A stretch of DNA of 64,000 nt, taken from assembly GCA_029717555.1 (NCBI GenBank), contig JAMDHS010000031.1:1-64000 (forward strand). Reading direction: 5' to 3'. The stretch is from Peribolospora baueri (taxonomy: Eukaryota > Basidiomycota > Peribolosporomycetes > Peribolosporales > Peribolosporaceae). The translations under genes and the position numbers were made by a program. The notes under the pieces were generated by a model. It had not been told where the DNA came from. It did not search any database and saw only the letters and a program-made list of their open reading frames with translations. This document shows positions 1-64,000 of the stretch, piece after piece (the first letter of the stretch is position 1; each line of letters opens with the position of its first letter).

Positions 1-1738
1 GCCGGTGCTGATGGGTGACGTTCGAAGCAACTTTGAGCTGGGACGCTGGAACGGCCGAGGCCGCCAGACTGGGAGAAGGGGCATTGGCGGAAGGCGCTTC
101 GAGTAGGGTGCCACGTGATGGCGCGGAGGACGACCTGTCGCGACTCTGCTCGCGTTCGGATTCGCGTTCGCAAGGTTCCCGAGTCGAAGAAACGGACGTG
201 GGACAAGAAGCGTCGGCTTTGATGGCGGCGTTGAGGGCAACGGTCAAACCCGAAGCGCTGAATCCGCCGCCGATAGGATTTGACGAGACGTCGTAGCTCG
301 CCGCCCGGGAGAACGGGAGACGGGGCGGAGCAAGGGAAGCACCGGCCTTGGCTACGCGCTGCTTTTCAGGATACTCGAGAACGTCCGCGGTGGGCGAATC
401 GCACCGACTCGTGCAGACGCTGCTGCTCCTCGAGCTGGCCGTGCTGCGCACCTCTTCCTCATCACACTTTCTCCAGAGCAGACCGCGAGCGGAGCGATAC
501 TCGCCCGCTCCTTCCGTGTCCTCCGCCGCTGGGGGGGTGCCCGACAGCCTGGCCTTGAGCTCGGCCATGGCCATGTCAAGCGTGGATCTATCCTCCTCCG
601 CCTCCTCCACTGAAACTTCGGCGTCGGCGTCCATGCGCTCAAGGGACGAAGGCCTTCGCGCTGGACTGAGGTTGGGAGATCTGGCCTCAGGTGAGAGCGA
701 CGCCACTCCAGTTGCCTTGGAGCGGCGCGGCGACGAAGACGACAGGCCCTGTTCGGCTTGATCTTCGTCGTCATCGTCCTCGTGTAAGCTCCTGCATAAA
801 GCGAGGGCGAGGCCAGGACCGATGGCGGCGGCTGCGAGCCTGCCGAAGGATCGCACAGAGTGAATAGGCAGAGCGACGGACGACGTATCCTCCGCCGCCG
901 AGTCGGAGGCGCCAGCGTCCGCGGGGACCACGAGGTCATCGCGCCGGCGCTGCTTGCCCGACGACGATGGGGCGTCGACGCGCACGGTAGACGTGGCCGG
1001 TCGTGGCGCGTCCGGCTCAGCGTCGTCATCGTTGTCGTGGTTGTCGTTGTCGTGGTCGTCGCCATCGAGGGAGCCTCCCCACCGCGGGGGCATGCGTAGG
1101 TCCCACTCGCTGCCGACTCTTGTGCATTCGATCGGTGTACGGTCATAGCTCTTGCTGCAGTGCGTGGGGAACGCGAGCGGAGGGTCTTCAGAGAACTGGA
1201 CGTGCCGGCGGGGATGGACGGCAAAGGGAGACGGGCCGGCGTCGTTCGAAGGCAAGACGGCGGTGCAAGCTGAGGAGGAAGAAGAGGATCGGGACATGGG
1301 CGCCTCTTGGTCGGGAACGGAGGCGGGCCAAGCGGGGAGGAGGACGTGAGACGCGGTGGGCGGGCCCCCGCCGCGGTCGCAGTCTGCCGAGTTGTCCCAG
1401 CGAAGCGGACTGCTGGGGGTGCTCTGCGAAGCACCTCTGGGCTTTTTGAGGCACGGTGGCGGGCAGGGCATTTGGACGCGGCTGCCGACAGCCTCGCTGA
1501 CGGGCAGGACAACGGTGGAAGCGGAGGCAAAGCTGTGCGCGCTGGAGGCGGAGGCGGTGGAGTGGACGGTGCTGACGGAGGCCAGGGTATTGATGCTGGC
1601 GAGGCTCGAGATGGAGCTGGTGCGCGAGCGGGTGTAGAGGGGGGTGGGAGGCTGGGCGTGGGTGGAGGAGACGGAGTTCATGGAGAGCAAGGACGGGGCA
1701 GGGGAGGAAGAGCGCGAGGTAGGGGGGGAGGGCCACAT
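1..1738 (-). CDS. Ser/Ala-rich fungal protein with an HVQF...YDRTPI block (3' end outside window)
   Basis: An open frame of 579 codons runs from ATG at 1738 to the left edge with no stop, so the C-terminus lies outside the window. It is the first Met after an in-frame stop at 1787-1789. The protein is low in complexity and rich in Ser, Ala, Pro and acidic residues. One region stands out at about residues 180-215: the string RRHVQFSEDPP followed by SYDRTPIE and a short conserved-looking tail. Fungal proteins with an (R)VxF motif followed by a YDRTPI/YDRSPI block are familiar to me as uncharacterised. RVxF is the classical docking motif for protein phosphatase 1, so PP1 binding is an inference only. 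An Asp/Asn/His run follows at about residues 230-245. No membrane segment or signal peptide is seen. The coding call rests on the uninterrupted frame and on its more natural composition compared with the antisense ORFs. Confidence 0.6.
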   Translation of the reverse strand, partial: MWPSPPTSRSSSPAPSLLSMNSVSSTHAQPPTPLYTRSRTSSISSLASINTLASVSTVHSTASASSAHSFASASTVVLPVSEAVGSRVQMPCPPPCLKKPRGASQSTPSSPLRWDNSADCDRGGGPPTASHVLLPAWPASVPDQEAPMSRSSSSSSACTAVLPSNDAGPSPFAVHPRRHVQFSEDPPLAFPTHCSKSYDRTPIECTRVGSEWDLRMPPRWGGSLDGDDHDNDNHDNDDDAEPDAPRPATSTVRVDAPSSSGKQRRRDDLVVPADAGASDSAAEDTSSVALPIHSVRSFGRLAAAAIGPGLALALCRSLHEDDDDEDQAEQGLSSSSPRRSKATGVASLSPEARSPNLSPARRPSSLERMDADAEVSVEEAEEDRSTLDMAMAELKARLSGTPPAAEDTEGAGEYRSARGLLWRKCDEEEVRSTASSRSSSVCTSRCDSPTADVLEYPEKQRVAKAGASLAPPRLPFSRAASYDVSSNPIGGGFSASGLTVALNAAIKADASCPTSVSSTREPCERESEREQSRDRSSSAPSRGTLLEAPSANAPSPSLAASAVPASQLKVASNVTHQHR

Positions 1739-2077
1739 GTTGGTAGGGGTGTAGGATGAGCGAGGAGGAGGAGGAAGAGACGACGGTCAACGTGTCCCTG
1801 TAGGAGAGCGGGGACGAGAGGAGAAGAGAAGAGGTGAGGTGGTGACGGGCGGTGGCCGTCGAGATGGGCGGGGGCGTGTGGTCAGAAAAGCGCGACGTCC
1901 ATGGCGAGCGACGGGAAGATGGAGCGGGGGAGAGGTGGAGGTGGGCACGGTGAACGGCAGTGAGGAGATGGTGTTTGGTGGGAGGGAAGGAAAAGGGAAG
2001 CGAGTCGAGGGCAGGAGTAAATACGAAATGGGAGGAGGATGGAAGAGGCGAGTAGGGACAGAGCATGCGGAGTACAC

Positions 2078-2116
2078 GGAGTGCGCGAGTACGAGTACGC
2101 GAGTACGCGAGTACAC
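2078..2116. repeat. GAGTACGC-type short tandem repeat
   Basis: About four imperfect copies of an 8-nt unit (gagtacgc) lie about 340 bp upstream of the left-edge gene's start codon. Confidence 0.7.
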
Positions 2117-2136
2117 AGCATATACATATATATAGA
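2117..2136 (-). promoter_or_regulatory. TATA-like AT-rich patch upstream of the left-edge gene
   Basis: A run of alternating T and A in otherwise GC-rich DNA reads tatatatatgtatatgc on the minus strand, about 380-400 bp before ATG 1738. It could be a TATA element for a gene with a long leader. No transcript data support this. Confidence 0.3.
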
Positions 2137-3458
2137 CAAGCCTTTTTGTACGCCGCTCGCCGTATGCGCCCGACGGGTCGGCGGGCAGAGCGACGAAAAG
2201 ACAGATGAAAGGGCCTGCTACTGCGGCGAGCGGCTAAAGCAAATGGGAATTACTGCCTTCGTAATTGGTCGTCATCGTTGGCCCCCTCTTGGCGCCCTTG
2301 GCGCCCGCGTTCGCATCCCCTCCCAACCCTTCCCTCATTCGGACCGCCCGCCCGCCGGCGGCCGCCCCCGTTTCTAATCCCCCTTCCCGCTTCGGGACTC
2401 CCCATGGCGCTCTCCCGAAGCTCGGCGCAAATGCACTACATCATCGCCCCGGCCCGCCGCCGTCCAACGCCGGGCCCTCGGTCGAAAGGCGGCGACCTTG
2501 ACTCTCGCAGACGGCGACGCCTCGGCGAGCACGACATAATATAATAGACAGAACACGACGCTTGCTGGGCGGAAACGACCCAAGAGTGGCCGGCCGAGCG
2601 ACCTCTGCCAGGAATGGCAGGCGCAGGCTCGAACGGAATGATGGATGATGCCCAGGACGCATGACCTCGGAAGAAGAATGGGCAGCCCAATTTTTTTCCT
2701 CCCACGCGAGCCGTCCTGGAAATCGCACGCGAGGCCGGCCTTGCCGACCGACCGGACGGACGGACGGACGGGCGACAGACAGCACGCGTATTTGCACATA
2801 CGTACCCAACCAAGAGCCGTACCCCGCCCGGGTCGATGCCAAGCGTTCGCCAAGGAAGCCAAGAAAGAGTACATCCATCTACTACGTTCCTCGGTCCGTA
2901 TAGAGAGGAGATGGCGTGTATGAGAGGCTTGGGCCGGAATGTGCCAAGGCGAGCCAGGATGTGTCTGTGAGAATGCATTGCTATCCACTCACTGTCCGAC
3001 GACCGAGGACGGATGGGACACGGACGGAGGGGAGGGTGTGGTGGTCTGCTGCTCGTGCTGCTCGCGGACGCCGGTCACGCTACTGCGCTGCCGCCGGTGT
3101 CGCCGCGGCTATCGCGCTGCGACGACCATGACATGTGATGATATGACATCACCGTCGCTGAGCCACTCGCCGTTCTTGGGAAGGAAAGAAAGAAGGAAAG
3201 GAGAAATAAGGAAAGCAAGCAAGCGCGGAAACGAGCAAACCCTCGTCTTCCTCTCCGCCGGTCATACATCGGCAAGATCGGGTCATACGACCTGCAAGGA
3301 CGCCGAAGACGCTTCGCTTTGCCTCCCGTTGCACCGTCCGCGTCGTCGGCCACGCACGTCGTCGTCGGATCGGATCGCTTCGCCGTCCCAATGCACCGAC
3401 CTCCCAACGCTTGACGTCGTCCTTCGTCATACTGCGCGCGAGGACGCCGGAAACGGAA

Positions 3459-3522
3459 ACGCACCGACACCGACACGGATACCGACACCGATGCCGATGC
3501 CGATACCGACACCAGCCGAGGG
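3459..3522. repeat. ACCGA(C/T)-type hexanucleotide tandem repeat
   Basis: Roughly ten degenerate copies of a six-base unit (caccgacac / gataccgacacc / gatgcc). The repeat makes the antisense frames look like VSVSVS or GIGIGV peptides, which should not be read as protein. Confidence 0.75.
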
Positions 3523-5060
3523 CGCTTGACGGAGCAAGCCGACCCGACCCGGCATTCGCCGTTCTCCCTCCTTCCTCCCTCGCTCAGCGCTACGTCTACT
3601 GGCGCTGTGCAGAGACGTCCAGCGCTCGGTCGGTCGGTCCGTTCGTCGGTCAAGCGGCCGACATGATCTCACCCACGCGACGCCGTCCAACTTTGGTCGT
3701 GCGAGGCAAAAAGCAAGGACTTTCGAGGGGCAGGCGGTCATCGGTCGGGATCGTCTGTACATTTCGGTACGGCCAAACGAGCCCCCACGTTCGAGCTCAC
3801 TGACGACGGCCCGCTCTCCCCTCTTGCATAATAGAACGAACGCGGGCCCGGGCTGGCCATCTCAACTAACCTGGCGGCACGGCGCAAAAGGGCAAGCGCA
3901 ATTCAACAATATGCAATCGACTCGCGCCGAGTTTTGATTCGTTCGTCGACGACGACGATGCCAACGATTCGCTCATCCACCATAAGCGTCTGAATCAGCC
4001 ACAGCTTTTTCCGCCCGGCCAACAGCACAGCGATGATGCACAAGCGACGACGAAGAGAGGACGTCGCGGGATCGTCCCTGCTCGACTCGACTCGATCGAA
4101 GCCGGGGTTTCATTAGCGAAAATGAAAATGAAAATATAATAATGAAAAAAATGAAAAATGAAAAAGGAGCGAGGGAGCGAGGGAGCGGGGAGCAGCGGCG
4201 GGGTCGTTCTAACGTCATGAGCGCCCGACCTTGAGACGACTACAGCACCCACTCCTGCCATCGCACCTGGCGTCTGTCGCTGCTCCGGAGCTGTTTGATA
4301 CGACGTCGTTCCCGACGTTGAGGATATCTTGCCTAACAAGAACGAGGAAAGGGCGGCTAAGGAGGTGATCGTCATAAACGTACGTTTCAATAGTCTTGTG
4401 CGAAGGGCAATGCATGAGTTCTGGCATCAGCACCTACTGACTCATGCTATCTTCGTCTTGCCTAAAACTCTCTCATCTCTCTTGAGGCCGTTGGCGTAGT
4501 TGACGCGCCAGCGGCTGCAGCACTTCAAACTTTGACTGGGCCGCCGAGGTCGAGGTCGAGACGATTTTACGACCCCGACCCCGGCGGATGGACTGGCTTG
4601 GGTGCCGCCGACTATGCGCGACTTCAGCGAGACGAGACGTGGATGGCATGGCGCCGCCACCGCCGCCGGCGGTGCCGCGTCGTCATCCGCACCAAGGCCC
4701 CGTCCACACTCCATTTGAGTGCGCCCCCGCCAGGCGCCCCGTGGCGAGCTCTCAGGGTAGGGAGGCCTCGGACCGCCGCGACGGGCGTACGAGAGAAAGA
4801 GAAAGACAATGCGTTCAACGTGTGAATGGGAATCGAGTGGATCGAGGCGGAGACGACGGGACGGACGACGGGGGCAAAGAGATACAGGACGAGCTGTTGG
4901 GAGAGCTAGCTACAGGGGGAACATGATATCACGCAATGATAGAATATAAGGGATACAAATCGTAGAGAATGCGAAAGTGGTGCGTGTGTCATGTGTGTGT
5001 AGAGGACAGGACAGACGGGGACGATCGAGCGGGGAACGCGCTCACGGCAGTCGCACTCCT

Positions 5061-6025
5061 TCAGCCGATTCGCGCCTGATCGACAGCCTCGCGTTTACCT
5101 TCGACGACGTGGCCGTACGTCGGCGGGGCAGCGTAGGGGCCTACAGGCATCTGCTGCTGGCCGCCATAAGGAACAGTAGGCTGCATGTGCTGACCCTGGC
5201 CGTACCCGTATCCGAACGGCGGATATGGCTGAACGTACTCTTGCTGCTGCTGAACACCGGCGCCGTAGTAGCCTGGCTGGTACCCTTGGTTCTGAGCTGC
5301 TGCCACTCGCCAAAACGCAGCTTGGCGCCTGCGACGTACTAGCAAGCAGAGGGAAATGACGAGCAGGCAGACAGCGGCTGTGGGAGATAGGGGCCGGAGG
5401 GAGGGAAGGTTGGAGCGGGCGTGAGGCCAGATGGTAGAAGATAAGGGAGCAGCGAGAGTCGCAAGATCAGCACTACATGGGCAAGCTGTCAAGATGACAT
5501 CTCCGAGGTGAGTATCGACAATACTCGCCGACGGCGATGGCTACGCCAGACGAGGGCCGACGATGGGGTCCAAGCCGGAGGGAAACGAGACGTCAGAGCG
5601 ACACGGATACCAAGCGCGGGAGGCCATACACCCAGTGCATCGCCTCCAGTCCACTCACCGACTCCAACCCTGACACCGTAAGACCATACGGAGTTGATGC
5701 AGTTACCGAACACGTCGTACTCTGGCGGACAGGAGCGAGAGAGATGGCTAAGTGCGTTGGATGACACGAAATGATTGAGATAGGACCCTGTTCAACCACT
5801 CACTCTGGCACGTATCTGAGTGAAATAAGAACGGAACGGCCACAGAAATAGAAGGGCGGAGCGTGAGCAACACGGAAAAGGGCTGTGGCCTTCGAGTCGA
5901 GATCAGAGGCAGCAGACATGTGCCTGAGCATTGCGCTCACAAGCTCGGACGCCGGACGAGGCAAATGAGAACAGAAGCGGCCAGATGGCGAGGAGGGTGC
6001 TCATCGCTGTTGCGAGAGGGGCCAT
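5061..6025 (-). CDS. Single-pass membrane protein with PPxY tail, RCR-like
   Basis: Exon 1 (6025 down to 5941) encodes a clear signal peptide, MAPLATAMSTLLAIWPLLFS..., and ends at a GTGAGC donor. A middle exon (5747-5659) carries a short Cys-containing ectodomain, CPPEYDVFGNCINS, and ends at GTGAGT. The last exon (5377-5061), after a CCCACAG acceptor, gives one membrane segment (AAVCLLVISLCLLV) followed directly by RRRR and a Gln/Tyr/Pro/Gly-rich cytosolic tail with a PPTY motif. This order matches fungal RCR1/RCR2-type proteins, whose PPxY motifs recruit the Rsp5 ubiquitin ligase for membrane-protein sorting. The splice phases of the last two exons agree. The join between exon 1 and the middle exon is not resolved: the simplest join gives the wrong phase, and a 12-nt micro-exon at 5804-5815 does not fix it. 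Family assignment is by architecture only. Confidence 0.5.
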
Positions 6026-6864
6026 GGTGGACTGGGTATAGATAGCAGTGAGAGCTGACAAGGACGGCGAGCGATGGCGACCAGTAGCCACGGTCAGTGC
6101 GGGGAGTGGCCTGAGCGACACGGCGGCTGCGGCCACTGCACGTGCGACCGACATCTGCTCAACGCTATTCATAGACGACGATGCAAAAGACGTCTTCTCT
6201 GCCTCTTCTCCCGCTTTCCGTCGGCGACGGTACGACACGAAGGGAGCGAGGCGCAAAGGCGGAGAACGCAAGCCGCTAGAGAGACCGTCGCCTAACTCGC
6301 ATCGCTTCAACGCCATTGCGATGTCCCAGCCCGCCCTAGACTGCGAGATGGCCAGCCGTCCGTCGGGCGTGCTATTCGGCCTTCCTGCCCCGGCGGTGCC
6401 CACCTCCAGGCGGCGGACAATATGAGATCAGACGCTCCGTTCCCCCTTCATCGTGACGCATGCCCTCTGAGAGCGCACGCGCTAGCAATGGGAGTGCCAA
6501 GGTGGGAGTCATACACAGCAAGTGGGTGTAGACAATCACTCGGGTCCCTCCTGCCCTGCCGGTGCCCCACCGGCAGGCCCAGTTTACGTGGCTTTAATTC
6601 GCCTGTGTACGTCTTTCGCCACTTGGCCGCCTGATGCCCGTTTCCAACTCGTCGCTTCGATTTCTCACTTGCCAGCGAGTGAGCGTGCCATGAGGAAGAG
6701 GAGGGAGGTGGACACGCTGTAAAGCAAAGAGTGCCCGACGGGCGACGATGAGCGTGCGTCACACACCACGTCGCCCCATCACGCACTCTTGAGAAAGCGG
6801 ACTTAAAAACCCGCGCCGAGCCGGCCAGCGCACTCTTCTCCCCATACCGAGACGCAACCCCAAC

Positions 6865-7393
6865 ATGGCTCCCCTGATGATTCCCTTCGTGAGCGTCAAG
6901 GACGTGGAGGCGTCGATCGAGTACTACACCACCTTGCTTGGCTTCTCCCTCGACAGAGACTCGCACTACCCCGGTCAGCACGCGGGGATCTTCTTCGGCG
7001 GCGACTCGGTCCAGACATCGACGGCCACAATGTTTCTTCGCAAAGCGACATCGGCCGAGGAGGGCGCCACTGCCGTCCGGCCGACCGTTGACCTGTGCAT
7101 CTGGTTGAGGGAGCAGGGTAAGGGCAAGGAGGTGGTCGACGAGGTCTACGAGTCCTGCGTGGCCCGGGGTGCTGTTCCCAAGGAGAAACCCGAGGACAAG
7201 CCGTGGAAATGCAGGCAGGCCTCGTTCGAGGATCCAGACGGTGAGCGGACGGGTCTGCACGAGGATCGACGGTTGCCGGCCGAGTCGTCTCACCTCGTCG
7301 TGTTTCTGATACTCCCTCCATGTCGGAAACCGTTCGCGGCTCTTTTCAGGCTACACCATCAATTTCTATTCCAACTTCAGGTACCTCCCCTGA
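6865..7393 (+). CDS. Glyoxalase/VOC-fold small protein
   Basis: Two exons, 6865-7240 and 7350-7393. The intron of 109 nt starts GTGAGC and ends TTTTCAG, in phase 1. The spliced protein is about 139 residues and spans one vicinal-oxygen-chelate (VOC) unit pair. The N-terminus MIPFVSVKDVEASIEYYTTL is the typical first beta strand and helix. The C-terminus FEDPDG-YTINFYSN is the typical final DPDGNxIE-like strand. VOC proteins include glyoxalase I, fosfomycin- and bleomycin-resistance proteins and extradiol dioxygenases. Nothing here fixes the substrate. The usual metal-binding final Glu is replaced by Asn (TINF), so a metal-dependent reaction is not assured. No signal peptide, so probably cytosolic. 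The gene starts about 50 bp after an AT-rich TTAAAAAC patch at 6801-6809. Confidence 0.82.
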
Positions 7394-8009
7394 ACGTTTC
7401 GTCGCTCGCCGTCCATGTCTTTCCCCAGCACAGCGTCGTCGCTCAATGGTAACCTCGTCCCGTCCGTGACGGCGACAACGAAAACGAATCGAAGGACAAG
7501 AAAGAAAGAGAGCGTTCCTTCCGTCCACTTTATTGCCGCGTCCTGTGCTCCCTTATCTTCATCCTCCTCCTCCCAATGTCGCCTTCGTCGTCACCGCTTC
7601 ACGACCTTGTACTCAGAGAAATCTTCATGTGCCGTCTCTCGTAATCGGCACCCTCCTCTATCTGAGTCGAGCGAGGCGAGAGTTGGAAAAATCCGACATC
7701 TTCTGTTGGAGTCGCTTTGAAATTGATAAATGGGGACTCGGACTTTTCGCGTCGCGTACCGACCGCATTCTCCCTCTATTTGCCCTGCCCGGCTTGTTTG
7801 GGGGCCCATGGAAGGCGAGAAGAGAGAAAAAACCGCCCATTTCATGTATCTCGTTCGAGCTCGGGCGGGGTGAAGATGTTCATGGCCGGTCGAAGAACGT
7901 GCAAGTGCGAAAATGCTGTCTACTGCAACTCACACGCCAGCGTGTCTGCCTCGTATTCGCTCATTCGCATTGTGACGGTGGAGCGCCAGTGGGTTAGGCT
8001 CGGTGAGGT
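7394..8009. other. Convergent 3' intergenic region
   Basis: It lies between the ends of the VOC gene (plus) and the GH43 gene (minus). No conserved block is seen. The ORFs at 7415-7720 and 7533-7997 lack recognisable features. Confidence 0.5.
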
Positions 8010-9041
8010 TCAGTAGTCCTTGATCCATTGGGCAACGCGGCTCAACTTGTAGCTCATCTTGTCCCTCGCTTTCGGCCGCTTGCCCTCCTCGCCAAGCGTC
8101 CTCCGCACGCGATAGCTCGCGGGCCCCGCGAGCTGAGGCCGACCGTCCGGCGACCAAGCCAGTTGGTGGATGCACATCCGGCGTCCTCCCTCGCCGCCCG
8201 GTTGGTCCCACGCGTGGTACACGATGAACGTGCGCCCCTCGGGCCCCCGCACGACGGTCTGCCCGCCCGGGCCACGGACGCCATCCTTTTCGACGGTGCA
8301 CATGAGCGGCTCGGGGTGGCTCCGAAACGGCCCAAACAAGCTCCTGCTGGTGGCGTATCCGGTGGCGTACTGATCGCCACCGAAGGCGTTGGCGCTGAAG
8401 AAGAGCACATAGGTCCCACTCGGTTGGTGGTAGAACATGTACGGTGCCTCGAGAAGGTTTCCGTGCCACTCTTCCTTAGGTTCCAAGATGCCGTGCCGCT
8501 CGCCTACAAGACTCAGACCGTCCTCGGATAGCATCTGGATCCACAGCGTCGTCTTTGCCGAGTTCTCGTGGTTGCCATCGTTCTTGAAGAGGAGGTAACG
8601 CAGCATGGATTGCGGGTCGTCGAAAGGTTGCGGATCGATCGTGCCGCCCAGCTCGCCCTGGCTGACGATCGGTCCCCGACTTACAAATTGGAACGGGCCC
8701 ATCGGGCTGAACGGTGAGTAGGCCACGCCGATGCTCTGCCGACCCGTGTTGCGGTCGTGCGTGGTGACATAGAGTAGGAAGCCGGGCCTCCCTGAGGGCG
8801 CGCGCACCACCTCTGGCGCCCACACGAATCCGGGCTTGCCCGTCCACGGGGGCATGGGATCCGGGAGTGCGTCGAAGGGCGAGAGCGTCCAGGTGGCAAA
8901 GTCGGTCGAGCTGGCACATTGCACGTTCTTGCCGTTGGAATTGGTCGAATATGCGTACCACGTCCCCGTCGCCTCGTCATGGAAGATGCCCGGGTCTGGA
9001 AAGTCAGTGTCGATCACCGGGTTGGCGTATCGGGGTCGCAT
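8010..9041 (-). CDS. Glycoside hydrolase family 43 protein
   Basis: Intronless frame of 343 codons. GH43 enzymes are inverting beta-xylosidases, alpha-L-arabinofuranosidases or arabinanases with a five-bladed beta-propeller. The catalytic set can be placed. The general base Asp is in NPVIDTDFPDPGIF near the N-terminus. The pKa-modulating Asp is in GGTIDPQPF at about residue 137. The acid Glu is in NLLEAPYMFY at about residue 200. The strand FVWAPEVV (about residue 74) is also typical. The length is close to a bare catalytic domain with no binding module. No signal peptide is visible from ATG 9041 and none is available upstream in frame, so the protein may be intracellular and act on imported oligosaccharides (inference). 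Substrate specificity cannot be told from this. The promoter side has an AT-rich patch at 9144-9160. Confidence 0.88.
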   Translation of the reverse strand: MRPRYANPVIDTDFPDPGIFHDEATGTWYAYSTNSNGKNVQCASSTDFATWTLSPFDALPDPMPPWTGKPGFVWAPEVVRAPSGRPGFLLYVTTHDRNTGRQSIGVAYSPFSPMGPFQFVSRGPIVSQGELGGTIDPQPFDDPQSMLRYLLFKNDGNHENSAKTTLWIQMLSEDGLSLVGERHGILEPKEEWHGNLLEAPYMFYHQPSGTYVLFFSANAFGGDQYATGYATSRSLFGPFRSHPEPLMCTVEKDGVRGPGGQTVVRGPEGRTFIVYHAWDQPGGEGGRRMCIHQLAWSPDGRPQLAGPASYRVRRTLGEEGKRPKARDKMSYKLSRVAQWIKDY

Positions 9042-10081
9042 GGCGGCGGCAGAGTGACAGGGTCGGGTCGAGCCGAGGACGACGGGCGAGGTGATGATGG
9101 AAGTGTTGCGACGAGCCCTCCTCGGTCATCGGTCGATTCGACCTAATAATAAAATATCGCGTCTTCCGATCGACGTCATAAAACGCCGGCGGAATGCAAA
9201 GCGCCCGATCGAAGCGACGCGTCCGGGGCGAGCCCGGCTTCGACGTCCGCCAAACAACGGTCGTCCGCTGTTCCCGTGTCTATCAGACGGTGAAAAGCAC
9301 ACACTGCGCTCGAACAAGACAGCGCTTTCGTGACGATCTGCAGAGCATGATAAGCCATGCGTTCAGGCTCTTCGACGTCGATCGAGCAAGACTTGGTGGA
9401 CCATACTGATGTGGGAACCACGTGGCCTCAATGCCGAAGCCCGATTTGGCCCATTTTTCTCGTTTTCAAGTTGATCAGCAGCAAACCATTGACTTGCCCT
9501 TCCTTCAATGGCGCCGCTTCTGACGTGGGTGATCTTTGTCCGCTCTTTTGCAAGTACACCAATCATGGTTCCCGGAAGGACGGGTTCCAAAGTTCTCATC
9601 AAGCCGGCCAAAATTTCTTTCAACGAAGTACGCGCCGACGAGTCGTTCGCGCCCGTCGTGGTCGTCGACGTTCCGGGAGACTGTATTTATCCTATCCTTC
9701 CGGAGTTGCTCAGTTTGTAGTCGATCGGGAACCGCCGAACGGGCCCGTCCTTCTTTGCGCGCGCGTGCGCATGGCACCTCCAGCGCCACGCCACGTCCGT
9801 CAGACGGACGGACGCACTTGATCAGAGGACAGCTATCATCTAGGAGCACGCGAACGGGGTGAACGAAAGTATCCCATTAAGGCCCGTTGTCCACCTGTAA
9901 ATTACCACAGCGCCAAGAGAGATTCGACTGGGAACAGCTAAAAGCCCTGAGGCGCACGTTCACTGTCAAAGGAACGCGCAGAAGGAGGGGGAGTATGGCG
10001 GTGTGGAAGAAAAGGAGGGGCGGGGTAGGGCTGCAGGCTCGGGAAGAGGTACGACCGCAGAACTGGCCATCGAGTGCAAGC
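9042..10081. other. Intergenic region between GH43 and GH76
   Basis: It holds the GH43 5' region and the GH76 3' region. A 70-codon plus-strand frame at 9508-9720 has natural-looking composition near its end but no family match that I recognise. Nothing else is supported. Confidence 0.45.
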
Positions 10082-12946
10082 TTAACCGTTGTTGTTGGTG
10101 AGGACTGTGGAGCGGCAAAGAATCATGACAACGAAGCCGCATGGACGTGAGCAGCGATGACACGAGGGCGGCGCACACCTGGATTCCGTCGAGACTCACT
10201 GGCAGAGGCAAGCACATCCAAGGCGGGCAGCTGGCTCCAGGGGTAGACAGCGTCGTAAGGGCCGTGCCAGTCGACGCCGTACGAAGTAGGGTGGCCGGGG
10301 TTGTCGGAGTCCTTGTCGGTAAGGGCACGGAATTGTACCTACAAGGGGCGTGATGCGTTCATACAGAAAGGTCAAGAGGTCAGTCAGAGACACGGGACGA
10401 CACGTCATTTTCCGGATTCCTCGAAAAGCCGACGCGGCCCGCATTACGGGCACCACCTTTAACGACCTCGATGTTAACCTAAACGATTTACCAACGATAC
10501 TCACGTCGACGTAGGAGTGAATCAGAGTCTGAAGATCCGTGTTGCCGTCGCTGAATTTGTAGAGGATCGCGAGAGCCCTGACCCAGACTGGGGATGGCAC
10601 GCGAGAAAGCGAAGAGAGCCAGTGCAACACCGAGAAAACAATGAAGACAAGAAGGCGGGTTACGTAGTGAGCAGCGTGATGCACGAGCTTCGGTATCGGT
10701 AACATAAAAATTCATCGTCGAGAGTGGTAATGTAGACCGCTTCAGTGCGCCTTTATTACTCACTGCCCTTGAAGAAGCGGCCGTCGTTGTTGCTGTTGTG
10801 CGGGGTACCCTGACCCTCGGTGATGATGCCGTCACTCCCTGAGTGGTCAATTAAATGGAGGTAGACGACGATATGTCAGTCACAAGGACGAGACGGCTAG
10901 AGAAGGGAGAAAAGAAACCGATGAAAAGGACGCACCCTGGAAGTACGAAGTGGTCTTCATGGCGCTGGCCGCAATGTTGATCGCACTAACATCCGAAGGA
11001 AGGAAAGGAGGTCACGACCGTCAGCCGACGTCCTTGGCAGAGAAAATCGAGGAGGGAAAAGAACTGCGAGCGGTCATAGCTACCGCCGTTTCATCCACGA
11101 GTACTCACTCGTTCATCCAGCTATTGTCGCCCGTCACCTTGCTGAGGATACCCGCGGCGGCAACGTACATGCCTTGGTTGTACTACGGGGGGAGGAACAA
11201 AACAGAATGTCGCGTCAGCACATCTACGTCTACCGCACCACTTCCTCCGAACTTTGATCCCTGGCTGCTTCGACGGGTAACGCGGAAAGAAACGCTCACC
11301 GTGTAGTACTGATGCGCAGCGACGCCGCAGTTCGAAGACCCCATGCCGTCGGTGAGGAGGTTGTCCGTCTGGTTGACCATGTGCGCGTTCAACCAGGTCA
11401 CCGACGTCTTCGCCGCGTCCGTGTACTTGGAGTCCTTGGTGAGGAGGGCGAGCCAGGCAGAGAGGCTGCGGTGAAGGCAAATAAGATTGCGTGAAGGTGA
11501 ATACGAAAGAAGGTTTGATTACCACTTGGCCACAGTGTGAGACAGAATCGAGTGACTCACTGAGAGTAAAGGCTACAGGACGGAGGAAGAAGAAGATAAA
11601 GGAGTGGTGAGCGCGGAGGGCCGCAGTGAAATTGGCGCGACGCTACAAGGATGCTCACCCGGTGGTAATGCTGTTCACGTAGTCGTTGTTCTGGTTCGTG
11701 GTCCAGAACGCGCCGCCGGCCATGGTCTTGCCGTTGCAGACGCCCTTGATGGCACCCTTGCCAGGGAAGACGTTGGCAGAGGCATCAGCGGCAGTAATGA
11801 CCCTGCGTAGGGAAAAGGGAGGAGTCAATGACGGAAAATGGCTGCGATTGTGCTCCGATGGAGATACCTACCACTTGGTGCCCTCTTGCTGTAAAGCGAA
11901 CCCGGAGAACGAACATGTCAGTTGCGTCGACGTAGGGCGAATAACGTTATGACAAAAAGTTCTCCGCTCACCCAGTTGGCGATGGCTTCGTTCAAGAACT
12001 CCTTGTCACCGTACGCATTGTAAGCGTAGATAGCGGCGAGACCCCACCTAACGGAGGCAGCATACGGAAGAAGGAGAACAAAATGAGGCGGAGATCTTCA
12101 ACATTACAGGTTCTCAACGTCGAAGGCGGAAGCTCGGCAACCCACCACATAAGGTCGTCGTTGTAGGCGTTTGCACGGAAAGAGGGGTTCTTAGCGAAGA
12201 CAGTCTTGCTGTGGTGATCCGAATGAAGTGGAAGAGTAAGGCAAAAGACGAACAGCGACGAACGCATATAGTCACACAAGTGTGTCAGCGTTTCCCTTCA
12301 TTGGCTCTTTGCTCACGCGGCGGAGAGACGAGTGATTGAAAGATATGCAAGGACGAGCAGGGGGATAGAGGGGAGAAATAAATCCAAAGAGGGACTCACA
12401 TGCCCGAGGACACGGCGTTCTGGTTGGTCTTGTTGTTGGCCCAGTAGTCAACCAACGCCACAGCGGAGAAAGTGTTGGCCGAACTGTGAAAGGGGGGGAA
12501 GCGGTTCATCAGGATCAAGTTCGACGGCATGTTTACTCGCGCTAGGATCGAGAAAAAGGAATTCGACGGCAAGGCGCCCCGAGGGGAGACTCACGGCCAG
12601 TAGTTCATTTGGCCAACATTGTCCGGGCCGCCATCGTTCACGTACGTCAACATCTTGGCCGCACCTGCCTCGGCGATTTCAATCCTTCCCGCCTTCTTAA
12701 TTGGGGTATCATCGTTCTGATGATGGGGAATGGGGTTGAGAGGCGAAAAAAAGGGTCCGTCGATCCGAACGCCGGTCGGAGCGAAGGCTGATCTGATCCA
12801 CTTACCTTCCACGACAACGGCACGCCGAGGTCGACACGCTTGGCCAGGCGCGACCTCTGGCTGTGGGTGCGAGAGTGGGCCTGGACGGCAGAGGGGAGGA
12901 AGGAGGCGGCGGCCAGGAGAGATGTGGCGATCTGAAGCGTCAACAT
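10082..12946 (-). CDS. Secreted GH76 alpha-1,6-mannanase-like protein
   Basis: About twelve exons. ATG at 12946 opens a signal peptide (LTLQIATSLLAAASFLPSAVQA). Intron 1 is 12717-12805 (GTAAGT...CATCAG). The last intron joins LPALDVLASA to a short exon ending ILTNNNG, with TAA at 10082-10084. Ordered conserved blocks are: DNVGQMNYWP, NTFSAVALVDYW, the catalytic pair in NAYNDDLMWW, GLAAIYAYNAYGDKEFL, GAFWTTNQNNDYVNSITTG, ASLSAWLALLTKDSKYTDAA, GSSNCGVAAHQYYTYNQGM, GIITEGQGTPHNNSND, QFRALTDKDSDNPGHPTSYG. This is the alpha/alpha-barrel family GH76, which includes bacterial endo-alpha-1,6-mannanases and the fungal Dfg5/Dcw1 wall proteins, thought to act on GPI-glycan or mannan. There is no hydrophobic GPI-attachment tail, so it looks freely secreted rather than wall-anchored. 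Confidence 0.85.
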
Positions 12947-14543
12947 CGTCGCGAGTCGCTGCGAAACGAAAGTGAGGGACGAAGAGTAGAGAGAGAGAGA
13001 TAGGAAGGAAAGAGACGCGGGGAGAAGAGAGAGATGGAGAAAAGAAGAGAGAGGTGGAGAAAAGGCGATGGACGCCATTCTGGCGGTGAGCATGGTCAGG
13101 TTTTATGGCACTTTCTTTCTCTCAACATCCTCCTCCACGCCCAACCATTCCGTTCCATTGACTCCATGTCGGCGCAAGGCGACGGTGCAGGAGCCGGGGC
13201 CAAGCAAGCGCTTGCCGTGCCTGGACGAAGTGGCACCGACAGGGAGGATCGCTAGCCGGCGTCGGACGGGGTCATGGGGTAAACGTTTGCCCAAGCGTGG
13301 AGAAAAGGCAGGAAGAACCTCGTGATGCGGGCGCGGTGTCCGAACGTTGAAGCCGTCCCAGTCGGTGTGCAAAGTCTCCACCCGTTCCCGGCGTCCACGC
13401 CCAAGACCGCCAACGATCGGGCGCCAACGCGATCCGCAACAGTCGTCCCGTTTCATCGCACCGCGGATGGCGGTGGCACTCCGCCGACATCCCAAGTCGA
13501 GCGAGTGGACCGGACGCCGAGGGTCGGATGTTGGCACGGGACCAGCCGACGCCCCCTACGTAAGTAACGTCGTCCAGAGAGCCATTGTCGTCGGTCTGTG
13601 ATTGCGAGGCCACGCTCGGCGGCGCACACACAACCACTCTCGTCCCGTTTGCGGGAGCGGCGTTATTGATCCGTCCTATGCCCCGACCCATTAGACCCAT
13701 TACTGTGCGAGCTGACAGCCGTATAGCCGTCGCGGAGGGGACGACGCCACCTCGACCCATCACCGGTATATGTACACACATGATGGATGCCTCACCAGTG
13801 GCCTCGCAAGGTGGAGCGCAAGCCGGCCGCCGCAGCAAGCCAAAGGCCGGCCCCCCCCCTCTTGGTCCTCTTGGTCAATTTCCATGGTAGGGGACGCCGG
13901 CAGAACTGTTGCAATGGCTGCTGTTCGAGCATGCTTCATGAAGCATACTCTTTCATTCACGTCTAAAAACGACCCTGCCATCCTCACCTCGAAGATGTGG
14001 CCCGAGGACGAGAGATGCGCAGGAAAGCGAGCACGTGCTCGGGCAAGATTGTCTTGATCCCCACGAACAACCACTCTATGCGCTAGTATGATACGGGTTT
14101 GTGTGGGACGTCCTTCACCACACTCCGCCGTCCGGTTGGCTCCTGTCTGGCTCAGAATCAGTCTCTACTTTTCTCTGGAATGAGACCGGTTGCGAGACAG
14201 ATCCCAAGGGAGTCGTCCCTACCCCACGATCCGATCAGTCCCTGCCCTGCCCACAACGACTACCACGCAGGCTTCCGACTCTATAGTGTGAGCAGAGGGT
14301 TAGCTACCTCTAGCATCACCTCTAGACGCTGCTTCTCCAACAACGTTTGAATACAGGGGAGAACAATGAGATAGAATGAGCACCGCGCTTCATGCCTCGA
14401 CAACTAGCTTAGTCAGCGATCATTGACTGCGGCGACGAAGGTGTTGGCAGCAACGACGACCGCGGAGCTCCAGCGCTTCTGGACCAGAAGTCTACCGTGT
14501 TCTCCTGTCGACAGGTCGGCGTCCTCGAGCACAAGGAAGGGAC
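12947..14543. other. 1.6-kb divergent intergenic region (GH76 / UGGT promoters)
   Basis: The GH76 leader on the minus strand is CT-rich (purine-rich GAGAGA runs on plus, 12960-13070). The remainder up to the UGGT start shows no conserved protein block. Open frames in 13100-13900 overlap on both strands and look like chance. Confidence 0.5.
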
Positions 14544-17500
14544 ATGTTCGTCTTGCGAGCGTTGTGCACACTCGCTCTCGCCGCGGTTGGCGCTTTGTTG
14601 AGCGTCCACGCCGCCGGGACGAGCGCGCCCTCACCACCGGTTAACGTGCGCTTGAGGACGAGTTGGGCGGCACCTCCGCTGCTGCTCGAGATCCTGTGAG
14701 AATGACCATGCCGCTTCTCAGATATTGTCCGCTTTCATGCTTGTGCGATGATAAGGCCTGTCTAACCCTCGTCGTCATTCGTTCGCTATCCAGAGAATCG
14801 GCATACGCCGAAGACGAGCACTCCTTCCTCCCCCTCCTCACCAATCTCACATCGCCTTCCACTGCCCCGTACGCTCTCACGGACGCACAGCTCTACTCTA
14901 AAGCCCTGTCCACTCTTTCTGCGGAGGATCTGCGCTTTGATCCGGTCACTATAGACGCATTCAATGTTTCCCTATCCCTACACGCCGTCAGTCCCAAAAT
15001 AGAGGCGTTCTACCAGTTCTACGATACGAGCGTCAATGCGAGCTTGGGCGGATTCACGACTGAGGATGGTGAAAGGGTTGGGGAGGGTGATTGTAGAACA
15101 TGGGCGGAGTGGGATGGTATGGCATTTTGCTCGCCGAAGAAGCTCGAGCAAGCTGTCGCCGGCCAAGGCCGGGGCGCGAAGCTCCCGTAAGCTATTGTTC
15201 CACTTGACGACAAGGTTCCTTCGGCCTTTCTCTCTGATTTCTTACGTTTTGCTGCGTTTCTCCTTCACAGAAAAGACTCGGCGAAGCTCCTCCCTTTCGA
15301 TCACATTGAACCAGCGCCGCTCCCGACGTCACCATCCCCCACGTCTCCCTCGTTGGTCATTCTCTATGGGGACCCACTGATGCCGAAATTCCACGACTTC
15401 CACCTGAGCGCGCTGTCTCTCGTTTCCAAAGATGCCTCTTTGCACTATGTTCTTCGTTATGTTCCCCCAGAGAGCCACCACGATCTTCGAGCTCCTCGGA
15501 ATGTCCTGACCGGGTATGGAGCAGCGTTGGACCTCAAAAAGGTGGACTATCTCGTAATTGACGACCGAAAGCTCAAGGCCGGCGTGGTCGATGGCGAAGT
15601 TGAAGGAGCGGTCGATACCCACAAGGACTTGCGCCACGCGCTTTTGTTTGACGATGAGCCGCTCGAAGGGGAGGAGCAGCTGCCGCTCACCGACGAAGAT
15701 CTGAGCGGTGCGTCGCCCTCATCACTTCGTTCACGACGCGGCCACCGCCCTCATCGTGTTTCCATTGTCTTCCCTCCTTTCAATCGTCTCCAGATATCGG
15801 CATAAAGGCAGCATCGCTCCTGAAGCGCTCACCGGATCCGCTGGCCGGCCTCGTCGACCTCTCCCAAAACTTCCCACGCCATGCCATCTCTTTGGCGCGA
15901 CGTACGCGCGTCGACAAAGATGTACGAGATGAGATTGTCCGTATACAGGCTGTCGCCGACGGCACTCCTGCCAAGTTGATCGGTGGGCAGCATTCGTTCT
16001 GGTTGAACGGCAAAAAGATCGACGAAAAGGAACTGGACCCTTTCAAGTAAGTTCCCTGCTTATTCAGCTTCCTCGCCTTATGCGAATTCGTGAGCAAAAA
16101 CTCCACGCTCATGCTTGGCGTGCTCCTTCCATTAGACTCCTTTCGCATCTACGCGGAGAGCGCAATCTCGTATCCTCACTGGTCTCCCTGGGTCTGTCGC
16201 CTCGTGAAGCTGTACACCTCCTCTCGGAGGAGGACATAGGCAACGCGCATTCCGCAGACGACCCCTTGGAAGGAATGTTCGATGCCTCCGATCGTATCGA
16301 GGGCGGCGGCGCCATCACCTGGTGGAACGACCTCGAGAATGACTCTCGCTACCGCCGTTGGCCCTCCGGCCTGGGGGCCCTCCTCCGACCTCCGCTGCCC
16401 GGTCCATTTCATTCAATCAAGCAGAATATCTTCAACATCGTCTTCGCATTAGACCTCTCCAGCCGAAAGAGTTGTAGGTTTATTGCTGAGACCGTCGCTC
16501 AGAACGTGCAGAGAGGCATGGGTGTTCATTTCGGGATCGTGCCAATCGGGTTAGATGACCCTGAGGGTAAGCCCCCCATTCCACGCTTCTAGGTGACAGG
16601 CCTTCTTGTCTATTAGACGGACAGCTGAAGTGCAGAACATCTCACGTTTTTTCGCGCATCCGCGCCCGCAGCTCGGCGAGCCGCTCGGCTTTTCTGGTAC
16701 CTCCTCGGGTCCCATGGAGAGTTGGAGACGGCTCGTTTCCTCTCTCGCCTAGGGTACGCCCGTACGCCTTCTCATCGAGTGGACGTGTCCCTCATTCGGA
16801 GTGAGCTCGAGCGACTCCTGCTTCACTCACCCGCGTCTCCTGCGTCTCCGCGTGGAGCAAAGGAGGACAGGAGTGAGGCGCATAGGGGGGAGGTCGCGAG
16901 GAAGGAGGTCGATAAGCTCATGGAGGAGGTCATCACCACGGAGGACGTCAGCGAGAAGGAGATCAAAGCTAAAGCGTACACCAAGAGGTTAGGCGTGGAC
17001 CTGCCCAGCAATCCCAATGGTTTCATGTTTGTCAACGGCAAGCCGTTCCCTTTGACCGATGTGAGTACATACGCTTCTTCATCCAAGCCTCTTTCGTCCA
17101 TCTCCGTCTAGGACGGGATCCCTAATCATGTCTGTGCCGATCACTGCCATCTTTAGAACTGGCCCATGAGCCTTCAGCAGAGCTTGCTTCAACAGACCAA
17201 CCATTTGCAAAGAAAGGTTGGTCCTCTTCCTTCTTTTAATAGCCCTAGTACAGGACTTCTGCTCATCGAAGTTTGCGTCTGGCGGCTCCAGGTGTTTGAG
17301 GGTGTCTTACAGGACTCGTCGAACGCGTCGACGTACTTTTACGATCTACCTACGACTTACGTCCGTCGTTCGTCAGTCGTCTTTCCCGACTCCGAGGCAA
17401 ACCCGCTCAAAGTCCTCAACCTTATGGCAGCGTTTAAACATCTGGATGATGAGGGGAACAAGCTCACGCAGCGGTTTGTCTACAAAGGTGAGTTGGTCAT

Positions 17501-20500
17501 CAGACTCGTACCGAACCTGCCCGTTTACTTAGGTTTGCTCTACTTTTGTCGCTCAGACGACGAGTCTAGGCCTGAGATGACGGTTTGGGTTATCGGTGAC
17601 ATGGATAGCCCTGGTGGGGCTACCGTCCTGAGAGAAACACTTTTGGCCATGGTGAGTAATACTCACTTTAGGAGCTCCATCAGCCCCGAGTTTGTCCTGT
17701 GCTTACCCCGGAAATGCAATGAACCCTCCATTCTTCAGGACGACAAGTTTCCATTTCAATTCAGGGTCGGAATCGTCCATCAGCCTTCGTCGTCCGCTTC
17801 ACTCCCTGCCAGATCCAGGAGCTCTCTCTCCTCGCACATTTTCAAGCTCCTCGTCTCACCTACCGCGGCTCCCACCCTCCGTCCGAGCGACTTGCTAAAC
17901 CACACAGCTTTGTCGGGAGACTCCCATCAAGAGAGCACGACGGAAGCCAGTGAGCAGGTCGTCTTTCAAGAAGCCACCGACTCGAACGACGTTCAGGCGG
18001 AACGCTTCTGGCAAAGTTACGGTCGCAAGTTCGCTGGAGTCATCGGTATCCGGGAAGGGAACGTGGGTTTCCTGGTCAACGGCCGAGTGTTAGATTCTGT
18101 CGACCCGGAGGACTGGAGCGTGCATGACTTTGAAGCGTTGTTAGCGTATGAGACTAATAAGAGGGTCCGTCCGGTCCTCGACGCACTTGAACGAGTTTAC
18201 CCCGACCCTAAAGTCTTTGACCGGTGAGCAACTCTCTTTTCAATTGTCACGGTCTCTATCAGCTAATTTATTGACTCTGTTTTTTTTTTTTGGGCAGCGA
18301 TAACTGGTGCCGAGTTGCTACTCTGGTATCATCTGTGGTAGCGGAAGCCTACGAGCCGCCAAAACCTGGTCTCTTCATCCTGCCGGCTTTGTCCCGCAAT
18401 CGCGCTTATGAGAAAATAGAAGCCAACCATACGTAAGTGGGCAGGATCCGATTCGGTCGGATTGTTCGCCTCTGACCGCCTGGTTATTCTCCTTGACAGG
18501 GCGTTCGAACTCGGCAACCCGGAGACGGCGCTCTTCCACTGCACTTTCGTCGTTGACCCGCTTTCGGAACTTGTACAAAAGTGGTCCTCTATCATGCAGC
18601 TTCTGGCGGGCATGGAAAGAACTTACGTCAAGGTCATCCTCAACCCGACACCGAACCACAATGATCATCCGATCAAACGGTTTTATCGCTTCCACGCCAG
18701 GCCACAGCTCGAGTTCCTCGAGAGCGGGTAAGAAATACGAACGGCTAGTTTGATTTTCTTCATGCGCACTCATATATTCTCCATTTGCCTTGCTTTCGGC
18801 CGACAGATCCGAAAAGCCCGCTACGATCAGTTTCGTGGGAATGCCGGAAGATGCCGTGCTTACGTTAGGCCTTGAGACCCCGGCGCCATGGCTAGTCATG
18901 CCTGAAGAGGCCATTTACGATCTCGACAACATTCGGCTGAAGGACCTCGACGAGGGCGCTCGAAAGGTTGGCGTAAATGCAGTGTACGAACTGAAGCATG
19001 TGCTCGTGGAAGGTTCGTGCCCATCCGCTTGTGGTAAATCGTACATGGCAGGAACCTGACCGACGATAACTTGCATCTGTCAAGGCCACGCGAGGGACGT
19101 CGTCAAGAAAGAAGTGCCGAGGGGCATGGAACTGATTCTCGCTACCAAAGATCACAGTCATGTCCTAGACACCATCGTCAAAGCCAATCTAGGCTACTTC
19201 CAGTTCAAGGCGAATCCCGGCCTGTGGCAACTGCACATTCGCGGTCAAGGCGTCAGTCGCGCCGTGTACGAATTGGAAAGCGTCGGCAATCAAGGCTGGG
19301 AAAGCCCGCCTATCAATGTAACCGGTCACGATGTTACAGTGACCAGCTTCCAGGGCCTAACAATATACCCAAAGTTCACGAGGAAAGCCGGGATGGAAGA
19401 GGCTGACGTTCTGGAAATCGCAAAGACGGACGACTTTAGTCCCAAAGGATTAGCCAATAAAGTTATGTCATTGTGAGTGTTGCCTCGTGATCGTGCTCCG
19501 CAAGACTTCGTCTCACGTCTTTTTTCCACGAGCATCTCAGGTTCTCTTCACTTACCGGAGGAAAGGACAATAAGGCAGCGCCCGAAGCCGTGGCATCAGG
19601 GAAAAAGGCTGACATCAACGTCTTCACGATCGCTTCGGGCCATCTTTACGAGGTAAGCCTAGTCGTCAACGGGCTTCGAGATCAGACACCACGAGAGAAC
19701 ATTGATGGTTACAATTTTGATTATAGCGTATGACCTACATTATGATTCTCAGCGTTTTGCGCAACGCCAAGAGCAGCGTCAAGTTCTGGTTCATCGAGAA
19801 CTTTTTGGTAGGTAGCGCCAAAACTGTTATCGCGAGACACAGGTGAATTGATATCCTACGTGTTCCCTTGCTGCAGTCGCCGTCTTTCAAAGCGTTCATA
19901 CCACATCTGGCCGCGGAGTACGGGTTTGACTATGAATTGATCACGTACGCTTGGCCGCATTGGCTGCGTGCGCAGAAGGAGAAGCAACGTACCATTTGGG
20001 CGTAAGTTGCACAACAATCGCCTTCGCTCTGGTGGTACCGTGACTGACATAGCTGTTTTATAGATACAAAATTCTCTTTTTGGACGTCTTGTTCCCGCTT
20101 GGGCTTGACAAGGTCATTTTCGTAGACGCAGATCAGGTGAGTCATGTGTGCCGCAAAAGCCGGTACAATGACGCAGAAGCTGACAGTTCGAACACTCACT
20201 CTAGGTGGTGCGCGCCGACCTGAAAGAGCTGGTAGATTTGGATCTGAAAGGAGCACCATACGGTCAGTTCACGATTAGGCTGCTTTTCTCCCACATTTGA
20301 CTGACATTTCATCCGATAACTGACCATCCATAGCATATCCACCAATGGGCGATGACCGCGAGGAAATGGAAGGATTCCGCTTTTGGAAAACCGGTTACTG
20401 GCAGCAATTCCTTCGTGGGCGGCCATATCACATTTCGTGAGTTGAGGTTAGCCTCACGTCTTCTTCACGCCAATTGAGCTGACCATGTAGGATGTCACAG

Positions 20501-21251
20501 CGCCCTTTACGTCGTGGATTTGGACCGCTTCCGCAAGATTGCGGCCGGTGATCGTCTTCGGGGTGAGCTTTCCACTTCTCCTTGGAGCCATAAGCAGATT
20601 GCTGAAATGCTCATGTGTCATATGTGTAGGTCAATACCAAGCGCTTTCGGCGGACCCCAACTCGCTCGCCAATTTGGACCAAGGTGAGCTCCTACGGTCC
20701 AGGCTCCCAGGACTGCAGCTCAAACGGAAATTTCGTGACGCCCCTCTGCGGCCCCAGACCTCCCGAACAACATGCAGTTCCAGATTCCCATCCGGACTTT
20801 GGATAAATCGTGGCTATGGTGCGAGACCTGGTGTTCTGATGAAAGCCTCAAGGACGCGAAGGTGGGTAAAGCAAGAACGGACATGGCTGTACAAGCCGTC
20901 TGGTCGCTGATCGTTGGTACATGTCTCCCACTTTCCCCTCCCATCCCTATCTCAGACCATCGACCTTTGTAGCAACGTGAGTGACAGAGGGGAGACGATT
21001 TCATGGCTGTCGTTCTGAACTTAACACGCCTTGTGTTGCCGCCCCCACAGCCGAAGACGCACGAGCCAAAGCTCGATCGTGCCCGGAGACAGGTGGCCGA
21101 GTGGACTGAGCTGGACGACGAAGTCGCGGCTCTTGCACGGAGGGTAGCCGAGGCGGAAGAGCAGAAGCGCAACGAGGCACGACTGACTTCGATGCCTAGC
21201 ACCAATCACACTCCATCAGCCACCGAGAGCGGCGCACACGATGAGCTGTAA
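14544..21251 (+). CDS. UGGT: UDP-glucose:glycoprotein glucosyltransferase (ER folding sensor)
   Basis: The largest gene in the window, with some twenty exons and a product of roughly 1,500 residues or more. ATG 14544 opens a signal peptide ([20 protein letters not shown]). It is followed by [22 protein letters not shown], the standard start of the first thioredoxin-like domain. Intron 1 is 14696-14793. Middle blocks such as [18 protein letters not shown] and [18 protein letters not shown] fit the thioredoxin-like and beta-sandwich parts. The GT24 catalytic domain is at the C-terminus: [35 protein letters not shown] (DxD metal site), [46 protein letters not shown], and [20 protein letters not shown]. 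The protein ends HDEL, the ER-retrieval signal. It adds one glucose to high-mannose glycans of misfolded glycoproteins so that calnexin rebinds them. Exon edges in the middle were not all determined. Confidence 0.93.
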
Positions 21252-23084
21252 AATCTGCTTCCAGTTTTCATCGCAAAAATCACCATTTCACGGTCCAATT
21301 TGACGAAAATCCTAGTTAGACGTTCACCAAGAAAGCAGTTGAAGAAGACGGTACAGGATGGGTGAAGGGGGCCGTGAGCACGTCGTACTCCGAGCAATAG
21401 GAGAGATGACGAGAGTTGAAGGCCACGGCTGAACGCGTCCCACTTACGGCAGGCCGCGCCGCGCGACTCATTCACACTCGTCCCATCCTCGATAGGATCT
21501 GATGTCCCGCTTTGTTCGAGGAAAGTGCAAACGGCGTCGGCAGATCAGACCTGGTGGAGACATGGCCATAGTCCATCCCCACGTAATCTCTCACTTGATC
21601 TTGCAATCATTCTCCCTTTGATATACCCTTCGGGCTCAGCAGTGGTGGGTATGGCTCTTTTGCCGAATTCTCGACCTTCCGGAGGGAAACCGCGACGGGA
21701 AGGGGTGCGGCGACCGTCTCCCCATTTATTCGCCTCGTCTCCCGGAGCGAAAGCGCAGATGCTTTGAAAGATGGACAGGTCAGAGGATCGGGGCGTTTCG
21801 CTGATAGGAAGCGAGGCCTGCCCGAGACGGCGGCATTCATTCCGATGTCTCCTACTCTTTAACCACGTAGCGAACGGGATGAGATGGGCAGATCCCAATG
21901 TCCGTTCGTCCATTTCTGTCTACACGAAGTTCTTGACACGATGTTGAGGTGCTGGATCTCGCCTGCCGACATTCCCAAGCAAACAAGGACTTCCGGATCG
22001 CCCAGGCCCCCTCCAGCTCGAGCTTGACCGGCATTGGAAGGACGCGGGTGGGAAGAGCGACGGCGTCCTGTTGAGCAGACTCGTCTCGTCCCCTCTTTTC
22101 GCCCGTCGTCGGTCCCATGTTAAGCGAATATCCTTCGAACCTGCGTGCGCGGAAACGAGCTGCAATTGTCGGCCGACAGGGCGTGTCCATATACTGTATA
22201 TGATCGGGGACGACCACCTGACTGACTCCCCCGTCGGCGCGGTGCTCTGGCAGGAGACTGTAGAGCGGACACACGGCAAGCTGCGAACGTTGAAGCAGTC
22301 GAGCATGGTTATACCTGCCTGACCAACTAGGTAATCAGGAGAAGGAGCGCTCGAGACCAGGCCGCCGTTGGCGAGAGAGGGAGATGGATGCTTCTTGCTC
22401 GTCGCGCGGCTGTGCCGATGGCTCGCTACGAAAATAAGTCGATTGACCAGCACAGCATTTCGCCATCGTCGCTATCGCTTCGCCGTCGTCCGTCTTCTCT
22501 CCCCTCCACCAAGTCCCTCTCACCTCTGTCATCGCTCGCCCGCAACACTTACCGAACGTACACGCAACGTCCCCACCTCTCGCGCGGGACAGCGACAGTG
22601 TCATAAAGAGCCCCAAGAACAGGTGAGAAATCCCTCGTATCGGTCTCCCAACGTCCCTACTCTCGCCTGCTCATCGGTTAGCTATGGTATAGCTTACGGC
22701 GCCAGCATCGTCCTCCTTCGTCTCCCTCCGTATCGCTCTACACTTGTCTTGTTACAGTAACCGCTTGGTGGCACCTCTTTCTGTCCGGTCTCGGAAAACG
22801 TTGAGCAAACACTGCAGCACAAGGGCGTTTCAAGTCGAAGGGCCGGCAGCTTTGCGTCGCTCTTCCTTTCGATCGATCGCGAAGCCAGTCTTAGCCCGTC
22901 CGTTTTGTCCTCGAGTCCCTTCTTTTCCCATCCCCCATCCTTGCCAGCCGGCGTCTGCGCTTGTGAAAACCTCTGTTACTTCCTAGGCCCCGTCAACAAG
23001 AACATTCGTCGCCCTTTTCTTCCCCGTCGTCGAGCTCGGCCCTGATCACCTGCAGAGCCCCCAACTTCGTCTCATGTGCTCGCC
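21252..23084. other. 1.8-kb intergenic region with probable 5' leader and leader intron
   Basis: No supported gene lies next to the UGGT end. From about 22,400 onward the plus strand is pyrimidine-rich like a leader. A GTGAGA donor at 22623 and a TTGTTACAG acceptor ending at 22756 could be a leader intron of the downstream ORF. The 140-codon minus frame at 21852-22274 has no recognisable features. Confidence 0.4.
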
Positions 23085-26000
23085 ATGCGTCGCACCGCGG
23101 TGATCGTCGCATCGGCATGGGACGACGATCTCGTCAAGGTCGCCGCCGACGTCGTGCTCAAGCTTGGAGCGCGTATGGATGGCGGCAGAAGCCGTGATGG
23201 GGAGCGAAATGAGCGCGAAGGGGACTCAACCACTGCTGGAACGCAAGAGCGACGAAGCACGTTAAGACCGGAGAAGGAGAGTCAGTACAGGACTGAGTTT
23301 GGCAGATACGTCGATGACGAGTTCGCCCGTAACCTCCTCAGACATGGACTCGATCGGCCGCCCAGCTTGGCACAAAGCCTCGACAACCAGGGAGACAACC
23401 AGCGGGATTTTCTTGGCGCCGACGTTGACTCTTCGTTCGTCAACCGCCTCGTCTCGCCACCTCCGCCTCCACGGCGCTTGTACCCAGTTTCTCTTCCTCG
23501 CATCGACACAAGGCGCGGATCTACCTTACGGGTGTCCTCGGGTTCCGGCCTTCATCTCTCCGCCACGAGTCCTGCGTCCTCAAAGTCCGGGATTTCAAGT
23601 CAAAAGCGAAAGAAGCGGCGCTCGAGAGCCCGCACCAGAGTCATCTGTCTCCACATTTTTGTTCTCCCGCAGCCTGCGCTGCGAGTGAGCCGCGCGCCGG
23701 AATGGGAAGATGCGACCTCGCCGTTTATTGACAAGGCGCGGGAGGCGATAAAAAGGATCAAGGGCCTGGAACGAGGAGCCGGGTGCAAAATCGTGATTAA
23801 GACGGCTCAGCTGGAAACATGGACGAGCGGGAAGAACGAACAGATAGTGCCGGTCAAGATGGACGAGTTGCACGGAGGTATGGGACAGCAGGAGAGCCAG
23901 CTGCAGCGGCGAGGCACCATACGGAGAGCCTCGCACGTAGGCTCGCCAGATCTGCATAATGGCGCTTTCCCCTTCAACTGTCATGGAGACGGCCGTGAGT
24001 CGTGGGAGGCGATCAGGCTCAAGCGGGATGGAACTATCCTCCTTTCTCAGCGACTGGCGGATGCTGGGGACCTTTCGAAGCGCCACGGGATGAAAAAGGT
24101 GAAGCACGTCAGTGGAGCGAAGATGCTAGGCTCCAAGCTCAAGAAAGCCAAGTCCAAAGTGAAGCAGGCCCCTTCGGCGCGATGGCGCCGCTCCGTAGCA
24201 CGCGACGTCCCTTCACCGTTTGCAAACCTCGAGTCTCCTTCCCCTCCTGCCTCCTCCCTCGTCTCACCGTCGTCCGCTCGTGCTGTGATCGGGCGCTTCT
24301 GGCCGACTTGGGCCGCATCCACGGAGAATGGGCTGGCGAAAGCTTATCCTTCGCAACCTCACCACTTTCCCGGTAGTGAAACGGAGCGGAGGGAGCTCTT
24401 CGTCGGCGTGGGTCAGGCGCAGCCAGCGAGGGTATCGGTGTCCAGCGACGTATCGACGCCTGTCGGTTCGTACGGCGATGATATCGCGCGTTCGGCGTCT
24501 TGGTTCGAGTCGACGATGCGGCACGATCTTGAGCGCTCCATCGAGGTCGCCGCTCTAGACCTCACGAACAGGAGCATCTATCGTCGGTCCACCTTGGGGG
24601 CTGGGTCGAAAAGTATCGTGCGCTCAGACGAGGGCGGCACTGACGACGATGAGTGGAACGACGAAGACGAGCCGGTCTCCCCACGTCGACCCGCGTCTCA
24701 GTTGCCATCCCACGTCTCCCGTAGTCACCCGACGTCAATCTCGCCGGTCCTTCTGTCCTCCGCGGATTTGATCGTCCTCGTGGCACCTTCCACTTCGGGC
24801 GACCGTTCAAGGCTGTCTCGAGGCAACTCGCTTGATGAACAGCTCGTGGCGCGACGGACCTGGGGATTTTCCTTGGGCTTTGTCAGCGCCGTTGGGCGAT
24901 ACGTCCTATCAGATGGGGCCAGTCGGGAAGTCAGACTCGAACCTTCGGAGAGTGATTCCCGTGTGCTTGATCCTCGAATGGTCATCTACGTCCCTCCCGA
25001 CATTGTCTCGAATGACGGCCCCAAGGACATGAGCGCGGATCGGACATGGCGCGAGGGGTCGGATGGCGAGCGGAGTCGACCCTTCTCACCCGGGCTAAGC
25101 AAGGAAGCTCGATCTCGACCAAAGTCGGACGTGCCGTCCTTGGCATCTTATTGCACGATCGAAGACGACTACGTCCTCATCCGACCCAGCCATTTCACCG
25201 CAGCCGACGCCACTAAAGCCGATGAGACGACGACGACGCTGCCGTCAGGCATGAAGCTCATCTCAGCTCTGACGGCTTCGGCGAACGCTCGAATGGAACG
25301 TTTGCTAAAGAGCGAACAGCAAGGAGCTTCCGAAGGGCTTCGGCGAGGAGAGATGGCAGGGAACTGGGAAGACGTGAGCCACTCCGAAGATACCCAACTT
25401 GACCCAATGGTTGGGGAGGCTGGCAGACAGCTGGGGAAAGCCACGCCTTCAATGCAACGATGTCAAGGTCAAAGTAGGGCAGGGCCAGGCCATGGACGGT
25501 CCTTCAGCGAAACCAGTTTTGGATCTCCTTACAAGAACAAACCCCTGCCATCACTGCCAAGTAGGACGAGCTCATCCGATATCGTAACCGCGTCTTGCAG
25601 CCGTGAACCGCGGCACAGTCGTTTTCCTCACTCCGCTGGCTTTGGAGCCTCGCAAGGCTGGCCGACCGCGCACTTCGGTCCTTTGCCTTTCTTACCCCAT
25701 TCCACCTATTCGCTCTCGCTATCCGGCCGGTCTCCAGAACAGATCGACCCATTTTCATCATCCGCGGAGGCGGCTTGCTTTGCAACGATGCCGACGCGTG
25801 AGAAAGGCAGTGGAGATGGGAGTCTTCCCTCTTCTTTATCAGCCCTGGAATCCTCAGTCTCGGATTGGGCGCCTGCGTCTACCGCGCCTGCCAGTCTGAT
25901 CAGCGGTGCGGCAGCGTCGAGCCCTCCCGGTCGACCTTGGCGAAATCCCAAGCGGCTACTAGAGCCCCTTGTCGAGGAGTCTCCCTTGTCGACGAGCGAC

Positions 26001-27470
26001 GGTGAAGGGCAAAGCTCGGACACCAAGTTGCCGACCTCTGACGTTCCGGAGAGACGCTTTGTCAGCGTGCAGGTCGTCGACGCCGATGCTATGCAAATCT
26101 TGGAGGCGTGCGGCCAACACTCAACAGAAGAAACACAACCTCGCGCGATGAGCGTGACAAGCTCCCTTACCCGGCAGCATGTCGATCCTGCCATCAGTTC
26201 GAGCCATGAGCTCCCCGGTTTCAGCCCGATCGCCAGAGCTTCTTCAAGATCGTGCATCCTTGGAACTGCTGATGTTGATTCCTCTCCTGGATCTCAAGCC
26301 CCCCAGTCGGCTTCAGGTTCTTGTGTAGCATTGGACCTTGGCCGTGGCTTTACGCCTTTCTCATTCGAAATCGCGGAGCTGGTGGCCTTAATGGAGAAGT
26401 CGTACAGCTCGGGAAAAGAACCGTTCCAGGTCGAGGCGCCGACGAGCCCCCTGCCAAGCGAGCCAGAGCCGCCTTTGGGAGACCATTTGGACTCGCATGT
26501 CCGGCTGGACGTTAGGTCTGGCCAAGAACAGGACGCATTCCTAGCGGCTAGCACAACGCAGCCAGACGCAACGGGGCAAAAACACGCTGAGCATCTGTCA
26601 ACTTTCCAGCCGACGGCGCCAACGAGATCACAAGGCACATGCGCGGCTACGTCGGCCCCACCGAACGATACTTCGGCTGTGCACCCCAGCCCTCTTACCC
26701 GGCGGCCTCTAACCGGTATGACTCGGAGGCCATCTGGGCCGAGACCGCCACTACGCTCGACATCTTCATCGTCGTCGTCTTCGCTCCATCCTCCGGTCGA
26801 TATTCCTTCTCAACGACGGCTCCGCAGATCGCCTTTGTCGATGCTGGCTTCGGATATGAGAAAGTTGGAGGCTACACAATCCTTTCCGCACGAGGCGTCG
26901 CCAGACGACCTGCTCTTCAGGAAGCGCGAGCGGAGCAACAGCAAGGCTACGTCTAACGAATCCACCGGGACCGAGGTTGCCGTGCGGTCTCCCTTGACAA
27001 GGCGCCTGCCCGTGCATCTCACGACCGGCCTTATTCTGCAGGACCGCCCAGCGGTCGAAGAACCCGCTATTTCTCCTCTCTGGTCAGACGCACGCGTGAC
27101 GCTGTCGTCCTCGGAAGTGTACGGTGGATGGCCACGAGACGTCGGCGAGAAGACAGAGGACGGCTTGTCAATCTCGCATTCAACGCTCGAGTCTGATCTG
27201 CAGACTGACTGCTCCATGGTCAATGGCAACGCATCCCGGAGACACTCGAACCCGCCCCCGGTAGCGTCGCCGGTGACGTCAACTGAGCACGCAGTCTTGC
27301 ACGGGATTGTTTCTCGGGAAACTTCGACATCCGGAACGGCGACCACCCTCACCCGCAATAGCAACAGACCCCGAGGCGCCAGGCCGTACATCATGGCTCC
27401 AGTGCGCCCCTCGTCAATGTCGACGACCTCGTCAAGCCGCGAAGATACGGTTCAGCGACTTGCAACTTGA
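23085..27470 (+). CDS. Large intronless Ser/Pro-rich protein of unknown function
   Basis: A single open frame of 1,461 codons from ATG 23085, in a region where almost every other gene is split by introns. I do not recognise a family. The N-terminal third has the most ordered composition: a PPPPPRR stretch at about residue 125, a basic patch (SQKRKKRRSRARTR) near residue 170, then a possible folded segment (about residues 195-320) with strand-like pieces such as CKIVIKTAQLETW and ESWEAIRLKRDGTILLSQ. A Lys-rich stretch follows at about residues 330-360. The rest is Ser/Pro/Thr-rich and probably disordered, with scattered structured-looking pieces (GFSLGFVSAVGRYVLS, RMVIYVPPDIVSN, DDYVLIRPSHF). 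No signal peptide or membrane span. It could be a cytoskeletal, polarity or signalling scaffold, but this is not shown. The frame may continue in another frame past 27450 (see next entry). Confidence 0.75.
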   Translation: MRRTAVIVASAWDDDLVKVAADVVLKLGARMDGGRSRDGERNEREGDSTTAGTQERRSTLRPEKESQYRTEFGRYVDDEFARNLLRHGLDRPPSLAQSLDNQGDNQRDFLGADVDSSFVNRLVSPPPPPRRLYPVSLPRIDTRRGSTLRVSSGSGLHLSATSPASSKSGISSQKRKKRRSRARTRVICLHIFVLPQPALRVSRAPEWEDATSPFIDKAREAIKRIKGLERGAGCKIVIKTAQLETWTSGKNEQIVPVKMDELHGGMGQQESQLQRRGTIRRASHVGSPDLHNGAFPFNCHGDGRESWEAIRLKRDGTILLSQRLADAGDLSKRHGMKKVKHVSGAKMLGSKLKKAKSKVKQAPSARWRRSVARDVPSPFANLESPSPPASSLVSPSSARAVIGRFWPTWAASTENGLAKAYPSQPHHFPGSETERRELFVGVGQAQPARVSVSSDVSTPVGSYGDDIARSASWFESTMRHDLERSIEVAALDLTNRSIYRRSTLGAGSKSIVRSDEGGTDDDEWNDEDEPVSPRRPASQLPSHVSRSHPTSISPVLLSSADLIVLVAPSTSGDRSRLSRGNSLDEQLVARRTWGFSLGFVSAVGRYVLSDGASREVRLEPSESDSRVLDPRMVIYVPPDIVSNDGPKDMSADRTWREGSDGERSRPFSPGLSKEARSRPKSDVPSLASYCTIEDDYVLIRPSHFTAADATKADETTTTLPSGMKLISALTASANARMERLLKSEQQGASEGLRRGEMAGNWEDVSHSEDTQLDPMVGEAGRQLGKATPSMQRCQGQSRAGPGHGRSFSETSFGSPYKNKPLPSLPSRTSSSDIVTASCSREPRHSRFPHSAGFGASQGWPTAHFGPLPFLPHSTYSLSLSGRSPEQIDPFSSSAEAACFATMPTREKGSGDGSLPSSLSALESSVSDWAPASTAPASLISGAAASSPPGRPWRNPKRLLEPLVEESPLSTSDGEGQSSDTKLPTSDVPERRFVSVQVVDADAMQILEACGQHSTEETQPRAMSVTSSLTRQHVDPAISSSHELPGFSPIARASSRSCILGTADVDSSPGSQAPQSASGSCVALDLGRGFTPFSFEIAELVALMEKSYSSGKEPFQVEAPTSPLPSEPEPPLGDHLDSHVRLDVRSGQEQDAFLAASTTQPDATGQKHAEHLSTFQPTAPTRSQGTCAATSAPPNDTSAVHPSPLTRRPLTGMTRRPSGPRPPLRSTSSSSSSSLHPPVDIPSQRRLRRSPLSMLASDMRKLEATQSFPHEASPDDLLFRKRERSNSKATSNESTGTEVAVRSPLTRRLPVHLTTGLILQDRPAVEEPAISPLWSDARVTLSSSEVYGGWPRDVGEKTEDGLSISHSTLESDLQTDCSMVNGNASRRHSNPPPVASPVTSTEHAVLHGIVSRETSTSGTATTLTRNSNRPRGARPYIMAPVRPSSMSTTSSSREDTVQRLAT

Positions 27471-27885
27471 GGTGCACCTAGATCGCGGTTCTCCCGGACC
27501 ACCAAGCTCATCCGATCCTTCCTCCTCAGCCGGAATTGAGACACGTTCGACCGTTCCAAGCCGTGCCCTCACCGATATGGCAGAGGTGGCAAGCCTAGTC
27601 GTTCCCCAGAATGCAAGCCCAGATGCGGATCCGCCGTTTAGACAACCGGGACTTTCGCATGTCCATTCCTCCGAAACACTACTTCTCGGTGCCGGAGGGG
27701 GGACGGCTCGCGAGGCCAACGACGACAAGTCTATAGGAGGATCTCATCATACGCTCTCTCCTTCGGGCAGCTCGACGCCTGATCGTCTCCTCCACCTGCC
27801 AAAGGTTGGTACCCCTGATAGCTTCCTGTACAGTTCGTCATTATCGACGTTGGCCCCAGGGCGCCGGAAAGTGCTACCGACTTGA
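27307..27885 (+). other. Second open frame overlapping the 3' end of the large ORF
   Basis: In a different frame, an open stretch runs past the stop of the 1,461-codon ORF to 27885. From about 27450 on its composition (Ser/Pro/Thr/Gly-rich, ending in SDGRRKVLPT-like GRRKVLPT) resembles the C-terminal half of the large protein. It may be its true C-terminus, reached by an unseen splice or a frame change near 27450, or it may be chance. No matching donor and acceptor pair was found. Confidence 0.3.
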
Positions 27886-28161
27886 ATCGTCTCGCTTGCG
27901 GAGAAAAGCGGGTTGGAAGTCAAGTACTTCGCTCGTCTATCACCCTAATGGCCAGACGGGCCTTTGAACTCCTGCCATCGTTATGCTCTTTCGTCCTCCA
28001 GATATCCCGCATCCCGCTTTTGCATGTATACCTATCAGCTCGCTTTGTATGCAAACCTCATAAGAAATCACGTCTGTTTGCGAAAACGAACTTGTTGTCG
28101 ATTGAATCGAGTTACTATCTGTGCCATCGGAAGACAGGACTTGGATCGACAAGAGAGCCTG
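27886..28161. other. Convergent intergenic spacer
   Basis: It lies between the large orphan ORF (plus) and the NRDE2-like gene (minus). It is relatively AT-richer than the flanks. Nothing is recognisable in it. Confidence 0.5.
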
Positions 28162-31100
28162 TCAATAAGGCAACAGTCTCTGCCTTTCCCTGAACTCTCT
28201 CTCGCCTTCACTGTCCTCCGCACCCTCGCCGGCTTCCCGGTCTTCATCAGTCTCTTCCGCTCCTGATGAAGTTTCTTCTTCCCAGCCCTCCAAGAGGGGC
28301 TCCAAGTCGACATGTACCCTCAGTTCCTTTTCGCCCAGCATGTCGTGGAGCGAGCGCAGCTCCGAGCTCGTGAACGTGCCGAGAAGGGGAGGGGAGAAGG
28401 GAAGAATATAGAGTTCTAGGGACGTTGGTATCGAGATGGAAGCCAGAAAGATTAATTGGGATGCCGCCATGTGACGTTGGGTGGTACGAAAACCCGGCCG
28501 GCCAGGACCTCACCTTTGCACCACGGACACTCGCGGATGGCTCGGTAGATCAAGCTTTTGGCACGTGTCAGATGGCCTTGACGCGTTTCAAAGTCTATGT
28601 AGAGCTTCCATACCTCCACTGAAGATTGGACCCTATGCGTCATCGAGCATTGAAAAGAAAGAGATAGGAGAGGCCGGGCGACAGCGTCAGAAATCTTGCG
28701 TAGCCCGCCCGAGCCAGCAGGTCCCGCGGTCTCGACAGTGGTTATGATGGCAGTACTCACCCGCGCTCTTCCACAGCCCTTTCGAACAAGCTCCTGACTG
28801 CGCTCTCGTTAAAACGGTACTGGTCGAGGTGAAGCTCTGCGTAAATGGCGAAAAGCCAAGCCCTGCTGCTCGCGCCCTTCCGCCTGCCGTCGCCACCGCT
28901 CGTATCCATTTCTTGCGCCTTGGTCCTGGCCAACACTCTTTCCTCCAACACCCGTCTCACCCGGCCCTGGACCTTGGTCTTGAGCTCGTTGAAGGCGAAC
29001 AAGCTCAGGAACGCCATGTTGTCGGGGAAGAGGACGATGGCGCGTTCGAGCACGTCGCGCAAGAGGGCTGGACGGAAAGACACGGGCTGCAGAGACGTCG
29101 TGTGTCGGAAGAGAAGTTTGACGTAGGCCATAAATGCCTCCTCCGTCTCAATGCCGGCTGGAATTTCAAGAGTCGACAATGAGCGCAGTCGAGTCTCGTA
29201 CACATCGCAGGCGGCAGGAAGGCCATTAGTGAGGTACTCTAAGAGAGCTGAGCAAAACACGACGTGTCCGGCGTGCCGTGAAAGCGAGTAGGATGTTGTC
29301 TGCGAGGTGAATCCGGCGAGACGACTCTGAAATCTCTGTCTTGCTTTCAAAAGCTGCACGGCCGAAGGCTGGGCCGGATTGTCGCTAAGGAGGTCGTCTT
29401 CAGAGGAATAAATCCCCATATGGAATCAGCTTTCTCGTCCAAGCACTTACAAAGAGGTGAATCGCCGTGGCTCACCATAAGACCCGGCGTCGTCCACTCC
29501 GCTGGCGGCGACCAAAATCGCCCTAGCGCTGCTCTCGCGACCCTCTTCCCACTCCATTTCCGCCCAGACCCGCCAGAGCGCTGGCTCGTCGGCTCGCTTC
29601 TCCTCCGAGAATTGCCGGGACATGGACAACGCGGTGGCGTAGACGGTTCGAGCTCCTTGAAGCTTGCCGGCCTGTCGCTCGAGCCTTGCGTAGGCGTCCC
29701 ATAGGAGCAGGTCTTGTCGAGACGTCTTGAGAAGACGCTTCGCAAGCTTGACCGCCCTGTGACGTCCAAGGCAGGAATCAGGACGGCGGAACCGTACGGA
29801 CCGACGAGAAGGTGCCAGACGACTCACCCCTTTGAGCCGACGGACGCTTCAAACGACAAGTAGGATAGGTCGAAGAAAGGCTCTTGAATGAATGGACGCA
29901 GCTGCTCAAACACATTCCTTCCAAGGCATGCAATGAAGACAGGCAGAAAGAACGTTTCGCCAGTTTTGAGCCAACGAGCGACGGAGAGCTGATGGCCGGC
30001 GGCATAAAGCTCACCTTGCGAACGGGACGTTGACGGTGGCCAAGTCGTCTCTCGTAACGTCCGAGAACCACGGCGTCGGTGATTTTGATGCGATGAGGGT
30101 GTCCACGGCGGTGGGCCAACCCTTGATCGGGCACTCCCACGGTGCCTCCATGCCGCTCTTTCTCTCTCTTTCCATCGGCTCGCCGTCGATGATCTCCCAA
30201 CTCTTGCCTCCTTCGTCTCTGGCCGACCAGAACCGCCGAGAGAGTTGGTGGTTGTACGCCATGGAGGAATGGAGGAAGGCGTCCGTCGTGAACGGCGTCG
30301 TGGTCGGCATCTCCGGAGGAGTGAAGGGCAGGTTGAGAAAGGCGAGCAAGGCGTAGACGAGATGGAGTCGCGGATAGTAGCCGTGCAGTGGGAAGAGCAA
30401 GGAAGCGATGTCGGTGAAGAGAACGGTGCGGTAGGGATCATCTGTCTCGTCATCAATGTCATTGGCGGAGGAGGGCAAGAAAGAGGTCGTGGACCGGGCG
30501 CGTTCGGATGCGGCCCATCGCTCGAACGGGTTGCCGGAAGATACCTCGGCGACTTCCTCGCCCGGCTTGATGGTCGCTTGAGAGGCCGCGTCCCGAGAGG
30601 CAGAGTCATCGTCGCCGCCCTCTTCCCACGCTGCCCATCCCTTCGAGCCTTGCTCGCCGACTCTAGGTCGTTCGGCATTCCAAAACCGCTCTAGGCTTTC
30701 CAGCAAAGCCTCCCTCCACTTTCGGTCTTCCTCCAAACGAGCGTCCGGGCCAGAGTCGGGTACGTATGGTGCGAGTAGGGCTCTAGGCCGGAAAAAGTTG
30801 AGCTCGATAAGTCCCTGCATGAGAGCGATCGCCCTTTCCACATAGCCTGAGCACACAAGCATCACGAGTGAGCTCCAAAGCACAAAATCCATAACGGAGG
30901 GAGGGGGGCGAGACTGACCAGCTTCTTTGAGCATCAAAGCACATCGCACGAGGAGGTAGATCATATTTTCTTCCAGTGTATCCCGGCCTGTTTGCAAACA
31001 GAAATGCCGCGCGTATCAGAGAGCCGCCTACGAGTAGTCCAACCGGGCCGAGTCCCAAACTCACTCGGTGAGGCCCACTGCTCTGCGCCGGCGCGATCTC

Positions 31101-32924
31101 TGAGCTTGCCAATGGCGTCGGCAAAGGTGGCCACGACGGCGTCGACGGCAAAAATGGACCAATCGGTCTGCTTCCACCCGACCCATTCGATCCAAAGCTC
31201 GACGATTTCCGGATGTTCGTCCAACGCGCGGTCCCATTCCTCGTTCAATTTGGACGCGTCCCACAAGCCCGAAGAGGACGCCTCGCGGAGTCTGGCTAGA
31301 ACGAGCACGGGCGAATTGGCGTTGGAAGGGTGGGCGGAGAGGGCGCGTGTGAAGACGTCGAGCTTGATCTCGGCGGCGGCTCGGCGCTTAACCGCTCTTC
31401 TCGCCCTAGCGCCCTCGGTGGTCGTCCTCTTGGCTGCCTTGATGGCCGCCTTACCGCCCTTGTCGGCAGCCAAGCGATCTCCGCCGGAATCTTCGCTGAA
31501 CGAGACGTCGATGATTTCGTCCTGCAAGCGGGCAAGCTCCAACCACGCTTGGACGTCCCCGGGGTCTTCCTTGAGCCTTCGATCCAGGTCACGGTTTCTC
31601 CGCCGTAGAATCTCGTCCCAGCTCTCTCCTTCCTCTTCCTCGCTCTTCTCCGCGTCGCTCTCCGTATCGGAGACAAGCTCTCCAGGTCTCACCACGCCCG
31701 CTATGGACCTATACTCCTGCCCTTCTTCGTGTTCCATCCGTTGGAGAGAGCGAGAGCTCGTAGGAAGGGAGATGAAATCTTGCGCGGGGGACGAGGATCG
31801 GGTGTGGTCCGCTCTCTTGTCAAGACGGACTCGTCGGACGGCTGTGGAATGCGCACGCCATCTTTCCTTTGGATCGATGTATCGGAACACCTGCCGATCG
31901 ATGGACACGCACAAAGACGAAAAGCGGCGGGTGAGCGGAAGCGGGGAACGATGTGGACCGACAGAGTCGTGCTTCGCCGTGACTCACCCTCTTGCCTCCT
32001 TTGACAACCTCGAGCCCGTTACCAGTCTTGGAAGTCTCCTTTGTGATTCTCATACCATCATCGAGGCCCACCACGCGGCCTTGTCCAAGACGATGATATC
32101 TAGGTACCTTGTACCGGTCCAGCGCTCCGTATCGAATATTCAGCTCATCGCCGCGGTTGTCGACGTAGAAGATGGTCGCGTCGGCAGAGATGGCGGACCT
32201 AGTGAGAGATGACGTCGAAGGAGGCCGGCTGGAAGTGGAAGTGGGCGAGAGAGGATGCCGTGCACGGTCTCGAGAGCGTGATCGGTGGCGATGGGATTGC
32301 TGGAAAAAAGGGCGACGATGACGTAGTTGTACGGGTCAAGCTCAAAGAGCGTTTCTTGGTTCTTCGCGATGGCAGCTCACCTTGCGCTCTTCCCTTTCCC
32401 GTCTCCCCCCGCTGGAGTGCCTCTGCCTCGCCGTACCTCGCTCTCCTTCTCTAGAACTGGATCGACTCCGCTTGTGTGACCTGCTCTCCCCCTCCCTGCG
32501 CTCCTTCACTGGCCGGGACGACGTGTGATGGCGAGAACGGTAGTCGTGAGAGCTGTAGCGCACCGCGTCGTTCCCCCCATCGTCCCGCCGTCTTGACGGC
32601 CGCTCTGCTCGCTCCACCGCCTTGCCCTTTCCATGTCGTCGCGCCTTGTCCTCCTCAGCTGCGGGGTCAAAAGAAGAAAAGGATGGAGGGAGGATACGAG
32701 GGCGGGGCTGCGCGTCCGTCTCCGTCAGCCGGACGTGTTCGCCGGCAGCGACGACGGGCCTGAAGGAGGAGAAAGAAGGCGCGATTTTGGTCCGTGAGGA
32801 CTGGACAAAAGGACAAGCAAGGGACGCAAGTACGCGCGTCGTCAGCGCCGAGACGAAAAGCAAAAGCGAGACAAACCGTTCTGACATGGTGACCCACCTC
32901 TGCTCTGTCGCCTTCGTCTGCCAT
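28162..32924 (-). CDS. NRDE2: NRDE2-like nuclear RNA-silencing/RNA-surveillance factor
   Basis: Multi-exon, about 1,100 residues. Exon 1 (ATG 32924) gives MADEGDRAE, then a GTGGGT donor. The next exon begins SSRTKIAPSFSSFRP, followed by an Arg/Ser/Glu-rich region (SRSHKRSRSSSREGERG). This N-terminal 'FxSF plus RS-like' layout is usual for NRDE2. Then come YRSIAGVVRPGE, an acidic stretch, LDRRLKEDPGDVQAWLELAR, and a chain of HAT/TPR-like helical repeats: LVLARLREASSSGLWD, EHPEIVELWIEWVGWKQ, ENMIYLLVRCALMLKEAG, LWSSLVMLVCSGYVERAIAL, LLLWDAYARLERQAGKLQGA, LWRVWAEMEWEEG. It ends LHDMLGEKELRVHVDLEPLL and an acidic tail, with the stop at 28162-28164. NRDE2 proteins (fission yeast Nrl1) bind the Mtr4/Mtl1 helicase and act in nuclear RNAi, intron handling and genome stability. 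The assignment is firm by overall architecture; not every splice site was placed. Confidence 0.87.
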
Positions 32925-35065
32925 ATCCTTCGTCCTGAGATGCGGCCAACGTCGATCGGAAGGGGGGAAGAGCGCGTGTGAGAAGATCGTCGGTCAGTGG
33001 TTAGGATGGAGAGCGGTAGCGCACGGGCGTGCTGCGGCAATGTGATCGGGGAGATGGGATGGAAGCGATCCATTCATCCATCATCGACTTTCTCCTCCAT
33101 TCGATATTCGATTCAATCACATGGATGCCTTCTCACGCGCGCCCGAGCCGGGCAGATCGTCACCCTATCTATCCAACGACCCTTGTCCCGGTCTCCACAG
33201 GGACGACCTGGGCGGGTGGCGGGCGGCGGGCGACTGGGGCGCAGCGTGTTTGGGTCCTCATCCAGCTGAAGCATTATTCCGTGTGCCAGGGTCCTGAAAT
33301 CTCTATCGACGGCTGCGGTAACTGCGGTGATGTCGGCTCTGCCTACCGCAAGAAGTCGCGGGCCACTGCGGCGACCGGCGGCGAGCGAAGTTTGGTTGAA
33401 AAACTGGCTGGGACCATTTATTTCGCGCAATTGCTTTGCGGCTACTAACCCTGTTTTATAAATGCCGACTGCGGCAAGGGCGATGTTCGCTGCCTTGTTG
33501 AATTGGCGCTGGTTTTGGGCAGGCATAGAAGGGAAGGGATTCGATTGCATTTTCATCCAACAAAATAGATATAGACATGCTTTGGAGGGGGACGATCGGC
33601 AGAGGCCATGGTCAGAAGACGAGAACTAGCGGACGTCGTTGCCGTTGTGAGCGGAGACGGGACGGGGGTCGTTGTTGACCGTCGCCGTCGTATGCTCCGA
33701 CGTCTTCGGCGAGACGTTTCGGGAAAGCAGTCAAGGTCGAGGTGGTACGGGGGAGCCGGTGTTTGCTCAGCGAGCGTTACGTCCGACGGCCGTCGATGAG
33801 GAGGGGGAAATCGCATTGAGTCTGAATCACGGACGGGGCTACGAGCGGGACCTTGGGCAAAGTATGTGTCGGAGACGCCGTCCCACTTGTCGGCCGGCCC
33901 ACGCTCGTTCGTCCGCAAGGTGTGTCCGTGGGACGGCGGAATGGTGGGATGAAATTGGGGTTAAGATTCGACGCAAACGTTCTGTCGTTCTCTTTGTGTC
34001 TCATACAGGATGAAAGGAAGAAGAGGTGAAGTGAGCGAGGTGAGCGAGGCGGGCGAGGAGGATGAAAAAGGGGAACGGGAGTGGAAGTGGAGCTGGTACT
34101 GGAAGTATAACTGGAAACTGGAGCTGGAGCTCGCCGCTGTCCTGTGGCCCGCAGCGAGTCCGGAAGTGGGTTCGGGTCGGGCTGGAGTGGAAGAAAGGAA
34201 GTGGAAGTGGAAGTGGAAGTGAAGTGAAACAGAAACTGAATCCGGCGGTGCGACTCGGACGGACGACCGACGAGGTGAGACAGCAGGGCGTCGAGGTCGA
34301 CAAGCTTGGCCGACGGACGAGCGAGACCCGAAGGAGCGGCGCGGACGAGCGAGCGAGCGATGGACTGAGCTAAGCTGAGCGGTGTTTGCCTCGACCGTGA
34401 CTGTGATTGTGACCGTCATCATCGTCGCTTCGCATCGCATCGCATCGCCGTCGCTATCGCCGTCGCCGTCCTCGTCGTACGCACGCTTGCTTGCCTGCTT
34501 GCTTGCTTGCCTCACTCCCTACTCGCCCAGCCTTGGCCTCGCTCGCGCTGTCCAAGCGCACCCGTCCGGTGGCTCCCTCGGTCCGGTCGGTTGGTTGGTT
34601 GGTTGGTTGTTTGGTCGGTCGTTCGCCGCCCGCGCTCGCCGGTCGACGTCCCGCTCCGTCTGCCGCTGATCGTTGACCATCGATCGTCCCCACCTGCGCC
34701 GATACGAGACAAGACCAAGCCTCCATCCCCTCCGACCCTGCGAGGCGGCCTGCTCCGCTGTTCTTGGGTGCTCGCAACCGTCGTCTCCTCCTCTCGTGCC
34801 CTCTCCTTCGCCTCTCCCTCGGTTTCATCCGTCCGCCGGGGACAAGCTCGGCGCCAGCTGGCTCTAGTCGGGTACAAACCCTAACAAGGCCATCCATCGT
34901 CTGTCGTCGTCGTCGGCCGTCCTTCTCCTCCTCGCTCCTCGTCCATCATCATCCCAACCACCTCTCAAGGCCATCCTCCATTCCCACCCTTGTCTTCATC
35001 TCCTCCTCCATCTCAACCACACCCCCACCACCTCATCTCACCCCCCATCGCCTCCTCCCGTCCCC
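32925..35065. other. Divergent 2.1-kb region with low-complexity DNA
   Basis: It separates the divergent NRDE2-like and velvet genes. It contains a GGAAGTGGAAGTGG-type run (about 34060-34220), GCATC/GTCGC runs (34430-34475), GCTTGCTTGC runs (34487-34513) and GGTTGGTTGG runs (34588-34610). The last part, 34,400-35,065, is pyrimidine-rich and is the probable long leader of the velvet gene. Confidence 0.5.
33113..33556 (-). CDS. Doubtful small protein, first exon only convincing
   Basis: From ATG 33556 the frame begins MKMQSNPFPSMPAQNQRQFN, then KAANIALAAVGIYKT, a short hydrophobic helix that would suit a small mitochondrial or other membrane-associated protein. A GTTAGT donor lies just after this, so the remainder of the 147-codon frame may be intron. 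I recognise no family. It sits upstream of the NRDE2-like gene on the same strand. Confidence 0.25.
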   Translation of the reverse strand: MKMQSNPFPSMPAQNQRQFNKAANIALAAVGIYKTGLVAAKQLREINGPSQFFNQTSLAAGRRSGPRLLAVGRADITAVTAAVDRDFRTLAHGIMLQLDEDPNTLRPSRPPPATRPGRPCGDRDKGRWIDRVTICPARARVRRHPCD

Positions 35066-37507
35066 ATGGACGACGACCGACCCGCCGCCAGCGACCCCAC
35101 CGCCGCCCACCCGAACCGATCATCCCCCCCACCGGGCCTCCGAATCGCCGACCTCGTTGACAAGCACGGACAGCCACCACCCAAGGCCCCACGGTCCTCC
35201 AGGAAGCACCTCCCCTCCTCCACCCCGCCTTCACGTCCGACAGGACGCTCCTCGTCGCCGCCCGTCGCCAGGAAGCCGTCCGCCAGCCGGTCACGGCCCT
35301 CCAAGCCGCCCACCCCGTCCGCCCTCCCCGCCGCCCCTTCCACCGACCTTTCGAAGACCAAGCTCGACGATGGTCCCGCCTACCAGTTTGCCCCAGTCAT
35401 GCAGGTCGTCGAGAACCGCGACCATCTGTAAGTCCAGTCCAGTCCGGTCCTGCCTCGCGCCCCGACCCCGGTCCTCACCGCTCGCCCTCCCCGTCTCCGT
35501 CCTCCCTCGCAGCGAGTACCAGCTCACGATTCGCGAGCAGCCGAAGCACTCTCGCATGTGTGGAGTGGGCGAAAAAGGTGGGCCAGCCGTGCCGCGTGTT
35601 CCTTCTCGCTCGTCACCCACACCGACGTTCTCTCACCCACCCTTCTCGTCTTCCCTCCCCGCAGCCGACCGAAGGCCCATAGACCCCTCGCCCATTATTC
35701 AACTCCGCGTGATCAACCACAACCAATTGCCGACGCCAGGGGAGAGGCCCATGGAGACGTCCAGCGCGCTGCCAGCCACCGGCGACCGTCGATCTTCTCG
35801 TCGCGCCAGCCTCGTCGCGCCGCTGTCCACCTCCGGCCGGCGCGGCACTCCGGTCACTACCTCCGCCGGTCCCGGATGGGAGGACAAGGCGTGGTACCTC
35901 GAGAACCCGTACTACTTCATGTGGGCCTCCCTCGCCCATCCCGACACCGACGAGGAGCTCCACTTGCTCTCCGACGGCAAGACGAGATACACAACGGGCA
36001 GCTCGGTAAGCTGCCTCTACCACCTCACCGACATCGATGGCTCCCAGCAGGGCTTCTTCGTCTTCCCCGACCTCAGCGTCCGTGTCGAGGGCACCTACCG
36101 CCTCAAGCTTAGCCTCTTTGAGACCATCGGCCGCGACATTCATCACCTCAAATCCGTCTACTCTGTCCCCTTTCATGTCTTTACCGCCAAGCGCTTTCCC
36201 GGCATGGAAGGTGGGTGCCACATCCAAAGGTGGCCGGGGGCAATCGACGATACGATCGATCGATCGGTCGTCCATCCAACGTGGACGACCGTTCGTCGAC
36301 CGGAGAAAACGCTACCGCTCGCCGGGCCTGCTGTGCTGACCATGCGATTTTTCTCCTTTCAGAATCCACCCCGCTCTCGCGTGCCTTTGCAGATCAGGGC
36401 CTCAAGGTGCGCGTGCGGAAACATCCGCGGATTCGCGTGCGTGACGACAAAGGCGAGGTCATCACGGACGACGATGATGAAGACGAGGACGACGGCGGCG
36501 GCGGCGACATGGAAGTGGAAAAACCGCCGGTGAAAAAGGCGGCAAAGCGAAGGAAAAGCGCAAGGTCCACGGCCGCACTCGGAATGTCCAAGCTCCAGCT
36601 GCGCGCCAGCCCGGCCCTCAGCACCAGTGGCACGTCCGCCTCGGCCGACCGGCGTCCCAACGGGCAGGGTTATGCGCCAGCCACGCCGGCCACCGCGTCG
36701 TCCTCGTCGCAGAGGACGACGCCGGTCGCAGCTGGTCGGCCGGAGGCAACAGCCGCCGTCGAACCACGATGGGTCGGCTCGTCCGGCGGTGTCGTCGTGC
36801 ACCCGCCGCCCTACGGCCATCCTCCTCCGCCCCCGCTTTCTCACGCTCCCGTCCACCATCGGCCCTTCCATGTCCCCGTGCCGCGCTCCTACGTCGGCCC
36901 TTCTCAGCGGTACGAGCCGGCGGATCGTCAATTCTCTGCGCCCCATTCCACCTACAACCCCGAGCCCTACTATCCGCCTTCCGAGCCTTTTTACGGCGGC
37001 CCTGCTGACCCGCACGCCCAACCGCCGCCGCCGTACTACCGTCCGCCGGCGCCGTCTCACGCCGTCTGGTCACCGTCTCCCATTCGTCCGATGGCGATGG
37101 TCGCGTACGAGCACGCCCGTCCGCCGTCGGCGCCACCGTCGATGCGGGAAGCACCCTCGTCGATGCGAGAAGCGCCGCCACCGTCGTACCCGTCCGCCAC
37201 CGCCGCGCCGCCGCACCCGGCCTATGCCCCAGCCGCCGCCGCCGAGCCGCCCTATTATCCCCATCCCCATCCCCATCATCCCCGACCAGAATCTCCCTAC
37301 CCGGCGCTGCCGCAGCGGCCAGAGTCTCCTTACCCTACTCGGCCAGGGTCCCAAGGGTCGTCGTCGGATCGCTACTTACGAGCTCGCCCCCCGCCCCCGC
37401 CGCCGCTGCTCCAACGCCCTTGGTCCCCCCCGCCCTCCGAACCCGTCCGCCGACCTCCCCCTTCGCGCCTGCAGCAAACCACCGCGCCGCCACCCCCGCG
37501 GGAATGA
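35066..37507 (+). CDS. velB: Velvet-family regulator, VelB-like, with long Pro/Tyr-rich tail
   Basis: Four exons: 35066-35427, 35513-35577, 35665-36210, 36363-37507, total 705 residues. All junctions keep phase. The velvet domain starts LEYQLTIREQPKHSRMCGVG and EKADRRPIDPSPIIQLRVI. An insert of about 50 residues, rich in Ser/Thr/Arg, follows. The second half is highly typical of VelB: WYLENPYYFMWASLAHPDTD, EELHLLSDGKTRYTTGS, GFFVFPDLSVRVEGTYRLKL, SLFETIGRDIHHLKSVYS, AKRFPGMEESTPLSRAFADQ, GLKVRVRK. Velvet proteins bind DNA through an NF-kappaB-like fold and form dimers that control development, spores and secondary metabolism. After it come a DDDDEDEDDGGGG stretch, a basic KKAAKRRKS patch that could be a nuclear signal, and about 300 residues rich in Pro, Tyr and Ala with no recognised domain. 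VelB of moulds is much shorter (about 370 residues). Confidence 0.9.
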
Positions 37508-38145
37508 AAAAAAAAGACGCCGATCGATCGAATCGAATCCCATCCCATCCTTACCTCTGCCTACATACAATCCCTTCGGGAGGCCCGGCCACGCTTTGTT
37601 TGGTTGGCCCCCGCGTTCGACTTCTTGCGTGTATTCTTACCTCTACCCATCCCATCTACCACCTTCTTCCCTCCCCTCTTACCTTCTTCCCCGCGCCCCC
37701 GCACCCCCTTCCCGTATGCTAGCTCTTCTTGCTTGAATCGCTCGGACACTGTTCTTGCCTGTCTTGCCTGTCCCTCTCCTCCCATTCTTTTTCCCTGGGC
37801 GCCACGCCGACGTGTCACATACATCATCGACTCCGTCCTTCACAGTTCGTTCGTTCGTTCGTCATCGTCGTCGTCGTCACCACGAGCCAAGCCGAAACAC
37901 AGGTATAGATTACAAGTTTCCTCCCATCCCATTCCATTTCGACGACGACAGCGTTTCCCCCAATACGATACGAGTCCTTTTTATCCGAGCCGAGTCGAGC
38001 TGTGCAAGTCCACCGAGGCGAGGCGAGTGCGAACGAAGGCGAGAGAGAAGAGGAGAAGAAGAAGAGAAATTGGGGGGGGGGGGGGAGGGGGGAGGAGGAA
38101 AGCGTTCTTCGAAAATGTGAAGAAAATAAGGATAGACGATCTAAG
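37508..38145. other. Convergent intergenic region between velvet and MFS genes
   Basis: Pyrimidine-rich on the plus strand, with CTTCTT/GTTCGTTCG microsatellite pieces near 37,850. No gene is seen. Confidence 0.5.
38072..38092 (+). repeat. Poly-G tract (G14-A-G6)
   Basis: Fourteen consecutive G at 38072-38085, one A, then six G, within a purine-rich 60-bp patch just past the MFS stop codon. Confidence 0.85.
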
Positions 38146-40615
38146 CTAAGCGTCCTCCGCCGCTTCTCCGTTTTCCCGACGAGGTGGCGGCAGAGGCGGG
38201 CGCGGCGTGCCCCATGCGCGGGGAACGGCGCGGACGCGTAACGATGTGGCGAAGGTTAGGCTTGCGACCTGGACGGCCGAAAGGAGGGTTTGCGGGGAGG
38301 GATAGGGATAGGTTTGTCAGTTGAGGTTTTGAATTAAACGAAACGAGAAGAAGAAGTACAGAGAACGCACGATGAAGAGGGCGACCCAGACGGCCTGACC
38401 TCCGAGCCAGCCCTTGTCGACCGAGGCGGCAAAGAGGGCGGTGGTGGAGGCGGGTCCGAGCATGCGCGAGAAGGAGGCGCAGGATTGAGCGATGCCGTTC
38501 AAGGTGCCCAGGCTGGAGCGTGTAGGGGCGGCGTTGTTTAGCAGGAGGGTGGAACAGACTGGGGGAGGAAAGGGTCAGTCAGTCAGTCAGTCAGGGCGAA
38601 ACCAAAAGTACGCGCTGCTCACCAATGCCCATCAGCGAAAAGGCCCTAGAACAGACGATGAGCGCAAAGATAGAGGCCATGATTGCCTTGAAACCGGCGA
38701 GGGCAGCGAGGCGGGCAAAAGGAAAGCCGATGAAGCCGAGAGGGAGAAAGGCGAGGGTGAAGCGGTAGGTGCGCAGGCTGCCGAGGCGTCGCTCGATGGC
38801 GGGGAAGAGGAAGGGCTGGGAGACGAGGGAGAGCAGGCCGTTGGAAGAAAGCAGGAGGCCTGCGAGCGGAAAGAGGATGAGATGGTGTGTCTCCGAAGTG
38901 GACACTGGAGTGGGACGACGGACAAAGACACTCACCAATGTCCCGCTTGCTCAGGTCAACGCCTCCGTTTCGCAAGCTTTCGTCTGTTCAAGACGGGGCA
39001 GATCAACGGTCAGCGCCAGCGATCTCGTCGGCCGCCGCCATGCGCCGACTCACAGCAGAACAAAGGCAGAACGGCCATGTAGGCGGCGTTGATGAGGTTG
39101 TGCAGCGTGAGGCTTGTCAAGATGGCCACGATGGGTCGGGTGAGCAGGTCTCGCGCCTTTGGTGGAGGCGCGTCCTCGGGCGTCGGCGAGGTTGTCGACG
39201 GGCCACCTCGGTCGTCAGGACGCTCCGACGGCGGCGCGTTCTTCGCCTTGTCCTTCGACGCGACGCGGGATGGCAATGTCTGAAAGCGAAACGGAACCGA
39301 AAGTAGATCAGCCAGACGCACCTCCTCGCGGGACGGCTCTCACCCGGCTCACTTCTTGGAGGAAGAGGGTGCCGACGATGATGGCGGCGAGGTTGAAGGC
39401 AGAGGCGACGGCGCAGGGGAGGAAGTAGGGGTATTCGGCGAGAAATATGGAGTTTCCGAAAATGTTCGGAAATTGCTCCACCGGATCGGCGAGACTGCGA
39501 GAAAAGGGAGAAGGTGAGCCGGCGGCCGGTGGGCGGAGAGGAGGGGGAGGGATCAACGAACGCACTATCCTCCGATCAAAGGACCAATGGTAGAGCCTAT
39601 AGAGAAACACAGCGGCAGGAGGGCGAACGCGCTGGGAAAAAAAAGGGGGGCGAAGGGGTGAGTAGTCGAGCGGGCGAGAAAGAAAGACACGGGAGAGCCA
39701 TTTCATCATGGGATTACGAAAAAAAACAATTGGGATACGTTGGAAGGCCCGGCGGACTCACGTCGCTTGATTCGTCTCGTCGGTGATCTCGGCGAGGACG
39801 GCCTTGATGACGGCCACGTTTCCGTTCATCCTGGGCACAAAGGACATGTGGGCGTGAGGGCAAAGAGGGCTGTCAGCGAGCGAGACGAGCGGGGCACACG
39901 AACGGCGTCTGTCGAGGCGATTGACTCACAGGCCGGCGATACATCGGGCGACGATCATGGCTTTGAAGGACTTTGCGAGGCCGAAAGAGAGGACGGAGAG
40001 CATGACGCCGACGATGCCGATGATGGCCACCGGCTTTCGACCAACGCGGTCCGATAGGCGTCCCCAAGCGAAGACTAAAAAGAAAGGGAGGGCGAGATGA
40101 GCGTGGGATGGGTCGCGCGACGATCGGTACCACCGACCGACCGACGGACGACTCACCGGTCATGAACTGGATGGCGGCAAAGACGCTCTCGACGATGCCG
40201 GCGTAGTAGCCAACCTCGCCGCTGGGGAGGCCGGGCATGACATCGGCGATCATGTGATTGATGAAGGGGAAAATGACGGTGTAGGAGATGGCTGCGAAGG
40301 AAGAAGAGCAAGAGGGTAGGTATGATCACCGGTCCGTCCGTTGTCGTTCAAGCCGGCATTCGGCACGCGTCGTCCCTTCGATCCTGTCTGTCACTCACGC
40401 TCGGTGAAGCGCATGACGCAGACGAGGAAGACCTGCATCTTCGGCAGCGGTGTCTGCTCCCTCCTGCTCCGCGCTTTGGCCGGCGCTGCGGAAGACCGGG
40501 AGGGTGTGGAAGAGTCGGGGAGCAGGGGCGTGCGCTCCGTCGGCGGCATCGCGCCGTCGCGATGGTGGCCATCGCCGGCGGCGTCGCCCGTCGCTGGTGG
40601 TCGACCGGGCGGCAT
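38146..40615 (-). CDS. MFS transporter, ZIFL/YCR023C-like
   Basis: About ten exons. ATG 40615 opens MPPGRPPATGDAAGD..., with TERTPLLP in the N-terminal tail; ERTPLL is a dileucine-type sorting signal often seen in vacuolar or endosomal transporters. Conserved blocks in order: VFLVCVMRFTE, SYTVIFPFINHMI, GEVGYYAGIVESVFAAIQFM, WGRLSDRVGRKPVAIIGIVG (the MFS loop 2-3 signature), GNVAVIKAVLAEITDETNQA, ALLPLCFSIGSTIGPLIGG, EYPYFLPCAVASAFNLAAII, a charged central loop, ILTSLTLHNLINAAYMAVLP, FLLSSNGLLSLVSQPFLFPA, and NGIAQSCASFSRMLGPA. The last exon after GTGCGT...GTCCAG adds VASLTFATSLRVRA and a short charged tail, with TAG at 38146-38148. Twelve membrane segments are expected. Related proteins include plant zinc-induced-facilitator-like exporters and yeast YCR023C. 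The substrate is unknown. Confidence 0.85.
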
Positions 40616-41017
40616 GGGGAGGAGAGTAGGAAGGGGGATAGGAAAGGGGGAGGGAAGAAGAGCGAGCGAGTCAAGCGGGCCGGGTCGACCTCGGGGTTCT
40701 TGTAGGGCGGGGGTAAGCGAGTCGGACGCGAAGGTCACCTCATATCGGGGGAGGACGAAAGAGGGGTGTGGGATGTCGGCTTGGGTTCGCTCTATTCTTT
40801 ACTTGGACGCCGAAGCGGAGGGGCGAGGAGAAGGGATGGGAAGGAGGGAGGACGACATGAAGGTCGACGGGCTGGCCGACTAAACTGGAGAGGGCCGTGC
40901 AGACGCCGTGGAGCCGACGTCGTGGTCCGTCGTTCGTCGTTCGTCCATGGACGGCCGAGCAGAGCAGAGTGTGGATGGAGTCCATCGTCGGTCGACACCA
41001 GACGACAACAGGGATCG

Positions 41018-41066
41018 ACACGAGCCGAGCCCAGCCGAGCCGAACCGAGCCGAGCCGACTGGAGTC
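41018..41066. repeat. GAGCC-type pentanucleotide tandem repeat
   Basis: About nine degenerate copies of cgagcc/agccgag in a row. Confidence 0.7.
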
Positions 41067-41354
41067 GAACGTCGGTGGACTTGTATCGGATAGGGTCGAC
41101 CGACGCTGATGTAAGAGGGTAAGAGCGAGCGAAGAGAGGATCCGGCGGTTGCAGCCGTGCGTAGCGACGCTTGCCGACGGTGCGAGGCGCATCGCATCTC
41201 CGAGTAGAGCAGAGCAGAGCAGACAAGCTCGTCGCGTGACGGACGCTCTGCGCTCTGCCAGACTTTGATGCCGTCCGGCCGTCTATGTACATGTACATGC
41301 TCTACCCTTGTCACGCCCTCAGCCGCCTCCTCGATGCCGCCGATGCCGAGCCGA

Positions 41355-41394
41355 GCGGTGGGCGAGGGCGAGGGCGAGGGTGAGGGAGAGATCG
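41355..41394. repeat. GGCGAG hexanucleotide tandem repeat
   Basis: Five to six copies of a six-base unit (ggcgag, decaying to ggtgag/ggagag). Confidence 0.7.
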
Positions 41395-41756
41395 GGTGAA
41401 AGGACGGACGGATCGGACGCCGCAGCTGACAGGACAAGACAGCACAAGGGCAGGACAGGACTTGCACAAGGAGCGGCGCATAGACGCCCACTGCAAGTCC
41501 GTGCATCTCCCTGTATCTCCGCGCGCCCGCCCCGATCGCGATCGCAATCGCCTTGGCGCTTGTCCGCTCGTGCCGCGCGTTCGCTTGCCTCGCGATCGGT
41601 CGGCCCTGACGCGCGTCGGCGCGGGTCGTGGCGAGATAGGTGGCCAAGCCAGACGAGCAGAAAGACAAGATGGCTTAGAACGTTGCGATGGCGGATACAG
41701 TGATTAATATATAACAAGCGACCCTAGCTTGTTTTGTGCTCACCGGCGACTGGCAA

Positions 41757-41817
41757 AGGCGACGGAGACGACAGAGGCGACAGAGGCGACAGAGATGACA
41801 GAGGCGACAGAGGCGAG
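41757..41817. repeat. GACAGAGGC 9-bp tandem repeat
   Basis: About six near-identical copies of a nine-base unit (gcgacagag) with single-base variants. Confidence 0.75.
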
Positions 41818-43799
41818 TAGCGCCCCAGCTCGGTCTCTCGCCGCCTCGCCAGGTCATCCGACCAATGCAACGCCTTCTCCTACCTCTCTGTCTCCAACCG
41901 AGCAAGGCCTTTAGTCTGTCCGTGACCACAGACGATGCGGTGCGATGCGATGCGCCTTGCTCGTCCTTTCTTTCTTTTCCGTCCTGCCTGCCTGCCCTCT
42001 TCGCATATACATGCTTCCTGCTGGTCGCGCAGGATGTGAGGAGGGCGGCGGCGACGGGGACGAGCGGCGACGGCGGGGGGTTGCAAAGCGACAGGTGGCG
42101 GTGGGTGGGTGGGATGGATGACCTGCGATCGACAGGATCGTTGCGCACTGCCCATGTTCATCGACGGGGCGTTCATCGATCGACAGGACCCTTCAAGAAG
42201 GAAGGCCCAAGCGTGTGCATAGTGCCGCCAGGCGTCCAATGACGTCACGTGGCGCTTGCCACCACTTGACAGCCGGCTCAATGCAGCGCCGGACCGCCCC
42301 TGCCTCATCGTACCGGCGGGCGGCGTATGTAGAGCGTAAGAGCGTTCGCTGCAGGAGAGAGAGGGACGGGAGCGAGAATACGACAGCGTCGCTCGCGCCT
42401 CGGTTGGAATTGCGATCCTCTGCTGCCTCACCCCATCGCGTCACGTCTCGTCACCGTCTTCTCAGCCGCGCTGCTCCGCGCTGACGGACCAGGAGACCCG
42501 TCCCGAGCCGACACTCGCTCCTTTTTATTCGCACCGCCTTCCTTGCCGCCGTCCCCCTTTCTCGCCGCTGCAGGTCCTCCAGGGTTCTCTTACCACGTCG
42601 GTGCTGATGCCGCACTCTCCAACCTTTTTTTTTTTTTCCTTGTCGCCTTTTTTGTTTTCTCTCTGACTCTCTAAACCTTGACGCGTCGCGGTCAGAGGAG
42701 ACGAGACGCTATGGTCTCCCACTCGTCCAACGCCTGGGTTTTGTTGGGTTGGGTTGGGCATCCGTCGGGGCTTGTGGCCGTTCCCAGCGGTGGCTTGACG
42801 ACTCCACTGACGGTCGCAATGGCTGAAGACATCGCTCCCTGCTGTTTCAACCGCTCACTCCCTTCCTCGACGCTCCCATGTCTGTCGTGAGTGAATTTTC
42901 TTGTCGTAAATGGTCGTGAAGTAAGCGGCCGCCTCTAAGCTCGCGGGCTCTGGAATGCGGAGAGCCAAAGGCCCAACAAGGCAACGAACGGCCTCGCCTT
43001 GTCTCCCCTTCTCCGTTCGGCTGGTGACGATCTCGCATTATCGCTCTGCTGAATCTCCGTGACAGTTGACGTTCGCCTCGCCGATCGAGACGAACACGCA
43101 GCCGGTGACGCCACCTCTGCCCTCTCTAACGTCGCACGCCTCCAATTAGAGTTTCACAATAGGCACGGGTAGATGGGGTCCATCCCAAGCGAAAAAAGAA
43201 AACGGAACGAGAATAAAAAAATGAAAAGGGAAAAGAGGGGGAAATTAGAAAATGGAATAATAAGCGAGACGAAAAAAACTGCCGGCGCCCCCTTCGATGC
43301 ACGCTCATAGCCGTCCATCCGACGCGAGGCGAACGCGGAGGAAGAATCCTACAAAGCTTCTTTCTTCTCCTCTCTCTCTTCGCCCCCAAGCCCGTCTCGC
43401 CCATCTCCGCCGCCCCGTCATCTACGGACACGAAAAAAGTCAATTTAGCCGCCGCCCGTTCGCCCGTCCGCTGAACGTCCGACGTTTCCCCCCCTGCTCT
43501 CGGCTTCGCCCGGTCGCTAAAAGCTTTTCTATGACCATCCGGATCTGGATGCCTCGAGGCACGGCACGGCACGGCACCGTAGAATCGCGTCAGCCGCGCA
43601 GCGCACACCCCGCCCGGTGGAGGAAGGGAGGGAGGGTACGTCGTGTACAGGGTCCGGACGCTGTCTCTCGATCGCTCCCTCGCTCGCTCTGGACCGTGAT
43701 CATCAGCTGAAACTCATCCGGACGGGCGCGGCGCCCTCGTCCGCTCGCCCGTCGGTTCGTCGACAGACTCGGTGACTGGTTCTGCCCGGATGGCTGCTA

Positions 43800-43821
43800 T
43801 AGCTAGCTAGCTAGCTAGCTT
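43800..43821. repeat. TAGC tetranucleotide microsatellite
   Basis: Five copies of tagc/agct in perfect register. Confidence 0.85.
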
Positions 43822-44156
43822 CGCCGGACCGGCACTGAAGCCTGATTGATTGATCAATAGCGTTTCATTTCGCGCTGGCACAATCTTGATTCTCAAACGG
43901 GCCGAACGGCCCGCGTCGTATTCGCAACGTAAATCCCATATACCCAGGCCGAACAAGCTTCCAGTATTCGTTTCTTGTCGCCCAACGTGGACCGTCCGTC
44001 CGTCCGCCCGCGCGGCACTGAGTTTTGTGGAAGCTTGGACGTGTCGCAAAGATGCCGATTCCTGTAGGACCGACCACCTCACTCACTGGCCGACCCGACC
44101 CGACTTGCGGCCGACGGCTCTTGAGAGAGCGACTCGAAGCGACGCTCGAGTGAGGT

Positions 44157-44174
44157 CCCCCCCCCCCCCCCCCC
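44157..44174 (+). repeat. Poly-C tract (C18)
   Basis: Eighteen consecutive C. The minus strand therefore carries G18. Confidence 0.85.
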
Positions 44175-45649
44175 AACGGTCGCCAAGAGCCCGAAGCGCG
44201 GTCGCAAGATGAAGGGAGGGCAAACGTGGGGTACTGGGAGACGGAATCGCCCCGATTTCGACCCAGAGGATACATATACGACCACCTCCCCAACGCGCGC
44301 CGGCCCCGGTACCTGTCCAGAGAGGTGTAAACGACAAAAGCATGGTGAGATTCCAAGTCGATCCGCCGGGCGTTCCCGTACAGACGCTCACAACGATTCC
44401 TGTCCTCACCGGCCGAACACAAGGCGTGTTGTCGCTCAGTGCCACCGTCGTTCGCAGATGCCCGCTCCGGCGGTTCGCACTCTTCATCGGCCTCGCCAGT
44501 CAGTGCGCCGCGTCGCGACCCAAACTCGTGCTCACCAACGACGGCGTCACCTCAGTCGAGGCCCGTCAATTGTGAGAACCCGTCGTGCCATGTAGGTGAT
44601 CTGCGCTTTGTTGCGTGGCACTTGTTGGACCCGAGCCGAGCGGCTGACTCGTCGTTCCACCGCCTTATCGCCTCCCTGCCCATACGACGTGGCGGTCACC
44701 GATTTCGTCGCGCCAGTGTGAGTGGACTTTCAGTAACGGACGCGGAGCCGGGCCAGACTGAGCAGAGCATCCGCCTCCCTCCTTTCCATCCTCTCCTTTT
44801 TCGTCCCGTCCGCTGGTTGGCTTTTCTCGCTGGCTTCGTTCGGCGGACGAAAGGCTCGATGTGGCATGGCACGGTGAACCTGTGCCCTTGCGCTGGTCGA
44901 CCATGCCCGTGCGGCTCGCTCGCCCTCGAGCCGGTGGCAGTAAAGAAGCCTGGGCAGGTCAATGACCACCTTGACGAACGGCCCTGCTCGACCTCGTGCT
45001 GCGCGCGGACCAACTGACGCGGAGGGAAACGCGTCGCTCGCAGGCACAGGGCGAAGGAACAAACGACGCGACGCGGCCTGCTGAACCCAACACTGACCCG
45101 TCCCCGCGGTCCGTCTCACCCCTCGGTCTTCTTATCCTCCTCCTTCTTCTTCTGTACGTACAGTCGGAGTGTATCCATCTAGCTGCGCAAGCCCGTCCGG
45201 CAGTCGAAGTGTATCTATTCAACCGCTCAAGCTCGTCCGCCAAGTTAACGGACGAGGACCTGAATGGTTGACCGAGGTTCATGACCTGGGGGTTGTCCCA
45301 TGGCGCAGCGCATTCCGGTCGACCGACGATTTGAGGGAAAAAAAAAAAGCTGAAAAAGGCAATGCCTGGTGGACAGACGAACCGCGCGTGTCGACATGGC
45401 GATGGCGGTAGAGATGCGCCCATTCGACAGGGCCCGCCGCGACGTAGGAAGAGGCCTCGCTCGCACACCAAATGGGCCGCAACTGGCCATCGCTCCTTTC
45501 CCCACATTACAACGTGATCGTCTACGATGACGTGAACCGAGATCGTTTCTCATGGAAAACCATCGGAAGGACCACGAGGGAGGGCGCGTTATCCATACAG
45601 GTATCCGGATGCCCGGGCGATCGCTTTTGAGCGCTGCTATGGATTCTAT

Positions 45650-46702
45650 CATATGAAACGATATATGAAATGATGAGCAGGCCATGTTCCTCTCCTGAAG
45701 ATGAACTATGCGGAGGTCGCACCGATGAGGAAAGTGGAAAAAAATGATGTAGGCATCGAAGCCGACATGGGTGTTGGCAGCAAAAACGACGCCGCCCGAA
45801 ATGAGGCCCTTCTCGTCGAGCCGGCGGAGCCGGTGGGCAAGGCGGATGGGCCGGTAGAGGGGGGTGGGGTACAGGAGCGTACTGGGACAGATGAGCGGTG
45901 ACGAGGGACGGGACTGGGCAAGATGAATGGTGAACGATAGGAAGGCCACCAGGGCACCTGCGAGCGAGGCAAGGAAGAACCGGAGATCGCGAGGAAGACA
46001 GGTTAACTTTGGAAGGACGGGCCACAGGGAGTGGCCGGCGGCGATGCGGGGAACGCTCCCTAGCCGACATACCAATCCCTGAAGGCAACCACGCGATGGC
46101 GGTGCAGAGGGCGAGCTGAGCCAGACGAAATCGACCTTGGCGGAGGAGTAGACGGTGTATATGATGTAAATGGGCGTGGAAAGGAGGAGCCTGCTCTACC
46201 GACGGGGCAGAGTCAATGTCGTCTCTCGCCAGCGGTGGACGCTTCCGCTCACGCCTCGGCACTAAGCGTCGCCAACGCGAACCATGCTGCGATGGCCGCT
46301 TGGACGAGGAACGGCTGTGGGAAGTGAGGTGCGCCCGGTGGGACGTGAGCGTTGGCATGTGCGCTTCACCTTTTTATCGATATGTCTTTCAACGACATAA
46401 CTATGGAAGAAAGAAGGTCGCCAGCGAGCGTAGTCGACGGAAGGATGACGGCGCGGCACGGCATGGCACACTTCCGGGAGCAAAACGCGGTGTGCATAAG
46501 GGGGGACAAGGAACAAGTGGCTGCGAAGACAAAAGCGACAACGTAAGTGAAGGCCCCACCGGAAGGTCGAGTTTGCTTTCGGTGTCCGGCCCCGCAATCG
46601 CGGCGGGCAGTCTCGTCGATGCGGCGGTGCAAAGCGCACAGAGGAAAGAGGGGAGAGGGGAGAAAGCAGAAAACGAGGTGAGGGCCGTGTCGGACACGTC
46701 AT
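45650..46702 (-). other. Possible multi-exon membrane-protein locus, perhaps decayed
   Basis: Several minus-strand pieces look coding but do not form one clean model. At 46,366-46,560 a frame gives PSFFHSYVVERHIDKK up to a GTGAAG donor. After a CCCACAG acceptor comes PFLVQAAIAAWFALATL, a good membrane helix. After a further possible intron comes SRLLLSTPIYIIYTVYSSA. A neighbouring piece in another frame reads RFRLAQLALCTAIAWLPSGI before a GTATGT donor. After an intron ending CTCGCAG comes GALVAFLSFTIHLAQ and later ISGGVVFAANTHVGFDAYII. The frame switch inside the third piece has no intron to explain it, so the locus may be a decaying gene or my model may be wrong. No family was recognised. 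Confidence 0.3.
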
Positions 46703-46966
46703 TAACTACTCACCCAAGCACCCGCGGCCAACCTGCTCTGAGGACCGGTTCTCCTGATCGTCGCTCGCCTTGGAATATTTAGGATGGAAGAAAAGGAACA
46801 CTTCACATAAATGAAGGAACGCGGGTCACGTGCAATGAATCCATCCACGCGATCTTTGGTCATGATCGGGGTCGCGGCGTCCACGCCGTTCGCTATCCTC
46901 AAGCGCCATCGCCATTTTCCATGCCGTGATCCTCGTCGCTTCGCCCGAGCTCGTTCTGCGTAGCTT

Positions 46967-48052
46967 CTAGGACCATGGCACCTTGTCCCATATAGACATT
47001 CCGGTAACATTTCCACGCCATCTCGTTTTCACTTCGGTCGTGCCGAAACAGAGACCACTTTGCCGCCGCCATGCGCTCGCCCGTCTCCGCTGTGGCTGCT
47101 CCTCATAGGGAAATGACGATGGGATCAAGTCCTGATGGAAAGGAGATCGTCGGCTGAATGGACTTTGGGTCGCGGAGAGAAAGCGAATATGACCTACCTC
47201 GCCTCCGTCGTCAGCGTCTCTGCTGGTCACCGCCGCGTCTGTTCCTCTTCGCTGGCAGATGGTCGGCCTTCCTTCTGTCGCCTGGCGCCCATCCTCCCTC
47301 TGCCCCGGACCATCGATATGCTTGCGAGAACGGCGAGACCTTCGGCACGGATTCTGGACGTTAAACGGTGGAAGCGGGTCGCTAAAGGCTTCCAGAGAGG
47401 CCGAGACCAGACCGCCAGCGAGTGTATGCTGTTTTGGAGGAGTCCCCGGGGGCGACGTAGAGCCGAGCGGACGATCTGTGTCGTCCGCCTCGACCTGCAG
47501 CGCCGGGAGAGCCGTCGCCGCTGAGGACAAGACGACGCCGTTGGAGGGAGACGACGGCGATCCACGTCGACTTGGGAAAGGAGACGCAGAACGACATCGG
47601 AGAGCGGTATCAGCCACAACGACCCCGCCGTCCACCCTCCGCCTCTTCGCCGTCCTCCGCGCCCATGCTCGACACCGCGCTTCCTCCTCCGTGCTCGGCA
47701 ATGACTCGGTCCCGCTCGAGCTCTTTTCCTCCTCCTCCTCCTCCTCCTCCTCCTCCTCCTCCTCCTCGGCCGCTCCGGCAAGCCAGCCCTGCCCAACTCG
47801 ACCACCTTCGCGCACGCAGACAAGCACAAGGTCGATACCCGGCCCACCGGCTGATGTAGAAGCGCTCGCACGGCAGTTGCGCAAATGAGACTCGAGGGCG
47901 CGAACGCGCGCCGAGAAGTCCATGCCGTCGACACCAGCACTTGCCACATTGTCGGAGTTCGGATAAAACAGGCGGCGGATGGGTGGTGTGGACGGCGCAA
48001 GGATAAGAGAGAGCTCCTTGCCATCCTTCCTTGACCCCTGCCGTGGAAGCAT
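46967..48052 (-). CDS. Doubtful 361-residue ORF with poly-Glu run
   Basis: One open frame from ATG 48052. It begins MLPRQGSRKDGKELSLILAP and has a helix-like stretch, GMDFSARVRALESHLRNC, then a run of about fourteen Glu encoded by a CTC/GAG repeat, then RRTAKRRRVDGG (possible nuclear signal) and a Ser/Pro-rich remainder. No family is recognised. The poly-Glu run comes from a trinucleotide repeat that also gives poly-Ser on the opposite strand, where a 209-codon frame is open as well, so the coding strand is not certain. Part of this frame could be intron. Confidence 0.3.
   Translation of the reverse strand: MLPRQGSRKDGKELSLILAPSTPPIRRLFYPNSDNVASAGVDGMDFSARVRALESHLRNCRASASTSAGGPGIDLVLVCVREGGRVGQGWLAGAAEEEEEEEEEEEEEEKSSSGTESLPSTEEEARCRAWARRTAKRRRVDGGVVVADTALRCRSASPFPSRRGSPSSPSNGVVLSSAATALPALQVEADDTDRPLGSTSPPGTPPKQHTLAGGLVSASLEAFSDPLPPFNVQNPCRRSRRSRKHIDGPGQREDGRQATEGRPTICQRRGTDAAVTSRDADDGGEVGHIRFLSATQSPFSRRSPFHQDLIPSSFPYEEQPQRRRASAWRRQSGLCFGTTEVKTRWRGNVTGMSIWDKVPWS
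47726..47768. repeat. CTC trinucleotide repeat
   Basis: About fourteen perfect copies of cct/ctc. It reads as poly-Glu on the minus strand and poly-Ser on the plus strand. Confidence 0.9.
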
Positions 48053-48790
48053 CGGGGTCGAATGACGTACTGCGAACGGTCCGGCATCGCAATAAGGCAA
48101 GGCTGGAAATTGTGGATGACGGCGTGGACGATAACGGGCGAGCTGCGGAGGAGAAACGCACCCTCCGACTGTCCCAGATCACCGCTGCGCCATCTCCGCC
48201 CCGGGTTCACCATCGCACAGGCCGCACCGGCAGCTCGTCCCTCCTGTCTCTGTCGAATCCAATCTCGAGTCTGACGCACAGCCAGGCAACCAGTGTCAAG
48301 TCCGACAGCCAAGCGGCTAGCGTCCGTTTTGACAGCCAATTTGACGCCGCACAAGCCGTAACTGACCTGAGCGGCTTCTTCGTGCAGCAAGGGTTGTGGA
48401 GGTGACCGGAAATGGAATCGCTCGTCGTTTGGCCTCCAGCTCTCCCATCGAGCTACCGGCCCCAAGTTCGTCTCTGCAGTACGCCGATGCGCTAGCTCGG
48501 ATTCATTCAGGTCATGTGTGTATGGATATATTTGGCCACTAGAGTGCAGGCCTAGGTGCGCAGAGGACAGCATGGAGGACCTGGGAGGAGACGCTGAGGA
48601 CCGTCCTTCACTTCCAAGAAGTGTGGCACGCGTCTACACGAATGGTTATGTGTACCGACGACACCGATGGTGAATTGCATGCAGATGGTAGCGACGTAGT
48701 GACTGGCTGTTCCCTCCGTCCCTTTTCTTTCGTATTGTCGTCGACGTCGCGCTCGTCTGTACGGCACGTCATGAGGAAGGGAGGGCCTGC
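48053..48790. other. Intergenic stretch left of the MITE
   Basis: No supported gene. The minus-strand frame across 48100-48573 may contain a leader of the poly-Glu ORF but shows no recognisable block. Confidence 0.4.
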
Positions 48791-48792
48791 TA

Positions 48793-49421
48793 CAGTCAAC
48801 CCTGTCTATAAGCATAAGAGTTGTGTAGCCCGAGTGCTATGCAATATGCGGGAGGTTGACTACCCAGAGGGGTCTATGCATATTTGCCGCAGTCGTTACA
48901 GTCGATAGCGTCCATCAAGACATGAATTCCAAGCTTTACTATAGAGTATGTACACGTCATAACACAACCATGTTCAAGAAGAAGCGGGTGCAGAAAAGAA
49001 CTATCGAAGATCGGTTTGTTTACGCTGCTCGTTGACATGTTCTTTGAAAGAGATGGTGAAACGCGGACAAGCACCCACGTGTAGTAATGTTAGAACTGAC
49101 GTGCATGGACGGAAGTGTATGTTACTGGTTCGTTGTTGTTAATGAGAGCATACAAAGAGGAAAACCGCAGTAACGCCGTTTGCCTACACAGTCATGTCCG
49201 CTTTCAGCCGCGTAACCAAGGTGCACGTGACCCTCAACCCTAACTATGCATGCCGAGGGCGCATAACTGGTAAGGATGTCAGTGCTATGCAATATGCGGG
49301 TATGCCAGCTTGCATATAGACCGGTATTTTGGCTGGGAGCAGTCAATTTTTGGCTGGGGACAAGCGGGAAAAGGAGATCGCTATACACATGGACCCATAT
49401 GCTGACAGACATGGTTGACTG
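48793..49421. mobile_element. pogo/Fot1-like MITE (non-autonomous DNA transposon)
   Basis: A 629-bp segment flanked on both sides by the dinucleotide TA (48791-48792 and 49422-49423), the target site copied by Tc1/mariner/pogo elements. The ends are inverted repeats. The left end reads CAGTCAACCCTGTCT and the right end, read inward, CAGTCAACCATGTCT; similarity continues to about 28 bp (both contain AGCATA). The TIR starts with CAGT, as in pogo and Tigger elements. A 20-bp sequence, agtgctatgcaatatgcggg, occurs twice in direct orientation at 48833-48852 and 49281-49300. The interior is richer in AT than its surroundings and has no transposase-sized frame (longest about 95 codons, no DDE motif seen), so it must be moved by a transposase made elsewhere. 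Confidence 0.7.
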
Positions 49422-49423
49422 TA

Positions 49424-50475
49424 CCTCGCTCTCTCTGCCTTGAGGCTCTGCTCCATCGACCGTGGGACGTTGAGCGAGCGGAAAAAAAGGACGCCCTGGC
49501 GCGGCCCACTAGTGTTTTGGAATTTGAGCCGGCGGCACTCGCTTCGCTTCTGCTGCGGGCCCTTCCCATTGTTGCGTCTCTTTATAGTCCCTCTAGGCTG
49601 TTCACGGCCTGTATATACGGACTTGCTAAGCGGATTAATCCATCCATCCATCCATCCAACATGGAGCACGAAGACGAGGATCGCTTCTTTCGGGAGCGTG
49701 TCGACACGCGCAGCAGCAAGGCGAGAGTATCTCGGCCCCTGTCCAGTCGGACGTCTGAATATCCGCTCAGGGGGCGAAGATCGGCCTCAAAACGCCGCCC
49801 CGGCATCAATCACGCCAGCATTTTAGTATTTGGTCGGGACAACGATCCAAGGTAAAACACAAAGTGTAGAAAACGCCGTGCAAGGTCGGCAAGCGAGCGC
49901 GGATGCCGGCCTATGAGCTAGCGTGGACGCCGGCCTATGTGCATGCGCCGCCATTCCCGCCGTTCGCTCCGTTTTGTGGCGACGTCAAGATCCGATGGAT
50001 CGGGTCAGGCACGCCGGTGGGGACGAGATGCGCGCCCACCCGCTGGCCCGCCCGCTCCCCGTCGTCCATCTCCACGACGCCGACGCCAGCGTTTTTTTTT
50101 TCGGGACGAACGTAGAGGCTCGTTGGAAAGGCCAGAACTTTTGCGCCCTTCGGTCTCGCCGGCTCTTTTTTGGGACGCACCGGCATGGAACTGGAATGGA
50201 CCAAGACACGTCGTCGTCCCCAACGCTACGCAAGCCGTCCCGCCGTCGCCCGCGGGCATAAAGGGAGGACCTCAGACAGCTTCAACGTCCTCTTTGATCT
50301 TCATCCCATACCGTTCCTTTCACCTTCTCCCGAGCCGGGCTCGTTTCTTGTTGTGGCCTTTTTGCTTTTTCGACTGCAGCCGGACTGCTTCACCACTTCT
50401 TTTTTTTTTTTTTTTTTTATCTTGGGACCTTCTCTACCGCGCCCTTAATCTCAGTCACACTCCCTTCTGTTGACC
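49424..50475. other. Upstream region of the secreted repeat-protein gene
   Basis: It holds the CATC microsatellite, several short frames without features, and a promoter-like end: a GGGCATAAAGGG patch at 50257-50268 about 210 bp before the ATG, then a pyrimidine-rich leader with T19 at 50400-50418. Confidence 0.45.
49640..49659. repeat. CATC tetranucleotide microsatellite
   Basis: Five copies of catc/ccat. Confidence 0.8.
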
Positions 50476-51360
50476 ATGGTCACCTTCAGGAAGGTCGCGT
50501 TCGCCATCGCGGCCGCGGCCGTCGCTCTTGTTGCCCTCCCTCAGGGCCCTGCCAACGCCCTCACCATCCCGGCTAACGTTCGGTTTGAGCGTGCCCTTGC
50601 TCAGAATGACGTCGTCGGCGTTCGCGCCGTCGCCGAGATGGACAATCTCCCCGAATACGTGCCTCGCTTCGTTGAGGTGAGTAAGGCGGCTCGCTCGTCA
50701 TTCAGACCGTCCGTCGGTCGCGTCTTACGGCTGGGGCTCATTCGTCGGACATCTCCGCATTCTGCACGCTGCTTCCACCAGACTGTCGATGGAATGGAGA
50801 AGAGAACGTACCCAACGCCTCCGAAGGTGGACGGTCTGGTCGAGGAGAAGCGGTGGCTCCACGTGAACACCTCCGACCACGGCGGCGAGCACGGCGATAG
50901 GCCCCCCCCTGCTCCTATCCGCGAGACGTTCCCTCACCGTCCCTTCCGTCGCGCCCTTGGCGAGGTGGACGGTCTGGTCGAGGAGAAGCGGTGGCTCCAC
51001 GTAAACACCTCCGACCACGGCGGCGAGCACGGCGATAGGCCCCCCCCTGCTCCTATCCGCGAGACGTTCCCTCACCGTCCCTTCCGTCGCGCCCTTGGCG
51101 AGGTGGACGGTCTGGTCGAGGAGAAGCGGTGGCTCCACGTAAACAACATCACCGGCCACGGGGCGGGTCACGGCGATGTGGCCCCCGCTTCTGTGACTCG
51201 CGTTCATGCGTTCGGTGCTAACGCGAGGGAGATCTCTGGTGACCGTCCCTTCGGTGAGTTAGTCGACTCGCTTGTTAATGGAGTCGTCGGTCGCGTCTTA
51301 CGACTGGAGCTCACATTCATCGTGCATCTGCGTCCACAAAACACCCCATCAGACTCTTGA
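50476..51360 (+). CDS. Secreted repeat precursor with Kex2-type dibasic sites (KEP-like)
   Basis: Exon 1 (50476-50676) begins MVTFRKVAFAIAAAAVALVA, a strong signal peptide. Intron 1 (50677-50781) is GTGAGT...CACCAG. Exon 2 encodes TVDGMEKRTYPTPPK, then tandem units of 46 residues: VDGLVEEKR, WLHVNTSDHGGEHGDR, PPPAPIRETFPHRPF, RRALGE. Two units are almost identical and a third is diverged. Each unit has KR before a Trp and, in the first two, an internal RR, so Kex2-type cleavage would free His/Pro-rich peptides of about 31 residues starting WLHVN. A second intron (51254-51352) leads to DS and TGA at 51358. Splicing gives about 226 residues. The design matches fungal Kex2-processed repeat proteins, which include pheromone, repellent and cyclic-peptide precursors, but the core sequence is not one I know. 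No tailoring enzymes lie next to it. Confidence 0.75.
   Translation: MVTFRKVAFAIAAAAVALVALPQGPANALTIPANVRFERALAQNDVVGVRAVAEMDNLPEYVPRFVEVSKAARSSFRPSVGRVLRLGLIRRTSPHSARCFHQTVDGMEKRTYPTPPKVDGLVEEKRWLHVNTSDHGGEHGDRPPPAPIRETFPHRPFRRALGEVDGLVEEKRWLHVNTSDHGGEHGDRPPPAPIRETFPHRPFRRALGEVDGLVEEKRWLHVNNITGHGAGHGDVAPASVTRVHAFGANAREISGDRPFGELVDSLVNGVVGRVLRLELTFIVHLRPQNTPSDS
50827..51252 (+). repeat. Coding tandem repeat, 138-bp unit, three copies
   Basis: Copies lie at 50827-50964, 50965-51102 and 51103-51252. The first two appear to differ at a single synonymous base (gtg to gta in the HVN codon). The third matches for the first 45 bp or so, then diverges and is longer. Such near-identity suggests recent duplication or unequal crossing-over. 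Confidence 0.9.
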
Positions 51361-51490
51361 AGAACGGCGTTGGGTTCCGATGCTTTCCCCGATCAATGAG
51401 ACCGCAGAGGACGGAACGAACCCCGCCAAGTTCGTGCCGGGACAGGAACAGGGATCGTCACGGGCGGAGGCCAGGGTCCCCTACAGGTGA
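51353..51490 (+). other. Orphan exon-like remnant of the repeat-protein gene
   Basis: Directly after the second acceptor, the frame that starts ACT reads TLEERRWVPMLSPINETAED and continues 25 more codons to TGA at 51488-51490. TLEERRW closely resembles the VEEKRW repeat start, with RR in place of KR. The preferred phase-1 donor does not enter this frame (it gives DS-stop), so this is either an alternative exon reached from a different donor or a former exon now out of frame. Confidence 0.45.
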
Positions 51491-51530
51491 TTCGCCGGAC
51501 GGGACCACGGCGAGTGTGGGCGGAAGACGT

Positions 51531-51600
51531 TAATGAGTCTCGATTAAAAATAATCTAAAACTTCGATTGCTATAATATTAATTTTCGCAATCGCTCATTA
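51531..51600. repeat. AT-rich island with nested inverted repeats
   Basis: In GC-rich surroundings this 70-bp block is mostly A and T. The outer arms are TAATGAG (51531-51537) and CTCATTA (51594-51600). The inner arms are CGATTGC (51564-51570) and GCAATCG (51587-51593). A small hairpin, GATTA-AAAA-TAATC, lies between. It could be a terminator or poly(A) region of the gene upstream, or a replication or protein-binding site. Confidence 0.55.
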
Positions 51601-52580
51601 TAACGCGAGGACGGTCGGAAATCTAATTAAGGAGATGTAGGTGGGAAGAAAGTGGACGACGTTGTCCACGGGCGGCGTTTTTAGGCAGGACAAGCCCGCA
51701 CTAGCCGCGGTCGGCCGCTGTCATGACGGTGATCTACCGAGATGACGGAGCCTAGGGCCCTCAGATGCCGCTTCATGTCCCCATTTGAAATATGGATTCC
51801 TCTAGACAGAGCCAATGCACGCAACGGGGCAGGCGAGTCAATGTGAGCCAAGGCTCACAGTGATCGTGTCTCGAATCGGCCAGGTCAATCTTTGTCAGTC
51901 TGTCTAGTCTATGTTGGCAGCCAGGCGTGGGGCGTGGGCGTGTTCCGTCGTGTTGGAGAGGACACGAGCAGGGCTGAACTTGATAGCTCAGCCCAGTTCA
52001 CAACGAGCCTGGCTCGAGCAAACGAACGACGAAAGCCGATTGCGATGGTGGGTATTGGCGCCGTAATGCAACCTCATCGCCGAGAACGATGGATAATGGA
52101 TCGGAAGGAAGGAGGACGTTGAAAGGCGTTCAGCCGGTGACACGGAGGCCGAAACTCAAGCTGGCCGGACCGCGATGCGGACGGGTCGGAGACGTCTCGG
52201 TACATGAGCGCCCATGCAAATGTGGGCCTTGTGCACGTCCCAGCGTTTGCTTCCCTTGTCCGTCAACCTCGCACGGCGCAAAGAGGACGAAGGACGGCCG
52301 ACGGTGTCTCTTCTTCTTCTTCGCCCGTCGGCCGTCGCGTTCGCGTCGTCGTCGTGCCCGCAAGATAACCTTGGCAGCTGCGGCAAGCCTCCTCAGATCG
52401 CTGATCGCGCTCCCCCCTCGTCGGCGTGTGCACTCCATTGTCGACCGACGGGGAGGACGACATACCCTACACGTTCTTTCCCTTCTTATTAGCGAGGTCA
52501 ACCCCCCTTAGGCGGATTGCTTTTTTACCATCTCATCCGCCGTACGACCCCTTCGATCTGCACCTTTCCGTCGAGCAACC
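51601..52580. other. Intergenic region before the RanBD gene
   Basis: No supported gene. Frames here are short and overlapping. The last 100 bp are a pyrimidine-rich leader. Confidence 0.45.
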
Positions 52581-54966
52581 ATGGTACCGGAGACGCCGGC
52601 CGACGACGTGGGGCGACCATCCGGCGACCTGGACGGCAAGCCGAGATCGTCGGTGGACGATAACGGTGGGCATTCTCTTGTCCCACTCCCGTCATGCGCA
52701 TTCCTTTTTTTTCTGTCTCCACGGGCATGCGTGCGGAGGTCGATCGGTTCGGGCGATCTTTTTTGCAAGTCTGACCGCACCTTTTTGCTCTCTTCTTTTT
52801 ATTTTTATTTTTTTCCCTTCGGCGATCGCCAGACGATGTCAACTCACGGAAGAGAGAGCGGGAGGGATCGGTAGAGGTGACGACGCCGAGGGTCAGTCGA
52901 CTGCTGGACGGCCGACGTGAGAAACTGAGATGAGGATGCCTGCTGACCTTTCGTCTCCGTCCCCAACGCGACCGTCAGGGCGGCATCACGGACGAGGCCA
53001 AGGCAATGGGCTTGCCTGCGAAGAAGAACCGCCGAGCGATGAGCTCTTCGGAAGCGCAGCCGGTCGCTCCTACTCCTTCGCGACCGTCAGGAGCTGCCGA
53101 GACGGCGATTCGGATTGCTCCGGTAGAGGAGGAGGAAGAGACGGGGGCCAAGGACGACGAGGAGGGGAGCGACGAGGGCGCGGAGAAAGCAGAGCAGGAC
53201 GCTGGGAGGCAAGCGAACGAACAGTTGTCTGAGGAGCCTTCCGAGAAGAGCGACGCCGATGGCGAGGCTCCCGCCAATGAGACGGCCAAGGTCCAGCAGA
53301 TCCGTGAAAAGGTGCAGGAGATGGGATGGGAGGAGGGAAAGGAAGCGGAGAAGAGAGCGGCCGAGGAGGAACCGGCAGAGACTGGGTCTAAGAAGCCCAA
53401 GAGCACTGCGGTGGGTATTGTTTCCCGCCTGTTTCGTATCTGACGTCTGACCCGGAGTCCCGTTCGCTTCTATGCTCTTTCCAGAAATCTTTCGCCGATT
53501 ATGCATCAATGCCCTCTCCCCTCCTTTCCGCTGCCCCAGCCAAGTCCTCCGCTTCGGAAACCTCGTCCACGTCGACCAAGTCATCCTCGCTCGGGTTTGC
53601 CGCCTTTGCAAACGTACAATCTCCTTTCCTCGCCGCCGCTGCCAGGAACGCGGGCAGCAAATCTTCGTCGGACCAAGCCGTCCCGATTGGGGATAAGGCG
53701 GAGGACAAGACCAAGAACTCTCCAACATCACCTCCGTCATCAAACACGCAAACCCCCTCGTCCACCTCTTCCCTTCTCCCACCTCACCCCACCCCCGCCC
53801 TCGGTACCTCACCCGGAAGCTCCGCATTCCGACCTGCCCTCGGCACCACGATGGCGCCCATAACCGGCGGCTTTGCAGCTTTTGCCGGCGCTTCGCCCTT
53901 GTTGAAAGCGACAGCGGGTGCGCGGAGTTCTAGTCCGTTCGCTGCTGCAGCTCCAAAGACGGCGGAGGAAAAGGAGAAAGAGGGAGAGAGGTCAGAGGAG
54001 CTTCAGACGGAGGAAGAAGACGAGAAGAGGAAGTTCCGGGAGAAGCTCGTGGAAAGAGAGCGTGCGTGCTTTCAGTCGGAAGTGTTCTCGAGAACGCGCA
54101 GACGATCTGTCACCGGTGAGCTGACCATTTTCTTCGTCTCTTTTCGCTCATCTTCTCGCCCGGGCCAGTCGTCACTGGCGAGGAGTCAGAGATGGTGGTG
54201 GAATCGTTGCGGGCCAAGCTATACATCATGGGTGAAGGACAGGCTTGGAAGGAGCGCGGAACGGGCACCGTGAGGCTGAACGTCCAGAGGGATGGCTCGA
54301 GGCGGGCAAGACTAGGTGAGCGAGCGAGATCTGTGCAACACGGCGTCCGGAGGGAAAGTCACTGGTTCGCTTCTGACGTTCTCTCATATCCTCTTGGCGA
54401 GTAGTGATGCGCTCCGACGGCGTCTTACGTGTCATCCTCAATGCTCCCCTCTTTGCGGGCATGTCGTGCGAGCTGGTGCAGGAACGGTACGTTCGCATCA
54501 TCTCCATTGAAGAGGGACAGCTTGTCCACTTTGCTATCAAGGTGAGCCATCGTCGGGCCTCCGCATCCTTGCTCCAATGCGGTTCTGATTCTCCGCTGAA
54601 TCTTTTTCTTCCGTTTCCCAGGCCTTCAACGCTCAGTCTGCGACGGCTCTGTACGATGCTATCCAGGATTACATCCCGCTCGAATCTGCCTCCAAGACTC
54701 CGACACCCGCGCCGACGTCTCCGCCGGGCGCCGGGGGGAATGGCAGCGAGGAGAGGGATGGGCAGGACGTGGAGAAGGGGGGAGAGAAAAAGGACCACAA
54801 GAATGTGAAGGCGGGCAAGGACAAAGGGGATGACGAGAGGCTGAAGAAGGAGATCCAAACGGATGGGGATGAGGAAGACGCAGAGGAGGGCGAGCAAGAC
54901 GGAGAGAATGATGTGGACGAGGGCGAGCAAGACAGAGAGAAGGATGTGGACGAGGGCGAGGACTGA
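52581..54966 (+). CDS. Ran-binding-domain nuclear protein (Yrb2/Nup2-like)
   Basis: Multi-exon. ATG 52581 gives MVPETPADDVG.... The third exon region has NSRKREREGSVEVTTPR and LPAKKNRRAMSSSEAQ, a basic N-terminal layout common to fungal Yrb2/Hba1-type proteins, then an acidic region, VQQIREKVQEMGWEEG, and two GFAAFA motifs (SLGFAAFANVQSPF, GGFAAFAGASPLL), which are degenerate FG-type contacts. The C-terminal RanBP1-type domain reads VTVVTGEESEMVVESLRAKL, WKERGTGTVRLNVQRD, ARLVMRSDGVLRVILNAPLF, GQLVHFAIKAFNAQSATAL. A highly acidic tail with two EDVDEGE-like repeats follows, and the stop is at 54966. Such proteins bind Ran-GTP and help Crm1 export or nuclear pore function. All placed junctions keep the frame. 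Yrb2 versus Nup2 cannot be settled from this. Confidence 0.85.
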
Positions 54967-55179
54967 ACGATCCATCGGAGACGGAGCATTATCTACCGGG
55001 CGTTGATCTCTTGCACCGTTTCCGCAATGCTCCTTGGTCCGATCGCACTTGTCTTTGCTTGTGCGCCGTCGCCGCTGTTTCACATGATGTCGCCAGGATG
55101 TGAAATATACTCGCATTTTCCTTTTATCGCCTACGAGCAGACATGCGGGTGGACGCATGCTCTCTCGGTTTTTTCTCCG
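54967..55179. other. Short convergent spacer
   Basis: It is 213 bp between the ends of the RanBD gene (plus) and the methyltransferase gene (minus). Nothing else is visible. Confidence 0.6.
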
Positions 55180-56163
55180 TCAGACCTTCTTCGCCCAGGC
55201 CACGTTGGCTACCATCCCAAACCGGGGAGGGCTCCCTCCGAATTTTTCCTTAGTAGCTTGAGCCTGAGCCTGCTTGAAGGCGCCCATCTCGGCCTCTCTG
55301 AGCCCGACGAGGACGGCGTCGGTGGCGGGATTGGTGGAGAGCATTTTGTACATCTCCTCGGCGCTCTTCTTCGGAGGCATGAACGTCGCTTGCACCGCTT
55401 TGCCTTGGACGTCTCCGAGCCCTGCAGCGGATAGGGTGGCCTTGACATGCTCGAGCTTGGTCCAGGGACCAAGGAAGGGAGCGTCATAAACGGAGGGCGC
55501 CGTCTCTCCGGTACCGCGGAGGGAGAAGATGGATGCCTTGGCTTCGTCGATCAGATCATACATGTCCTGGGACTGCCAGGTCGAGAGGAGCGCTACGCCA
55601 CCTAGTTTGAGGACCCGGCGGAACTCGTTCATGGCCGCACCGATGTCTGGGATGAGCATGGGCCCGAAAAGGAGGAGGGCAAAGGAGACCGATTCAGAGG
55701 GCAGGTTGAGGTGCTTGACGACGGGACGCGGATGTAAGCAGAGCGTGTCAGTAGATGACTACTGCCCAGTCGATTCCAGTCCAATCCGATAGCTCACCTG
55801 GACATCCTGTACCTCTGCTCTGTACTTCCCTCCAAGCTCCCCTTTGTCGACAAGCATCTTGTTGACCTCGTCCACCATCCCCTGCGCAAAGTCGACCGCC
55901 ACCACATCGAGTTTGTTCCCCAGCTCGGCCTTCTCCCCATCCGGGCCATACCGATCGATGAGCAAGCCCAGCTCTGTACCTGTTCCACATGCTGCATCCA
56001 GCAGGACGACCTTGTCTCCATCGGGACACGCTTGGAGGGCATGGTCGAGCATAGGAAAGAGGATAACCGGCAAGAAAGCATCGAAGATGCCAAGCGTCAT
56101 TTGAGACGGGTAGTACGCCGCGTGCTCGCTCCATGCCGAGGGCGAGAAGATCTGTCCCGACAT
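55180..56163 (-). CDS. Class I SAM-dependent methyltransferase
   Basis: Two exons: 56163-55798 and 55713-55180. The intron of 84 nt is GTGAGC...TCAAG. The product is about 299 residues. It starts MSGQIFSPSAWSEHAAYYPS. Motif I is VVLLDAACGTGTELGLLID (SAM-binding glycine loop). The acidic strand-2 region is DVVAVDFAQGMVDEVN. Motif IV/post-I is FALLLFGPMLIPDIGAAMNE. The line FRRVLKLGGVALLSTWQ is the typical 'RVLKPGG' segment of the UbiE/Methyltransf_11-25 type. No signal peptide, so cytosolic. Substrate unknown; the family includes enzymes acting on quinones, sterols and small acids. No partner gene nearby hints at the substrate. Confidence 0.85.
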
Positions 56164-56682
56164 GCTTGAGTGTTTGTTTGGCTGCCGGTGGGTTGGGAGA
56201 AAGAACAAAAGGGCTTAAGAGGGCGTTGTGTGACTGCTGGCTGGGCGTAGTGGTTTCGGGCGTTACAAGCTTGCTCTGATATGTGGAGTGCTGGCGTGTG
56301 GAAACCAACTACGGCCGCAATTAGGCCGCCCGTGCCACGTTCTGGGTCGGCGATCCATGTCCAAGTGCACCGCGGGGGCCGAAGCGCTGGCGCGGGCGTC
56401 ATCTGACGGGAAGGAATGCATGGACGGAAAGAGCTAATTACGTGTGAGGCGGAGAACCGACGGTGGAACGTAACATCGAGCGACCGAGAACCAAGATCTT
56501 CTTGACCGGCGAAATACCGCTCGCCGCAGAGGATCAGAAAAACATCGACGAATCCTACCGACCGCAAGGGCGTGTTTGTTGATAAATGTACAAGAATGCA
56601 GATATATGGAAGATATTGTCTTCAGCGGACGGTCGAGCAAAGCAAGAAGACAGGCGAGAGAGGACGGAAGGAAACCGTCTAT
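56164..56682. other. Intergenic spacer between the methyltransferase and Ubp8-like genes
   Basis: It is 519 bp, holding the methyltransferase promoter and the 3' end of the deubiquitinase gene, both on the minus strand. No gene is seen. Confidence 0.5.
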
Positions 56683-59365
56683 CTATGCCGTCGGGGCGGA
56701 GATGGCAGTGGCACCGCGCCGCTGGTAAAATAGCTGATAGGCTTTGCAAGAGAGCACGTCGGAGAGGGAGGCGCGCGTGACCTTGTCGTCGTCAAAACAA
56801 TACCACTGCGGCCAAGGAAGGGGAGGAAAAGGTGAGACCGGTTGACGAACTGATCTGTTCTGACCCAGTGATGATGGAGACCCACCTCGTCCTTCCACTT
56901 TGTAAAGTTGGTATAATGGCCAGTGTTCATGCTGCCCTCGTGAACGACGACCGAAAAAAGGTCATAGACGTACCCAGCCGTCGCGTCACTGCCGTCGTCC
57001 TCCTCTACGCCTACGCCGTTGGACCCGCCGCCGCCGGTCCTAGACCTGTCTTCGCGAACCCACGGGGTGCAGAAGGGTCGCATATCGAGGCGGAGAGGGA
57101 AGCGGACGCGAGTGTCGATCTTGACGGACGAGGTCGTGTGCTCGAAACGCTGCCGCGTGAGAATATCGGCAGGACGCCACGACGATCAGTCGCGGTCGAT
57201 CGGACCAGACCGTCGCCGCCCGCTCACCTTCAATTGGATACTGAGAACCATGGGCAGCTTGCGAAGGCTCAGCTGCTTGGTGGCCTGAGCAGAGTTGGTT
57301 CCACACTTGGCACAGGCATATGCCTTGGTCGAGAGCGCCTCTGGCGAGGTGTACCTGGGGACGGGAGACGGACAGACAGAAAGGTCAACGACGGAACGGG
57401 GGTTGATGAGTTCGCGAAGGAGAATCCGGCTCACCTCATCAAGCAGCCCATCAAAGTGCCTTCCTCGCTCGTCCCGCCGTCCCCTCCCGCTTCCTTGGCA
57501 TCCTTTTTCACGTCTTTGCTTCTTTTCTTCCCCTTTTTTGCCTCAACCGCCCCCTCATCCTTGCCGTCAGCGCCTTTCTTCTCCGGGCGTACGTCCAAGC
57601 TGATGTCCAACAACGGATCCCTCACGCTCGTCACGTTCCCACAACGCCCGCAACGCACGTCACTCTGCAGCTGTCCGCAAAAAGTTGCGTGTACGGGACA
57701 AGGACAGAGGTTGGGTGGCGTCTCGGCTCGAGAAAGTGGTCGAGGGTCATCGCTGTCGCCGTTGCCATTCGCTGTTCCGCTGCTATCTCTCCGCCGTCGA
57801 GTCCTCGGCCGAATGCCGGGGATGCGATGGCCAGAGCGCTCGAAACCCGAATGCATAGCGTCGAGTGCTGAGATGAAGAGCTCGTGCGCGTCGTGCTGCG
57901 CGTATCCCGTGCTAAGCTCTGATGCTTCTCTGGCCGTCCACATCGAGTAGAGGAAGGTAGTGGGTGCAAAGGCGAGGGGAGCTGGCTTGGACTCGTCAGT
58001 TCTGGCGTAGAACTGTGAGGGAAGAAGAGAAGTTAAGTCAGAGGCCCTCCCCGCACAAATACCTCACGTCGACACACTCACCTCAGATACCACGCGATCC
58101 ATCTCGCATGCTACGCATCCCGAGACGCCGCACAGCTCCGGGTTGTGTCCGTCGCCGAGAAAGAAGTTGCGCAAGGGAGGGTTATGAAGGAAAGACTGGA
58201 TGATGACATTCAGATAGCAGGTGTTGCCAAGGTTCCGCAAACCGCGAGGAGCTGAACAAGCGGGGAAGCAAGTGAGTCGGAGGTCAGTAGGATGCCCGTA
58301 TGATTGCGTTCGATAATAGAGCGGAGGCGTACTCACCGCGGCAAGACAGAGCGGAATCGTTGACAGCAAAAATCTTATCAGGGTCCTCTTCCGCGCTGCG
58401 CTTCTTACCCTTGTCCTTGTCCCTGCCTGCATTCTCCTCCGGAGGAGTGCGCCGGCCGTTAGTGGCAGAGGTGAGGGAAGCCTCGAGCTCCTTGCGCAGC
58501 GCTCGCTCAAAGCGCGCATCGTATACAATATCATCGCAGGCCGAGCAGAAGAGCGCGCCAGTGGTCATGTCCACGGCTGCATAATGACAGAGGAGGCAAA
58601 GAAGAGGAGTAGCGCGTCAAGCCATCGAGCACTATGAGACTCTCTCTTCTCGCCAGATCCCTTCCGGTCATTGCCAATTTTCACTCACCAAAGCCAAGTC
58701 CATCGTGATCGTCCGCAAGATGTTCTCCAATATGACCTCCCTTCCAGCAGGCGGTGAAGGCGCAGGTTAGACAGAGGAACGGTTGTTGCAGCGTCTTGCC
58801 ACACTTTGGGGTCATACAGGCCGGGTGAGGGAGCTACACGATAACACAGGGAAGAAAAGAAGACGAAAGAGAGGAAAAAAGCATGACGATAACGACATAT
58901 TTGTGAGCGGTTGTCACCAAGTCAAATCGGCGATCGACCTCGCCGCGCCGTGTCTGTCACAATCACACTGACCTTTCCGTCCTTGTTAGACAGCGGCGTG
59001 CCGTCCTCCGCCCAATGGCCAGCACCGGTGCGCATGCCACGTACAACCCTGACGCCCCACCGTATGGCCGCCTTGTACCGAGAGAGCAGGGTCAAGAGAT
59101 GTGCGGGCGTTGTGCCTTGCTCCGATGTGCCCGCCTCGCCCTCGCTCTCGGGCTTGCGGGCGAGAAGATGCCGGCAGCCGATCGCGATGGGACGATGGGA
59201 TGACGATGAAGCGGAAGAGCTTGGCGTGGGCACAACCGTACTGTCTCCGACCATCGCAAGTGCGCTCTCCGTCTCGTCGCCGCCGATGCCGGGGCCCTTG
59301 CCGAGCTCGCCGGATGATGCGGTGGACGGGTGGGCCGCCGTCTCTGCTTGCGGGCCGGGTGACAT
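56683..59365 (-). CDS. UBP8: Ubp8/USP22-like ubiquitin hydrolase (SAGA module)
   Basis: Multi-exon. The N-terminal exon from ATG 59365 (MSPGPQAETAAHPS...) includes IAIGCRHLLARKPE and LLTLLSRYKAAIRW. The next exon has the zinc-finger UBP domain: HPACMTPKCGKTLQQPFLC, LTCAFTACWKGGHIGEHLAD and CSACDDIVYD. The catalytic domain follows: Cys box GLRNLGNTCYLNVIIQSFLH, then QHDAHELFISALDAMH, two CxxC zinc pairs (CPCPVHATFCGQ/RCGRCGN and CAKCGTNSAQATKQLSL), and the His box FSVVVHEGSMNTGHYTNF, with WYCFDDDKVTRAS and an end in AYQLFYQRRG. It has an unusually Lys/Asp-rich insert (about 40 residues, KKGADGKDEG...) before the TSEEGTLMGCLMR segment. Ubp8/USP22 removes ubiquitin from histone H2B in SAGA. The start could be the later or earlier Met in the same frame; 59365 was chosen because upstream residues look non-coding. 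Confidence 0.87.
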
Positions 59366-59833
59366 CTGAGAATCGATTGCAGGATCTTGATGCAGTGTCG
59401 TGGGCGTGCAACTGCTGAGAATGTCGAGAGCCTTGCCACTTGCCCAAGGTGAGCGAACGGCGCGGTCAAACGGGCGCAACAGAGATGGGGCCAGTCGCCA
59501 GACCCGTTCGCAGCGCTCCGGGCGATGCCACGAAACGGTCAAGCTTTGCACGGCGGCTTTGCGTCGAGCTGCCGTCGGCGACGAAGGCGTCTGGCGTGCC
59601 TGCGAGGCCGGGGGAGAAGGAGGAGGGCGGCAGCGAAGATTGGAGTCGTCCGTCCGACACCTTGCTCGTTCCTCCTCCCTTCGACGACGGGGTCCACTCC
59701 GGGTCCATATCTGGAATGCATCGCCGCAGCAACTCCGGGCATCGACGTCGATGCTGTCCATCCTCCTTCTTTCCTCCATCGCGGCAGCGACGAGGAAATA
59801 AACCCATCCGCCCAGCACCGTTTGCCATCGGAC
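59366..59833. promoter_or_regulatory. Head-to-head promoter of the Ubp8-like and REX3-like genes
   Basis: It is 468 bp between two divergent ATGs. Transcription must start on both sides within it. The minus frame of the Ubp8-like gene stays open across this interval, so a longer N-terminus is possible. No clear TATA element is seen. Confidence 0.55.
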
Positions 59834-62056
59834 ATGTTCCCCACGCTGAACCTCATCCGCGCCCCATGTCCTGATCACGAACAGGGCGTGTGTACCGACA
59901 AGCGCTTTCGTTGTCCTTTCTCACACGACATACGTGCCGCTGCGTCCAGCTCGGTGTCGGCGACGGCGCCGGTTCCTGTAACAAGACCTGCTGTGAAGGT
60001 CGCCGCTCCTTCCTCTACGACCGCCTCTCCTTCGGACAGCATTCAACGCAGTGAGCAGGGCTCTCGTCTTGCGGCGCCTATTGCACCCTCGCTGAAAGGC
60101 ATCCTGAAGAAGCGGTCTATGTCACCGCCGTCGGAACCTCGGCCAGCAAAGGCGGTGAAGCCGTCTCCTGTCCCTCCCCCTAGCACAGTCACGACGTCAA
60201 CAGTGGTAAAGAAGGAAGAGAAACCAGCGCGCAATGCATATGTGAAGCGACTCGCCGAACAGAGAGTTGGGATGGGCTCTGGGACTTCGGTACCCACTGT
60301 TTCTGTCGGGGAGTCACCGCGAAAGGAGAACAAGGCGGCCGCCACGTTGGTTTCAAAGAAGCTTGCGGAAAACGTCATCAAGCTTGAGAATGGGACGGTT
60401 CAGGCGGTAAGTCGATAAGGCTCTCCGGGCCTTGAAGGAAGGAGCTCACTCCATCTCCTCCGCCTTCTCAGGACCTGAAGCCCAAGCTGGCTCTCATCCC
60501 CAACTCGTACATGCCTCTTCCACAACGCCAGCGTACTCTGGATGCCTTATACGCGCAGCTCGCTCAACATTACGCCGTCCTGCTACCCCGTCACCCCAGA
60601 TTGGCCGCCGAGCACGCGCTGATGCAAGAGGCAGAGGTGTATGCGGCCAACAACAAGCACAGCTATAAGACCGCATCCATCTCGGCGCTCGTCGCGATCA
60701 AGAAGAGGAAGCCAATTGACAGGAAAGAGGCGAAGGCGTCTTTAGACGAGCTCACCGAAGTGGGCACGCAAAAGCAAGTGGAGGAGAAGCGTAAACGTGA
60801 AGAGCAGAGGCGAAAGGGCCGGCTTTCTGCCAGTAGGCTGGAGCGCTATCTCCTCCCAGTATCGGATTTCGACAAGTGGGGCTACATGGCGTCCCCACCT
60901 CCCGGTGTTGGTTCGACGAAGCCGTCGTTGACGGGACAGAAGACAGCTTGCACCCGATGCGGCTCCACGTTTGTCGTCCTCCCGCCGTCGCATCCAGAGT
61001 TCTCCGGCCGGCATGCCTGCTCGTATCACCATGGCCGAAAGCACTGGTCGAAAGGGCGCGGGGAGAAAAAGCTGCTTTGGAGCTGCTGCAAGCTTCCGAT
61101 CGCCGAAGAGGGACCGAACGGGCAAGGTGCCTGCAGTTGGGGCCCGCATGTGTTCAAGGAGGAGGATGTGGAGGCGTTGCACGAACGAGAGGCGTTCATC
61201 AGTATAGGTGATTTGGCAAACGAGTCGAGGAAGGCCGCAAAGGGCAAGGGCCGAGCGAAAGACGATGACGACGACGGTCAAGACGACGGAGCGCAGTTGG
61301 CTATCGCCGCCCTAGATTGCGAGCTTTCATACACCACGGCCGGAATGTCATTAACTCGGCTCACCGTTATCGATGGGGAAGGGCGGACGGTCTTGGACGA
61401 GCTGGTTGCTCCAGGTCGACTGAACGCCCAAGAGGACGACAAAGGTAGGGTGGACGTCCTGGACCTCAACACGCGGTGAGTCTTTTCCCTCCCGTCCCGC
61501 GCCGTCTACCACACTCGACTCAATTTTGCTTCGCCCCTTTCCCCGCCCACCGGCCAGGTTTTCCGGCATAACCGACCTCTCTATGGCCGTCTTCGACCTG
61601 CCTAGCATCCGAAAGGAATTGGCACGGTTCGTTGGCCCGCAGACAGTGCTCGTCGGTCACGGTCTCGAAAATGACCTCAGGGCGCTCAGGTTGACACACC
61701 AGAGAATCGTTGATACCGCTATAGTGAGTCGACGAGCTACTCGGCCTTGGCAAGACGACTGGCTGACGCATGAGCTTGGGGACGCTGTCACAGCTCTTTC
61801 CCCATCCCAAAGGTCCACCGTTCCGACCGGCGCTCAGGGATCTCACCAGTCAGCATCTTGGCAAGTTCATTCAGGTGAGCAAGCGCCAGCCTGCGATTGG
61901 CTATCTGACCCGTCCTTTCCAACCGGCGCTCACAGTCTCTCGTCCTCGGGACAGGACTCCGACCCATCTATCGGTCACTCGTCCGCGGAGGACGCCAGCA
62001 TGGCCTTGGAGCTCGTCCGCTGGCGAGTGGTCCGTGACCAGGAGAAGGGATTATGA
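59834..62056 (+). CDS. REX3: REX3-like RNA 3' exonuclease (DEDDh) with CCCH finger
   Basis: Exons: 59834-60406, 60472-61475, 61558 onward. Further introns are near 61723-61790 and 61879-61951. The N-terminus is MFPTLNLIRAPCPDHEQGVC and TDKRFRCPFSHD, a CCCH zinc finger of the REXO1/REX3 type. Next come KGILKKRSMSPP and LIPNSYMPLPQRQRTLDALY, which are characteristic, then a zinc-binding block with TACTRCGSTFVV and HACSYHHGRKHW. The exonuclease domain contains ALDCELSYTTAGMSLTRLTV (first two acidic residues), VGHGLENDLRALRL (third), and GHSSAEDASMALELVRW (His and last Asp). The key motif has Glu at DCE followed by Leu instead of the usual Met. REX3 trims RNase MRP RNA and helps process small RNAs in yeast. 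The last splice was chosen because it alone restores IQ-DSDPSIGHSSAEDA. Confidence 0.88.
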
Positions 62057-62268
62057 GCGCGTCGGACGACGTTCAGATAATGTACACGGTGCACGTTGCG
62101 CACTCGGGACGACCAAGTTGCCCAAAGCAAAAAGCTGTGAACATGTGATCACGGATGGGAGGCAGAATAAGAGACAGAGAACGATTCTATCCAAGCTAGT
62201 TCCATGTCCTTTTTTTTTTCCTTTCCATGCTCTCATGGTTCCGTCCGTTCGTCCGTTCGAGTCGCCCC
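62057..62268. other. Short convergent spacer
   Basis: It is 212 bp between the ends of the REX3-like (plus) and HSDL2-like (minus) genes. It contains a short T-run at 62211-62219. No gene is seen. Confidence 0.6.
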
Positions 62269-63775
62269 TTAGAGCTTGCTCTTGCCGGCCGGAAGCCCAT
62301 CTCCTCCAGCAGCGACAGGCCACTTCCCTGGCAGCCCGTCCCTCTTCCTCGCGTCCTCCACCTCCTGAACGATCTGGTCAGAAATGAACAGATCGAGCCC
62401 GAGCTCGTCCATAGGTACGGTGGCAAACTTCGCAAGTTCGGCATTGGTCAGGCGGGACGGCGTGACGGTGGGAGAGGGGTGCGGCCGACGGAGGTAGAGC
62501 TCGTCGATGAGGAAGTTGCCACTGAGGAGGGGGAGAACGGAAGAGATGAGAGAAACGGAAAGAGATTCATGTTCAGTCGACGAAATTCGCAAGCGGTGGC
62601 CAAAACCCGCGCGTTCACGACGACGACGACGGCGGCGGTGCGACTGACCTGAACGTCTTCGCGTCCTCCTTGAAGATGCGCACCGCCGCTTCGGCCATGA
62701 TCTCCGGCGCGCGGTGCTTTTCCGGCTTTCCGGAAGGGTCGACCAGGAGCATGGCCGACGTGCCAACGGTCGTGTAAGGCCACAGACCTGTCCGCGCGAT
62801 GCGATGCGAGGGAGAAAAAAAAAAAAAAAAAAAAAAAAACGAAGGACGGATGAGCGCAAAGCCTGACTGGTGACCATCACTAACCGGCATGCTGCATTTC
62901 GTTCAACGAGCGTCCGCAGCATGGACGCTCACAGTTCGCGGCGATCTCCCCACTCGTCTCCCCAGCGACGCCGAGCATGGCGAGGCTCATTGCGTACTTT
63001 GCCATCGCATACCCGGTGCAACCGGAGAAGTGCCTCTGGACGACATTGGATTGGAGTGGAGGGGAGAGAGTGAGGATGTGAGGGTTGCGTCCGGCTTCGG
63101 CCGAGGCTAGTAGGTGTGGGAGGGCGTGATGGGTGAGCATGTAGGTGCCTCGGGCGTTGATAGAGTGCATGAGGTCGAACTGAGGGACAAACAAATGAGG
63201 AGGGGTGGGGAGATGCCTTCAGTCCGCGGCGTCATGCTAATCGGCGACGATGAGCGCGTGCGTGTAAACGTGAACTTACCGACTTCATCGGCAGGGTCTC
63301 AGCTGGCTGGAGGTTAATAGCCGAGGCCTGCAGGAAGGAAGAACGGTGGAAATCTGGGTCAGTCAAACGAAGCGCCACCCCGCCCCCGCTTCTCCTCTCC
63401 ACCCCAGCCGATGCGCGCGCACACACACGTTGTTGATCAATATATCGAGCCCGCCGAAGCGCTCTACGGTCTTGGCGATAGCTTCTTTGACGGCCTCTTC
63501 CGAGCGCACGTCGACTTGCAGAGCGAGCGCCTTTCCACCCGCGCGCTCGATCTCTGCGGCGGCGGTGTGGATCGTGCCGGGAAGCTGAGAGAAGTCGGAA
63601 ACGGAAGACGGTAGGAAGGGAGATGTGACAGAGGTGGCGAACAGGGCGCGTGAGTAGGAGATCCGAGTCGGACAGACTCACTGGACCGACAGCTTAGTCG
63701 GTACTCGTCCTCCAGTGCCCCCTCCCCTTATCTCCGTTCGTCATGCTCACCTTGGGATGCGGCTCAGCGCTGTCC
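62269..63775 (-). CDS. HSDL2: HSDL2-like peroxisomal short-chain dehydrogenase (5' part outside window)
   Basis: Multi-exon, 5' truncated by the window edge. The visible exons run DSAEPHPK, LPGTIHTAAAEIERAGGKAL, ALQVDVRSEEAVKEAI, VERFGGLDILINN (typical NNA strand), ASAINLQPAETLPMKS, FDLMHSINARGTYMLTHHAL, HILTLSPPL, and the active-site-like block CTGYAMAKYAMSLAMLGVAG (YxxxK), then LWPYTTVGTSAMLL and IFKEDAKTFSGNFLIDELYL. The protein ends GKSKL with TAA at 62269-62271; the SKL tail is the classic peroxisomal import signal. Known HSDL2 proteins have an SDR domain and often a C-terminal SCP2 domain; here there is no SCP2 domain, as in many fungi. The Rossmann Gly-rich start should lie to the right of 64,000. 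One intron contains a 25-base T run in the sense direction (A25 at 62815-62839). Confidence 0.85.
62815..62839. repeat. A25 homopolymer in an intron
   Basis: Twenty-five consecutive A on the plus strand, reading as T25 in the sense direction. It sits next to an acceptor of the HSDL2-like gene, where it would serve as a pyrimidine tract. Confidence 0.9.
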
Positions 63776-64000
63776 TCGACAAAAATGGGGGCCGGAGGGG
63801 AATATGCAAAGGATGGAAAGATGAGCAGCGAGGGGCGAGTAGGCTTCGATCCACCTGTCGGACTCATTCATCATTCGGTCGAGCCGTGGCCGACGGCGTC
63901 GGCCCCGGCCATCAACCTCTCTCCCACGCAGCATCCGACCCGTTCGCCCGCCCAACATGCAGCACGCACGCCCTCTCCCTCTCTCTCCTCCACGCCGCCG
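63776..64000. other. Likely intron of the HSDL2-like gene up to the window edge
   Basis: The DSAEPHPK exon begins after an apparent acceptor (GTCGAG/GAC), and no Rossmann GASRGIG block is found in these last 225 bp, so this is probably intron or leader sequence. Confidence 0.4.

Follow-up and report, generated by a model that had tools for sequence, protein, structure and literature searches.

A probable precursor of secreted, Kex2-processed peptides and a paralogue with a different payload behind the same pre-pro region

The window, that is, the whole 64-kb stretch of DNA analyzed here, carries on its forward strand, at 50476..51360, a frame of 294 codons (294 amino acids) that, according to the ORF listing of the window, is open throughout. 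Two putative introns, each with a GTGAGT donor and a CAG acceptor, lie inside this frame and are themselves open in it (50677-50781, 105 nt, and 51254-51352, 99 nt). The spliced model that results, model A, predicts a protein of 226 amino acids with the same stop codon (51360) as the unspliced frame, laid out as a signal peptide (residues 1-28), a pro-region (residues 29-75) closing with MEKR, a spacer of 16 residues closing with EEKR, and a tandem array. The features of the locus, with the correspondences to a paralogue on contig C90, are as follows.

50212..50475, forward strand: promoter and 5' UTR, common to the paralogue by blastn and alignment, with CATAAA here and TATAAA in the paralogue
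50476..50559, forward strand: probable signal peptide, residues 1-28, starting MVTFRK, hydrophobic core of GRAVY 2.5, predicted cut between ANA and LT
50560..50676, forward strand: exon 1 portion of the pro-region, up to RFVE; residues 1-66 of exon 1 have 80% protein identity with the paralogue
50677..50781, forward strand: putative intron 1, GTGAGT..CAG, phase 0, 105 nt, in an equal place and phase in the paralogue
50782..50805, forward strand: end of the pro-region, TVDG-MEKR, the first Kex2-type site; MEKR is present in the paralogue
50827..50964, forward strand: repeat unit 1 (R1), with the spacer VDGLVEEKR, the peptide WLHVNTSDHGGEHGDRPPPAPIRETFPHRPF (50854-50946), RR and ALGE
50965..51102, forward strand: repeat unit 2 (R2), identical to unit 1 in protein and in 137/138 bases
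51103..51253, forward strand: repeat unit 3 (R3), with the spacer and WLHVN of unit 1, then NITGHGAGHGD...SGDRPF, without RR
51254..51352, forward strand: putative intron 2, GTGAGT..CAG, 99 nt, resembling intron 1; the paralogue has the homologous stretch 3' of its stop codon
51353..51360, forward strand: final 8 coding bases of model A (..D-S-stop)
51361..51620, forward strand: 3' UTR, of which ~51500-51614 aligns with the paralogue; from 51363, ERRWVP.. is in frame via the model B acceptor only

The n-, h- and c-regions of the leader and its A-x-A site are visible by eye and hydropathy alone, and the cut position of the signal peptide was placed by the A-x-A rule. Among the splice models, the predicted model A is preferred because the paralogue has that same intron 2 acceptor. 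Model B, which uses another acceptor and gives 266 amino acids with the tail ERRWVP.., was ranked below it, the acceptor in A being that of the paralogue, and so was model C, in which intron 2 is retained and the product has 259 amino acids. The EERRW encoded 3' of intron 2 resembles another unit start and is out of phase with the junction of model A. The two putative introns are also alike, with 77 of 94 aligned columns equal and a local score of 56 that none of 1000 shuffles reached (shuffle maximum 25); therefore, an intron-exon module was probably duplicated within the gene, likely a case of intron multiplication. The paralogue's own two introns resemble each other more weakly (75/93 columns; local score 19, with 36 of 1000 shuffles as high), and a genome DNA search for intron 2 as a dispersed element matched the two genes only.

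The array is the highest-scoring of the 22 rows returned for the window by Tandem Repeats Finder (138 bp x 2.6 copies, 50825-51186, score 637). R1 and R2 differ by a single synonymous change in 138 bases. The description in the initial annotation, of a signal peptide, 46-residue units and two near-identical copies, is correct as far as sequence can show. R3 encodes the protein of R1 over its first 14 codons, with one synonymous and no amino-acid change, and is diverged afterwards; VDGLVEEKRWLHVN is kept by R3. In the core, by comparison, dN/dS between R1 and R3 is ~1.0 over 26 codons, a small sample. It seems, then, that the spacer and the cut site of the array are held while the core is drifting or changing. 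The dibasic sites had been placed before WLHVN and after RPF in the units: KR does precede WLHVN in 3/3 units, RR follows RPF in 2/3 only, and an extra KR, that of MEKR, precedes the array. Likewise, the proposed 31-residue peptide running from WLHVN to RPF holds for units 1 and 2 only, and the product expected from unit 3 is another peptide, of ~43 residues.

Cutting in silico at each KR or RR after residue 28 produces 7 fragments, of 47, 16, 33, 13, 33, 13 and 43 amino acids. The secreted part, of 198 amino acids, contains six such sites, and at least six were present in 665 of 20,000 shuffles; with one unit only, 1198 of 20,000 shuffles equal or exceed the count. The number of KR/RR sites alone is thus weak evidence for cleavage, barely beyond chance. 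It is position that supports cleavage: KR is placed alike in each of the three units and at the two sites of the paralogue. An aliphatic residue at P4 is said to be preferred by Kex2 (PMC8528282), and the Glu that VEEKR has at P4 is not the preferred residue, which counts against cleavage. As a DNA pattern with Arg as CGN only, VEEKRW occurs in 4 places in 22.1 Mb, all of them in the two genes, and the backward control of this pattern in 2 places in 22.1 Mb. The residues that follow KR/RR in the product are WL, TY, GS and AL. The 31-mer is hydrophilic (GRAVY -1.22), with 4 His and a PPP and an unmodified mass of ~3557.8 Da, and the 31-residue cores have neither Tyr nor Cys. No Pfam family matched over the cut-off in the product, in line with the initial annotation, or in the payload of the paralogue. 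AlphaFold2, run on exon 2 alone, gave a mean pLDDT of 50.5 in the best model and of 26-34 in the remaining four, and says little.

A candidate kexin gene is found on contig C169, with a P-domain match of 70.7 bits, over the cut-off, that crosses 2 TGA codons, presumably an intron; an S8 domain in an exon nearby (profile positions 34-197 of 288); and Kexin as the top match of the candidate among solved structures (E 2e-72). The first long ORF of this gene had no Pfam match. Kex1 is a member of the S10 carboxypeptidase family, for which 14 matches, spread over four contigs, exceed the cut-off. The 7 in-silico fragments, the kexin in the genome and the EEKRW site in the paralogue together support the original reading of the locus as a secreted repeat precursor of the Kex2 type.

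A leader search of the genome (22.1 Mb, 178 contigs; E <= 10) recovered, apart from the window gene itself, a sole relative, the paralogue at C90:580204-580903 (L003:3705-4404), and no third leader-bearing gene. The leader proteins of the two genes are 80% identical. In blastn, 50212-50869 of the window matches L003:3457-4111 at 77% with gaps, in an alignment that begins ~260 bases 5' of the start codon and reaches the codons immediately after EEKRW, and ~88% of the aligned DNA columns of this front end are identical: 192/218 in the 5' flank (ungapped), 177/201 in exon 1 and 93/103 in intron 1. The 3' intron (86/99) and a portion of the 3' UTR align again. Because exon 1 is no more similar in DNA than intron 1 or the 5' flank, some of the front-end conservation reflects no more than a recent duplication. 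Exon 1 has 13.5 nonsynonymous changes over 145.7 sites and 11.5 synonymous changes over 52.3 sites, that is, a dN/dS of 0.38 (Fisher p 0.014 on rounded counts), which points to moderate purifying selection. Intron 1 of the paralogue, 112 nt long, contains an in-frame stop and, for that reason, would need splicing. When the 9.5-kb L003 was compared to the window by blastn (E 1e-3), the matches were confined to the window gene and its immediate upstream region, and the tblastx matches elsewhere were short and low-scoring among the first 40. It seems that one gene was copied together with its control regions.

Between the EEKRW site and the 3' intron, the DNA of the two genes does not align beyond chance (score 17 against a mean of 18.3 over 300 shuffles), and likeness of the payload proteins is limited to the first 18-20 residues (WL..NTSDHGG..PP). 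The start of the paralogue's payload resembles unit 1 to a degree attained by 0/1000 shuffles; against unit 3, 568/1000 shuffles do as well. This payload consists of 103 residues, is lysine-rich, with a pI of 10, and includes neither Cys nor KR/RR. The only KR sites of the paralogue are at residues 74-75 and 91-92 of 195, a number that equals the shuffle expectation (mean 1.98; 12,498 of 20,000 shuffles have at least 2), and both correspond to sites of the window gene, MEKR and VDG[L/F]VEEKRWL. The payload also carries a 24-bp tandem repeat of its own, present twice (KKQKDDWT-like units). Conservation of the repeats and of KR among orthologues had been named as a check of the repeat reading; no orthologue was found in the two protein searches, and the paralogue keeps the first two KR sites and not the repeats. 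Such a pattern fits a processing front end with a changeable payload and makes it less likely that the 31-residue sequence as such is strongly constrained.

Among the other DNA searches of the genome, one with 599 bases from the promoter to the intron matched the window gene and the paralogue only; a 290-base query from the 3' end returned the self-match only, though the paralogue has part of that 3' end; a promoter stretch of the paralogue matched only itself, though blastn detects 50 bases of similarity to it at 50131-50174 in the window; and the search for the origin of the paralogue's payload matched that payload alone. These negatives are soft, as short or gapped matches are missed. Protein searches returned no match at E <= 10, either with the window gene, among 7995 scored candidates, or with the gene pair, among 7994; only the candidates with the largest number of shared 5-residue words were scored, so that relatives with few words in common may escape. 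A search with a neighboring forward-strand ORF at 34677-36530, which encodes a velvet-domain regulator (PF11754), gave 216 protein matches at E <= 0.001. Among the best 120 of the 216, the best named matches are from Ustilaginomycotina (Pseudozyma, Violaceomyces, Sporisorium, Exobasidium and others), at ~60% identity over 39% of the query, and a near-identical protein is not among the matches listed. The database, by virtue of these matches, contains Ustilaginomycotina fungi, and the velvet neighbor places the fungus itself in this subphylum.

The window gene resembles the Kex2-processed repeat proteins (KEPs), as defined by Le Marquer et al. 2019 (PMC6339444) and Umemura 2020 (PMC7329392), in its predicted signal peptide, its tandem units of 8-100 amino acids between KR/RR sites, and the lack of a Pfam domain. 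Its 7 fragments exceed the 4 set for KEPs by Le Marquer et al., who also ask for a signal peptide and for the lack of a membrane domain (PMC6339444). The rule given by Umemura calls for at least 3 tandem repeats between Kex2 sites, each of at least 8 amino acids and none above 100 (PMC7329392); here, VDGLVEEKR with WLHVN occurs three times, and the full core is identical twice, with the third copy diverged. Umemura 2020 reports 7878 KEPs, 2560 of them without homologue, and a mean of 5.30 per basidiomycete strain (PMC7329392), and KEPs are described as mostly unique at the genus level or above (PMC6339444, PMC7329392). What may set the window gene apart from other KEPs is the conserved acidic pro-region of 47 residues and the existence of a paralogue that has this pro-region and is a repeat protein of another sort, if one at all. 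In the same subphylum, Ustilago maydis Rep1, Rsp1 and Hum3 resemble the window gene in that their repeats are split by Kex2 motifs, and Rsp1 is, like the window product, small (260 amino acids) and hydrophilic (PMC4617103). However, the units are of 46 amino acids here and of 18 or 21 in Rsp1 and 31-36 in Hum3, and there are 3 of them compared to 11, 12 and 17 in the Rep1/Rsp1/Hum3 set (PMC4617103). The window gene also differs in having no hydrophobin domain; none of the three proteins was matched in our two protein searches, and it is by their descriptions that they are set apart from it.

Two further systems bear on the comparison. The alpha-pheromone precursors of ascomycetes and the Ste13-trimmed KEPs likewise contain repeated peptides cut by Kex2, whereas the window product has no X-Ala or X-Pro after KR/RR and thus no Ste13 signature; the pheromones of basidiomycetes, for their part, are prenylated and a-type (PMC9769878). 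By mass spectrometry, Vogt et al. identified linear peptides from KEPs in mushrooms; they describe kep deletions without phenotype, KEPs of Coprinopsis have been expressed in Pichia pastoris, and function is not known for most KEP peptides (PMC9769878). Outram et al. 2021 divide Kex2-processed fungal effectors into class 1, from which bioactive peptides are released, and class 2, in which one protein is released from a pro-domain (PMC8528282). In layout only, and with no claim that either product is an effector, the window gene corresponds to class 1 and the C90 paralogue to class 2, on one pre-pro region. The K2PP class 2 layout of the paralogue comprises a signal peptide, a pro-region that ends in KR in the first half of the protein, and one payload, which is in this case lysine-rich, Cys-free and matched by no Pfam family over the cut-off. 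We infer that one pre-pro front end may serve both an array of peptides and a single protein processed from a pro-domain.

The window gene is probably a pre-pro precursor of secreted, Kex2-processed linear peptides. In the scheme that we propose from the positions of the sites, the signal peptide (residues 1-28) would direct the product to the secretory pathway; in the late Golgi, kexin would cut after MEKR, freeing the acidic pro-region of 47 residues, as well as after each VEEKR and each RPF-RR; and a Kex1-type carboxypeptidase would remove the basic residues. The outcome would be two identical 31-residue peptides, hydrophilic and rich in His and Pro, one related peptide of ~43 residues, and short spacers. 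The promoter, leader, pro-region, intron 1, spacer and EEKRW would make up a delivery module that also serves the lysine-rich payload of the paralogue. Because the payload changes fast while the processing is kept, we consider that the role of the payloads is most likely extracellular, directed at other organisms or at the environment of the cell, with a probability not far short of even.

Several other readings of the locus deserve consideration, and two of them, those that end in surface or in cyclized products, include the precursor step as well, so that the probabilities are not meant to add up to one. It appears improbable that the Kex2 products remain on the hyphal wall, form fibrils and alter surface properties, in the manner of Rep1. 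Ustilago maydis Rep1, from the same subphylum, is Kex2-processed to products of 35-53 amino acids (PMC4617103), a range that includes the third peptide here and lies slightly above the 31-mer, and AlphaFold2 places strands in the repeats, with low confidence. Yet the Rep1 products are described as amphipathic and surface-active, whereas the 31-mer is hydrophilic on average (average hydropathy being no test of amphipathicity or fibrils), the three units compare with twelve in Rep1, and the payload of the paralogue is basic and not repeated likewise. Far less probable still is a precursor of cyclized or otherwise modified RiPPs of the dikaritin type: the architecture is that of ustiloxin-type KEPs (PMC7329392), but the cores are 31 residues long and devoid of Tyr and Cys, where a dikaritin has a short core with Tyr, as ustiloxin-type cores do. 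No tailoring domain was detected at E <= 0.001 in the 28 ORFs scanned of the 125 window ORFs of at least 150 amino acids; a profile search of one genome found no UstYa/DUF3328, a weak result given that the control was also silent. The preference of the initial annotation for a linear over a cyclized product is supported by the composition of the cores and, weakly, by the negative UstYa/DUF3328 search.

There is also a small chance that the protein is secreted and stays uncut, for example, as a His-rich wall or metal-binding protein in which KR/RR is incidental to an Arg-rich composition. The marginal excess of these sites over shuffles and the richness of HGGEHGD in His and acidic residues would suit such a protein; the equal placement of KR in every unit and at the paralogue's two sites, the lack of any further KR/RR in the paralogue's payload, the better conservation of the spacer than of the core between R1 and R3, and the kexin in the genome all speak for a product that is cut. 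We would give similarly low odds to a decaying duplicate, its product unexpressed or unimportant and its repeat a by-product of slippage. Only two copies and no orthologue were found, exon, intron and flank are equally diverged, and the unit-like stretch past intron 2, which is not in phase with the junction of model A, may be what is left of a former unit. Against decay stand the open frames and GT-AG splice sites in the models of both copies, the dN/dS of exon 1, and the retention of the promoter and 5' UTR.

As a KEP, the secreted precursor encoded in the window is ordinary; the switch of payload is the interesting part and is new here. The payloads could differ through exchange of a block or through fast slippage divergence from a common payload, and the alike start of the two payloads allows either. 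More specifically, but quite tentatively and with the odds rather against it, we suggest a lineage-specific delivery module, from the promoter to EEKRW, behind which whole payload blocks, bounded by the cut site and the 3' intron, are exchanged. If this is what occurred, an array precursor became a single-protein precursor or the reverse, two classes of Kex2-processed secreted proteins that have been treated apart are connected, and it becomes more explicable why so many such proteins are without homologues. The pair offers an example of payload replacement under kept processing, and the leader together with VEEKRW could be used as a marker for seeking other payloads in related fungi. Judged by titles and the starts of abstracts, a payload switch in a KEP was not found described among the papers listed; in a literature search, the motifs VEEKRW and EEKRWL were not found, and WLHVN turned up once, in a clinical paper with no bearing on the subject.

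Elsewhere in the window, the reverse strand carries a glycosyl hydrolase of family 43 (8013-9125; PF04616, E 6.1e-43). On the forward strand, the longest open frame listed, of 1474 codons (23046-27467), is without a Pfam match at E <= 0.001, and ORFs with Thioredoxin_12, 13, 14 and 15 domains occupy 14645-18224, a set found in UDP-glucose:glycoprotein glucosyltransferase. A 40-bp tandem pair with 79% matches lies at 45161-45239.
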